NCBI GenBank assembly: GCA_009192285.1
Contig: WBVU01000008.1
Span: forward strand, 1,312,370-1,376,369
Source: Morchella semilibera
Taxonomy: Eukaryota > Ascomycota > Pezizomycetes > Pezizales > Morchellaceae
Length of the DNA stretch: 64,000 nucleotides
Direction of reading: 5' to 3'
Positions within the stretch are counted from its first letter, which is position 1. Every line of letters begins with the position of its first letter. The position numbers were made by a program, and so were the translations under genes. The notes under the pieces are model-generated. The model made no database searches. It was not told the origin of the DNA and saw only the letters and a program-made list of their open reading frames with translations. Positions 1 to 64,000 of the stretch are shown piece by piece.

Positions 1-3000
1 TATTAGAGACCCTGCACACGTGCAGCTAGCTCCATTCTCCGGTAACCTAATTGATGCCTATCCAATAGCCTACCAATCAGATAATCGAAAGATAGAGCTG
101 GCTCCATCTGCGCAAAGTGTCTATTATCAACCTCCCAAACTTTTCCCTTAGCTATCCGGAAAGAGCGCAAGAAGTGACTCCAACTATATGTAGGTAAAAG
201 ACAAATTACGGGTCTGAAGCTTTACCATTTGCTTCACATTTTTCTTATCTCCCCTGCGTTAGCGATGAGTGAGGAATTTTAGATAGAATCTAGGGACAGA
301 ATCTAGGAAACCTGTCTGGTATTGTCATAACCTGTGGTCTGCATAGGCAATTAATTAAAGCTACTTACATGTATAAACATCTGGTCGGTAATGCATGTAT
401 GAGTTATCAATAAATAAATCTCGTCGACAGGGTTAGGGTTTCTTGTCAATATTGGGGGTTTGCCACAAAGACAAAAGAAAGGCGCCGGTGACGCCGCCGG
501 TGATTTGTGCAGACACAGCCTTAGTAAAACCTACAGAGTTTAGCTATCTCTTAGAGACAGACCTTCTCTTGTTTCGTTTGATCATACCCTAACCCTGGCG
601 CCAAGCGCTCTTGACACCTCAACAGGAAATATCTTGACGAGTATTGGGAGGTTGGATTGACCACAGGATGCCTGATATATTGCGTATTCTGCTTGTAAGT
701 AGATATTGGTACAAGGATTATTCTCTTCTTCTGAATTAATGATTACTCCAGCAAGTCCCACCCGCTACCCACAGGCCAGGCTCCCCCTCAACTTCAACCA
801 GCTCATCAAGAGCACCAGTGTTAATTTTATGCAGATTGCACGCAGATACAAGTTCTTTCAGTATTAAGTTAACTGGCCCCGCAATTTTCATAGAGGCTGA
901 TACGAGGGGGTGGAGGGGGCATTCCCGGATCCCTTCTTGCGCGACGTGCCCGATTTTCCAACGGAGTGGCAGTACCGGGTTCCCAGAGCCGTGTACAGCT
1001 CACTGGTACCTTTTACGCGCCGGTGGCCTTAGAGAGATTACTCACGGATCAGGAGATATGATAACTTAGTAGTCTTCTCGTTAGTATACCATAGCTAGTC
1101 CTCAGCGTTGTACCCAGACTCTACCATCCCAAGAAATGCATCGCATAATGTATCGATAATGTATCATGCCATAAACGGGTGGCTATTGCATCCATAATGC
1201 ATCTATAATGCATCACAGTCTCATTTCGCCAAGAGTTTAATGTAATGTATCAATAAAAAAAATAAAAAAAGTCCCGGGTTTGAACCTGTGCTATTATGTT
1301 TTTCAAGCCCACACCCCACTGCTAAGCTACTAGTTATATACTGAGAACTACAGAACTATACCAATAAACGAATTCCCTAGTAAAGTAATCAATAAATTAA
1401 TCAATAAAGTCATCAATAGACGACATTACAGAGGCCTCAACATGTTTATGCATCAGCTGATGCATTTGTGCACCATTCTAGTATGGGAAATGTATCAAGT
1501 GATGCATTTTTTGCGCTGGTAGAGAGATAATGAGTATGAGTTGGAATATCGCAAGAGATTGGAAGGGTAGCCCATCAATTGCAGGAGAGTTGGGGGTAAA
1601 TACAAGGAAGCATCTATCCTTGAGCCTCTCGTTAACAAATTGAATTTTTGTCATACGCGAGTGATATCCTATGATTATGTTAATATTGTTGATACTACTT
1701 ATAATTCGTTGTAGAAAGTAACATAATATTAATTAGTTATTTGTTTAAATGCATGATCAAGACTAGTACTATGTATCCCAAAGTAGCACCTGGCTGTGGT
1801 TTCGACGAATCTCGTAACCCAGCTATTGCTCAGATACGCAAACCTATATTTATATATCCATTAGGGTATAATTCTATATAACCCCTCTACGGACTGATGA
1901 GTCGAACTTGGGGAAATGCTGACTCTTGCCGTTTCTGGCCCCTTCCCCCCCCCCCCCCCCTGAGAATTTCACTCTTTACTGAGGACTATGGACGAATCAT
2001 CATGTATCACTCGGCCTGACAATGAGTGCGTGACTATTTTATGTATTTATTTATGCTTCATAGTACATGCATGCAACGTAGGTTATGGCAACCGCCCCCA
2101 AGAGCGAATCCCCTCGCCGATCCAGGAAAATAGAAAAATCATAAGATAATTAACTCAAAATAAACGAAACCTTTCTGCCTCTTTCAACACTAGCCTGTAT
2201 GATGCGCTCACTGTCTCGAGCCTCATCATTCATCATCTCGCCCTTCTCTTCAGATTCGAGTGACAGGCATTTTATGCTGGGAAGCGGGAATTGTATTTCA
2301 GTTATTAATTCCTTTTCCGTTTTCCTCCAGTTTTATTTATTACTTTTTGTTCCCTTTATAGAAGATGATGGTAGATGGGTATGGGTTCTGGGGAGAAAAT
2401 ACTGCGATATTATAATCGAGTGGTTAATTACATATAACAATTAGCTATAGTGAATTGAGTAAAAGAAAAACAAAAGGGTCAGAGTTGTTCAGGGTTAGGG
2501 CTATGATCATCACGATGGTTGGAGTAAAAATGCAGGTTTACTTGCGCGCAACTGATTAATGCTCCGTTGCTTGCGCGCAAAATGAGGGAGCATTCCAAAA
2601 GGCTAGGATTGACAAACATCTACCAAACAGATATTAAGCAGTAGACATAAGTACCTATGGTGAAATAAAATATTGCTTTGAACTCACATGTAACATCCAG
2701 TGCACCATCCTCACCAGTTCCCTGACCACATGCACACCATCACAAAAGCGTGGCGGCTGGAGCCAGGGATACTTTGTATAGGTTTGGTTGGTTTGTGGGG
2801 TCTTAAGTCTAGTGAAATTAGATTTAATAGTTGACCATGCGACGGGCCAATACCTAGCCTCACCGCAAATCAAGACTAGTTATTGTCGAGTATCCATTAG
2901 GACTGGGGTTCGAATGCCGAAACAATCGTTACAAAACGTAAACTGAGCCAACCATAATACCATATTTAAAAGACTGAATAATTATAAGCCACCTATTCAA

Positions 3001-4632
3001 GAATTTCCTAGACTTTACTGGGTGTGGCCAGGGGCTGGTGGGGCAATTTTGGGGCGGTGCGATATTGTCATAGCCTAAGGGCTGGATACAATTAATGAAG
3101 TAATAAAAAAAAAGAATTTCCTAGAGGAGAACAGCCGGGACTAGAAAGGCGAGCGACAAAGAAAAAATAAAATAAAAGCGGATTCGTTGGGCCCTGTGTT
3201 CCAGCCCCCAGCTCCATCAACTATAGGTCATAGGGTAGCAAAACTAAAGGAGGAGACAAACACAGGAAATCGGTCCAGAAAATTGTTCTCCACCTTGTAT
3301 CCGATAGTGTTCGGATACCGATCATTGGCCCAACACATAAGGCGCTGCCAAGAGTTCACCTGCGCCACCCGAGTCGCCACGGTGGCGTTTAGATCCCCTT
3401 AGCTTCTTGATCCCGTCTTGGACACCAGGGCTTAGATGTTGTGTATACATCTGAAGGATTGAAATTTTAATTTCAAGGCTAATCAAACGCCAAAATCATT
3501 TATTAGGCTAAGACGAGTTATAACCCCCTAGAAGGCGCCGCACGATTTATCTTTCGACCAGCGTACCGAAGCAGTAAAGGGGGTTAAAACCAAACCGTAC
3601 GTATATGATTGTTAATAAGATGGTTAAAATTCGGAGTAGATATATATATACAGTGATGATTGTGGCAACGGTGCTGCGACCATCCGATAGGCTCTTTTCC
3701 ACAAGAGTGCAGTTGAATTAAAAAAAGTAGTGGAGTAGGTGATATGCGAGTGATATTCTATGATTATAATACTAGCTAAGAATTAATTGTGGTAAAATCC
3801 GAGATTTTATGTACTTTTATTGGACCGCTAGAATTAGAGCCACCAAGATCCCTACTACAGCCACACGTTTTGTACCTGAATTTTCCTAGATCTGATAACC
3901 TCCGACCTATCCCGAAATGAACAGTGTATTCCCAACAGGCAAACGATACCGCTTTCCAGGTTACTATACAAGCATTTATCACCTACAAAAGCTACTAGAA
4001 GAGAGTAATCTCCGTACCTAAGAATTACACTCTAAATATTACTGGAAATATGAATGCCATGCCATTAATTCAGTAGGGATCATTCCTCGGTCTTTCATAA
4101 TTCTCCACTCTTTCTACCTACAGTCATCCGAAAAAGTCATCTGCCTCTCACGCCCTTCCTGGGGACCCGTGGGACTGGCTCATATATATACAAGAGGTCT
4201 GACACTATCAATATTCTAGTCTCACCTACGGATGCATCAACTCTAGCTCCTGGGGATTGTTTAACACCGAATACGATACCATGGGCGAGGTTTCGGTGGG
4301 GATAACAAACTCAATCCACCGCTCCGAAGGAATTCCTTTTAGCTAGCGCCATCCCGTTATCTGAAGTAAAAAGCTGGAAAGCGGGTATAATATATAGTTC
4401 TTGGAAAGGTGCCTCAGTATGATCTAAATGGAATCTATATTCGAAAGTTTTTACTACATTCTTCGTTTCTCTTTTATCTGATCCAATAATTTACAAAAGA
4501 TATATACACTATCTCTCCTTCAACCGAACACGGGGGTCTATAATATAGTCCGCGGGAAACCACGGTCAAGGGCTATCAAAGAAACCCCCCCCCCCCAGAA
4601 GAAATAACCACTCTTAACTCCCACAAGGCCAA
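1..4632. other. Gene-free stretch with short repeats
   Basis: I see no credible gene here: the open frames are short and have no recognisable protein content. It holds ATAATGCATC-type short repeats (about 1137-1250 and 1440-1510), a run of 16 C at 1945-1960, three telomere-like boxes (428-440, 586-597, 2490-2500), one TACATGTA palindrome (366-373), and a diverged direct repeat sharing GCGAGTGATAT and CTATGATTAT at about 1657-1680 and 3747-3770. A TA dinucleotide run lies near 3638-3653. Confidence 0.6.
1264..1334 (-). other. tRNA-like pseudogene or SINE head
   Basis: On the minus strand there is an exact B-box match (GGTTCAAACCC), an A-box-like TAGCTTAGCAGTGG about 44 nt upstream of it, and a T7 run just downstream that would stop RNA polymerase III. 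The acceptor stem does not pair, so it is not a working tRNA. A tRNA-derived SINE head or decayed tRNA gene is the likely explanation. No SINE body is recognisable. Confidence 0.3.
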
Positions 4633-5411
4633 TCACATAGCGACAGAAACAGTTTGTTCCCACCCACCTAACCCTGGAGAGGCAAATAGCACACCACCCT
4701 GCCCGCTATTCCTGCCTAAGTGGCCGGGCCCTCGCCCTATATCGGTCTGCCGGCGCATATATCTGCCAAGACAGTCTGAGAGTTCTGTAAGCTTATAAAG
4801 AGAAATCTGGAAGCACGGGAATACATAGTAGCCGTGCTCAGATCTCTCTTTTGGAACATCCGACGGTAAGGATTCGAGATAGAAATTTGAAGCTGAAAGC
4901 GGTGACAACATCCCGACCCCCGAGTGCGAGACCATTCACTGCAGGATAACATCGAAGCTTTGGGCGACTGAGTGTGGTCTATGTTGAAGGCGTCAACTAG
5001 AGTAAATATTTGTGGATAATTGAGGACTGGGTTTGAGAAATCTCCTGGTGGACAGGCTGTCCCTGTGTCATTTCTTGTTGCGAGAGCGAGAGGCATGCTG
5101 TTAACGGTCCGATATGTAGGAGCTGGTGGTGGTCAGATTTCGTTAATTTGATACGGGAACAACTCTTCCGGGTTAGGAAGCCATCCGGGATAGCCAGTTG
5201 AATTTTCTATAACAAAACTAGGGGTGTCGAGAAACCCCATACAGAGTAGCAAGGCATCGGCGATATCGGATTCCGGTATCTGAAGTTGGGACTGTATGTT
5301 TTCTTCCTTGGCTTTTGATGGCTCGAGGACCTCCAGGCATACTAAGTTGCTTAACTGATCAAGTGGAAGAGGTAGCTGTCGAAGGGCAAACATTCTCGAC
5401 TCTCCCACCAA
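4633..5411 (-). CDS. Possible hypothetical gene, unrecognised, perhaps decayed
   Basis: The first minus-strand frame (5411 down to 5133, 92 residues) reads like real protein: a leucine-rich start (LPLPLDQLSNLVCLEVLEPS), then SDIADALLLCMGFLDTPSF and PGWLPNPEELFPYQ. Plausible sequence continues below it in other frames (for example YPQIFTLVDAFNIDHTQSP around 5000, and NFYLESLPSDVPKERSEHGY around 4880). Either this is a multi-exon gene whose introns I cannot place with certainty, or a frameshifted remnant. No family is recognised. The DNA upstream (5412-6300) is purine-rich on this strand. The amino-acid composition is the only argument for coding, so the call is weak. Confidence 0.3.
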
Positions 5412-6300
5412 GAACCTCCAGCAACTCGCTTTTAACTCTACCTCTCCTAGTCAACCTCTTTGAATGTCCCCCCCCCCCGGGCCTAGACCTACATGTAGCC
5501 GCCCTCCCTCAGCCCACTGTGCCCCGATCACTCCTGTTGGCCATCCCTGAAGTGGCAGACTCCCCCAATCCCCCTACTCCATTCAGTCTCTTTAACAAGT
5601 TGATAATAGCCTATCAAGCTCTAATTTCGCCTACTAATTTTGTGCATCCCCCTTCTTCTCATCCAACAGTAGCCCCTCTTAGCCAGCACTCTCAATGTAA
5701 CGCTCTACACAGAGCCCCTCCTACCCCTATATATACATGTCTAGCCCTCCCATCTCTCTCAATCCAGCTATATGCCGCCTGGTTTGTCCGTGCCGTGTTC
5801 GTAGATGATATCTCGTATCCTCCCTCTTTCCCGGCTCCCTCCTGTTGTATATCCCTCCCCTCCTAGTCTGTAACGTGGATACGCTTCCGACCTGGTATGG
5901 TCTTTGTCTAAACCCTCTCTCCCGGGGCCAATAGTCATTTCCTTCGTCGATCCACGCCGTCAATCCTTCGTTTTGCAACTCCTATATCCCCCTACATCGA
6001 GCCTCCCGTCCATTACTTCTCCCGTCTCGCTTCTCTCACCCACTCACCACTTGAAATTCCCCATACCACAGCCTAGTACCACCCAAGACCAAGCCACAGC
6101 TCCCCAAGCCTCCCAAGCCATAGTTCCCAAGCCACTGAACCCTCCAGCATGCGCAGGCGCAGAGGCCGCGGCCACACAACGACAAGCCGAAGGAGCCAAA
6201 ATCAAGGGAATCTAGGAAAGAAGCGGGGAAGACGACCTTATTAAATATACCCTCATTCCCCCCCAAGCGAGCTTACCACCTACCGTGTGAGGTCTTTGTA
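5412..6300. other. Pyrimidine-rich stretch (plus strand)
   Basis: This interval is strongly C+T biased on the plus strand, with many CCTCCC and CCCCT runs, a C10 tract near 5468, a TATATATA string near 5728 and a TACATGTA palindrome at 5490-5497. The two long plus-strand open frames here (5315-5866 and 5904-6215) are proline/serine-rich translations of this bias, with no recognisable domain. It may be the upstream region of the minus-strand hypothetical gene, but nothing proves it. Confidence 0.4.
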
Positions 6301-6851
6301 TACGCAAAAGATGGCTGCTAAAGCGGGGGTCGGGTACTGCACTCGGTGGGTGCGTTGGGTGTGGATGGGCGCGAGAGGCACAGGAGAGAAGAAGTAGGAG
6401 CGCCTTCCACGTTTGGGTAACGTAACACTCCGCACACCATAGGTGTCCACGCTAATAGCCGAGAGAACCAATAGTAGTCCAAAAGAGCAAGGCTACCGCG
6501 CGATTCTCTAGTCACCTGCCATCCAACCTGAGTTCTTGCCCATATAGTTTAGGCCAATGCGAGGGAGGATCTTTGGCGGTGGGTGGTCTGCTTGGCTGGG
6601 TAGGGGGCAGACACAGTTTGCCTGAGGGTGCAGACGGTCAGACGGGGTTGAGAGAAAATAAAACCCAGTGCAGAGGGGCTGGATCTGTTTGAACCTTCCT
6701 CACGACAATGAGGACTGTCTGGCATCCATGTCCGTCTTGGCGCCAAGTTGTAATACGGCATTTTGTTATATTTGTACTTTTTTTTAAGTGTATTTAGTAA
6801 GGTACAAAACATTGAATAAAGGAATACCTATGGCGGCTGTGCGCCTTGTTA

Positions 6852-6964
6852 CTCGTCTACCAGGGTAAGAACCAGAAAATGCGAAAGGATTATTTGTATG
6901 GCAGAAAGTTGCTAATCCTTGACCCTGTCACTCGCATTTTCTAGTTCTTATGCTAGTAGACGAG
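6852..6964. mobile_element. Miniature inverted-repeat element, CTCG family
   Basis: About 113 bp between TA dinucleotides (6850-6851 and 6965-6966). Terminal inverted repeats of about 34 bp start CTCGTCTAC at the left and read GTAGACGAG at the right, and both arms contain the AGAAC.AGAAAATGCGA block. The middle contains ATTTGTATGG, shared with the copies at 23.0 and 37.4 kb. Short length, paired ends and a TA target point to a non-autonomous Tc1/mariner-type element. It has no coding capacity. Confidence 0.75.
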
Positions 6965-7894
6965 TATAATATACTTGCCACAACACGGAATTTTCCTAGC
7001 CTAGATATGAGCCGCTGATCCTCCAACCAGCTTAGTCAAGGGATAGACAGTAGCCCTTGAGACACTATAAAAGATTCTGTAGAGAATAAGGGACCCAAAG
7101 AGATGAGGTCAAGATTCGATTCTGTTCTGCAAGGTATATAATATACAGCGCCTAATTGAGGAGAAAAGTCGACACATACAACTAGCTGAATGCTGTTAAT
7201 ATGGGTTCACAGTATGCATATGGTGATTGGCTGCCCTCACTATGGTAGTTTGTCAAAAATAACCGGAACTCTTCATTACAACCAAAATTTGTATGGGGAT
7301 GCAACTTCGACATCGCCTTACACCACAACGATAAGAGAAATAGGACGAGGGATTTCAGCCCTGTGTTCCTCTATAGTTATATGGTCTAGGTTTTAATACT
7401 GGCTCAAGGGTGGTACTTTCAAAATTTGGTTAATTGCTGTAGGCCATTTAATATATTTTCTTGGTTGCAAGGTTAGTCCCGACACCGCAAAATGATACCA
7501 GAGCGGGGTTTTCACAAAGGTTACTATTGATATGTAAACTAGCTAATTTAGAAAAGAGGATCTAAGATGCGCGCAGAGAGGGAGAGAAACCGTATCAATC
7601 ACACTCTAACCACGCTGTAGCTACCCCCACCCGGCCCCTAGTCTCATGATTCTTTTTTATTTAATTCATTGGTTATATGTTCCTTTTATAATCTTTGTAC
7701 CGGCAGCTCACCGGGGGATCGAAGACAATTGGAGAAATTGTAATCCAAGGGCACGTATACCAGGTCTTCGTAGCCACTACTACGAATACGCGGGGCTAGG
7801 CGCGCGTGGGGCCCATGCCACCGAGCATCATGACCAATCACTATTACAGGTTCTTATGCACCTGATACGGTTATTGTCCACTCGGGATACAGTA

Positions 7895-8016
7895 CTCGCA
7901 ATTTCATAGCGTTTTTGAACACGACTAATATTGCATACACCCAAAAAACCGCCAAGACTACATTTTTGTATGGCATGTAATAGCGGTTGTGTTCAGAAAC
8001 GCTATGAAGTTGCGAG
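7895..8016. mobile_element. Miniature inverted-repeat element, CTCG family
   Basis: About 122 bp flanked by TA (7893-7894 and 8017-8018). The arms are about 45 bp and closely matched: CTCGCAATTTCATAGCG at the left against a right arm that reads CTCGCAACTTCATAGCG on the other strand, then a shared GAACACRAC block. The centre has TTTTTGTATGG. It has the same termini and TA target as the copies at 6852 and 51285, and is the source type for the decayed copy at about 38.94 kb. Confidence 0.8.
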
Positions 8017-8440
8017 TAGATCACTAATTACAATAACACCATTGCTAAGTGCAGTATCAAAGAGGTAGCTCGATGCGGGCGAAACAGAGTTGGCGAATAG
8101 AGTAGCTGAACCCTGGTTCTATTACAAACCATTATTATAGATCCTTACCCAATACCTTATTATATCCTCTTAATGGTGGTATTGGAGTGCGCGTGGTAAT
8201 ATAATAAGTTTTCATGCATAGCATACGGTTGAGGACGGAGCACCATGTGCATGTATCGGGCACCTATTTCTTGAATTATATAGATTACTACCCTTCTGCG
8301 GGGAACAACTTACCCGTTTCGTGCTGGTCAGCTTGGTTTTGTGCAGTCTTATTACCAAACCTTCCGGATAGTCATATACCTCGAACACCATAATACGCAT
8401 CAACCTGTTTCTAGTTTTCTCGACCACTCTACCAACTATG

Positions 8441-9530
8441 TAAACGAATCAAAAAATGCATCATTCAGGCTTACCACCTTTAATGTGCTTTTTAAAGGGA
8501 CCAAAAACTGAGCAAAAAGGCACCTTTTACTATGGGTAAATGAATCAAAAAATGAATCCTTAGTTCCATTTGATACATTTAAAGTGCTTTTTTTTTTCTT
8601 ATAAAACTTTAAAAGAAAAAAAGAATTGATCTCCCAAGGAACTGAACATTGGCTATTGCGATTACTTAACCTGAATCTTATCACCTATGCTATCAGACAA
8701 TATATTAATATATTATTTGAGCTGTGTTGAATCGCCAGAGAAGAAAATCATCAAAAAATTGGTGAGGAAAAGGCACCATAGAAAAGCATCATAAAAAGGC
8801 ATCATGGAAATGAAAAGGCATCATGGAAATGAATCCGAGTGCCTTTTACAAAAGCATACCCTCTAAACGAATCAAAGGATTCATTTACCAAAACTGACTG
8901 TGTGGGAAACGAATCAAAAGATTCATTTACATGGCTGGTAGAGCCACGGAGACCTCCTCAACAGTGCAATGAAGACTAACCTTTGGGGACATTGAGATTG
9001 AGGCTCTCTTCTGCCCTATATACCGAATGGACCAGCATTTATATCTCTAGATTTATCAGGGAACCGAGATATATATAGCCACTTATATATTTCGGAATTC
9101 ATCAAAATGGAACACTACCAGCTCTGGAAACGAATCAAGTGATTCGTTTTCGGGGGACGTTAATTGCAATAAAAACTTTGATTCATTTACTTGATCCATT
9201 TACTTGATTCCCTTACTTGATTCATTTACTGATCCATTATCAATTAATAATCCTTTCTTACTACTTTCTCTTAAATGTTATTATCTGAAGTATTGGCGGA
9301 AGTGATAAGATCTAGGCTCAAGGTTCAAGATGGTGAGAGTTCAACTCCCATCAAGATCAACATTCCTCTCCTTCTGAGAATCCAGATGGGGAATGTCTGA
9401 ACTTAAGATTCATTTACTGATTCGTTTCCCCATAGTTATTTGATGCCTTATTGTATGTCACATTTGATCCATTTACTCGCACGATTCATTTCCCGATTCA
9501 TTTCCTGATTCACTTTGATAGTTTGCAGAG
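8441..9530. repeat. Cluster of TGATTCATTTAC-like repeats
   Basis: This 1.1-kb interval carries roughly fifteen copies of a motif that reads GTAAAYGAATC on one strand and GATTCATTTAC on the other. Some pairs form near-palindromes (8873-8898, 8909-8932). At 9177-9235 it runs as a tight series of TTGATTCATTTAC-like units. A longer tandem pair (about 8441-8500 and 8537-8595) shares GAATCAAAAAATG and GTGCTTTTT. An open frame on the minus strand only translates the repeats. A tRNA-like stretch without convincing stems lies at 9294-9365. Confidence 0.6.
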
Positions 9531-11640
9531 ATTATATACGGAAGATAATGGTAAAGTGCAGGCAAAATAGCGACGTTGAAAAAGAGAGAACATAAATCAC
9601 AAGGAGTACTCGCGCGTTAATCAAGTCCTGAGAAATTTTGTGAGTGCACTGCTACCAAGAACTCCCAGGACTTAATTAATACGTGGGTATATAATATGAA
9701 AACAGAATAAGGCATAACCTAGCCGAATACACAAAAGGTAATAAGATATTTTCCATTAAACTAAAACAAAGAGTAGTCAATACCCAGTTTCTGCCTATCA
9801 ATAGATATGGCGTGCCACCTTTGCCTTTACTAGTTACTATGTATTCTGGAACTCTGCATGAGGTACTAGTGCCATTAACGATCGCGATACTAAATATTTC
9901 ATGATCACCCACCTCGAAAGGACATCGGGTTCAGCTACTGCCATCCATAGCGTTATTCAAAAAAGGGGTCATGGCCTAGATCGACGTTGTTCCTCGCAAA
10001 TGGTTTAGGCTTACGGCATTTGATTCTAATGCACCTCAGGTGCGACAGAATGTCCATGAGCTTGTATATATTATCGTTTAGGGATAGTCTCCTGCTATAC
10101 ATACATATCCAACTTTTCATCTTAAGATCAATCGCGCTATGACGTACACGAACCTCCTTACTAGGTAGGCAGGGGAACCAGTACGCTATAGGAAGAACAT
10201 TCCAGTCATTATATGAAGTATAAATAATACATATTAATGTTGTAGTCATGAACTATCACTCGGCTCCCGCATGAGATGCACGAACTCAACTATTGATAGA
10301 ACGAAGCCTGAGCGTTTGAGATACTTCCTAGATCTCTGGTCCGCCTATGAGGTTAAACCCGCTCCTGTGGTGCTAATCTCTAGGTATCATTCAACCACAA
10401 TGGTGCCTCCTGGCGTAACAAGTGCGAGACCCTTGGACATACGCCCACGCTCTATGAGCGGTCAATACCATGTTATACCTATATAGGCTGAATCTTCTAT
10501 TAGAATCGCGGCAGCGAGCATAATCAATCATTAAATAAAGAAAACGCTCACGGGAACACGTCATCCTTATTACCCGTTGGGGCGTACCCTGTACCATAGG
10601 ACCCGGGGGGTCGAGGGTATTGCCAGGAGGGCACAATCACTGTATTGGTAGTGGCTCATAGACCGAGAAACTCGTTCAAAGCCATTTTTACCAGATTCCA
10701 TTAGGCCTGGGGTTTGCACTCATACTCAATATGACGTAGTAAGGCATGCGCAACAAATAAGTTATAATTTGTTGCAGATGAATTATAATTATAAGTAGCT
10801 ATAGTGTAAGGGGAATATAACAATATTACCCTGTTTATTATGGGTAGCCCTGAGAGTAGAAAGAGAACAAAGATTGAAAAAATCTCATCACGGTGGTTTA
10901 AGGATTGTGAAGTTGAGGTTCACTCATGGTGGTTGCGCTTGAGTATGTTTTGGTGCTACCCGCGGCCCGATATTTTATTCTAAATGCTTAGAGAGCTACG
11001 GATCTGAATTTTTTTATATTTGGACCTACAAATTTCTTACAACTTGGCTGATCTCGAACTGATAACTGATGTACCCCAAGGGTCCTCAAGAGATGCAACG
11101 GGCTCAGTACTCGGGTATCGCGACCACAATCAGAGCTAGATGTACCCAGTCAACCCCCCTACTTTCGCTCTCATGTATTATTTATTATAATGTAGCTCTA
11201 CTTAGTGAAAGTCGATCCATATAAAGTATTTCCAAACTTTGGACACGGTGACTAGTAGGCGCAAGGTTGTGCTTCTTTGTCGCCGTTGCATCACTTTGAG
11301 GGCCCCTGGGGTACATGAAACGCTTTTTTCAACCTTGAGCCGATAAAAGAAATGGTGATCCCCAAAACCGACCCCCCCAAAGGGGGTTAGTCCCCGACGA
11401 CATGAACCACTTTCCTAGTCCTGACAACGGGGCCGGTAAAAACAGAACGCCAAATATACCTCTTCACCACAAATTAATGATTTTTAAATTCAAGTGCCGT
11501 ACCTCTGTGGAGAATCAGTAGGAGGATCAAAGTTGTTGCGCAAATTAAATTAAGTTGTGCCTTTGTTGAGAAGAAAGGATTTCTATGTTGTTAGGCAGGA
11601 CAAAGTTTGTTACCCATACAAATTTGCTAAGGCCAATCGA
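9531..11640. other. Gene-free stretch
   Basis: I see nothing that can be supported as a gene. The longest open frames (9676-9912, 9953-10249 and 10271-10486) have no recognisable content. A short CATTAGG.CTGGGGTT block near 10698 resembles one near 2893. A hairpin of C7 facing G5 lies near 11372. Confidence 0.5.
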
Positions 11641-11645
11641 GATCC

Positions 11646-11758
11646 TGTTGCCAAGACATTAGGTCAAGCGTGTTGGACAGGTGGCTAGTAACTTGTATTT
11701 AGCAGGCCTTACCTCGCCACCCCCTGAATACATCATCATTCTACACAGATATCTTACA
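11646..11758 (+). repeat. Left LTR of element 1
   Basis: A 113-bp LTR starting TGTTGCCAAGACATT and ending ATATCTTACA, identical by eye to the right copy at 18932-19044. It is unusually short for a Ty3/Gypsy element. Confidence 0.93.
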
Positions 11759-11909
11759 GTGGTAGCAACACTCCGTTGAGATTTTTTCGAAGCGTAGCTT
11801 CACCATTTTTTTCTTCATTACTTATTCTCGTTCAAAGGAAAACCTTCATCTCTCAACTAGGTAGAGAAGTACTTGTAACAGTGAAGATTCCGCATCACTG
11901 GGACAAGCC

Positions 11910-13950
11910 CTATGACCAAGCGTCCTGGCAAACGTCAGAGAGCTGCTTATCGTCAACGAATTTTATCTCAGTCATCAAAAGACTGTGTCCCTTCATCATC
12001 TGAAACAAAGACCACCATCAAGGAAGGCGAGCCCCAGATACAGGTCTCGGGAACTAAGGTTTTCGAGATTGCTTCGGTTGCAGCTGCAGCAGCAGCTACT
12101 GCAGTCGTTAATTCCCTTATTGCCCCTCCTGTGAAACCCCCTGGGAAAAAATTAGCGGAGAGGATTACTCTTCCCACCCCCTCCGATAAGACAACCCCCT
12201 CATTACACACCGATAAAACTAGCACCTCCCTAGCAGATAGAATTAACCTCCCCACCAAAAAATGTCTCGAATCAAGAATTTCTTTCCCCTCGGCTGCACA
12301 TGGATCCCGCAAAAGGAAAAGGAATTCGTCCTAGAGCAGACTATGCCTCTACGACGGATAAAGCTGCAGGTCCTCCTTCCGGACAGGTGCAGGGCACCCC
12401 CCCGGTTGCTTGGGAGGAACCGGTTTCTACCAGTGGAACTGCAAGAAGGACGGGTACCAATTGGGAAGAAGAAGAACAATCTAAGGAAACTACCTCCACG
12501 AATACCAGCCAATTGCCTGATATTGGCAAACTCAATCTGAGCAATCCACCTAAATGGCCAGTACGTCCTGGTCTATCCACGATCCAGATACCACCCATGT
12601 CTGTTCATGATATGGAGACAATCATCGAATCACTTTCTATGCAGGTCAGACGCATGAAGGATCCTAACCAACCAGCCACGGCCCCGGGTTCCACCGAGAG
12701 ACTCTCAGGATCATTTGTTAGCGCCGGCGGCGTAGACAGAAGAACCTACATCAGCAAACTCAACTTGTGACTGGAGTCTCCCAACAGTCTCCCAGGTCTC
12801 CTGAGAGTCTCCTGAGACCTCCGGATATTTTTGAGTCTCCTGAGACTCAGGAGACATCAGGAGACAAATGAAGTCTTGCTGATGTATGCGCCTGGCATTG
12901 ACCTACCAAGTCCTTCGCCTATCGCGGATATCCCCTACACGCTGAATAATAGGCAACTCACAGAAAGATCTGATTCAGACACTGGCCGGTTTTGGAAGAC
13001 TAGTGAAGTGGGATATTTCTGGCCCGACATGCCTATCTCACACGGACAAGGAAGGCATGTAGACTTTGGGGATAAAGGCCGCGGGTTTAGAGACGTGAAT
13101 GCTTTCGTCGCAAGAGTTATCGATCAAATCCCTCATCTGGGTAGGGAAGTCGTCCGCAACAACATTCAAAATTGCCTCAAAGGTTCAGCATTCGTATGGT
13201 ATAACGATATCCTACCGGAGCAAGTCAAGATGGACCTCAGAAGTGATCTCTCGGGACGTTGTCAGCGTTGGCAAAATATCCTCATCGACAATTTCAAAAT
13301 GTCTGGCGCTGAAGCAATGAAGATGATTATCTCCCCCTCCACCACCTACACCACGTATAACCTTCGCAGGGGTGACTCAATCTCCTTGTGGTTTATGGAC
13401 ATGATGTCGCTGGCCACCGACGCGGGATTGGGTGCTGACCAGCAAAAGATTAACTTTGCGTGGCATAAATTAGACAATGAGATCCGTCGATCACTTCCAG
13501 CACCAAGACCCAATCACTCAGTACAAGACTATCTTTTAGATCTTAGACGCTGTGAAGAAAACCTCTGAGAGAGCTTTTCGGAGCAGGAAAGGAGAGTTAT
13601 GCAGGTAGCACAATTTGCCATCTCTAGACACAACCGCAATACAGGAAATCAATATCCTTCGGCAAACCAGCAAAGAACGGCGATGCAACCCACCAGTATC
13701 CCAATACCTCAACGTATTACCATGATGTCAAATAGCCAAGGACCACCACCAAGGCAGCGGAGTTACACGGCAGGGAACCGAAGCTTTCCCCCTACTCAGG
13801 TAACCCAAGGGGTGACAATGGCAAGTCCCTCTGGTGCAAACCAGGGACCCTTCCCACGGTCTAACTACAATCCTGATATACCTAGGAGACCATGCAGATG
13901 GTGCAACGGAAATCACTACGCTCAACGTGCATGCAACGCGACCAACATAC
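11910..13950 (+). pseudogene. gag region of element 1 (fossil)
   Basis: This is the structural-protein part of the retroelement. The N-terminal part carries a repeated motif (LAERITLP, LADRINLP, LESRISFP), a pattern found in the N-terminal region of some fungal Ty3/Gypsy gag proteins. The central part around 13000-13560 reads like a Ty3 gag capsid domain (RHVDFGDKGRGF, WYNDILPEQVKMDL). Around 13880-13930 there is a Cys/His stretch (CRWCNGNHYAQRAC) that looks like a zinc-knuckle. The region contains the small inserted element at 12749-12884. It is a fossil and is not intact. Confidence 0.8.
12749..12884. mobile_element. Small CATCAGCAA-ended element with GTCTCCTGA repeats, copy 1
   Basis: A 136-bp segment with 9-bp inverted ends (CATCAGCAA at left, TTGCTGATG at right) and TA directly outside both ends. 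The interior has the block TGTGACTGGAGTCTCC followed by several GTCTCCTGAG/GAGTCTCCTGAGA units, and closes with GTCTTGCTGATG. A related 109-bp copy lies at 27010-27118 in the other Ty3 fossil. I read it as a miniature DNA transposon with a 2-bp target duplication. A segment inherited by both retroelements from a common ancestor is the main alternative. Confidence 0.6.
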
Positions 13951-14459
13951 ACACAGGCCATGAGGTACACCGGGCAGTGATCCACAGGCACTGTTTACGG
14001 TGGACTCGACTGGGGACCATGAATATGACCTTGATCACCAAGAAGCAATGGACGGATTTTTCTCAGTGACTCAGGGCACATTAAAAGATTATGATGAATT
14101 TTGTGCTGAAATGGCAAGGAATGATGACTGGGTTGATTGCGGTCACGCTCAAGAAAATCCTAAGGCCATTTCCGGACCAGAGTCAGACAAGAAGGAAGTC
14201 TTCATTCCAACCATTCACCACATCGGGGTTCTTCGCTTTGGGTGTGGAACATGCGGTCATCATGAACCATCAAGGAACAAACTCTTCAAGCATCTACGAG
14301 AATGGGGTCACAGCACGGCTAGCGGGTATGACCTCGGAAGCAGTACGGAAGAACAGTTCCTAATAAGTCATGGGGAAGCTAAAGTCATCCAGTCTAAAGC
14401 TCCAAAGGTATTAGGGACTGGATACGCTTTCCGGGACTATAATTTCTTGGAAATCGCGG

Positions 14460-14830
14460 TGCGTACAGCCGCAGACTCTGAAGATATTTGGGTTTGTCTG
14501 GACACTGGATGTGGAGTCAGTCTAATCGACTCTGCGTGGATTAAGGAACTACTTCCGGAAGCTTCCATCCTCACACGTCCCAGTTCGGTCAATGTTAGAG
14601 GTCTTGGAGACGCCATTCATGCTTCCAGCCAATACATGCTCCTTCAGCTCAGCATCCCAGCCACAGACAGTAACGATCAACCCATTATTGCGCAAATTAA
14701 CCGCGAGTTCCACCTAGTACCTAGCCTTGGATGCAAAATCTTAATCGGAACTGATGTCATCGTCCCGGAAAGAATGATGATCGATGCAGCTGGGGGAAAA
14801 GTGGTCATTGGCGAGTGTGATTCTGTAAAG
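14460..14830 (+). pseudogene. Aspartic protease part of element 1 (fossil)
   Basis: The retroviral-type protease is recognised by WVCLDTGCGVSLID (the DTG active-site motif) followed by a downstream ILIGTDVI segment that matches the conserved flap-distal strand of pepsin-like retroelement proteases. It lies between gag and reverse transcriptase as expected. It belongs to the fossil element and carries no host function. Confidence 0.85.
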
Positions 14831-15559
14831 GCGCCATTGAGAGTGACACTCAGGGGAAGGCAAGTGGTTCATAGGGCGGTCAAAACAAATCGGCTATGAC
14901 TATTAAACAATGGACGAAGTCTTGGGTGCCTATCAAGTTTCAGAAATTGGAAGGCGGAAGAGATTATGAGTTCACGCCACGCTACAGCAAAGCAACGGCA
15001 TATCTGGCATCAGCAGGAGGTTTCAGTAGGCATGTGGTTAGTGAACGGGTAAACGCTGTCATCTACAACAATCGAAGTGCTCTCCCAATACGCATTGAGA
15101 AGAACACAAAGATTGGGGTCTTAGATGATTTTGAATCTTTGGTACATCACTTCAGAATCAATGTTGAAGCGCAACCGGAGTTTGCAGAGTGCGCGGAATC
15201 AGGAGAATGGGTCATTACGAACCAAAATCTGGAAGTTTCTATAGGAATACCCTACCGGTCACACCTTCTTCCCCCCATGATGGGAAGACATTTCTGGTTG
15301 GAAATGCAAGGTTTCCAGGCCAGCGTCACGGATCGGAAATCAAAGTATGGAATTGACTCTGTTAACTTCAACGAAGAAGACAACATTAGTGCTTCGGAAA
15401 TCGCGTCACTTAAGTCCTTGGCGAGAAACTACTCCAAGGTTTTCGAGGATTTAGGGTCAGTGGTTGATGAACTGGAAGAGGATTGGATGGTTATTACGCT
15501 TAAACCGGATGCTAAACTGGGACTCGCGGGGACCCTATAGGGTATCGGAGCGCGATAAA

Positions 15560-16200
15560 GAGATAATCGACAAAACCTTCGATAGGATGCACGACGAATC
15601 GAAGATGGACTGGGGCACTGGAGGCCCAATTGGATGGCCAGTATTTGTAGTCTGGAGCAAAGGAGCAGGAAGGGTCGTGGTAGACATCAGAGGCTTAAAC
15701 GAAGGATCATGGGGAGATTCTTACCCATTACCTCGACAGGAAGATATCATTACCTGTGTGAGAGGAAAGAACTGGATTACCACCCTAGACTTGTCACAGG
15801 CGTTCCTCCAGAGGAGGCTATCAAAGAGTCTAGATAGTTGACAACAGTGGTAACCCATAGGGGTCAGGAGGTTTTCACCGTTACTCCCATAGGATATAAG
15901 AATTCCCCAGCGCATATGCAAAGATATATGGAACGTTTGCTTAGGGACCATAAGAGCTACGCACGCTGCTTTATTGATGATATCACTATTTTTAGCGAAA
16001 GCTTTGCCGAACATTTGTCCCACCTTGAAGCTATACTTTTGGTTTTATCCAAGTCGTTCATCTATCTCAAGGCGTCGAAATGCTATGTCGGTTTTCCACG
16101 GTGCAAAAATCCTCGGACGTTTTGTCGATCGGTTTGGACTTTCTACAATTGAAGAAAGACTAAAGCCATACGTGAAATGATTTTTCCTACCACGCTCGCA
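15560..16200 (+). pseudogene. Reverse transcriptase part of element 1 (fossil)
   Basis: The polymerase palm is visible from GWPVFVVWSKGAGRVVVDIR, through DSYPLPRQEDII and TTLDLSQAF, to the catalytic FIDDITIFS motif (a YxDD variant). The order and spacing fit Ty3/Gypsy reverse transcriptase. The region is interrupted. It sits directly upstream of the RNase H part. Confidence 0.88.
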
Positions 16201-16379
16201 GAATTAGAAACATTTATCGCAATGGTCGGGTATTACCAGCCACATATACCATATTATGCGGCATTGGTTGCTCCGTTGGAAAAAGTTGAAAACTACACTA
16301 CTGAAACCGGCTCCAAAAGGCGGCAAAGAAAGAAAACACTACGTTTCATCTTCTAAGGACATTATCCCGACAAGCGCTC

Positions 16380-16900
16380 AAATGGAGTCATTCAAACTTT
16401 TACAAGAAGCTCTGGCAAAAGACACAACGCTAACCCATTTCGATGGATCTATCCCTCTTTTTGTTAACCTTGATGCATCCAAAGAATGGGGATACGGGGT
16501 GTCTATCACGCATTTTCCACGAGAGCTTATGAAAGCTCAATTTTCCTTCGAAGATATCGTGGCTTGCAAGCATAACAGGTGTGAGTCAAAACCTATATGC
16601 TACATTTCAAAAAGTTAAACAGGCATGAGATGAATTATTGGCCTACAGAATTGGAGGTGGCTTGTTTGGTATGGACTATACGCAAAATCAGGCACTTGGT
16701 AGAGGAGTGGGTCATCACCATTATTTTCACGGATCATAATTCTTCCGTGGACATCACCAAACAGACTAGCATGGCTAACGCGACGGCCCATAAGCAAAAC
16801 CTTCGTTTAGTCCGCGCTTCCCTATACCTTAGTCAATTCGATAGGTTAGATATCCGACATCTGCCGGGAAGGGAAATATTGCTGCAGATGCGCTCTCTAG
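16380..16900 (+). pseudogene. RNase H part of element 1 (fossil)
   Basis: LFVNLDASKEWGYGVSI carries the first catalytic Asp region. It is followed by NYWPTELEVACLVWTIRKIRHLVEE (catalytic Glu region), then IIFTDHNSSVDIT (the TDH strand typical of Ty3/Gypsy RNase H) and DIRHLPGRE. It lies between reverse transcriptase and integrase and belongs to the fossil. Confidence 0.85.
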
Positions 16901-17229
16901 GCTGCGAGCAGCTGAAACTGAAGTCTTTCCCGAGAAAGTGGGGTGTTGATATTTATGAAACCCTACATACAGAAGCGGTAATGGTTCGAATCTCGGATGA
17001 CCTTGTCGACCGTTTCCAGGAAGGGTATCAGAACGACAATTTTTTTCGGTCCAAATTCAATGAGCTGAAAAGAAATTCTTTGCACCAGGAAATGAGGGAA
17101 GCACTTCGCACGAATATCAAAATATAGTCATCGAAGACGCGGAAAACAGCACTTTCATCACCGGAACAGAGGATCGTCCCACTAGAAGTAATAGGGAGAA
17201 AAGATTCTTACTTTACTTGAAGGACAACG

Positions 17230-18330
17230 ATGGCATCCTGAGGCTCTGCATTTCCGAAACTTCTTCATGCCAGCTTCTTACAGATGGCTCCACGATAAGC
17301 ATAAACATGCCGGCGTTGAGAGAACATACACTCGTCTGCGACAAATTACTACCTGAAAGACATGTCTAAGGTGGTAAAAAAATATGTGGAACACTGCCCA
17401 TCTTGTTTGACCAATGAGACACACAGACATAAGCCGTACGAATCTCTGCGTCCCATCAACTCGCCCTCGTTACCATGGGAATTAGTGAACATGGATTTTG
17501 TTGTCGCTCTCCCACCATCAGCGCCCACCTTGCATATTTGGAAGGATTGCACCCCTCCTATTCCAACCTATGACGCAATCCTTACAATAACCGATAAATG
17601 CACTAGATCAATACGCCTCCTTCCAGGGAAAGGAAATTGGTTTGCAAGAGATTGGGCCGAGTCATACTTCGACGCGGTATACCCGATAATGGGCTTACCA
17701 GGTGGTATCATCAGCGACAGGGGCTCTGTTTTTTTGTCAAGATTCTGGACATCGCTTTTTAGTCTCATGGGTACGGATTGTATTGCCACGACAGCATATA
17801 ATCCCCAAGCAGACGGGCAAAGTGAAAGGACAAACCAAACTATGGAAATCGCCCTGCGTCATTTGGGAAATGGAAGGCAGGATAATTGGGTGGACGCCCT
17901 TGGGCAAATTCAAATTGAACACAACAACGCCACCAATGCATCAACGAAGAAATCACCCAACGAGCTTCTTTTCCTTTATATGCTTAGGACCATCATTGAC
18001 TTGACGGCACCGGCAAGAATCGAAGCCTCCAGAGCAAGAAGCAACGAGGCTTTAGGAGTCACAATGGGTGCAAAGCTGCGTGTGATGAGGGATGACGCCC
18101 TTGACGCCCTAAGGTTCAGCGAATTCGCTATGGCTGTTCAATTTGATAAGAGGCACGAGAAAGTAGATTTCCGCGTAGGGGATATGGTTTACATCAACTT
18201 CGCGAGAAAGATGGAAAAAGGGTACACCGTTGCTGGAATTAACTCGCCAAAACTAGGACCCCAGAGAGCTGGGCCTTTTCCGGTGCTGGAGATGATTGGG
18301 AAGAATGCCTGCCGTTTAGGTGATATTCCC
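17230..18330 (+). pseudogene. Integrase part of element 1 (fossil)
   Basis: A zinc-binding end (HCPSCLTNETHRHKP) is followed by the DDE core: MDFVVALP and YDAILTITDKCTRS, then GGIISDRGSVFLSRFW, and TTAYNPQADGQSERTNQT, where the catalytic Glu follows the conserved NPQADGQSER block. A C-terminal YINFARKMEKGY/KLGPQRAGPFPVLE segment matches the GPY/F region of Ty3/Gypsy integrases. Confidence 0.9.
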
Positions 18331-18439
18331 ACAAGTTGGAAAATTTGGCCAGTTATTTCAGTTACCAACCTCGAGCGCGCGCCCGCTGGGACTGACCCCT
18401 ACAATAGAAGAACCACGGTGCCCCCAGATATCAATAGAG

Positions 18440-18610
18440 AAGGAGTCGATAGACCGGTGGACATTGTTTTAGATACGAGGTTGTTTCATGGACAAAGGCA
18501 GTACTTGGTTAAATGGAAAGACGCTCCTGTCGAGCAAGCATCATGGATGTCAGAAATGGATCTCGAATACGCGGAGGAAATGGTGTTGGAGTTTAATAAG
18601 ACTCATCTCA
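18440..18610 (+). pseudogene. Chromodomain at the integrase C-terminus of element 1 (fossil)
   Basis: PVDIVLDTRLFHGQRQYLVK, then WKDAPVEQASWMSEMDLEYA, matches a chromodomain: IL..R...G...YLVKWK...  ..WE/SW. Chromodomains at this place define chromoviruses and in related elements guide insertion towards heterochromatin. Only family membership is inferred here. Confidence 0.85.
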
Positions 18611-18931
18611 ATGCTGGGAAGAAGAGAAAGGCATAAGCGATATAAACGTGGAAACGCTCGGGAAGCAAGGGATCGGGAAGCAAAAAGTTTTTTTTTTTTT
18701 TTCTTTTGTTGTTGTTGTCTTGTTTGTTTTTCTGGCTTTTTATTATATTAATTTTTGCTACTGGCAACAACGAGAGAGATTAAGCTGGGAAGGTTATGCT
18801 TATGTTGTTCAGGTGGACTGATTGCATTGTTTTGCTTTGGAAATTGTTTCTATTTATTGTTTTGCTTTGATATTTATTTATATGCTTTGAGAAGCAGGAG
18901 ATTGGCTTTTTTTGTTGTTTTTTGGGGGGAC

Positions 18932-19044
18932 TGTTGCCAAGACATTAGGTCAAGCGTGTTGGACAGGTGGCTAGTAACTTGTATTTAGCAGGCCTTACCT
19001 CGCCACCCCCTGAATACATCATCATTCTACACAGATATCTTACA
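18932..19044 (+). repeat. Right LTR of element 1
   Basis: Identical by eye to the left LTR over all 113 bp. It is preceded by a purine tract (GGGGGGA) and followed by GATCC, the second copy of the target duplication. Confidence 0.93.
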
Positions 19045-19049
19045 GATCC

Positions 19050-20784
19050 CATGACTCAGCACTTGTCTTTCCAAAAAGGGACTGATCAGCGCGTGTTACT
19101 TGTGCCAAGACCGGCCCCATCACCGCGTCCGCCATTTATGCACCACAACTAACTGTCTCTTATCTGAAACAACGTACCATCAACCGATCGGATCACCGCG
19201 ACTTTAGATAACCGAATGTTCTATAACAGCTACAATCGGTCTAGACCAAGCAGACTTTTGGGACAATACCCAGTGCTATGAGGATACCACATGATACACC
19301 GTAATGATGATTCTCTCAGCTGTGCGTTCACCCCACGATTCATCTTTGGGCCAGCTTGAGTGTTGGATAATGGCTATGACGGGTCGGAGATGATAAAATC
19401 CGTGACTACACATACGAAAGCCTTTGTAGGGTGCTCGGTGCCTTCCAATGGCTGGCCTTGCTCTTGCCACGTCAGATTCTTGCTTTATGCATACTTAGCC
19501 AAGTACCCATAAGGATCAACCAGGAATACAAATCTTGTTTGAATCCCGCAGACAAAGCAGAGGTAGAGATCTCGCGCCGGCAGGGATATGGGGAGGTATC
19601 TGGATACGGATGGGGCGGGGAGCGGGGGTTTATCATCTTCGAAAATCTAAACCGGAGCTACCCGGCCGGTGGCCCTGACATGGGCAAAAAGTTCCACGTG
19701 GGTCTCAGATGCGATACCATCGGTGACTCCTAGATCAACACTTTAACTCCACAACACTAGTACCCTACAGGAAGTGGGGTACTGGTCCGCTACGGCACCC
19801 TAGAACGACACCACCAGACCAAACAATTCCCGCGATCGGAAGACAGAAATTTGATCGATCGGGCAGGATGGATGTCTGAACATCGTCACTGTACGAACGG
19901 AAGCCCTCCATACCGGGTCGGTGGGCAGTCGCGCCAGTCTAAAGGCAAATTATGATTACCGATATTGTACATTATATCCGGCCGCGGACCTGGTGCCGTC
20001 TGTGGTGCAATGAGACCCAACAATTCGGCTGAGGTCCCTGTGGGCTGCCAGTTCCGGGGGAACTACACCATCGCGCCACCAGGTGGTGGGCTCGGTTGCA
20101 AGGAAGGTTGTCGGCGGGAGTGGGGGGGGGGGGGGGGTGCTGCTGCTACGTGCAGTATATGCAACAGCAAAGAGTTGATGGAAGGAGGTAAAACACCTTC
20201 AACAGCCAGGTTGAATGAACTTCTAGGAGTCATCGTGCGAGGAAGCTTGTGACCGATACTCACGATCTGCCTGCCATATACAGACAGATATATACGCTGG
20301 CCGGCCATTTACCTAAACATGTTACATATGATTTTACGCAAAATAGAGATTGAACGTAACTGGGTGTAAATTGCTCTATTGGGATGGGATTAGATATACA
20401 TGCAGGAAAGAAACATCAGGAGAGCTTTACGTCACTGCACTTGTAGCGCTGGTGGACATTCAAACCTTGCAAGCATATACCCAGTCACATGTAGTACACC
20501 TTTTGTCTCCCACCTTAGTCCACGGTTAAATACAGGGAGCAAGGTCGGGTATTGAATGTGTGTGATTACTATCCCTGGCTCACTAGCCGTAGAGGGCGAG
20601 TCTACTGCAAGTGTGGGACGTTGGAGGAAGTCCTCAGCTCTTCTTGTCTCCTTCCAAAGCAGGTGTGAATTTCAGGCCCATAAATACTCTCAAATGCATC
20701 ATCAACAACCAAACCCACAATGAATTCATTTTCCAAAGTCCACCCACTTCCCTAAACTTCATATTAGCACCACAACTCACAAAT
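19050..20784. other. Gene 1 upstream region, two weak open frames
   Basis: This is the interval between retroelement 1 and gene 1. Two plus-strand open frames are somewhat protein-like: 19431-19733 (100 residues, hydrophobic start, then GYGEVSGYGWGGERGF) and 19965-20252 (95 residues, cysteine- and glycine-rich). They match no family I know and could be remnants of one small gene. A G15 run lies near 20121-20136. A TATA-like CATAAATA at about 20679 sits about 100 nt before the gene 1 start. Confidence 0.3.
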
Positions 20785-22703
20785 ATGCCCTTTAGCTTTC
20801 TTTCTTCAACTTGGGAGATCGGTCACCTGTCGGCAAAAATCTTCCTATTCAAAATTTCGACCCTCTGCATTGAATATTGCATTTTCAAGGGATATGCAGT
20901 TGTTTCCCTCAAGATCCTGTCCTATGAGTCCTATCTCATGTCATTGGAGACGGCATTTGAACGGTTTGCGTATGTCTGCTTGCCAAAGCCACGGGATCAG
21001 AAAAAAATAAAGGAACGCTGGGCTCTTACTTGTTTTGTTCTGTCTCTTCTCGTCTTTGGCCTCTATGACACCATGCTCTGTGGCCTCGAGCGTCCCGGAA
21101 CGATCCGAAAGAGCTCTTATCGGCGTGCAAGCCAGCTGCCGTGCAAGCTCGACACCTCCGGAAACTATGTCGTCCATACCAAAGGGATACCCGGTATGGT
21201 GGAGGGCATTGATCTGGTTAGAGACATTACCCAAGGTGTTTGGCTCCCAGCGAATAGAACACACCTCACTTTGACTGGAGATGTTGATATCGGAAACCCA
21301 GAAATTTTTCCTGCAATGCGGATACCAGCTGCCCAGCACCAAGGGAACAGAATATTCCTAGATACAAGGGGATGGTCAATTGCTGCTGATAGCGACCCAG
21401 CAGTAGTCTGTCCAACCTCCTTCGACGGCATGGTAGAGACATGGCGTTGCAACTTCCATGTGAATGGTTCTGACGCTATTCGAATCCTCACCAAAGAACT
21501 TGCAAGGCCTACTGTTTGGTGGAATACCTCCAAAGTTGATGCGGGTGGGTGGGATATCGCCGCAGAGATTGGGGGTAATCCTTGGGCTGTTCTCGGTGCT
21601 CAACAGCACGAAACAGTCGCAAAAGCTGAGGTTCTGACGGTCAGTAAAGGCGACGTGAAGAACGTGTTCCTGAATAAAGCTATGAAGGTGAGTACCTAAC
21701 GTCCACAACACTGTCATGACAAGCGAAGAGTGTAGTTCTGACGAAAGTAATGCAGGTTAGCATGCTCGGAGTGGAGGGAGGTGAGCTTGCAGATTCCGAC
21801 ATCGCCGATTTAATCGACAGACGCTGGCCGCCGAAAAACATCCCTGGAAACCTAACTGCTAGGGCCGTTGCAATGGAGATTATTTCTGCCAAAAGAAAAG
21901 GCTTAGGTTCAACAGTTGGGTGGGGCACGACCGAAGATGAGGGTCTCAAGTTAGAGTATTGGACCTTTATATATGGTATCGACCCCAAACGTGCCGAAGG
22001 CAAACTGGCAAATTCTACGACGCGGTCCACCGGCACACCCTACTTTCGTATCCATTCCTCTAGCCTTCGCCTTCTTGACACCATCAAGGGCTCGGTCATT
22101 CCACCACCGACTGAGCAATGCAATAAACCATTTGTCTCAATAGCCAACGGAGGCATACCACGATATTCTACCTGCGAAAGAATCAGAAATCTGTCATCCA
22201 CAGGCTCCGACATGCTCGGACAGCTAGACACCTCCGCTCTCTATATCCTTGCTGATACTCTGGGACGCACCTACGGCAAGAACTCAACCCGTGCCTTGTT
22301 CCCCAACGCATATCGATGGTACCTGGATCATGAGGAGGAAATTGATCGTCTTGTCACTTCACGGGGGTACATAGTCGGTGCTAATTCTACCGCGGTTACT
22401 GTCCTCATGGACATTGATGTTGAGGCAATATCTTCACTCCAACTCATGTTAGTACTTGTACCTATTGCTTTGGCGGTCGCTATCCAACTGTACACCTGGC
22501 GTATTCTACCACTCAACTATAGATCCACTCTTCTGTACCGCCTCAGGAAGAGTGAATGGAATATCGATGGGGTCAGGGAGGATCTCGAGGCCTCCCCAGC
22601 ACACGAGCTGGGCCCTAACCCTATCACCACACCCAACGGCCCACAAGGCGCCACCGGGTCGGAAGCAGTTCACACCCCAGGACGAATGATAGACGTGAAT
22701 TAA
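20785..22703 (+). CDS. Unknown two-membrane-segment protein, gene 1 (two exons)
   Basis: The coding sequence joins 20785-21687 and 21756-22703 (616 residues). The start at 20785 is chosen because the following residues (MPFSFLSSTWEIGHLSAKIF) align with the start of the paralogue at 48039; an upstream in-frame ATG at 20611 adds 58 residues not seen there. A hydrophobic segment at about 79-101 (WALTCFVLSLLVFGLYDTML) and another at about 529-548 (LQLMLVLVPIALAVAIQLY) enclose a domain of about 430 residues rich in N-glycosylation motifs, which suggests a surface or secretory-pathway membrane protein with a large outer domain. Conserved blocks with the paralogue include VVHTKGIPG, LTGDVD.GN, ELARPTVWWNT, AEIGGNPWA.LG..QHETVA and a cysteine pair in ANGG.PR..TC.RIRN. 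Function is unknown and I recognise no named family. Confidence 0.88.
21688..21755 (+). other. Intron of gene 1
   Basis: This 68-bp intron has donor GTGAGT (21688-21693), a CTGAC branch-like site at 21738-21742 and acceptor GCAG ending at 21755. Removal restores the frame and gives AMK|VSMLG, which matches LKVSMLG in the intronless paralogue. The intron falls between codons (phase 0). Confidence 0.9.
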
Positions 22704-25160
22704 GCGACGAGTGGAGCTGGCGAGGTGGGAATTCAATGTATCTTAAGTGCAAGATTTTCGGTTCGTAGCGATGTAGTGGTCGGAGCTTGTTTTTCAACTG
22801 ATGAATCAATCATATATATTTCTTTTTCCCAGAACGAAAAACCTGATTATACATCCTTAGAGCTTTCTATACCGTTACCAAGATTTCAACAAGTTCATAA
22901 GTACAGCTAGGCGCGGAAATGTTCACCTTTTATTCAAGTACATGTATTTGCTGTTGGACCAGTACATAATTTTGGAGATTTCTGTATAGACATACATGTA
23001 AGTATTTACTTGAAGAGCTGTTGCAGCTAGGGTAACCTCAACTACTCGTTTGCCACGAGCAGAACGAGAAAATTCAGTTGCTCAGGGCAAGGATAGTTTG
23101 TATGGGCTGGCGATGATCTCTCCTACAAATCATCCCTGTTTCATGAATTCAGTCACTTACATTTTCTGGTTCTTTTCGTCGTAAACGAGTACTTACATGT
23201 AGCGCCTAAATATATCACGATCATCAGTAGCGACTCGCACTGTCCCTGCGTAGAAGAGATGCTACTTGTACTCTAGGCATTTGTTTTACATTGGATGGCG
23301 CCTTCGGCGTAAATCACGTGCTCGCATTCCCAAGTTTAATTAGTATGTTCGGCCCCGGTTTCTAGCCTTATCTTCGTACTAGGGAAACTCCGCTGCTGCG
23401 CTACGGAGGACTTTATGGCCGAGTTGAAATGTCTTGTCACAATTATCAGGGAGCCCATGATGCGAATTCTGGAACGTTTGATATACATGTATTTACTGGA
23501 TGTCCCGGACGCGCAAGACAGTGTAGGAAATCTCTCTCATGCATTAGTGCGGCCCGCGGGGAGATAGTTGGCTAAACAAACCAGCAATGTGTATTTCAAA
23601 GACGTAATGTGGCGAACTACTTATCCGGATCTTCTCGATTGTAAAAACACGAATCACACGTCATTATGCATGAGAGAAATTTCCTACACTGTCTTGTGCG
23701 CTCGGGAAATAGCTTACCCGTTATTATGTCGCCATATGGGTTTCGACCAGACGATGAGAGTGCAGATTCCGGGGAGATCTTGTGTTGAGAAAAAGCCTGT
23801 CTCGTATGATACCCGGTTGTAGGCCCGCCACACACCTTGCTGACCACAACAGGCAGGTGGTGGTATGTAGACCCAGCCAGCCCCCAAATATTAAATGTTA
23901 TGAAAGGTAGTTGACATCACAAACGAGGATAATAAATAAAGAATCAACCAGCCTTATAATAAGAAATATCTCTAGAGTCTGAATAGTTTAGGATAATAAG
24001 GGAGTATTGAGTTGGGACTGTAATCTAGTCTAGAATAGCTACTGGGGATGATCAGTGACAGCGCAGGAAGTACGAGCTACATGTGACGCCGCACACTCTA
24101 CTCGCTTTCGACTTCCGGGAACGGCTATGTAGTGGGCATCGGTGCGTGGGGCTGGCGACCCCACCTGCAGTTGGAGATCTTTCACTGTATCCGTCCACCC
24201 ACGCGGGATAGGTGCCAAGAGGATACCTTTCTCATTATGAACCGTCGCCTCCATTTAGTGAAAGGTGACTATCAGTAAAAACAAAACTGGAAAAGAGCAG
24301 AATTGTCAGAGTGAATCCACCCAAGAAAATTGTATGTAATTGAGATTTAGGTATGCAGGGTTAAATTAAAATTAAACAGCCCCGGCTAGTGGACCTTCTT
24401 CTTCCTTTTTTTGCGCGATTCACTAACTTCATGCACCTTACCAGGGACCTCACATTGATGAAGGACGTCAATTGGGCTTATTTTTGGAATTTCAATATTC
24501 TGTTCTGTTCTTACGAGGCGGTGGGGTTCCTCTGGCTTGTCTTATCCGGTGTTGTTGCGATTTCAAGGGTAAACTCCAGCCGTGCCAACAGATAAAGTCG
24601 AAGATTCAAACTCTCATCCTAGAAATGGTGCCCAGTGTTGCCAACGTGTAAGGATTATACGGTCGCTCACGGCCTGACGGCACTGGCGTCTGTAATTATT
24701 ACGGAACCTTACGTCCCCAGAGTGAGCTCTACAGTATTAGACTAAATTCCCAAGGCGTGTCCGAGGTTATTGAGTGAGCAACGCCACCTCGTGAGTGAGT
24801 GTATTTGGTAAAGGACTACTGAAACAAGAATATGAATATATCCAACATCTATCTTGTAATCGCTCTTATTTCTGATTTACCGAGATCGGGAGATTCGAAT
24901 ATTCTTTTCTCGAGCAAAGATCTTTGACAACTGACTGTGGTGTTGGAGATCGTAGTTAAGTATTATAAGTTCAAACAGCCTAGAGCTATCCGCCGAGAAT
25001 GGACCGCACACACCCCTAAGCAAAGGAGGAAAGGGGAAACAAAAAAGGGGCAGTAAAGGTAGGCGGTGGAGGTGTGGTTAGACCCGCCACAATGGCGCGG
25101 CTTCATAATGTTGTATATGTGGGGCCAGTACCTCATCGATCATATATCAGCGCTGCAGTA
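22704..25160. other. Gene-free stretch downstream of gene 1
   Basis: No gene is supported. The stretch contains one CTCG-family miniature element (23045-23189) and four TACATGTA palindromes within about 550 bp (22939, 22993, 23194 and 23484). The open frames 23568-23822 and 24389-24595 have no recognisable content. Confidence 0.5.
23045..23189. mobile_element. Miniature inverted-repeat element, CTCG family
   Basis: About 145 bp between TA (23043-23044 and 23190-23191). The left arm CTCGTTTGCCACGAGCAGAA pairs imperfectly with a right arm that reads CTCGTTTACGACGAAAAGAA on the other strand. Both continue into a GAAAAT block. The centre contains GGATAGTTTGTATGGGC, the same internal sequence seen in the copy at 6852. 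It looks older than that copy. Confidence 0.7.
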
Positions 25161-25322
25161 TGAAAAAATGGGGTGAAATCACTACCATAGGACTACGGAA
25201 TTTAATGACAAATACCGAATTAAACCGGCATTAGAGGAAGTGTACTGTACAAATACCGTATTCTTACCGCATTCTAGCGTATCAAACGGGAATACCGTAG
25301 TGATCCCACCCACTCTTTTTGG
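25161..25322. mobile_element. Miniature inverted-repeat element, ATCACTACCATA family
   Basis: About 162 bp flanked by TA (25159-25160 and 25323-25324). The left arm TGAAAAAATGGGGTGAAATC then ACTACCATA faces a right arm that on the other strand reads CCAAAAAGAGTGGGTGGGAT then CACTACGGTATTCCCG. The interior has ATACCGTATTCTTAC, also present at 57.88 kb. A further end of this family lies at 54730. It lies only about 40 bp upstream of retroelement 2. Confidence 0.65.
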
Positions 25323-25365
25323 TACTGTTACTGTGTCAATGCTATCAAGCACCCCCCCCGGCGAC

Positions 25366-25764
25366 TGTTACCAGGATTGCACTTAGGGTTGCGGGATACT
25401 GGTAGTAAATGGTAATTCGTCCCTGGTACGACGCGCGATGTGACAGAGTGACGTAACCGCCGAACGGGTTCGTTATCAACTCGGCAACCACTACCACACC
25501 TCATAGTGGACCCTTGGTGACCTCCACCTCGTAGGAAGTCGGAGCAGTAGCGGAGGCATTGCGGGAGATTTGCCATTGGAGGAGTTAACCGGTTTAAGGG
25601 GGGTTCTTCATGTATAAATAGCTAGTAGGATTCCCGTCGTCTTAGGGGAATCATCATCCTCTCAAGCGAACGGAATCCGGTCTACAATATTACAAGTTTA
25701 AAAGCTACAGAACTATCGTTTAGCATTAGCCATATCTTAGTGACTGCTGAGATATCCCTTTACA
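25366..25764 (+). repeat. Left LTR of element 2
   Basis: About 399 bp, starting TGTTACCAGGATTGC and ending ATATCCCTTTACA. Compared with the right LTR, the last 240 bp or so are almost identical, while the first 150 bp differ by many small gaps and substitutions. It contains a TATA-like TATAAATAG near 25613, which probably served as the element's own promoter. Confidence 0.9.
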
Positions 25765-26099
25765 CTATATTGTACCTTATCCGGTCGCACACTCTGCCGG
25801 CATCAACTACTCTAAGACAACGCTTCGCTTAAGATATCTACCTTGTGTGATTGCTAGGTACGGATAGTACACGGGCACTCGGTAGAAGGATAAGAAAAGC
25901 AGTGATCAAAGATAGTACATGCTTCGGTTCTCCTATGAAACCTCCTTTCTTGTTCCTCGAGGCAGCACAGAACATCTCTACTGCGGCTACCTCCAACACC
26001 AAGGCTTCTTCACAGAAGCACGCACCATTGCCACCTTCAAGGAAAATGTCCTTGAGCCCAACCACAGCCCCTCCATCCTCATAACGCTTCACCAGAACT

Positions 26100-27950
26100 C
26101 CTCCGGCTTAGCGCACTCGGTACCTTGGTTTACCCCTCTACCTTGGTATATCAACACCCCCGACCTCCCCATCGAATTCTTTAAAGATGTCCCTCCCACT
26201 AGCGTTGACCTCACAGGAAGACCACAACATGGCGGAAGCCATCGTGGTCAGAGACAGAGACACTGCCATGGCCCAGGCTCACCCAACAATAGCCAGCAGA
26301 GCCAGGGACACCCCCGCTACAGAGCTATAGAAGCCGGCCCCCCTCAAAGCCAAAGCCCCGAAGAAGGTCCGCAAACGAGACCCCAGAAGGATTACACGCA
26401 GCTCCGCCAGCATGGACCTCAACCCCTTCGAGACTCCGACAAGGCAAGCCACTATTACAGTGAGGCGCTCTGGTTCGGATGGGGATATGAGCGACGCCAG
26501 CTACGCAAGCACCTCCTCCGCCGGCGAACACTTCTACGAGCAGGAGACCCCACGACCCCTCAGGACCGAGGTACTCGTCCAGGGCATGAGAGGTCTCGCA
26601 GCTCAAACGGGCGCGGCATGACAGACAGAGGCTAGGACACGGGAACACCAGTATGGCCAGGTAGTCCAAGGTGGACAACAACTGGTGGGAGAATTACAAG
26701 AGAAGTTCCGGGAAGTAGAAGGACACCAAGGGCAGATGACCGCCGCTCTTGGCACCTTAGTCAACCAGTTCCAAGTCTATGCGCAAAACCAGCAGACGGA
26801 AACTGAGCTAAGGTTCAGACAGATGGCCCTCGAGAATGAGCAACAACGGCAACGGACTCAGGAGCTAGCAGCCTACATACAGGCTCAGCAAGCGGAGAAA
26901 AGCCTGGACTTGCCAGAAGGGCTAGCAGCCACTATTGCGGCAGCCCAGGTAGCCCCACAACCTAAGGCACCTACCTCTACTATCGACACCATCGAACCAG
27001 AGCTAAGGACATCAGCAAGCTTTACCATTTGTGACTGGAGTCTCCTGAGTCTCCTGACAGTCTCCTAAGTCTCCTGAGAACCCGGTAATCTCCTGAGATT
27101 TGTAAAATCTTGCTGATGGAAGATGCTGAGGGTAACACTGAAGGCACTAAAAGGGAAGCAACCCCGGGTTGAGTCTGAGAAAGATTCCCCAGGAGAAGGA
27201 AGGGCACCGCCACCCTCACCCCCAGCCAACAGGAGGAGGAGTAAATCCCCGTCTCCACCACCCAGAAGATCCAACGGTAAACGTAGGAGGGAGGAGGAGC
27301 CTGTACTGGATAAGGGAGCGGCAGGAAATAGTGGAGGAAATAGTGGCGGGAGGGGAAGAAGAAGGCACAGGAGGGATGACAGTCCAAGCTCATCGGACTC
27401 ATCCAACTCCGCCGATGATGATAGGAGAAGAAAGAAGAGAAGAGGAAGGCACCACCGGCGAGCAGAAACGCAGTCACCGGCACCCCACAGCCACCGCAAG
27501 GGAGAAACACCCAAGCAGGCAAAAATCTCCTTCTCTGGCAAACCCGATGAAGACGTCCGTCATTGGATCGATCGTATGGAGATCCTAATGGACCTTCAAC
27601 CCCGAGTCACCTGGGATGATAAGACTCGAATCTTTGGGCATCCCTGGAATTCACCGGAGTGCAGCAAGATTTCTGGCGCACTGTTAAGGAAAGGCTTTAG
27701 TGTAGAACCTAGCTCGGTACTTGGGAACGTTTCAAACAGGAAACTCCGCATCCAGTACAGGTAACGACCCAGCCAAGAACAGGCCAAGCGAGAAAGATGG
27801 ATAATCTGCCGTCAAAACTGTCCTATCTAGACGATTACATGCAATAAGATGCAAAACCTTGAGTGGGACGCTCGAGTGGTCCAATTCGTCATGAACTCTA
27901 TGATTCTGACAGAATAAACCCACGTTGGAACAAAGATTTATCCCGCTGGC
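26100..27950 (+). pseudogene. gag region of element 2 (fossil)
   Basis: The N-terminal part shows MDLNPFETPTRQATITVRRS and a coiled-coil-like glutamine-rich stretch (ELRFRQMALENEQQRQRTQE). It is followed by an Arg/Ser-rich linker and then ISFSGKPDEDVRHWIDRMEI, which matches the start of a Ty3-type capsid domain. The inserted CATCAGCAA element at 27010-27118 separates these. This is a fossil and is not intact. Confidence 0.78.
27010..27118. mobile_element. Small CATCAGCAA-ended element with GTCTCCTGA repeats, copy 2
   Basis: A 109-bp segment with ends CATCAGCAAGCTTTA and (other strand) CATCAGCAAGATTTT, and GA directly outside both ends. The interior again begins TGTGACTGGAGTCTCCTGAG, carries five or six GTCTCCTGA-like units, and closes CTTGCTGATG. 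It is shorter than copy 1 (12749-12884) but shares the ends, the TGTGACTGGAGTCTCC block and the repeat unit. The 2-bp flank is GA rather than TA. Confidence 0.6.
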
Positions 27951-28234
27951 ATTGAAGAACCATCTGAAATCCCGGATTGGTTTGGCATGGGTTCGAAAGA
28001 GTGGGAAATGAAAAGATCTGAAGTCAGGTCCGCCAGAAGATTCTGCGTGGAAGAGAACAAGAGACCCCAGGAAGCTCGAGAACCTAAGCAACCAATGAGA
28101 CCAAACGCCAGCGACCCCGCCGCCCGTAGAAAGGAGCGCGACGAATCCCGTCCCCGTTAAAAAGGTCGAGAAGAGCTCCCGCAACAAACCTCGCCCACTG
28201 AACAGGTAGCTTAAGGAGTCCACCCCAGACAGAG

Positions 28235-28302
28235 AAGGATCAATTGGCGGGGGGCGGGGGGGGGGTTGGGGGGGGCGGGAGGGGGGGGGGGGGGGGGGCC
28301 CA
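28235..28302 (+). repeat. Long G-rich tract within element 2
   Basis: About 65 bp that are almost entirely G, including a run of about 18 (28281-28298). It can form several G-quadruplexes. Runs like this are also prone to length error in sequencing, so the exact length is uncertain. Confidence 0.8.
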
Positions 28303-29029
28303 AGGAAAAAAAATGTCTTCGGGGGAAGAGAAAGGTCACTGACAAAGGAATGCTACTCAGCCACGAAGGTAGGATGGCAAAGTAGGACGGAACGATTCAG
28401 TGGAAGAAGAGGAAAAGGGAAGATAAAACCTTCGAGGACGGAATGGAACCGGAAGGGGAGAGTGGAAAAGCAGGAAAGGGACCTCAAAGGCGAAAGCATT
28501 TAGGGCCAGGAGTACGGCACTTGGGGAAAGATTAATTTGTGTTATAATATTGTCCTATGGGATTTTTCCTTAATTTGTTGTGCTATAGATAAATTAAGGA
28601 ATGCGAAAAGTAAATCTTCTTATATAAAGCTATATTGCAGAAAGCAATGGCCAAATGCAGAGATCCAAGAACTCGAGCCTAGAAGTTCAGAAATCAGAGG
28701 GGCCACACAAGATAGCGGACAGTAAGATGCACTGCGCACTGTTGACTTGCCGACGACCCTGTGGAGAGACTGCCATGAATAGTAAGAAACTCGTTGGCTA
28801 AGGTAAGGTATTGGCTTTTGGGCAAATGACGTGTCAAAGCTACCCCGCACTTAGCTATATAAGAGACCCCATCCGCCTGCAAGGAGAAGAACATCAAAAC
28901 CATCCCTCTCTTGCCATTACCAAAACAATGACTACCTCACTCACGAGAAACCCTCCGCTCCCCCCCCCGGCCCTGTGGCCTCGAGATAAGAAATCTCTGG
29001 CTCAACCCCAAAGAGCCCAACAAAACTTC

Positions 29030-29470
29030 AACCCACACGTCCAGCCTTGCTAGACAGCGGCACCGAGACATGGATTATGTCCTGGAACTGTTCAAGCAGG
29101 CCGATATCCCAGTTCAGACCCCACCACCCTGCTCATTAAACAAGCTGATCGGCTCACGCAATGACCTCACTCCCGGTTACCCACATTACCTCAAACCTCT
29201 CACACTCCGCATTGGTAGTCACCTCGACAGGTTAGTCACCTGTGAAATAGGTACCTTTGCTGGAGAAGATCTCGTCATACCACATCGATGGCTCGAGGAG
29301 CATCAACCTACGATACAGTGGGGCCAGAATAAGGCTACCTTCAATAGTATCAAGTGCCAGATTAAGGATTGCATGATGACAGAAGGAGACATGTACGAGG
29401 AAGGCTGGCAAGAAAAGGTCGTCAGACTCCTGCGACACATGCCTGAACCTGACATGCCCCTCGAGTCACA
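29030..29470 (+). pseudogene. Protease part of element 2 (fossil)
   Basis: ALLDSGTET near 29047 matches the DSG active-site motif of Ty3/Gypsy aspartic proteases. Downstream residues (TCEIGTFAGEDLVIPHRWLE) resemble the second half of the domain, in which fungal Ty3 elements keep a DLVIGxxWL-like strand. It lies just upstream of the reverse transcriptase. Confidence 0.65.
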
Positions 29471-29639
29471 CCCTTTCTGAGCACGAAACACGGGAAGCGA
29501 GACTCTCGCTAGTGCTATCCCGGAAGAGTTCCAAGACTACGCAGATGTGTTCTCCCCTGAAGGAGCAGGACGCCTGCCGGAACATAGTGAGTGGGATCAT
29601 ACGATTCCTCTCTTGGACGGAAGCCAACCTCCGTGGGGT

Positions 29640-30280
29640 CCTATTTATGCATTGTCACCCCCGGAACAGAAAGCGTTGAGGGAATACCTGGACGAAATGT
29701 TAGCGGCAGGTAAAATTGTCCCATCTTCCAGCCCAGCAGCGGCACCAATCCTCTTCGTCCCTAAACAAGATGGGTCACTACGGTTATGCGTCGACTACCG
29801 CGGCTTAAACTCCGTCACAGTCAAGAACCGGTACCCACTGCCTCTCATGACAGAGCTGGCAGACTCGACGAAGGGAGCTCTCTTCTTCACCAAGATAGAT
29901 CTCAAGAACGGTTACAACCTAGTAAGGATCGCGGAGGGAGAAGAGTGGAAGACAGCTTTCCGGACCAACTACGGCCACTTCGAATATAGAGTGATGCCTT
30001 TTGGCTTGACCAACGCCCCGGCAACGTTCCAGGCAATAGTTAATACCATATTCAAGGACCTGTTGGATCAGGGCCTAGTGGTTTACTTGGATGACATCCT
30101 GATATATTCCAAGTCCAGAGAAGAGCATGTAGCTCTTGTGCGCAGGGTGCTGGAGCGGCTACGACATCACCACCTGTATGGCAACCTGAAGAAGACTGCT
30201 TGGTTCCAAACGGAGATAAAATTCCTAGGATTTAAGCTATCAGGTAGTGGCACCCAGGTCTCACCCTAGAAGGTGAAGGC
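29640..30280 (+). pseudogene. Reverse transcriptase part of element 2 (fossil)
   Basis: A clear Ty3/Gypsy reverse transcriptase: SPAAAPILFVPKQDGSLRLC, VDYRGLNSVTVKNRYPLP, FFTKIDLKNGYNLVRI, FRTNYGHFEYRVMPFGLTNA, PATFQAIVN and the catalytic VVYLDDILIYS. This is the best preserved part of the element. Confidence 0.93.
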
Positions 30281-30419
30281 TATCACCGAGTGGTTGGTAC
30301 CCACAAAGGTGAAGGAGCTTTAATGCTTCTTGGGATTCGCCAACTTCCTAAAGCGGTTCATCTACGGGTATTCTGCGGTATGCAAACCCATGACCGATCT
30401 CCTGAAGTAGAATGCTGTA

Positions 30420-30890
30420 TGGAAGTGGGGTCCGGAGCAGCAGGATGCTTTTGAGGGGCTCAAGAAGCTATTCGCCACCGCTCCTATCCTCCGACACTAC
30501 GACGAACATCGCATGGCTGTCCTTGAAACAGATGCCAGCGACTGGGCAGAGGCTGCGGTCTTGTACAGGGTGTCGAAGAATGGCAAAGGCTACACCCGGT
30601 GGCTTACCACTCTCGCAAGTTCAACGAGGCCGAAGTCAACTATGAGATCTATGATAAAGAGATGCTCGCAATAGTTTCGCCCTCCTGACTTGGAGACATT
30701 GGCTGGAAGGTACGGACATACCTATCCAGATCTATTCTGATCACCAAAACCTTCCAGTACTTCACAACGACCAAGAAGCTGTCAAGAAGACAGGCCCGAT
30801 TGGGCTGAAAAGATAGCACCTTTTCACTTCAAGATCCACTTTCGACCAGGCGACAAGAACGGGAAACCTGATGCATTGACCAGGCGCCCG
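30420..30890 (+). pseudogene. RNase H part of element 2 (fossil)
   Basis: Readable pieces match Ty3/Gypsy RNase H: WGPEQQDAFEGLKKLFATAP and HRMAVLETDASDWAEAA (first catalytic Asp), with later fragments of the EIYDKEMLAI and DHQNL type and a HFRPGDKNGKPDALTRRPEY tail near 30840-30900. The region is interrupted. Confidence 0.8.
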
Positions 30891-31259
30891 GAGTACGCTA
30901 TGGAAGGGGGAGTAGTTCGAGAGCAGCCAGTAAAAATGCTCCTCTCACCTGAACACTTCGCGGAAAGAAATCTCCTCCCTGAAAATTTTGCAAGAAGGAC
31001 ACAAGCGGGAATAGAACCTCGTGAAGAAATTCTTTGCAATCCCTCATCGGAAGTGCGTTCAGTGGATCAGTGGGTACACATACCAGGAGTGGAAATGCCT
31101 GCGGCTCTGCAAAACTGGTATGAAGAAGAAGGTCGATGGACTCGTAGGATAGTTCCGGAGGAACTCCTTGAAAACGAAGATCCTGAGGACCTGTGGACCC
31201 GGCAGACCATCTTGCGGGAGGCTGCAACAGAGTGGGATCCCGATCAGAACACAGCGACT

Positions 31260-32300
31260 CATGAAGGATGCTGGTAGTGCCTGGGCACGCAGTCAAGCAG
31301 GTCATAGAAGACCATCACGACCGACCTACGGCGGGGCATCTAGGCAGAGATAAAACCTGGGAATTGATTGACAGGAACTACTGGTGGCCAGGAATGTCCA
31401 CGGACGTAGCCAAATATGTCAGCACGTGCGATGTATGCCAGAGAGTCAAGCAACGACGACGACATATGTCTCTTCCGCAGCCCCTAGAGTTAGCCACGAC
31501 CCCTTGGTGCGACATCTCCATGGATTTTGTAGTAGAAATGCCCAAGGAGCGGTCAAGTTTCCGGAACGTCATGGTTGTAGTGGACCGCTTCAGTAAAATG
31601 GCGCACTTCATCCCAATGACAGGAATCAACGCGGAGCAAACCGCACAAGCATTCGTCAAAGACATCTGGCGCTTTCACGGACTCCCGCGATCAATAGTAT
31701 CGGACCGAGGAACTCAGTTCGTGTCAGCCTTCTGGACCGCGATCACCGAACGACTAGGGATTCAATGAAGACTCTCGACCTCGTTCCATCCGCAGACAGA
31801 TGGTCAGACGGAAAGGACTAACCAGAATATGGAGTCCTATCTACGAGCGTTTACGGCCGGTACAGGTAAGAAGTGGAGAGACCTACTTCCTATCTGCGAA
31901 TATGCCTACAACAACGCCAAACACTCCTCTACCGGGCAGTCCCCGTTCTATTGCAACTACGGTTTTCACCCTCGCTCAGACTGGCCTACGGATGTGGAGA
32001 TTGAGCGGCTGGATGCCGAAGGAAATAACCACCTGGATGAGATCCTCGCCGCCCATGAACTGGCCCGGGAAACCCTACAGCAGACGTACGATAAAATGGC
32101 GTCACGACCTGGTCCCGCAGTGCAGCAGTTCGAACCAGGGCAGAAGGTCCTGCTAGACACAAGGAACCTCGGCGGATATAACAAGTGGTCAGACAAGTTC
32201 ACTGCACCCTTCGAAGTACTAGCCAAGGTCGGTAATCGAGCGTACCGACTAGACCTACCAGCAGACTGGAAGGTTCATAACGTGTTCCATGAGATGCTCC
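31260..32300 (+). pseudogene. Integrase part of element 2 (fossil)
   Basis: The zinc-binding end (YWWPGMSTDVAKYVSTCDVC) is followed by ISMDFVVEMPKERSSFRNVM, VVVDRFSKMAHFIPM, LPRSIVSDRGTQFVSAFWTA and a readable NMESYLRAF segment, then a GPY/F-type tail (WSDKFTAPFEVLAKVGNRAY, VHNVFHEMLLRPY). No chromodomain follows, and the end is a basic tail. It is the fossil's integrase. Confidence 0.9.
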
Positions 32301-32599
32301 TGCGACCCTATCGTGAAGATGCGGATCCCCACAGGAAGCAGAACACTCGCAAACGGCTGGCAACACCAGAGCCCCAAGAGGCACTGATTGATGAAAATGC
32401 CAAACCGGTTACCAGCAACCGTCCTCGTACTCGGAGTCAAGGCATAGTAGCTCCGGAGTCCGGAGCACGGCAGACTAAGAGACAGCGGCGGTTGACAGAG
32501 CAATAATCCCGATACCTTCCCTCATCATGGCTTTTCCCACGGGGTTTTTTCCATGGAAGGGTTTAACGGTCGAGGACGACGGCTTGGAAGGGGGAGTAG

Positions 32600-32985
32600 T
32601 GTTACAGGATTGCTTAGGAGTGGGTAGTACAATGGTATTGTCCTGGTATGACGGCGCGATGGAAGAGTGACGTACGCCCAGAAGCGGGGTTCAGTTATAA
32701 CTCGGCAACCACTACCACACCTCATGAGTGGACCCTTGGTTACCCCATCTCGTAGGAAGTCGGAGCAGTAGCGGAGGCATTGCGGGAGATTTGCCATTGG
32801 AGGAGTTAACGGGTTTAAGGGGGGTTCTTCATGTATAAATAGCTAGTAGGATTCCCGTCGTCTTAGGGGAATCATCATCCTCTCAAGCGAACGGAATCCG
32901 GTCTACAATATTACAAGTTTAAAAGCTACAGAACTATCGCTTAGCATTAGCCATATCTTAGTGACTTCTGAGATATCCCTTTACA
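32600..32985 (+). repeat. Right LTR of element 2
   Basis: About 386 bp, starting TGTTACAGGATTGC and ending CCCTTTACA. It is followed by CCGAC, the imperfect second copy of the target duplication. See the left LTR for the pattern of differences. Confidence 0.9.
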
Positions 32986-32990
32986 CCGAC

Positions 32991-35900
32991 ATTTTATGCA
33001 TATAAACCATAGCTCACACCGCCCGATATTACTCAGATCCAGGTTCATCCGGGCCCGACTATTCTTGCTCTTCTTGTAGTCAAAGATGCTCCGTATTTAT
33101 TATACAACGAGTACATACATATGTGGCCACCGCCACTGGACATCGGCTAAGGTGGGCCGGCAAATCCAGTAGTATTCACGGGTCACAATAACCCCCCGTC
33201 TGAGCGGATACATGGATAGGCTGTGAAATATAATATTATCTCCTCATTACGTAGCCCTCCGTCTGTGGGATGATCTCAAATTTCTCTTATGTGCTAGTAA
33301 GGGAGCTGCAACTGTAGCTGTTTTGCTGGGAAGGGAGACAAAGTAATCTAGCGAATAGAGGTTCAATCAGTTATCGTGGCTACCTCCGGGGCAAGGTCGT
33401 GGTGGCGAAGATGTGACTGGATTGGTTAACTATTGTACAAGATTTTTCTCATACACCACATACGACACCTACATGATAAGCTAGTTTTGCAAAAGGTATG
33501 TGGTTATATCGATCCGCGCGCGAGTAAAAGATAATTCGGCAAAGAAGACAGTTGATCGAAGCTCCTAGAACAGACACGCATGTAAAGAGGCAAGACTCAT
33601 CCACTTGAGTAAACTAGCTTAGCGCACTCTCCGACTAGGGATACCGCGGCCCATTGCTTCTATGAGAGATACTGTGATGGGGTCTGAGGCCGGCCGCATT
33701 ACGTACCACTCCAACGACCATTCCGCGAAAGTCTTGCATGGGTATATCTGACGAAGAGTACAAGATCTAAATCCGGACCGAGAGGCTCACCTTCAAGGCG
33801 AGATAGTGTTAACTCATCGGCTGGGCTCCAGTCTCAGAGATCGGAGGCTAAGAATGCCACCGTTAGCTCTTGTGCTTAGAAGGGCTGGATCCCACGAAAG
33901 TTACCTGTCGCCTCGGGCTTGACCTGAGCTATAGTATCCGGGTTCAGTATAGTCAGGTAGTAAACCACGGCAGTTTCATACCTCTCCCCAGGACCCCCGA
34001 TACGCGCAACCTGTAAGAAAAAACGTGCTTAATCACACCGGTATCTCAACGAACAAGGAAACATACCAAGCCAGCGACCCAGAAACAGATCGCCCTATTC
34101 CACTCGCCCCAATTCCCACCATCTTGATCAACACTATACTACGGAGGCCCCGGTGGCGTGGGCTCGGAGGTCTCTGAACTTTATGTCTCGCGAACGTTGT
34201 ATCCTATCATTTGGTGTCCAAACGTGATGGATATTTCCCTCCCGCCGGCACTAGCTGGATTCTGAGTTAGGCTCCGATCTGGCGTATCATGTTATGTTTG
34301 GGCGTTTTGGGGCTCTAGGTTAGTATAGAAACTAGAACCCCAAGTTAGCCCCCCATTGCACATCTGTGATATTATGTTCGTGTACAACCTACTTCCATCA
34401 CTTCAGGGTGCAAATAAAGTCCTCGTATACTTCACAGGAAGAAAGGTCCGCAGGAAAACTGTTGTGCGTCGGGACTGCTTTTCCCTAGCCCTAACTCTAA
34501 ACGCGCAGTCCTAATTAACCCTGGGTGTAAATTACGTGATGCCTTGACTAAGAAAAACCAACCCCCTGGCACGCTTGGCTACAACCCCCTCCCAGAACCA
34601 AGCTGTTCATATGATTCTACACGGTATCATCAATTTGTTTCCGCCGCACCCTCGGGGCTAGGGGATCAAATCTCTACAGCTGGGTTGGATTTTGGATCGG
34701 ATACAACGATGATAGTGCTCCTGTGGAAAGAGCGGCGGATAATGGTCTGCCCACTGGGCGTGTTCCCCATCCTATCAACATGGCTAGTATCTAACTTAAC
34801 GCGAATTCAACAGGAATAAGACGCACCGGACTCCCAGTCACCACTCTCTCCACTATTCATTCACCTGGGTACTGAATGGACATTGTATCAGCTTTGTGGA
34901 CGCTCTGGCAGGGCCGGTATGATTGATAGTTTGGGTGGAGCTGGACAGAGATTTGACCTCGGTAGCCTTCCTACTATCACCCCCGCGTCCAAGGCAGTGC
35001 AAGAGGTTGGTACTTCCTCTTTACGCATGAATATTCTCTTTCGCTCGAGAAGCTTTAAAGGCCCTAATATTTCTATTGACGAAAAACAAACGTGCTGGAA
35101 AATTGTAGGTTCTCAGTATTCCCCGTCAAGCCACTAGAAAGCGCATTCTGACAACGGTTCGGCAATCAAGTGGCCATTTCAAGACACAGTGAATTAGGAA
35201 CGGCTGTCACATTGCTTCTCCGAAACCAGAGCAAGGGCTCTTGGGGGGGGGGAACGCTGAAACACGTTTAGCGACACTAGGGCGGTTCGGTGGGAGCAAG
35301 AGAAACTATGGGGTTACGTTGGTGAGAAAAACTCTTCTGCGTCTGATATCAAGGTCTGGCTCCGTGAATCTTAGGTGAGCCCCTTGCTAAGTCTATAGCT
35401 ACCGCTTGGTAATGCATAGTACCTGTAGAAATCTAAGAATATTGCTCTAGATTAGGGACAAGAACCTGTTATATCTCATTGTCGGCCTTTGAGAGGGATT
35501 AGCTACACGAGCTTTATTATCTATGGATAGGAAAATAAGATAGTACCTTGTTAGAGATGGATACTAAGGTAGGTCAAGGACCTTTCAACGCCCAACCAGC
35601 CGAAGTATAACTGTGAATCGAGTCTAACAATACCGAAAGCAGCGAGGGACCCTAGTCTAACTAGCTCGAACACGTCGGATCATTCCTCCACGATCCCAAT
35701 CCGGGGTTGACCTCCTGGGCAGGTCCAAAACTAAGCGAGCCAAAACCTGCTCCTCTCACTCGGGCATGTCGAGATTTTGATCTCAAGATCACAGCGCGAC
35801 GAAGTCTGAGGCTAAGGACGTACTGGGCCGGTTTCTGGCCATCACAGAATGGGAAAACTGTAGGCGCCCCCCAAGTTGAATTTCCAAGTGTCTCCCCCGG

Positions 35901-37200
35901 GATCTCGAGGCTAAAACCTCACTAGCTATTTTTAGTGTCGGAGACCTTCGCAGCAACAAATGCCAATACTAGTCCGTTCCCGGGGTAGGGCTATCCATTC
36001 ATCGAGTACGTAGCTGCGACATTAAGCCCCCATGAGGATTCTTCTCCATTACCTAGTCAGGTATGTCTGGCACGAGGGATACCAGATATAAATACCTGAC
36101 CTCCCACCGGTGAGTGGGATACCCGGCCCCCCAGCTGAATAAACCTAATCTGACAATTCCGCCTCCATCTAGCTGCACTACTCTCAAGCGTTATCACCCC
36201 CCAGGCACCAAGAGGTGCCCGGGACTAGCCGAATAACCCCCGCCCCGCCGTACCCCATCCCTCCATACGCTGCTACCCACTACCAGACCTCTCCCCTCCT
36301 TGCCCCTTACATATGGCACGGCCTGCAGGCGCCGCTAAAACCCCCACTAGCCAAAAACATGGACCTCTGGCCAAATCACCCCACCGTCTGTCTCTAGAGA
36401 GCTAACGGCCACCTTCCGAGCAACTTACTCCAACCACCACCCCAGCCTCAAGCAGTGTCCCGTAAACTAGTTTCCTTGAAACCTCCGCTACAAGTTAAGG
36501 AGGAGAAACCAATATAATGACATACGGTCAGCGTACTCATCACCGGTACGATAGGGTATAAAGCCGCCGGTATACCGGAGAACTAAGTACTGACAACATA
36601 TGCTCTTAGCCATTGGTGACAGCGGGAGAGGGTTGAGGGTTGAGGGAGAATAACGATAGAAAGTTCATCGCCAATGTACCGCCAAAGGGGAACCGATGAA
36701 GACCTTTCCGCCGGAAGAGGACTGATGAGTGTGCCTGGGCGTTGATATTCATATGTATGCCTTTGGGCTACCTTGGTGGTTATAGGTTCATGGATGGGAT
36801 TGATTGGAGGCTGGTAGCGGAAATCATAATACTTTTAAGTGCCCCGGGGGGGGGGGGGTTATTATTATAGGAATTTCTTGAACAAGTATATTTCCCTCTA
36901 GCGCACCTCCGCCTGGGGGTGGGGGGGGGGTGTGGGGGGCTTGCTGAGAGCGGATTACATATAACTACATGTATATAATTACGTCTCATTTGCAGCCATC
37001 CGTGTCCACGTTAGTGTTATCTAAATACCTCAGAGGTTGACGTGATGTGACGTGCGGATAGAGATAATTACTTGCTAAAGGTCCCCAACCTGAACGGTTG
37101 TATCTGCAACTTGCTTTGAAACTAAGAACCAAGCATCACGTAGAACGCAACCGGCACTCATGCATGGCATGCCTTATCAGGAAGAATGAGCGGCAAAGTC
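32991..37200. other. Gene-free stretch
   Basis: Over 4 kb with no supportable gene. The longest frames (34544-34819, 34883-35137) have no recognisable domain. G runs occur near 35246 and 36845-36857. One TACATGTA lies at 36966-36973. A CCCTAGCCCTAAC string near 34485 is a near-miss of the telomere-like box. Confidence 0.5.
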
Positions 37201-37212
37201 TCTAGCCATGTA

Positions 37213-37252
37213 TGGGTGGGGGTGTGGGGGTGTGGGGGTGTGGGGGTGGGTC
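37213..37252 (+). repeat. GGGGGTGT minisatellite
   Basis: Four to five tandem units of GGGGGTGT, followed by GGGTC. The G-run spacing allows quadruplex formation. Confidence 0.8.
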
Positions 37253-37429
37253 TAGTACGCATACATGTAATATATAAATATATCACTTCCGGCCTCAACA
37301 TTTTGGAAGTGAACCCCCACTACAGAGCCTAAATTAACCCAGCCCTTCAGTGGGTGGAGCTATTAGGTCGAGGTTTTGGGATGAATGTCATGGAGCACGT
37401 TGATAGTATTAACAGAGCAGTTAATGGTA

Positions 37430-37500
37430 CTCGCTATCCACTGTGACAAAGACAGGGGTAATTTGTATGGAGGATTCAGATTCTTATGGCGCATAACGAG
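37430..37500. mobile_element. Miniature inverted-repeat element, CTCG family (short)
   Basis: 71 bp between TA (37428-37429 and 37501-37502). The left arm CTCGCTATCCACTGTGACAA faces a right arm that reads CTCGTTATGCGCCATAAGAA on the other strand. The centre has GGTAATTTGTATGG, as in the copies at 6852 and 23045. This is a shortened member of the family. Confidence 0.6.
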
Positions 37501-37756
37501 TACAAAATGGTAGTTAAAGGACTGCCAAGCCATGTTAATTAATATACAGTTAATTCCAAGATTAGGTGTCCTCAGCCATACCTCTACTCAAACAGTTACA
37601 TATATAAATCTATGCCATGAACCCGCATTTGTGAAAAGACCATCTGTCGTTAGGTTTGAGCCCGGGGGGGGGGGTTGTCCCAGGTTTAGTGGAGGGGTCC
37701 TTTGTCGCGACCCTAACTTTCAGGCGGGGAATAGCGGGCATGTTCGCAATAAGCTA

Positions 37757-37844
37757 CAGCGATAGGGAAAATTCTTGTAAGAGTCCTATTGGCCTAAACC
37801 CTGGTCTTAGACCCCTGTTTCTACAATAATTTTCCCCATTGCTG
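37757..37844. mobile_element. Miniature inverted-repeat element, CAGC family
   Basis: 88 bp between TA (37755-37756 and 37845-37846). The left arm CAGCGATAGGGAAAATTCTT faces a right arm reading CAGCAATGGGGAAAATTATT on the other strand. Interior sequence GAGTCCTATTGGC recurs near 50866-50880. Termini and target match the element at 52714. Confidence 0.65.
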
Positions 37845-38124
37845 TAGACCCGAATACCCCACCTTTCCTACTAAGTATTCCAGCTCTCATCACTCCCCCG
37901 ACGCCGACGCCGACCGATCCCCAACAGTCTCACATTGAATTTCTGCAACCTCACTGTGCGTTGATACGCAAAGGAGAAGCCTTCTCCCCTGATGCGAGTC
38001 GCTTGGATTCAGGGGTACCTACTGCGATCCAGACTCTGTCACCTCTTGGAGAGCTATGGAAATTGGCTGCACTTCCCCAAAGAGTAGAGTAAGTCCACAG
38101 AACAATTCCCGCTTGGATGGGCGC

Positions 38125-38767
38125 CTACTCATCACCATACAGACTCTTTCTATACTGGTGGGTCTGTGCAGGATAACGGGTAGGCGTCAGTCCTGGCAGA
38201 GAACAGCCTATTTGCCTCTGCTGACCTAGGTGTACTAGAGGTCGTGTTGTCGCTGTGGAGTGCTGTGGGGCAGTTAGTGTTGAGGGGTTGGGTCGAGGCT
38301 GCTTTTGCCTGGCTGATGAACTATCCACTGGTGAACGGCGCGAGTCGGAAAACGCTAAACGCTTTAGTGTTTTAGTAACGATATTCACTGCAGCCCACTG
38401 GGCTCTCAAGTTCATAATTAAGGTTCTTACACCAGCTACAAGCACCCTCACCGGCAAGCCAGACGTACCATATCATCGACCTCAACCACTCTTTACTCGC
38501 AGTCCAGATAATCAAGCTCTCGGATTCCAAAGGTCCCTTCTACTCAAACCACGAAGCGTCCTAATACCTTCAAAACAGTTGCAGAGTGGAGTATACGGTC
38601 CTTTCTCCAGTAAAGGGAGACCTCTTAAACGGCTGGGGGACCACAAACTCCCTTGGCATGTTCCCTTACTGACTTGTGGAGATAAAGACTGCCCACCCCC
38701 ACCCCCCCCCCAGCCAGACCCCTCACCCATGCCGAAGTCATCCATGAAAGCCACTACTAAACTTTAA
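38125..38767. other. Overlapping open frames, no recognised gene
   Basis: A 170-residue plus-strand frame (38255-38767) overlaps a 110-residue minus-strand frame (38125-38457). Neither contains a domain I recognise. The plus frame ends in a proline run coded by a C-rich tract. I see no splice pattern or homology that would promote either to a gene. Confidence 0.2.
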
Positions 38768-38937
38768 GCTTTCCAGGCACTTGGGACTCTCCGCGCTGAG
38801 AGTTGGAAGTCGTTTTCCACACAAGAGACATCACGACCGAGATCTACACCCGCCTTCCTCTTCCACAATAGGCGTTCTCTAAAAGATATTTGCGGGTTCC
38901 CGAGTTACACACCGAGTTAACCTCTCTCCTCAAAGAG

Positions 38938-39058
38938 TAATCCCATAGCGTCTCCGAACACGACTGATATCACACACACAAAAAGAATTCGCCAAGTCCA
39001 ACCCCCCCCCCCCCCATGGCACACGGTCATATCCGGAAACGTCATCAACCTAAAAGTA
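38938..39058. mobile_element. Decayed CTCG-family miniature element
   Basis: The left part (CATAGCGTCTCCGAACACGA, then CTGATATCACACACAC and CGCCAAGTC) lines up with the copy at 7895 (CATAGCGTTTTTGAACACGA, CTAATATTGCATACAC, CGCCAAGAC). The right part (ATGGCACACGG, GGAAACGTCAT) lines up with that copy's right arm. A C15 run lies in the middle. The terminal CTCG is no longer readable, so this is an old copy. Confidence 0.5.
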
Positions 39059-39477
39059 GTATAACGTGTCAATTACACGGTAGACAGGCGACATGATCTT
39101 TAATCGTAAAATAGCAGAATGTACGGGGCAGACAGACTCGGTACTGGTCCTAGAAGTGGAAGGGGTCAAGGACTATCTGTCGCGGTATTCGAACTTCCCG
39201 TCGCAGCTTGGGTGCACCTATGGCTGGTTCCACTGGTGTCGTGGCCCAACGTCGAGGACCAATTAACCTGCAGCCCAATATCGTCCCGACACCACGCTTC
39301 CGTCTGCACCTTGAACGACGCTTACCCCCGCGCGGGCCCGGGTTTGGCCAACAAACGATAGCCCATAACAGCTCGCTGTTATGCAGGATATCCCCCGAGC
39401 TATTGAGACTCGCACAATCCACCACTCCCTGTCCTAATAATACTACCGCAAAAACTTGGGGGATTAGCTGTGGCATA

Positions 39478-39553
39478 TGAGATCAAAATTACTATTTAGC
39501 AGACAAGATCTACATCGTTCAGCCAATCGTTAAGCTGATAACCCCTGGCCGAG
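39478..39553 (+). repeat. Dispersed repeat, ATGAGATCAAAATT type, copy 1
   Basis: About 76 bp starting TATGAGATCAAAATTACTA and ending near CCTGGCC. It is about three-quarters identical to the copy at 40372-40450. A third, more decayed piece lies near 45896-45930 (CATCAAAATCACGACTAGCA). Nature unknown. Confidence 0.55.
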
Positions 39554-40101
39554 CTTTTGTGGTATTGCTAACAAACTCTGGCAGAACCCGGCAAAGCAAC
39601 TGGCACAATAACTATACCACACTTCGAGCAGGGGGTCCCAGAGTAGATTCTCCAAGCCCCAACACTCCAAGGAATGAAGCAGCTACGGTTTTGTAGAATA
39701 TGATTTAATTCGAGGGCGGGGGTGGTGGTTAGTGGTCATTGTCGGTGGTGAGGGGGGGAAGCGTCTTTTGATCCAAAAATACATGTATATAAGCCATTTT
39801 CTCGTTCCGTTAAAGTGGGTAGCAAGATAAAGAGATCCTCCCTTTCCTTAGGCTATGCATTAGAATAGAGCGATTTGGCGGCCAGAATCTAGTTATTTAG
39901 TTCCTAGAGATAGTTTCTGGTACGGAAATCCCCCGGGAACCCAAAATTTGATTGGCCAAACCACTCAAATCTCTTGATTTACTTAAGTGGGAAATTTTAT
40001 GCTATGCATATATAAAGTATGGGTTGTCTATTCCGCGTGTCTCAATGGTCATACAAGAATCTCCAAGTCAGTTGACAGATACGGAGTGCGGGATATTGAT
40101 G

Positions 40102-40309
40102 GTATGGCGGATCTACTCATAGAGGGTGAGCGGGAGTACATATCCACCCTGAAATTGGTTGGGGGCCTGTAATAGTGTTAAACTAATCCTATCTAAGGAA
40201 CTACGGGTCCTTTCTCGGTTGCCATCACTTGGGTTTAGTGGCCATCAGCCAATAGCATTTTTGGGGGTGGAGTACTCCCGCTCACCCTCTATGAGTAGAT
40301 CCGCCATAC
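40102..40309. repeat. Perfect 38-bp inverted repeat (foldback)
   Basis: The left arm 40102-40139 (GTATGGCGGATCTACTCATA...) is an exact reverse complement of the right arm 40272-40309, with about 132 bp between them. Outside and inside the arms the similarity falls off quickly but does not vanish. It could be a young foldback element or a local template-switch inversion. It lies between two copies of the dispersed repeat (39478 and 40372). Confidence 0.85.
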
Positions 40310-40371
40310 TCCCGAAATGTGACGATCTATCAAGCCAATAAACCACATACCGTCATAACACGAAAACTAGC

Positions 40372-40450
40372 TATGAGATCAAAATTGCTACTAGCAGTCA
40401 TGATCCACACAATTCAACCAATGGTTTAGCAGATAATCTCTGGCCCGGGA
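40372..40450 (+). repeat. Dispersed repeat, ATGAGATCAAAATT type, copy 2
   Basis: About 79 bp starting TATGAGATCAAAATTGCTA and ending CTCTGGCCCG. It matches the copy at 39478-39553 in the same orientation, offset by 894 bp. Confidence 0.55.
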
Positions 40451-43400
40451 TATCCGATTTTACGATATAGCTGTGTCACCGCACAATTCCTATCGTATGC
40501 TAATCGGCTACAAACGCCATCATGACCTTCGAGTTATATCAAGTTTCAAAAGGTCGCCACTTGTTTCTGGGATTATTTCAGGACTTGGTACGCCAAGCCC
40601 TTCCGGAATCCAACAGACGGAATACCACATCCAGCTAGACCAAATGGAAGATTACGATTTTCAGCGCGCCCGTCAATCTCCGAATAGAGGCGTTTGCGTG
40701 TTTGCTATTTCGCCGGGTTATGCCCGTAACCAAACGAGTAGAAATTTCGAGACGCCTAGACCGGAGGCTTGACCGCGTTTTCTCAGTCCAAATTAGTATT
40801 CTTTTTTGCTGAGCGGGCAAACAGTATTTCTCAAAGTTGATACTTGGCCCAAAATCTTTAATACCTACCACCCGCGGGAGGTATGACCTTTTACACGTTC
40901 ACTCCCCGGAGGTTGTGATTTCTACTAGACGTTATCTATTTCTCTGAACTTAACCATCTCAAGTATATACACCACCCCTCCGCGATAGGAACCAAAGATA
41001 AAACTTTAGACTAGAACTTCCGATGAACTCCGCAGCGCCACGAACCATGGAGCGAGTATGGTTGAGCGAGGTGGAGGCAGATATCATATATGCCTACTCT
41101 GACAAGCCGAAGATACTGAAGGTTCACACTGACAGGGTACATACATGCATAGTTTATCCGGCATAGCCTGTGGAACATTCGATCTTGTGTGGGTTTGACT
41201 CAACGATTTGCAGTCTTGGTTGATCAATTTATTCTCCTCCTGTAGGTATCATAGATAGTGTAAATATTCGATTAGTTCAGTGGCGTTGTTGCCCTTTATC
41301 ACACCACAAAACAGCACCCCGAGTACCCTCTGGTGCAAAAACTACTGTAGCTAGTGAGCGCATTACGGGGGTCTGGCTGGTGTGGGACATGTAAATATAT
41401 CCTTATCTATGTCTATTGCTTCATTAGTTATGTTCTGGGTTGAAACTTATGCATCGAGAAACAAACACCAGAGAGGTAATTATTTCGCCCAGTGCCTGGA
41501 TTTCTGTCAATGGGACATTCCCTAATTAATCCCGCTGAGAACAGTTATTCGAAAACCTGTAATGGTTTTACTGTCGATGATCTTCCACATACTCGCACCC
41601 AATTGTATATCGCAACGAAACGAGATATGAGGCATTTAATACTTCTACTTTCACCTCTTTCTTCCAGAGTAGGATTGAACCCTTTAAAGCACATGGTGAT
41701 GTTCTTTAATGGCGTCAATCCACCCCCAGTCCCATATTACCATCAGCATTCCGGAATCATCAATAACATTCTCACTCCCATGCCACATCAAAGAATTGGA
41801 TATCCGGATATCTACACAACACGGCGGTTTGGCCTGAGGGGGTACCATGTCCAAGGGAAAGGCTTTTGTTTCTTTTTGTCTAATTCACTACTCATATGAA
41901 AGGCTTTCTTTACCGCCATCACCACTCCACACGACGACCAGCGATTCCATATTGCTTGTAAGAGATCCACTAGAACTGTGCTTCGGACTGTAAGCACGAT
42001 AGATTTTTCAAGAGAGCGGGTTTGCTTCACGGTCTGTTGCTAGATGCCTTTTCCCACGTCTTATAAACTCCAAGCAGGGCGCCCCGGTATATATCTTGGT
42101 TGGTGGATGCGGTACGTACCCCCATCTATCTACCCTTACGCTCTCCCTGACACGGGAGTGTCGGAATTGGCACCGGAGATCAATTACTTGTAGCAAAAGC
42201 CACATGTATTCAGAGGTCAATTGGCTTTATTATTCACATGCGATTGTAGGTCGGACGGGTACTGGAGGAGGATTCATTAGCCATCATGATCACTCGGCCC
42301 CCTCCCACCGATGACGGCAGAAATACCAGGAATTGTTCACCCGACAGTCAGCAAATGACGGTGTCTTCATGGCTTACAGCATAACTCTATTCCCCCGGAT
42401 TATGTATACGGTAGCTGGGGATATTTTCTCTGTCCTCGGCTAGTGCATATATGGTGGCTTATGAATGTCTCTCGTGAGACATCCTGCTACATATTACCAA
42501 ATCGTTATACTAATATACCGCCTTCCCAACCCCACGGTTGAGGGTAAGAAATGGGTTCATTAAACGTGCTGCACCACCATTGAGCAGGTACAGTCGCTCG
42601 TCGTTTCTTTTTCTGTTGTCTTTCTGTGAACTCGGAGAGCGCGGGAAAGGGAAATCACCTAAGCCTCCCCATGAAATTAAGGGCGGCTAGGACATTAGCT
42701 GAGCGATATCCTCTTATAATTACCAATCCCTCCAGTTCTCGGGGATGTCCCTTGCAGGTTATACCGTCCATGAACTGAGGCACTGATGACGAAACGGCGC
42801 CGCGAGCAGCATGTGAAAAAAATCATATGGGCGACAACACAGACCTGGAGGTTTCAAAGTAGGGGGCTATTATTTACCTCCTATGTTATACCGACCAGCT
42901 ACCAGAATTTTCCTTTAGTCAAATTCGTCAATTGCAGCCAGCTACCGGCATTCTTGGAGTGAAGGATCACGCAACCAGACCCGCCGAGGTGCAGTTTATT
43001 ATGTGTTATATGACATGCACATATTTAGTACCACACACCGTACACAGGAGACATAATAGATTGCAAAAACAAGGACAGGGTAGCCGATATTGCCGATTCG
43101 GGGCTGCAGCTTGCTCGGTTCGGGTGCAGTATGGGTTTGAGGGCCGGCGAGCCGGCGTGGGGGCCGGGGTCGGTGGGGGATTGGCCCGATGAGCCGGAGA
43201 AAAGCAGGCCGAAGGACTGGACACATCGGCTTGGAGATGGTGTATAAGGTAGCTACCCGCTTGGAGAACCTAGAGGTTCTCGCGTGCTAGGGGTGTTGAA
43301 TGTTGAGAAGCACACGATAGGTCCTGAATTACTGGGGGGAGTGACTTCGGAATGTGTGATTCGGCGTTGGTAGTCCTTTGCAACTGGCGGTATGTCGATG

Positions 43401-46400
43401 AGATGTTAACAAATCACAGCGCGTGTGATGTCAGCAGGACTGTAAAGGTGTCTAATATAAAAATTATCAATAGGGAATTTCAGGAACGGTCCAGCCTTCA
43501 CCTCTTATAATGGATCCCATAACTCTAGGCATGCTCTCCATCAACCTCTCAACGCCACCGAGTCGCTGCTTGTATACACTCTAGACCAATTGATCCCTTT
43601 CTGTGGTTGGGCGATTGCGCAATTGCGCCTGTTGGTTCGGTGATCTTTCGCTTCTTTTTCCACGGAGATGTTAACCGTCGCGTGCAAACAGCCTGAAAAG
43701 TTAGCATAACACCATAGTCAACCCAATACTCGGACAGATTTGCATAGAAGGTGCGACTACCGCCGCGGAGTCAATCTCCTAGACCAAGCACATCTGACGC
43801 TATTCGATCCCCAACTATCGGGGAAACATCCAGCAAGGGGAACAACCGAGCTGTCATACCCGGAAAACCTCCTCGGAGACGTCAAGTCCTACTACGCCGG
43901 CGCGGGGATGTTGGTGTTCTGCTAATTTAGCAGCCCTCCCCCGATCCTGTGCGTATGGCTGGTGTAAGGGACGGTAAGGACCATTTACGCGGCTGTGGTT
44001 CCTGGATAGTCGTGGGCTTGGGGGATCCCTTCTCGCGTCGTGTTGGCGGACTTATATCCCGCGCGGTGATGATCAGTGTAGCCTCAGCGGGGCATGTTCT
44101 CGGCGGGGAGGTGTGTGCCGAGGATACCAGCTGTTAGGCGGCGATTGCTGCTTTCTATCTAGGCGTCGTGTTGTGTAGCAGGCGGGAGATGTGGGCCTCG
44201 AGGAAGGCCGGGGGAGAGGGTGGGTACTTATACCTAGTGATAAACCTTCTGCGTTGTGGTGGCCATGCTATGCGTTCGACACTTTGCTTGTTAACTTGGT
44301 CGCTGAACACCAAAGAAAGGATTCACAACGGTTTCTACGGTCTGCGTGGGTGAGTCTAACAGGTTTGGCGCTGAGATGATTGTGCTGGCGGGCGGTGGGG
44401 GTCTGGCGGCCTATTGTGGTCGGGGAAGTATCGAGGGGGGGGGGTGCCCGTGGAGTGCGGGTGGTTGATGGGTTTGGGTGCCCCCAGCCACAGGTGTGTG
44501 GTAAGCTGATGCAGCGAGACAGTCTAATCCACGGTGTGGACCAACTATACATTGCGAGATGATACAACATAATTGCAGCCTCTCTTCACTCTATCACGAA
44601 TGGTTTATATACATTTCTTATCGCAAGTGGGGCACTTCTCGCTTGTGGCTTGGGTTTTCGAGTTATCATGGTTGATCTGTGCCAAGACTGCAGGGCTACA
44701 TGTAATCAGATCCACTCGCCACAGAACCCTCTCGCTGTTGCCACACAATACCAGCCACTAGTCTTCGAACCACCGAGCCTTCTTCACACTCCTACAATAC
44801 CTGAGGGATGGAGTATCTGAGCATACAGGACGGAAACGATAAGTGCAGCAAGTGGCTAAATGTCAGTGGTGCACGCATTGATATCAAGTACTTATTCTAC
44901 GTACCTCATTCGCGAGAGACTTTGGCTTTACCCTAGTTAAATCTGGGGATTCTGGTGAGGCTGAGACTTCGTTGGTACATACCAGTAGCAGAAATTTACA
45001 TGTCGCCTGAGAGCTCCTCTGCACATCTACGACCCTCGCTGGCTCATTTAGAAGACAGTTCACAAGTAGGCGGATCACGGGGTGTCACTCGCACTGAGAT
45101 TAATTTCCGAAAAGCTAAAAAAAAAGTATAGGATAACAGTATCTCTTAGTCAATGCTGATCCCCCATGATAGGGGAATTAACTGTGTATGGAAGATCTAT
45201 TATTTGATTAGAGGATCTGTTAGTAAAGCTATACGAAACTTGCTACTTCTGGGGGGGTCAGCATTTTACTGACAGACTAAGGGATAACATCTCGCAGATA
45301 GTGAGCCATGGATGTATCCCGGCCACTACAGAGAAAGTGATGTGGCGGACGCCGTCTACAGGTGTGGCTATATGGATAGGTTAACACAATGGGAAATATA
45401 TTTTTCCCATGAAACAAAATACAGCAGAACTCTGTTTTTGGAATAAGTGTATGTCCAGTCAGTCACCCAATCTATAAAGGATGTAGCAGGTTCGAGAGTT
45501 AGAAGCGGGAAAGGATGCGATTGGAATTGGCCGTGGGGCTGGTTGACAGAGAGCCTTCCAGCAGCTCAATGAGCCCAAAACGCTACCATCAGAACTCGGG
45601 CTGGTAGCCTGAATGGTGGAATGCAAGGAGGCACACTTGGAGGAGAATATTTCGTTCTCTGGAAAAGGATTGGCCCGCGACCGTCGCACGATAAATTTCC
45701 GATAATCCGATATTCTTCCTAAAGTCCCGAGATGGACATCATGTATCTACGTAACATAATCCTCAACCTCTAGGCCGGCATACAATCAGCGACCCCGCAG
45801 CAAGGCACTACCCAGATGCCTGGTTTAGGAGGAGATACTTATAGCCTACCGTACTGCTGGGAGTTACATGTACCGCCATGACCCACCATGCATACGACAT
45901 CAAAATCACGACTAGCAGACCTGATAGAAAGTTAAAGTTGCTAAACCAGTCGTCAAGTGGAAACCTCCGGCGGTAGATGGCTTGTAATTGGTAGGGTTGG
46001 AGTTGCAACTGGGCGTAGTGGGGTATGGCGTACGTGTGTTTGGTACTAGATACCGCGGAGATACTCCCTCGCAACAGTGGAGTTCTTTTGTGGGGATGGT
46101 TTCCCTTCTGCATCTTACGTTACACTGCTCAGGAAGCACAAAGGTTGTGCTGGTACAATACCGGTGGGCTGGAACCACGCAGAGACCAGGGCTCTCGTGG
46201 TTATCGACTGAAATCCTGATCTTATGCCCAGATGCATCCAGGAATGTGAAGGGGGGGGTAGCTGGAGTGGGTACTACTCGTTAGAAGCACAAGAAAGAGG
46301 GGGAGCGTAACAAGGCTGTGGGATTGATAGCTGAAGTCCCGTTCACCTATTGGGTGCCAGGGGGTTGTACTCTAGAGTACGTACTCGTGGTAATGGGATG

Positions 46401-46664
46401 TGGCAACGGAGATCATGGCAATGTGTACCATGGTAGGAATTGAAATTGGACCAGCGGACGGCGAATAGTTTGGTAGTGTAGCTTCTGAATTGGACTGGCG
46501 TGACAGAAAACGGGCATGTAGCAACCACTGAGCGGAGGATTCGGCTATTGACTCTCGCTTAAGCACCAGGCTTGTACGACGATGCACAATGCTTGTGTGA
46601 CCAGTTGTTGCGAGAAGAATAGTTGGTTCTTACTGTGGTAGTGTGGTAGGAATGTGTACCGTAG
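40451..46664. other. Gene-free stretch, GC-rich between about 43.1 and 44.6 kb
   Basis: More than 6 kb without a supportable gene. Open frames are short and compositional. A GC-rich, CpG-rich patch (43130-43200 and 43700-44560) stands out from its AT-richer surroundings. TACATGTA palindromes lie at 44697 and 45865. Confidence 0.5.
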
Positions 46665-46749
46665 TATTTGAGAAAATTCGCGGGGTATGAGCCAACCAGA
46701 GGCAGTATTTACAGAACCCCTGCTGCAGCGCAACGAATTTTCTCAAATA
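46665..46749. repeat. Perfect 16-bp inverted repeat
   Basis: TATTTGAGAAAATTCG at 46665-46680 is an exact reverse complement of 46734-46749, 53 bp apart. It lies immediately upstream of the CTTGACG miniature element, and may be the end pair of another small element. Confidence 0.6.
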
Positions 46750-46765
46750 CAGTCTTTCACCGTTT

Positions 46766-46893
46766 CTTGACGAATACTGCCAGTTGACGAACAGGGATTC
46801 CAATTATGGCAAGAAACTGTCAAGCAGCAGCCAACTTGCGAGATCTCCATTGGCCCAAAGCCCCCTGTTCGTCAACTGGCGGTATCCGTCAAG
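46766..46893. mobile_element. Miniature inverted-repeat element, CTTGACG family
   Basis: 128 bp with 31-bp arms that differ at only two positions. The left arm starts CTTGACGAATACTGCCAGTT and the right arm reads CTTGACGGATACCGCCAGTT on the other strand; both continue GACGAACAGGG. No clear target duplication is visible. It is distinct in end sequence from the CTCG and CAGC families. Confidence 0.75.
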
Positions 46894-47934
46894 CGACAGT
46901 GAACGACTGTACTACGGTAGTACAGAGAGGAGATCCCGACAACGTAGTATTTGGTAACCGTATGTACATTTCCACAGACTGGGAACCAGGGTGAAACATG
47001 ACCAACACTCTACCCCTCCATGCAATGATGGGGGTTTGAATTAGCGGTCATGAATGGGGTGGATGTAAGTGTACATCTATGAATCGGGAGTACACAGCGA
47101 ATAATCCCTTCATTAGGCTGAAGGGTAGGCAACTTACCTATCTAGAAATTCTCTAGTAGGGGAATGGAAAGCGTTCAAATCTGAAGGGGTGAAGACGGAT
47201 TACAGATCTTGCAACCAGGGGTTGTATGGGAACGCAGCATTCAGTAATGAGTACCCCACACCTGAAAGGAGGGTGGGGAGGAAAACCGCATAGACGGAGT
47301 CTTTGTTTGTGAGAGTATCTTTAACTCAATCGCCTTACTCAGAGCACTATGTACTTTGAAATCTTTGACTTGTCAGCTGGGTTTGGTGGCTGCTCTCCCA
47401 GTGCTATCTTACCTGTGACAGCGAGCAGTGCTATAGGTGGCGTTAGGGACGAGTTTTGTTCATGTCATAGCGTTAGCTGCACGCGGTATCCATCTACTCA
47501 GAAGTGTATTGTAAGGTGTGTAAAGTAGCTTAACATTAACGCCCTGGTCATGGTCTAAATATACGTGCATATGCAGGTATCAATCACCATTGAGTCTCGA
47601 TAAGAGCCCTACATGTAGTTTGATACGAAAACAAAGATCAATAGATGTTGGTAAAGGTAAAGTAGCCTATCGAATGGCTTAGATTCAACCCTTGAACCGG
47701 GCTGTTCCTTTGAGAACTGACGGTATATATGCTTACTAGGTGCGATATTAACCATACAAACTCCGGTATATGTGCCAACTTGCAGTGTTTGGTTCTCTTA
47801 ACGTACCAATGATTACATGTAGCCATAAGCTAACGAACCATGCCCATGACCAACCCCAGGGAGACCTACAACGCTCAATAGGTGACCCCGCGAGGGCCTC
47901 GGTCTGTTGGGGCGTGAGGTACTCTCATCCGCAT
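46894..47934. other. Upstream region of gene 2
   Basis: No gene is supported. TACATGTA palindromes lie at 47610-47617 and 47814-47821, both within about 430 bp upstream of the start of gene 2. Confidence 0.5.
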
Positions 47935-47944
47935 TATATATATA
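47935..47944 (+). promoter_or_regulatory. TATA box candidate of gene 2
   Basis: A TATATATATA run lies 94 bp upstream of the ATG at 48039, a plausible distance for a core promoter in a filamentous fungus. Confidence 0.5.
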
Positions 47945-48038
47945 CCTTCATCCAGCATCTAAGTTCGTCTCAAAGCATCTCAGCACCAAGGAGTTCGCTA
48001 CAAGACATTAGAGGACCTCTATTTCTCAAGCCACAAGC

Positions 48039-49916
48039 ATGGACATCATCAAGTCATCCTATCCCATTGGTAGTAACGCTGCAAAGTCGTTACTCTTTCG
48101 CGCCTCAGCATTCTTCCTCGAACTTGCCATCCTCAAAATTCACGCCATAATGTCGTTCCGGAGGTCTGCCTTTACGGCCTACCTCATGTCCTTCGAGTCC
48201 ACCATTCAAAAGCTAATTTTCTGTTTTACCCCCACCTCTTCGAAATCAGGAAGAAAAGGGCGCCACAGCATCCTAATCCTCCTCTTTTTCATCATCTTTG
48301 CTGGGCTTTATGATACCATGCTGTGGGGCATTGATTTCCCCGGTACTGTCTCGAGAGCCTATCGCCTACCGGCTAGTGAAGTCAAAGGGACAAGGGACCT
48401 CTCAGCCGATTATGTTGTGCATACTAAGGGAATACCTGGACTGATTGCTGGCATCGACCTAACGGAGGAGATGAGTAAGGGTCTGTGGAAAGGCGCAACC
48501 AATGTCACCTTAACTGGCGATGTCGACGTCGGGAATGCCCATATCTCTCCTGGTGGTTATCTACCAAATGATCTACATCCAGGCCCAAGGATTTGGTTGG
48601 ACGAGGATGGATGGTCTATAGCCCTAGATTATAACCCATCTTTATTTTGTAACACGTCGTGGAGAAGACCTGTAGAAAGGTGGAACTGCCCCTTCAACAT
48701 GTCCGAGAAGGCTTCTACAAAGTATCAGTTCAAGGAGCTTGCAAGGCCGACTGTGTGGTGGAATACCCGGGACCCTGACTCCGGGTGGTGGGAATCAAGC
48801 GCCGAGATTGGAGGTAACCCGTGGGCAGAACTAGGTGGGAGACAGCATGAGACCGTGGCTATGCGTGAGATTCTTACAGTTACAAAGGGGGATGTGAGAC
48901 ACGTCTTTCTCTTGTCGGCGTTGAAAGTGAGCATGCTGGGCTTGGTCGGTGGCGAACTTTCCTCTCAAGACATGGTTGATCTAATCTTGCGGACATGGCC
49001 GGAGGATGTTCCGAATAACACTACATATGCAGCTAAAAGCGTGATTAACGAGGTTCTGGCAGCAAAAGCTAACGATTCTGGAATTTCGATTGGCTGGGGT
49101 ACGGTCCAGGAGGGAGGATTCGCTCTAACCTCTCATAGTTATATCTATGGCACCGATTGGTACATGCGGCCGGAGGGAAATACCACAGAACACAACACAG
49201 GGAGCCGCGCAGGAACGTACTATTTCCGGATTCAGTCTTCTCGACTCCGCCTTCTCCGTACTGAGAGGGTGCTACGTATCCCCCCACCAGCCGAACCATG
49301 CTACGACAAACCATATGTTTCGGTAGCCAACGGAGGGCTCCCTCGGTTTACCACCTGCTACAGAATTAGAAACTTTCAGAATACAAGCAACACCGGACTG
49401 CTCGGTCAATTCGATACCTCGGCTATCTATATTCTTGCAGATACTCTAGGCCGAGCCTACGCCAAAAACTCCTCTCGTTCCTTGATCCCGAGCGCCTACC
49501 AATGGTATCTAGAGCATGAGACGGAGCTCGATCGGCTAATAATCTCAAGGGGGTACATCACCGGCTCAAACGCCAGCGCTGTCACCGTCTTGCATCATGT
49601 CACCGTTCCGGCTCTCTCCCCCCTCCAACTTATACTAGCTACGGCAGCCTTATTTCTAGCGATGGTCCTACATGCTTTGGGCTGGTATCTACTGCCGCCG
49701 GGATACAGGTCTTCCCTCCTAGCGAGTCTTACAGCGTCAATAGAGGAGGGGTACAAAAAGCATGTTAGTTATGGATATGTGGTGGACCCACCGGAGATAG
49801 GAATCCTTGAGACGGGTGAGGCGGTCAAAATAGTGACGAGGACCGGCACGTTTGGTCACAGCTCCGAGATTGAGAAAGGTCAGAGCTTGGATGTGGACAA
49901 GAAGGGACGGATATGA
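48039..49916 (+). CDS. Unknown two-membrane-segment protein, gene 2 (intronless paralogue)
   Basis: A single open frame of 625 residues. The arrangement is as in gene 1: a hydrophobic N-terminal region, a membrane segment at about 76-96 (HSILILLFFIIFAGLYDTML), an outer domain of about 430 residues with many N-glycosylation motifs, a second membrane segment at about 529-550 (LQLILATAALFLAMVLHALG) and a cytoplasmic-type tail rich in charged residues. About half the aligned residues match gene 1 by eye. Shared blocks include YDTML.G, VVHTKGIPG, LTGDVDVGN, ELARPTVWWNT, SAEIGGNPWAELG.RQHETVA, VSMLG..GGEL, a conserved cysteine pair (PPPAEPC and PRFTTCYRIRNF), and DTSAIYILADTLGRAYAKNS. It lacks the intron of gene 1 at exactly that position. 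Function unknown. Confidence 0.92.
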   Translation: MDIIKSSYPIGSNAAKSLLFRASAFFLELAILKIHAIMSFRRSAFTAYLMSFESTIQKLIFCFTPTSSKSGRKGRHSILILLFFIIFAGLYDTMLWGIDFPGTVSRAYRLPASEVKGTRDLSADYVVHTKGIPGLIAGIDLTEEMSKGLWKGATNVTLTGDVDVGNAHISPGGYLPNDLHPGPRIWLDEDGWSIALDYNPSLFCNTSWRRPVERWNCPFNMSEKASTKYQFKELARPTVWWNTRDPDSGWWESSAEIGGNPWAELGGRQHETVAMREILTVTKGDVRHVFLLSALKVSMLGLVGGELSSQDMVDLILRTWPEDVPNNTTYAAKSVINEVLAAKANDSGISIGWGTVQEGGFALTSHSYIYGTDWYMRPEGNTTEHNTGSRAGTYYFRIQSSRLRLLRTERVLRIPPPAEPCYDKPYVSVANGGLPRFTTCYRIRNFQNTSNTGLLGQFDTSAIYILADTLGRAYAKNSSRSLIPSAYQWYLEHETELDRLIISRGYITGSNASAVTVLHHVTVPALSPLQLILATAALFLAMVLHALGWYLLPPGYRSSLLASLTASIEEGYKKHVSYGYVVDPPEIGILETGEAVKIVTRTGTFGHSSEIEKGQSLDVDKKGRI

Positions 49917-51284
49917 AGGTGAAGGCATACCCGAGGATATTTGGTTCTAATGGGTAAAGGCCTATTGCTTCGGTTCTACTCCTAGCCTCATGCTATGTAG
50001 AGAAACTTTAATGATACATAGTCCAAGTTTGAAGGAAATATTGATTCTGTGGAGCTTTTCCTTAAGGCACTCTTCTAGTAACAACTACATACTACGGTGA
50101 AGATCATGATATGGCCGGGTTCCACAAACACATTCACCCCAAAGTATTTCTTTCTCCAAGCCTCTATAATTCTGTGCCATTTTAGTTCCCCATATTCGCT
50201 CAGTGACAACGTGGGCATTATACCTACCATTTATGTAATTAGGAAGATACCATAACAAGATCTAGTTTTGTGACAGATCCGAATGATATACAGAAACCCT
50301 AACCCTCGTTAGCAAATAAAACGTGGGAACATGCACTAAGGACTAGAGAGGGCCAACGGGAATGAAAGTAGATTTTTGAATGGCTTTAGGTATCCGGTTA
50401 TCATATGAGATTACTTAATCGATATACGAGCCATGTTATAGTGGGGGGGTTCTAACATGTCAGTACAAAAAAATACAAGAACACAGAATGCGGACAGATG
50501 AATGGTTAGAGGAGGACAGGATAAGCCTTGTGTATCCGTATCATTAATAACAAATCATATTTATTAAATAGTAAAAAAAACGATATTAAGAAAAATAAGA
50601 ACATATCTTCACTCTATATCACTCACACCCCCTCGAGTGATATACTGTGGTGCGGTACGGGACAAGGTGGGAGCGTTAACTACATGTACATGTATGGGAT
50701 CGGGCACGCGCTAGTTCTAGTGGTAAGGCTCGCTACCGTTGCTTGTTGCTTGTGGCTCTTGTTGCAGACCATTTGTTTCAAACCCTCGTTTCCTCGCCTT
50801 TTAAATGAGCTCTCTGAGATTTGTACAGAGTTACTGTGAAAGTATGGTACGAGTCCTATTGGCTGTGGCAGCTACCTAAGCCCTGTTTTTGGACCCTGTT
50901 TATACAGCAATTCTCGTTTGCCTTAAATGTTTTGTTTTCCCGGGACTGCTTCTATGTAGGGTGCTAATAATGAGGTAACATGCACCGTCTGGTTCGTTTA
51001 TATGCTAAATGCAAATCTAATTCCTGATCGCACACCTCCATGACCAGGTTAAATTTATTTACACCGAGTAAAGGGTTGGGGCTGCATTGCACTGTGTAGT
51101 ATACGTATGGGTTAGTAACCTTTGATTTACAAAACCCGTCTCATTCCCTTTAATGGCAATTCCTAGCTGGTTCGATCCCAGAGTGGGTTCATGATGTAGG
51201 TGGATTGCGTGGCAGTCTCCCTTTACAGTTAATTGGTTTAATTTCCATTCCGCCCTGACCTGCGGATTACTGAATATGTACTTA
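49917..51284. other. Gene-free stretch downstream of gene 2
   Basis: No gene is supported. It holds a telomere-like box (50294-50306), two overlapping TACATGTA palindromes (50681-50694), and a stretch at about 50697-50795 with weak A-box- and B-box-like strings. At 50866-50880 GAGTCCTATTGGC repeats the interior of the miniature element at 37757. Confidence 0.45.
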
Positions 51285-51411
51285 CTCGGGGCAGGTAAAA
51301 ATGTACCGACAATAAAGGTTTTTAGTTCACCAATAGGTGCGTGTACTAAGCGAGAACTACTGCAAAAAAAGCCCAGAGACAAAACCTACATTGTCCGGTA
51401 ACCCGCCCGAG
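51285..51411. mobile_element. Miniature inverted-repeat element, CTCG family
   Basis: About 127 bp between TA (51283-51284 and 51412-51413). The left arm starts CTCGGGGCAGGTAAAAATG and the right arm reads CTCGGGCGGGTTACCGG on the other strand. Both then contain GACAATRWAGG. Ends and target match the other CTCG elements, and the interior is unrelated. Confidence 0.6.
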
Positions 51412-51413
51412 TA

Positions 51414-52711
51414 CAAGGCTGCGAATTGATAGAGTTAGTACTCTCGGAAAAGCAAGTATATAGCGCTAATACCTATTCTAGTCATCCGGAGTTGCAGTTT
51501 TCTCTCTTACATGAAGTCTTGGCACTGAGCCACCAGCCAAAAGGGTTCCGTACGGCAGCTAGTCTCTCCCCCTACGTTCATGGGTGGTTGGGTCCCTTCT
51601 TTAGGGCAATCATAGCCTTTGAACTATGATAGGTATTAGAAGTATGTATAGGTAGAGCCGGATAACTAGTAAAGAAGCCTTTATCGACATAGGTTTTTAA
51701 TATCTCTCGTCCGGCCTAGAACTTAACATGACCGCATACTAGGCGCCAATCCTTTCTCATCTTCACTATAGGGTTGGGAGCACCATAGGTGAATGTTGAT
51801 CCGTAGATAACGTACTAAGCGACATCACGAGGAAATGCGAGTACTTAGGCATATTCCACACCCAAAACCATAATATATAGGTTCAGCGATATATAGACGA
51901 CCCTTTCTTTTTTATGTAGAACGAATAGCTAATATATGAATTCTCGCTTACCCCTTTAATTGCGTGATTTGCGTTAGTTCGTGAGGAGAAACATGGCATA
52001 AAAAGTACTCACCAGTAGGCTTGGAACTGGTTGACGAGCACTCCAGCCCCCGTTTCACTCGCACTATTTCTTGCATTATACTCGTGGAATGCGTGTCTTT
52101 GCGACTATACCATTCCTAGGCCTATAGAGAGCAGGAACCTAAGCTACTACCACCCTTCATTGCACCATACTCCAAACTTTGTGTGATCGAATGGGGTCGG
52201 GGAAACATGACCCGTCTTTCAAAAAACGCGTACTGGGTTGTGGGAGATATTATGCGGACGGAGGATACGTGAAGCTCCGAAACTTTCACTACACATGACA
52301 ATCTCCACTCGGTTTTCCTCGCTGTTAATGATTAGTCAGATACAAATTCAGCTATCAGCTTTGTGCCAGGGTGCATCACGGGTAATCACTCGCCTTCCTA
52401 AATTCGATTACTGTTCAATTTTTAGATTCCGGTTATTGAGCTATTGTTTCAGGCGCCAAGTACATTGAAAGTGTCGTCATTGATATATTCATTGTTAGAC
52501 TATCCCATTGTGGGTATGCATTCTTCCCTCTATGATACCGTTTATTATTATAAAATAGTTCGCATACCAATCAAACTTTTAATAATAATCTCCGGTATCA
52601 CGAATACCATCGGCGTATTAGCAGGTATTTAAGCCTTGGATCTGTTATTCGACTGCTCACAGTTGTGATTTCCAATATTTGTTGAGGCCGCGCGGAAGCT
52701 TTACGTATAAG
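51414..52711. other. Gene-free stretch
   Basis: I see no gene and no repeat that I can support between the CTCG element and the CAGC element. Confidence 0.5.
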
Positions 52712-52713
52712 TA

Positions 52714-52823
52714 CAGCCACAGGTAATAAGTGATGGAACGCCCTGAGGTACAAACACCAAATGTTGGTAGCGTTTTTACCAAAACAGGCATCACTGTGTT
52801 CTATCACTTATTACCTACCGCTG
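52714..52823. mobile_element. Miniature inverted-repeat element, CAGC family
   Basis: 110 bp between TA (52712-52713 and 52824-52825). The left arm CAGCCACAGGTAATAAGTGA faces a right arm reading CAGCGGTAGGTAATAAGTGA on the other strand, and both continue TRGAAC. It shares the CAGC ends and TA target with the element at 37757. Confidence 0.7.
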
Positions 52824-52825
52824 TA

Positions 52826-54729
52826 CATTCCTTAAAAGTAGGCTTCATCGGCTGTGAGCTGAAAGGGAAGTCACAGGTAGTCTTACCTCATGGCTACGGC
52901 CTCACTAATTAAGCATTTTTATACAAGATACAGAGACTGTCTGATCCGAACACATCAAGGTGAGGCACTTAGTGATTCTCCCAGCAATAAAATAAAGTTT
53001 GGTTAACCTGCCTATAATGACGAGCGTCAACAGCGGGGGATACGATCAAATCTCCGGAATCTTTCTTTATCCCCGCTAATATGGCCGTATGTGAGCAAGT
53101 GCGCTGCTGCTGACCGAGGGTTGCTGGTACTTAAGCTTGTATGTCCCTATTACCCTGTACTTCAACCTTGGTTATTATCCGGGCTCTGAATATTTTTATG
53201 TGCACATGATCCTAGATTGATGTAGGTCACCCGCTGATTAGTAAACTCGTCAGACATTTATATGTAGGTCGACTTTATATGTTAGTGCACCTTACCTCTC
53301 TGTAGAGCACTCGCGCGCGGCAGGTAAGAGGTACCCGAATATGCAAGTCTTGGGGTGCGATTCTCATTGGATTAAGAGAGGGAAATACACCAATGTAGTG
53401 CAGGTGCATTCTCGGGTACTTGTTGCCTGTCGCGAGTAACCACACTGCAATCCAAACCAGGTCGGCGCTTCCCATGGTACTGGGCCATGCGCGCCAGGGC
53501 GGCACAAAAAGCTGATGCAGATCATGTCGCACATCCTTGATATCCCTTGGCATTCCGGGGGTGGATTGTAACCACTCCGAGGAAGCGGCCTCGCAGGATA
53601 TGTACCCTGCGCGGAGAGCAGAAGGTACGGCAGTGTAGGTGGGCTAGAGATTTGGTGGCTCTTGATGAAAGATCAGCCATGTACTAGTAGCTAGGTGGAG
53701 AGAGGAAGTGAAAACCCTAGTTTCGGAAGATGGGTGGCTATTCATACTGTAAAGACCCTGGGATATGCTATCATAGGTCCTCTGTATTCAGACCCTGTTG
53801 CAATGCGGGCTGGCTCACTATACAAATATCATGCATGCTGTAGCTGAGAACGGGTGTCGGTGGTGCGGGGCACTTAGTTGGTGCGCAAAATTGTACGGAG
53901 GAACGACGACTCCTGCAGCTCTCCGTCGATCACCACCCCCCCCCCAAGAAGAGGTGTCAATTGGGGGGGTTGATGAACTAAACGAAAAACAATGAACTAA
54001 ACGAAAAAAAAAAAGATGGATCTGTTAAGATCAGGGTTAGGGTTGTGGATACCGTGACCACCACAAGCATGACGTATCACTCGCGGAGCCCACAACGGCC
54101 GATTTTTATTTTTTGTTTGTTTACATCATTGATTACAGCCGATTTTGTAATTTGTCTATGGACGAGACCTCATCTCTACACCGGTTCCAAGACTATAGAC
54201 ATCAAATTGGCGTATTAACCTACAAACTCGCCGACATCCCCAGGCCAGTTGTTCCGTTTACATGGACAAAGGTACCGAGAACTCCCCCGGAGCTTCCCCG
54301 ATAGTTTTGGATTGTCCGGGCGTCTTCGAGTTATTCTGTATCTGGTGACATTTAGAGTCCCATTTCCAAGTTCCTTCCAAACACTTTTTCTAACGTGTCC
54401 TGGTGGAGTCGCTGCCCGGGTGTTTTCGTGGGAGGGCCAATTACCACCCAAACTAGGTTGAACCAGGTTCCACAATACAATTAATTATAATGATGAACAG
54501 GGGTAAAGTACCTTGACCCTTGGGAGGAGCCTTTTGCACATTTCCGAATTATTACAAGGGAGTGGCAAAGGTATAACAAAACACCTTAGTGGAGAGCCCC
54601 GTTGCTAGGTAGATTTGTATAGGTCTCACCACCCAACTGCATTCAGGCTTTCAAAACTTTGGGTAGGGGCGTTACATATCCGGTGATAACGTCTGTGTAC
54701 TCTCCAAAGCTCCCCCAAGCCATACAGTA
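52826..54729. other. Gene-free stretch
   Basis: No gene is supported. A telomere-like box lies at 54032-54044 and a C10 run near 53936. Open frames at 54113-54461 overlap each other on both strands and show no recognisable protein. Confidence 0.45.
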
Positions 54730-54800
54730 CAAAAAAGAGTGGTGGGATCACGACGGCATTCCCGCTGCTATGCTAGCAATACGGTATTTCTGCAGTACCC
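54730..54800. mobile_element. One end of an ATCACTACCATA-family element
   Basis: It starts after TA with CAAAAAAGAGTGGTGGGATC, then ACGACGGCATTCCCG and, further in, AATACGGTATT. This lines up with the right end of the element at 25161-25322 read on the other strand. The opposite end is not found nearby, so it is a fragment. Confidence 0.5.
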
Positions 54801-55422
54801 TCCTCCCAACGGCGGTTCAATCCGGGATATCTCTCGCCCCTCCGAGCGATGAGCTATGACGCACCTCCCGGACACCCCTATTCAGTAATCTGTGTGTGCC
54901 CTTTCTGGTCCTCCTCCCATGTCTCAAACCGTCCTCCATGCCACTAGAGAACTATTCCATCGCTATGTAACGATGACCTCAGGCCGCCAAGCATCTCCCG
55001 CATTCCCAACCATGGCCTCCAGAGCGCTAAGGATGTTTCCATGTAGCCAACGGGGTTCAAGGGTCAAGGGCTTTTCACATCGCCAACGGTGCCCAAGGAG
55101 TTCCCCACGTCGCTAACCTGCATACCCATCACCACCATGCCATAAAGGAATCATTCCATGTCACCAGCCACGACTCCCGCACTTCAACAGTGGGCGCCGG
55201 CGTGATTTGCGGCATGGAGGTAATCGCCTTGGCCATCGTTTGCAGTACCAAGATATACTTGGCGGCGTGGAAGCCACTGTTGTTAGGGGGTGGAGAACAT
55301 GAAAAACAAGGAACAAAGCAAGCAAGTTATTATTATTAGTAAGCGAGAACAAATAAAAAAGAAAGAAACAACTGTTCGAGGTGATCAAATTGAGCGCTGT
55401 AAGAAAAAAATCATACCACGAA
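54801..55422. other. Gene-free stretch with CCATGTCACC-like phrases
   Basis: Between about 54950 and 55160 loosely repeated phrases occur (CCATGTAGCCAACGG, CACATCGCCAACGG, CCACGTCGCTAACC, CCATGTCACCAGCC), spaced irregularly by about 20-70 bp. They look like a degenerate tandem repeat. No coding function is evident. Confidence 0.35.
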
Positions 55423-55494
55423 TTCCGTTGCGGGGAATTGAACCCCGATCTAGTCGGTGAGAGCGACTGATGCTAACCATTACACCACAACGGA
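55423..55494 (-). tRNA. tRNA-Glu (anticodon CTC)
   Basis: Read on the minus strand, the sequence folds into a full cloverleaf: acceptor TCCGTTG with CAACGGA, D arm GTGT/GCAT with AATGGTTA loop, anticodon stem AGTCG/CGACT with loop CTCTCAC (U33 present, anticodon CTC for GAG codons), variable AGAT, and T arm CGGGG-TTCAATT-CCCCG. The discriminator is A. Without the discriminator it is 71 nt. There is no intron. It decodes Glu and is the only canonical tRNA in the window. Confidence 0.96.
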
Positions 55495-57872
55495 CTGGCA
55501 GCGAACACCATTTTAGCAGCCTTAGCCAGCCAAGCCGGTATACTCCGAGCTAGCGTGAACAGGTTAGCGTTAGCGGGGCTAGTGTGAACCCCCTGGATAC
55601 AAGTATCTCTACGTCCACAATACGTTACCAGGATTCAGGGACATGCTACTCGGGGGTGCCTGGTCGGGACGACATACACCATGGTTCTGGGCGGGAGCGG
55701 GATGTCAAGGGAGGAGCCCCAACTCGCGGCGCTATCTTAATCACCTTATTCCATAGCGCGCGGGGGGGGGGGGGGCAAATTCTTTGGGGGACTGCGTGCG
55801 AGACCTAGCAGGATTGGTGCTTACCCGCTCTCTTCCACCCAGCATGGCGTTGCGGGGTGGATGTGGATCTGGTTGGGGGCCTTGGGGGTATGGCGACGGA
55901 CGGGAATTACGCAGGGGCACATACAGAGGTTGGACCCCCGGTGGTCCCTGCCCCGGCACCGATATGGGATGTCGCATCACTGATGTCTGAAATTGGTCAC
56001 GAAGTATCACTCGGATTCTTGCTCCTCAGATTGAAAATATAGCTTACAATAGCCAGAGACAATTCTCGCTGTAGCTGCCTTTTGATAACGATTATGTCGT
56101 CACCTCACGCCATTAAGTTACATACACACGATGCCAATGAATCAACTCATTATATACTAATGGTTTCCTCTACCATGATAGTCTAAATCGTCGTTTCATA
56201 GTCTAATTATCCCCTTCCTGTCCTAACCTTTCGATTTCTTCGCTTTCTTCGCTTTGCCGCGGAACCCCCCGGGTTTAATATGGGCGCCCTTGTTTTTTGT
56301 GTGCCCCCCCCATTGAAATATCGCAATCATAGTGTACAAAATCCGAGATTTAGTGAGTGAACGGGTTCTCGGTTCGGTTCGACTATGCTTTGCCATCCAG
56401 ATTCCAGGGGCAGTAGTATGTTGACCTAAGGTGAACCAACGAATCAGAGAAACGCATGCCGCTCTTGGGTAGGGCATTTAACTCCGTCGAGCTCTCTGCC
56501 ATAGGAGGTCCGCCCCGGCAAGGATGCAAAGTAAGATGTTCAGTGCTACCAAGGGGAAAGCACACTGGTCATGTACTAGGAACAAAGTGGATGAGGCAAC
56601 AACTTTCTTCCTAACGGTGTCTTGATGTGTGAATAATAGCGTGTTAGTAGTCTGTATAATGTCATATAGATGTAGGGGGTATAGGAAAAACTAACACCAA
56701 CAAGGATCGCTCAAGAGCCACTCTTAACAAGAGGCGAAACCTGAGGAGGCTTCTCTCCCGGTGTTAGCACCAGCGAGAGCTCTGCGGGGGCTGTGACACA
56801 AGCTTAATTGTTTGGCCAATATGATGGCATATGAAGGAACATATGACAGCACTTCATGTTGATCCGGGTCTGCAGGAACTGGATCTCGGGTTGTCGAGGT
56901 GTCGGAGACCATGCCACAACGTCCCTATCGAATGACCAAAGTAGGAACTGCGAGGCTGTTGCCACCGATTATCTGATTATTAATGTCAGTGCTTGATTTA
57001 GGGTATCTAATAACAATAATCAAGCTGGCATTAGAATGCTTATGAGGGTTGACTCACTTTCATGCTCTAGCGGGGAATAAAAGGATCAGGTAGTGAAAAG
57101 AATGAAAGCGCCATGGAGCGAAGGACCAGCCTGGGAGATAAAGAAGCCTAGGAGTACAATGGAGGTGGCGGTGTAGTTTCAAAGGTCTGTGGGAAGTATG
57201 GAAGTGAGGGGAAGGGGGCCCAATGAGAGGAATGAGCATCCATATTTGGGGGTATACCATGCAGCAAGAATATATAGATGTCCCCACCACCTCCCACCAC
57301 CCCGGATTAGTGCGCAGAGTGGGTTCAATCGTCAAGTGGAGATAGATGGAACACCAAAAGAGCGTAATATGCAACTGTGAAGTGCTTTGTAGAGCAAAGG
57401 CCGAAGGTTGTGATGGTGTTTGTGAAAGCGATTGAATGTGATGGAGAAGTGATGGAGGAGGGGGAAGGAAGAGCCCCATTTATAGCCATTGAACACTATC
57501 TAATCTGGTCTTTTGAGAGGATCTGTCATCTCTGTCAATTACGGTGTTACCGAGGGTTAGGTATGTAGTAGGGATTGCCGATGTAGCGTTGGCCTTAGCC
57601 CAGCCGCCCCTGCAGAGGGTGTTAACATGTTACTTGTATTAAAGGCCACTCAGGAATATAGTACTCGTATGTCGTATGTCTCTGCGAAACGCAGGGTGCC
57701 TATGCGCGGTGCTGGGAGATGGGAGTGAAAGGTGTCAAGCGTATATACCGCAGGACAGTCTCGGAAATGAGGGTGAAAATGTAACCATGGGGTTATAATA
57801 TGGTACTGAGTCGATTAAAGATACCAGTTTAAACCATCGTCGTGAGTAGAATAAATACTTTTCCATACCATA
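55495..57872. other. Gene-free stretch
   Basis: No gene is supported. A G15 run lies near 55758-55772. The 55857-56042 plus frame (61 residues) is short and unrecognised. Overlapping opposite frames at 57060-57479 and 57189-57568 show no domain. Confidence 0.45.
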
Positions 57873-57946
57873 CCAATACCGTATTCTTACAGAATCACTA
57901 GCCTAATGGCTGGAATATGGTAGTGGATTTCTACCCATTTCGCTGG
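57873..57946. mobile_element. Decayed end of an ATCACTACCATA-family element
   Basis: CCAATACCGTATTCTTAC, followed by AGAATCACTAGCC and GGAATATGGTAGTGGATTTC then TACCCATTT, lines up in the same orientation with the right half of the element at 25161-25322. No clear opposite arm is seen. Confidence 0.45.
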
Positions 57947-60551
57947 AGTTACATGTCTTGCTGGGTTGTTTCGTCGCCTGCGGGGGGACTGTGTAGCACT
58001 CTACGGAAGACGTGGCGGCGTTGTCCTTTGGATGAGTGCGAGGCCAACTTTATGCCAGCCAGTGACATTGCCTGAATTAACATAAGAAGAGGCCAGTGTG
58101 GCCGACCTTTATTAGATGAGAGGAGTTACTGTCAAGAGCTAGAAAAGAAAACAGGGGGACCACGACCACCGGTTCTCTCGTCCCAAGCTCTTAAACCATC
58201 AGGAACGCGTGTACACATGTGGTATAGTTATAATTTTCGGTAAACACTTCCAGGAACTTGACAAAACCTAGACTCGAGCACCTCCCATTCTTTGTCGCAT
58301 CACCGGCCTGGCTGGAATTCCATTAGACAGCTGCTCGGCTCCTTTTTATACCTTGTATTAGTTTCTCCTTTCTTATCCTCTCCCCAGCTTACACCCCCCC
58401 CCCCATCCCCCCCCGGCGCGACCCCATGCGTACCCCCGATCGCGTAGAGGAAAACGTTCTTACTTCCCCTTGCCTCTTTATCACACATTTTGTTTTTGCA
58501 TGTTTCCGGTGACACAGTCCCCCAATGGATCATAACACTGCTTTTTCCTCAAGAACTAGCTACTCCCGTCCAGCCAGGCCGCACACACCGTTCAAGTTGA
58601 GGACTAACGTTTACCAAGAGTAGATGTACCATTAAGGCCCGGAAAGTACAAATGAAGATGTATCTCCATTAACTCACCCGCTTTCCTTTTCAACTCTCCC
58701 TTTCCCCTGTTAAATCCACACCGACCCATTCCAAGGAATCCCCTTCCCCCAAGGCACGGAAGCGAAGCATACATGTAATTTCTTCTCCGCCGCGGACACG
58801 TACACAACCCCCGGCACCCCCGGCTCTCTGATCTAGTGCACGTCTGATAAAACCCCGAACCCTCAAGCACCCAAACCCCCGCCTACGCCTCCCACACTAC
58901 CTCCCCGCAGGGCGCGCAAGCATTGTTTTTTGTTTAATCCATTCAATGTTTGCAGCCTTCCGGCTATGACGGTGGGGCGCACAAGCTTGCACACAGTGTA
59001 GATGAGCGTCCTCCTCGATTAAGTATATGTAATCAACTACTGTCGCCATCATGGTCTATTCTTGATACACTCTCCAGCCACAAACTGGCCCTTGCTTGCG
59101 AATACACTTGCTCGCACCCTGCCCCCTGCAAGATACAGCCCCTACTACGTTATCCGTATCCTTTTATGTGTACTGGACACCTGGCTCTTGATGAGATAAT
59201 TACAGTTGTAATAAATGGGGTATGAGGCGTGCCGTAGAAATACCATAGGAGTGCCGCATTTTTGCAACCTATGCGCATTCTAACAAATATAAACCCTTGT
59301 TCGCGGGTGAGATCGCACGTTGTTTTTGCAGTTGTTTGGGAATAAATTATTTATATTAGTACCGCAGAAATACGGTACCACTGACTCTGTCGCCCTCAGG
59401 TGTGAAAGTAACACTTCATAACAGGGGGAATAAGATTCTCGACACCGTCATCACATACCACCAGTCGATCAGAATTATCAATATCAACAACATAGACGGA
59501 TAACCGCCTCACCATGTAGTGAATGATTTTATGGACAAAACTGATTTTTTCAAAAGTATTCTCCAACCCTCTTTAGCCCTTTGCTATTGAATCAAAGACG
59601 AGCGAGATATCGATGAATTAATTCATTGCTTTTTTTTTACCTGATGACAAGAAAATATTGCATGTAATCAGCAAAATATTTATTACAAAATGGTGCATGT
59701 ATGTTTTATTTTGGCAGGGTACAGACTGGAGATGGCCTGGAAATCCCGGAAATGGATAGCATTTCGCAGAGATGCCGTATAAATGCGGAATTCAATTAGA
59801 ATACCGCATACCCGTTTTTTGCGGCACGGATCACACCCCCTTCTTTGCTACTGTAGCTACGGCTCCCAGTAAACTGGATCCTGATATCATGGCTGAAATG
59901 ACTAATTTGGGGACTATACCAGATCTCCCTGTACTGGGGTCCCTGCTTCTGCTCTCCGTATAGAAAGTGGGGTAAAGCATTTAGGTAGCTAGGTTGGTGA
60001 TATGTGAGGTACGTAAGGGATCGTAGTTATATATAGAGCTCCCAGCCTGACCTAGAAGACCCACCATACTTACAGATAGACCCCCGGGGATGACTCTACA
60101 AATCTCCTCACATGCACCAACTCCGGCGCCAGAGTACCGAACAAATTACATCAGCCAGCCGGCCGAAATATTTACAACAAGTATAGTACAACACCATAAT
60201 TCCCCATCACAATCGAGTGACCGGCCATGAGCGAGTGACCAACCATGAAATGAGCAATGATTAGTAACCCACCACCACCCGAGTGAAGGGAAAGTGACCG
60301 AGTGACGCCGCATGAGCCGTCAGTGCTATTCGGACGAGCCTATATTTTGCTGTATATCCTCGCGCAAGTTCGTCTCGAGGGTTTCGGAACTGGAAAACAT
60401 CCTGGGGGTGTATGACGGATCAAGAAGCAACGAACGCCAGAGTGATCTCATCATCGATAGTTTCTACGGATGTTTGATTTGTGTTGATTGTGGGAAGAAT
60501 TTCGACATTGCTACTCATATTGGAGGTTCGTCGCGCCGTGACAGTACAGAG
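57947..60551. other. Gene-free stretch with ACCGCAGAAATACGG-like pieces
   Basis: No gene is supported. Around 59225-59400 and 59770-59830 occur short pieces such as TGCCGTAGAAATACCATA, TACCGCAGAAATACGGTA and TGCCGTATAAATGCGG, related in wording to the ATCACTACCATA family. GAGTGACC phrases repeat at 60211-60305. A TACATGTA lies at 58770. Confidence 0.4.
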
Positions 60552-60771
60552 CCCCGGGCCCGCTCGCGTGTTTTCCCACTACTAAGTAACTCTCTCGGAA
60601 ATGCCCCACAGGGGGGGTAAACTCCACGAACAACCGACTCAACCTACTATGACCAATAAGAAATCGAGTAATCAGAAACAAAACAACCCCCTAACGAACA
60701 CTATTGCCCAAGTGTGAGGGCAGCTAAATCCAGCGCACTTTCATATATCCCCCGAACACAGATACAAACAA

Positions 60772-60870
60772 GCTCAGGTAGTGCAGTGGTAGCACACCCT
60801 CACCAAAAACATTAAAAACTTACAAACCGAAAGCCGCAGGGAGACTTGGGTTCAATTCCCAGCCTGAGCC
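60772..60870 (+). ncRNA. tRNA-like Pol III gene, copy 1
   Basis: 99 nt: acceptor GCTCAGG/CCTGAGC plus C, D arm GTGC/GCAC with AGTGGTA loop, T arm TTGGG-TTCAATT-CCCAG. The A box (TAGTGCAGTGG) and B box (GGTTCAATTCC) are excellent and a TTTT follows 4 nt downstream. Between the D and T arms lie 50 nt instead of about 23, with a CCCT/AGGG stem at its base and an A-rich interior. No placement gives a normal anticodon loop with U33. Upstream is CATATATCCCCC and then ACAAACAA at the start, as for fungal tRNA genes. It may be a tRNA with an odd intron, a tRNA-like RNA, or a tRNA-derived repeat. Confidence 0.6.
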
Positions 60871-61401
60871 TACGTTTTGCTCATCAGGGGGGTTGGTTTT
60901 ATCAGGGTTAGGGTTAATTATCAGGTCTCAATTTCCCAGGGCGGCGGGCCGGGCAAGTGTGGTACCCTAGTCAATTGCGTTGATGTATCTATTGAAGTTC
61001 CTAGGACCAAATGTGTGGAGCTGGGTTAGTTTTCAAACCACAAACTCAACTCTGTAATCCTGGAACGGCGCGACTGCCCGCGCGTTCACCTCCTTACCTG
61101 TAGAAGTCGATGATTTGAGCCCGCGCCCACTGTTTACTACCAAAGGGCCTCCTAGGCTCTGCAAAATGTCTGGGACTATCACTGCTATGTATGAAATGTA
61201 CCCCCGGGCCCGCTCGGAAATACCCCACAGGGCTAAGGGGGGGATAAACTCCTGCGAACAAACGACTCAACCTACTATGACCGATAAGAAAGCGAGTAAC
61301 CAGAAACAAAACAATCCCTAACGAACACTATACTTGCCCAAGTGTGAGGGCAACTAAATCCAGCGCACTTTCATATATCCCCCGAACACAAATACAAACA
61401 A

Positions 61402-61500
61402 GCTCAGGTAGTGCAGTGGTAGCACACCCTCACCAAAAACATTAAAAACTTAAAAACCGAAAGCCGCAGGGAGACTTGGGTTCAATTCCCAGCCTGAGCC
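61402..61500 (+). ncRNA. tRNA-like Pol III gene, copy 2
   Basis: It matches copy 1 at all but one or two positions in the A-rich middle. Both box elements, all three outer stems and the upstream CATATATCCCCC/ACAAACAA block are kept. TTTT follows within 6 nt. Confidence 0.6.
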
Positions 61501-61959
61501 TACATTTTACTAATCAGTGGGGGTTGATTTATCAGGGTTAGGGTTAATTTCAGGTCTCAATTTCCCAGGGCGGCGGGCCGGGCAAGTGTGGTACCCTAAT
61601 CAATTGCGTTGATGTATAATCTATTGAAGTTCCTGGGACCAAATGTGTGGAGCTGGGTTAGTTTTCAAACCACAAAGTCAACTCTGTAATCCTGGAACGC
61701 CGCGCCCACTTTTTACCACCAAAGGGCTTCCTAGGCTCTGCAAAATGTTTAGGACTATCACTGCTATGTATGAAATGTAACCCCGGGCCCGCTCGGAAAT
61801 ACCCCACAGGGGGGGGATAAACTCCTACGAACAAACGACTCAACCTACTACGACCAATAAGAAAGCGAGTAACCAGAAACAAAACAATCCCACTAACCAC
61901 GCGTGAGCACAACTAAATCAAGACACGTTCATATATCCCCCAAACACAAATACAAACAA

Positions 61960-62058
61960 GCTCAGGTAGTGCAGTGGTAGCACACCCTCACCAAAAACAT
62001 TAAAAACTCAAAAACCGAAAGCCGCAGGGAGACTTGGGTTCAACTCCCAGCCTGAGCC
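61960..62058 (+). ncRNA. tRNA-like Pol III gene, copy 3
   Basis: 99 nt, as copy 1, with the T loop reading TTCAACT (B box GGTTCAACTCC, still a perfect consensus match). TTTT follows within 5 nt. It begins the run of 166-bp spacing. Confidence 0.6.
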
Positions 62059-62125
62059 TATTTTCTTGACCGGGGGGCTCGGTCACGACCACGTGCATAT
62101 ATCCCCCAAACACGCATACAAACAA

Positions 62126-62224
62126 GCTCAGGTAGTGCAGTGGTAGCACACCCTCACCAAAAACATTAAAAACTTATAAACCGAAAGCCGCAGGGAGACT
62201 TGGGTTCAATTCCCAGCCTGAGCC
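62126..62224 (+). ncRNA. tRNA-like Pol III gene, copy 4
   Basis: 99 nt, 166 bp after copy 3. Stems and boxes are kept and TTTT follows within 5 nt. The upstream block is shortened to CATATATCCCCCAAACACGC and ACAAACAA. Confidence 0.6.
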
Positions 62225-62291
62225 TATTTTCTTGGTCGGGGGGCTGGGTCATGACCACGGTCATCTATCCTCGAAACGCGCATACAGACAA

Positions 62292-62390
62292 GCTCAGGTA
62301 GTGCAGTGGTAGCACACCCTCACCAAAAACATTAAAAACTTATAAACCGAAAGCCGCAGGGAGACTTGGGTTCAACTCCCAGCCTGAGCC
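62292..62390 (+). ncRNA. tRNA-like Pol III gene, copy 5
   Basis: 99 nt, 166 bp after copy 4, with the same stems and boxes. The upstream block is more diverged (CATCTATCCTCG, ACAGACAA). TTTT follows within 8 nt. It is the last copy of the array. Confidence 0.6.
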
Positions 62391-62399
62391 AACATTTTA

Positions 62400-64000
62400 T
62401 TGATCGCACTGCTCACACATAAGGAGCTCCTAAACCATCAAGACTACCACGCACTAGTGTGGAAACACAGTTTGCAGACCACTCCGGTGCCCTTCTCGCC
62501 GTTAAGTAACTCTTTCAGCAACCCCACTCCTCCTGTCTCGCGTTTATCCCCTAGTGGAACTTGCCTTCTCAGCCTAGGTGAACACACAGCCCCGGCCACA
62601 AAGCGTGCCCCTGCGAGTGTACAATCAAATCCTCCACCTTCTCTTGACGCGAATGAGCACTAGTATGTGGTGCCATGACGTTATTGTACGTACAGGTATC
62701 AACATCCATTCTACCCCTTTGTACTACCTTACCACGGGGTCTCCCCCGGGACGACAAGTGACCTTTACCCGCGACCGACGTAGCAACGAGTGACAGCCGG
62801 TGACTGACAGCGAGTGATGTCCCAGCCCGAGTGATCACCCATGCTCCTGATCCGACCCGCCGTACAGAGGCGCACCAGTCCAAGTGAATCCCAGGCAGGC
62901 GAGCGACGCACCTCAAGAGCAGGCCACCCGCCCGCCGGAGGGGGCAATCCGCCCCGCCCTCAAGCAGGGGTGTTGCACGGCAACCAACTAGGCGCGTGAG
63001 CCCTGAGAGAGGGGTGTAAATGCTGGCACCCGCAGAGCGGTGAGGGACATGTAGCAGAAATACCTCCGGGACTTAGCTCCACGTACCCGCCCACCCCCCC
63101 CCCCCCAGGGTAGATCCTGGGGGATTGGGCGGCGGGCGGGTAGCGCAGGGGGGAAAATGTATCAGAAACGCCTACCGGGGGGCTGTCTTCAACCCCCCCC
63201 CCCCCAAAAAAAAAAAAAAAAAAAAAAACCGGGCAACTGGGCGGCGAGCGAATCATACGCCATAAAGCGCGGCGGCGCTTACTTGGTACCGGAAGAGCAG
63301 GATACTACTGGAAACCCCACGACCCGGTCGGGGAAGGTAGGATCTCGGGTAGTAATTGAGCCCAGAGAGAGGGCCGGCACCGCGGGGGGGGGGGGGGGGG
63401 GGGGAGCCTAGCTTGGTACCAGAGTGGCATGCGGAGCAGGGGGAGAGGGGGATATTAGCGGGTAGGCTTCCTAAGCAAGTTGGGTGGTTGCGCCCACGGG
63501 TGAGAGGGTAGCCTATCAAAAGTTATACCGCGCGGGCATAGCCGGGGGCCGGGCTGTGGGATTGTCTTGCTTCCGGGCACCAGCCGACGGCGTGGGGAGT
63601 GAAGGATACACACCGCACAGAGACGAGGAGGTGGGTGAGGAATAGTAGAGAATTGGTAGTGGCCACGCTTGGCAGGAGTATATCTGAAAAGTAGAAACTC
63701 TTGCCAACCCGGGAGCCAGACAGGCCATGTACTATTGACTAGATAATGAGGTCGGAGCTCTAACGGGACAAAATGAGTCGGACGAGAAGGTGACCCGGCT
63801 AATCATAGCTCGGATTAACTTAGAAAGCATAAACACTAGAGTGAGATCTTAGGAAACGCGTTATTGCCTCCCCCAACGGGGACAGAAAGCCCCTCAATTA
63901 TCGGCCAGGAAAGATCGTATACAACCGTAAAACAAGGCCCCCCGAAATAAAAGCTTCCAAACTATTTTTGCTGCCCGAGCGAAGCTAGAGGGATGTAGGC
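62400..64000. other. GC-rich non-coding DNA with long homopolymers
   Basis: No gene is supported. GC content rises after about 62.8 kb. It holds a C13 run followed by A23 (63193-63228), a run of about 21 G (63384-63404) and a C14 run near 63094. CGAGTGA phrases recur at 62788, 62810 and 62827. A GGTACC-centred phrase (CTTGGTACCGGAAGAGCAGG, CTTGGTACCAGAGTGGC) occurs near 63283 and 63412. Open frames here are translations of the biased composition. Confidence 0.5.

Follow-up and report, generated by a model that had tools for sequence, protein, structure and literature searches.

A five-copy array of tRNA-like genes with a conserved loop in place of the anticodon arm, and a second family on the same scaffold

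Near one end of the window, the 64,000-nt stretch of DNA analyzed here (C22:1312370-1376369 in an assembly of 56.7 Mb and 23 contigs), we identified five 99-nt tRNA-like genes, in all of which the anticodon arm has been replaced by a short stem bearing a long open loop. We propose, with moderate confidence and from comparison of sequences, that these are genes for small, presumably non-decoding RNAs, which would be made by RNA polymerase III (Pol III), be processed in the manner of tRNAs and present a fixed loop where a tRNA has its anticodon. The observations behind this proposal are the anatomy of the genes, the covariation of the stems in their family (type I), the conservation of the loop, the contrast between gene bodies and spacers in the array, and the presence in the same genome of a second family (type II) with a different insert.

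Anatomy of the array

The array spans positions 60772-62390 of the window, with its copies at 60772-60870, 61402-61500, 61960-62058, 62126-62224 and 62292-62390, all on the plus strand and where the original prediction had placed them. A check with covariance models, for which that prediction had called, matches all five to the Rfam tRNA family RF00005 (47.3, 47.3, 46.1, 47.3 and 46.1 bits, respectively; E-values of 5.5e-7 to 1.2e-6 for the whole window), above its gathering score of 29 bits. ARAGORN called none of the five; however, this carries little weight because the program also missed four loci that RF00005 detects. The acceptor, D and T stems pair as predicted, the A and B boxes are present (the latter as GGTTCAA[TC]TCC), and the residues underlying the tertiary fold of tRNAs, namely U8, A14, G15, the GG of the D-loop, C48, G53, TTC and C61, are found in every copy. 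A TTTT terminator starts 3-5 nt past the end of each gene, being at 60875-60878 for the first copy when read directly from the sequence.

The central part of the genes departs from this pattern, with 39 nt occupying the place of 11 RF00005 model positions around the anticodon loop. The predicted replacement of the anticodon arm by a segment closed by CCCT and AGGG is indeed seen, but at 45 nt from CCCT to AGGG rather than the 50 nt originally given: in the first copy (60797-60841, plus strand) it comprises a CCCTC stem strand, the open loop and AGGG. The array copies carry an additional C in the 3′ strand of this closing stem, while the full 5 bp are formed in the relatives at C11:1389813 (CCCTC/GAGGG) and C17:195463 (CTCTC/GAGAG). 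Straddling the stem/loop border of the first copy is the most conserved block, TCACCAAAAACATTAAAAA (60800-60818, plus strand), as judged from identities among loci and from a search with a 20-mer pattern. As originally observed, a U33 in a fitting position is absent from every copy read.

Upstream of the first copy lies a plus-strand block (60742-60771) with a TATA-like CATATAT (60742-60748) and ACAAACAA (60764-60771), and the same layout, which is conserved among type I genes elsewhere, recurs ahead of the four other array copies. The predicted block thus stands, with ACAAACAA preceding four of the five genes and ACAGACAA the fifth. A TATA-like word, defined after inspection, is present at -40 to -24 in 12 of the 14 type I genes compared (the array supplied five, and three decayed genes were left out), as against 12 of 35 distinct upstream regions of ordinary tRNA genes and 128 of 2,000 random stretches of the window. 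Likewise, CAA immediately precedes 13 of these 14 genes as against 2 of the 35 ordinary ones.

The array is also found on contig C21, identical over 4,380 aligned bases; this is likely a haplotype or assembly duplicate, and its five copies were counted separately. More generally, the contig pairs C21/C22, C9/C10 and C12/C13 bear the same features (tRNA genes) at nearly equal coordinates, resembling a partly phased or duplicated assembly. Elsewhere in the window we observed two sets of Gypsy-type remains split over several frames (12300-18636 and 27123-32506), with RVT_1, integrase zinc-binding and core, Tf2-1 SH3 and Chromo domains, and a pair of paralogous predicted proteins without a Pfam match (20611-22703 and 48039-49916; 45% identical over 299 amino acids). 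The domains of the Gypsy-type frames suggest that the genome is that of a filamentous fungus. Just downstream of the array (63090-63410), C, A and G each form long runs close to one another.

Two families on one scaffold

The genome search recommended by the original prediction revealed that the array is not alone. Using its first copy as query we recovered 17 places, with a loop pattern 35 places (18 counted as family), and with a diverged type I copy 22 places. On reading these, type I genes outside the array and its C21 counterpart were recognized at C19:5182645, C19:5182901, C19:193514, C11:1389813, C17:195463, C17:235475 and C4:2607212; one with a broken acceptor is at C22:2250040; and decayed ones are at C19:193362, C17:198244 (with a fragment near C17:198380), C16:444737 and C4:2607142. 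All type I copies read retain CTCACCAAAA with no more than two changes; the exception is C4:2607142, from which most of the loop is gone. The RF00005 gathering score is reached by four of the eight dispersed type I copies scanned. Thus, of the proposed signature of a dead repeat, many degenerate copies elsewhere, one part holds in that decayed type I copies do exist, but structurally intact ones stand alongside them. Contig C19 additionally carries a lone 5.8S-like stretch (1501-1672 of C19:2698087-2701258) with the look of degenerate rDNA, scoring 39.5 bits against an Rfam cut-off of 42.

The search with the diverged type I copy was also where we first encountered type II, in which the same scaffold bears another conserved insert, CCYAGAAACTCAGCAYGTAGRAGAYAGAGCTGTGAGGG, in place of the anticodon arm. 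A further search with one type II copy returned 25 places, comprising 24 type II copies and a single T-arm match to type I. An alignment of 22 of the 24 (setting aside a damaged copy and one whose body exactly repeats that of another) has a mean column identity of 93%; among 16 type II loci scanned, 15 attain the gathering score of RF00005, and 23 of the 24 copies possess all the tertiary-fold residues listed above.

Searches blind to the insert recover the same two families. A pattern for the 3′ part of the scaffold matched 38 places in the genome and none with the reversed control, which places the family beyond chance; 37 of these are type I or type II and the other, C11:1232329, is a partial piece. 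With the 5′ part, 44 places were found at up to two mismatches, of which 42 belong to type I or II (24 and 18), and 24 further places at exactly three mismatches, one recognized as family; the reversed control gave eight places at up to three mismatches. Two 5′ matches at two mismatches, C1:6549239 and C2:3506127, are unexplained, and one of them, we believe, resembles tRNA-Asp. Within these 3′ and 5′ scaffold searches no third insert was seen beyond the two. On viral contigs, the type II insert pattern matched nowhere and the type I loop 20-mer at one place, in unrelated sequence of one contig. No clear parent tRNA emerged either, the best identity to any of the 16 sequences compared being 68-71%, though tRNA-Asp appears to be the closer candidate in view of GGGAGAC and the D arm.

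Conservation of the stems and the loop

The type I structure is held by compensatory change. In an alignment of 12 rows, 95.4% of the stem cells are paired and five pairs have changed on both sides; none of 500 shuffles scored as high on any of five measures, although the shuffles ignore relatedness and the near-identical array copies make up five of the 12 rows. Sliding the partner strand reduces pairing to 32-49%. The stem below the loop is itself a case in point, with CCCTC/GAGGG becoming CTCTC/GAGAG in C17:195463. For type II, 94.0% of cells are paired, six of 500 shuffles were as high and the other measures resembled the shuffles, and pair 4:69 does not form in 12 of 18 rows; covariation is uninformative here because this family varies too little. 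Folding energies of nine sequences were mostly ordinary (z from -3.34 to +0.86), and several best folds were not cloverleaves. Model R1 is non-specific: it gave type II 46.5-54.2 bits and the damaged type II copy 18.8, but an ordinary tRNA-Gln received 43.8, close to type II.

Within the array, pairs of gene bodies show 1, 3 and 1 differences over their 99 sites (copies 4/5, 3/4 and 1/2, respectively), whereas the short spacers differ at 11 of 67 (Fisher p of 0.0002 and 0.003 against bodies 4/5 and 3/4, two values that are not independent because one spacer pair serves both comparisons). The spacer of copies 1/2 differs at 29 of 456 aligned sites, with 79 gap columns left out (p of 0.028). This contrast may reflect either selection or gene conversion.

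Across the dispersed loci, the open loop is the most conserved stretch of type I. Over seven loci (the array counted once, C19:5182645 and C19:5182901 being a local pair, and four decayed loci set aside), the A-rich loop block has a mean identity of 0.94 and the remainder of the gene 0.72; over all eleven, the two values are 0.90 and 0.68. Depending on the chosen block limits, the identity of the block ranges over 0.89-0.94 for the seven and 0.85-0.90 for the eleven. Permutations did as well in 4 and 1 of 20,000 cases, counts that overstate the conservation because the block was picked after inspecting the alignment. Over the seven loci, the T arm follows at 0.83, the acceptor at 0.76-0.77, the D arm at 0.73, the rest of the loop at 0.62, the 37 nt upstream at 0.55 and the outer flanks at 0.24-0.30. 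The second half of the block is swapped for another, longer sequence in two of the eleven loci, C11:1389813 and C22:2250040. Ten chosen type II copies give 0.82-0.93 for the acceptor, D, replaced-arm and T segments, 0.76 for the variable loop, 0.83 for the first 12 nt downstream, 0.59 for the 40 nt upstream and 0.33-0.39 farther out.

Interpretation and comparison with known systems

We envisage that Pol III would transcribe these genes from their A and B boxes, aided by the TATA-like block, and that the enzymes of tRNA maturation might recognize the tRNA half of the product, such that the retained elbow and acceptor half would furnish transcription, trimming of the ends, CCA addition and stability. 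The working part would then be the fixed, A-rich single strand held out in place of an anticodon, conceivably to be bound by a protein or to pair with another RNA; for the latter, a pattern search of the genome found 17 loop-like or complementary sites outside the family versus 14 in the control. Type II would represent a sister family that uses the same scaffold to present a different fixed insert. Among the three options originally put forward, a tRNA-like RNA, a tRNA with a non-standard intron and the founder of a SINE, the first is best supported, given the compensatory changes in type I and the rank of the loop as its most conserved part. Genes that resemble those of tRNAs but do not pass tests for an anticodon are usually dismissed as pseudogenes or SINEs, and here the best conserved part is the very one expected to be junk. 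If the RNA is made, it would be a naturally occurring tRNA body with a different message, through which the reasons why genomes retain tRNA-like genes that do not decode could be tested directly.

There is some chance, though we deem it improbable, that the families are instead short non-autonomous Pol III units, tail-less, SINE-like or otherwise, which spread with their promoter and whose RNA has no function for the host. The copies are both dispersed and tandem, with decayed ones among them, and type II may have spread as units: the C20 and C23 copies are 94% alike over a 204-bp unit with sharp edges and have nothing in common beyond it. Of these two units tested, the C23 one is flanked by a weak 5-bp match, whereas the C20 one lacks a 5-bp target-site match. 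Mobility of this kind also sits poorly with the terminator within about 10 nt of the gene, beyond which identity falls to 0.24-0.33, leaving neither a tRNA-unrelated body nor a tail. Moreover, the 37-40 nt upstream are conserved (0.55-0.59), which retroposed transcripts would not carry, and transcription alone needs none of the compensation that keeps the type I acceptor paired. With no body or tail, an upstream region conserved with the gene and few copies, the SINE founder was not supported as originally worded.

We consider it quite unlikely that these are pseudogenes, that is, tRNA genes that lost their anticodon arm, were duplicated locally and are now decaying. Visibly broken type I copies (C22:2250040, C4:2607142, C16:444737, C17:198244 and C19:193362) fit such a history, but the compensatory changes, a loop conserved above the stems, gene bodies conserved above the spacer and the retained promoter and terminator all speak against it.

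Decoding tRNAs with an unusual intron are very unlikely, in spite of the RF00005 match, which puts an insertion into the anticodon loop, and of the intron-bearing tRNAs present in this genome. By standard numbering of the alignments, a 7-nt anticodon loop with U33 is absent both directly and after intron removal at the usual site 37/38, which would leave C33 in type I or A33 in type II, and the anticodons obtained in this way suit no class I tRNA, as reasoned from both alignments. Furthermore, introns usually diverge faster than exons, whereas these genes conserve the insert best of all. The lack of a fitting U33 in the copies read and the conservation of the would-be intron thus argue against the non-standard intron originally considered.

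Membership in an LTR retroelement of the Helenus type (TRIMp3), or service as a dedicated primer for reverse transcription, we regard as very unlikely. Fungal Helenus LTRs do contain tRNA-like sequences (PMC10886601), and one type II unit on C20 sits between direct repeats of about 200 bp: in C20:83500-84500, repeats at 180-377 and 622-828 (94% alike) flank the unit at 397-600, a layout that is either LTR-like or a tandem duplication. A search for primer sites with the 3′ ends of the members plus CCA included two places out of 20 that match a member end exactly (C23:670756 and C6:180702); however, the reversed control also gave 20, such that priming is unsupported for want of an excess, and no LTR end was seen on reading the C23:670756 place. 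In the window, type II ends had no primer sites and type I ends five, which are the genes themselves; the 17 loop-like or complementary sites against 14 in the control tell equally against this explanation. An element acting as DNA, such as an extra-TFIIIC site (a known kind of site; PMC11346459) or an insulator, would explain the retained A and B boxes without an RNA, but is extremely improbable in the face of the compensatory stem changes, the conserved loop between the boxes and the retained terminators.

Other Pol III RNAs of tRNA-like form, SINEs and Helenus LTRs are known kinds, and no one of them could be matched to these genes in its defining features; in the literature, as judged by titles and abstract openings outside the missing subscription journals, we recognized no description of the type I or II families. 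The Helenus/TRIMp3 elements, whose fungal representatives are reported from Pucciniales and some Agaricomycetes (PMC10886601), similarly feature a tRNA-like sequence that has been amplified and in many cases lacks a working anticodon. In contrast, no LTR pair, primer site, polypurine tract or 5-bp duplications were demonstrated here, most copies having been examined with short flanks. The tRNA-derived fungal SINEs, such as AfuSINE2 (PMC5063351), share a tRNA-related Pol III promoter and low to moderate copy numbers, but our families are without an unrelated body, have a conserved upstream region and, as far as the two units tested go, lack clear target-site duplications. Also comparable are unannotated human tRNA-like RNAs with abnormal anticodon arms, which are expressed, though the portion of that account available to us (PMC7049693) mentions no family that is amplified and bears a long fixed insert. 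With bona fide tRNAs (RF00005), including those from intron-bearing nuclear genes, both families have in common the acceptor, D and T arms, the tertiary-fold residues, the A and B boxes and the terminator, and they differ in lacking U33 or a usable anticodon and in having a long conserved insert and a family-specific upstream block. Set against these systems, the two families might, as a tentative suggestion toward which we are rather more doubtful than convinced, typify a class of eukaryotic non-coding RNA in which a complete tRNA elbow and acceptor carry an exchangeable fixed display where the anticodon would otherwise be, one genome having amplified at least two displays of this kind.
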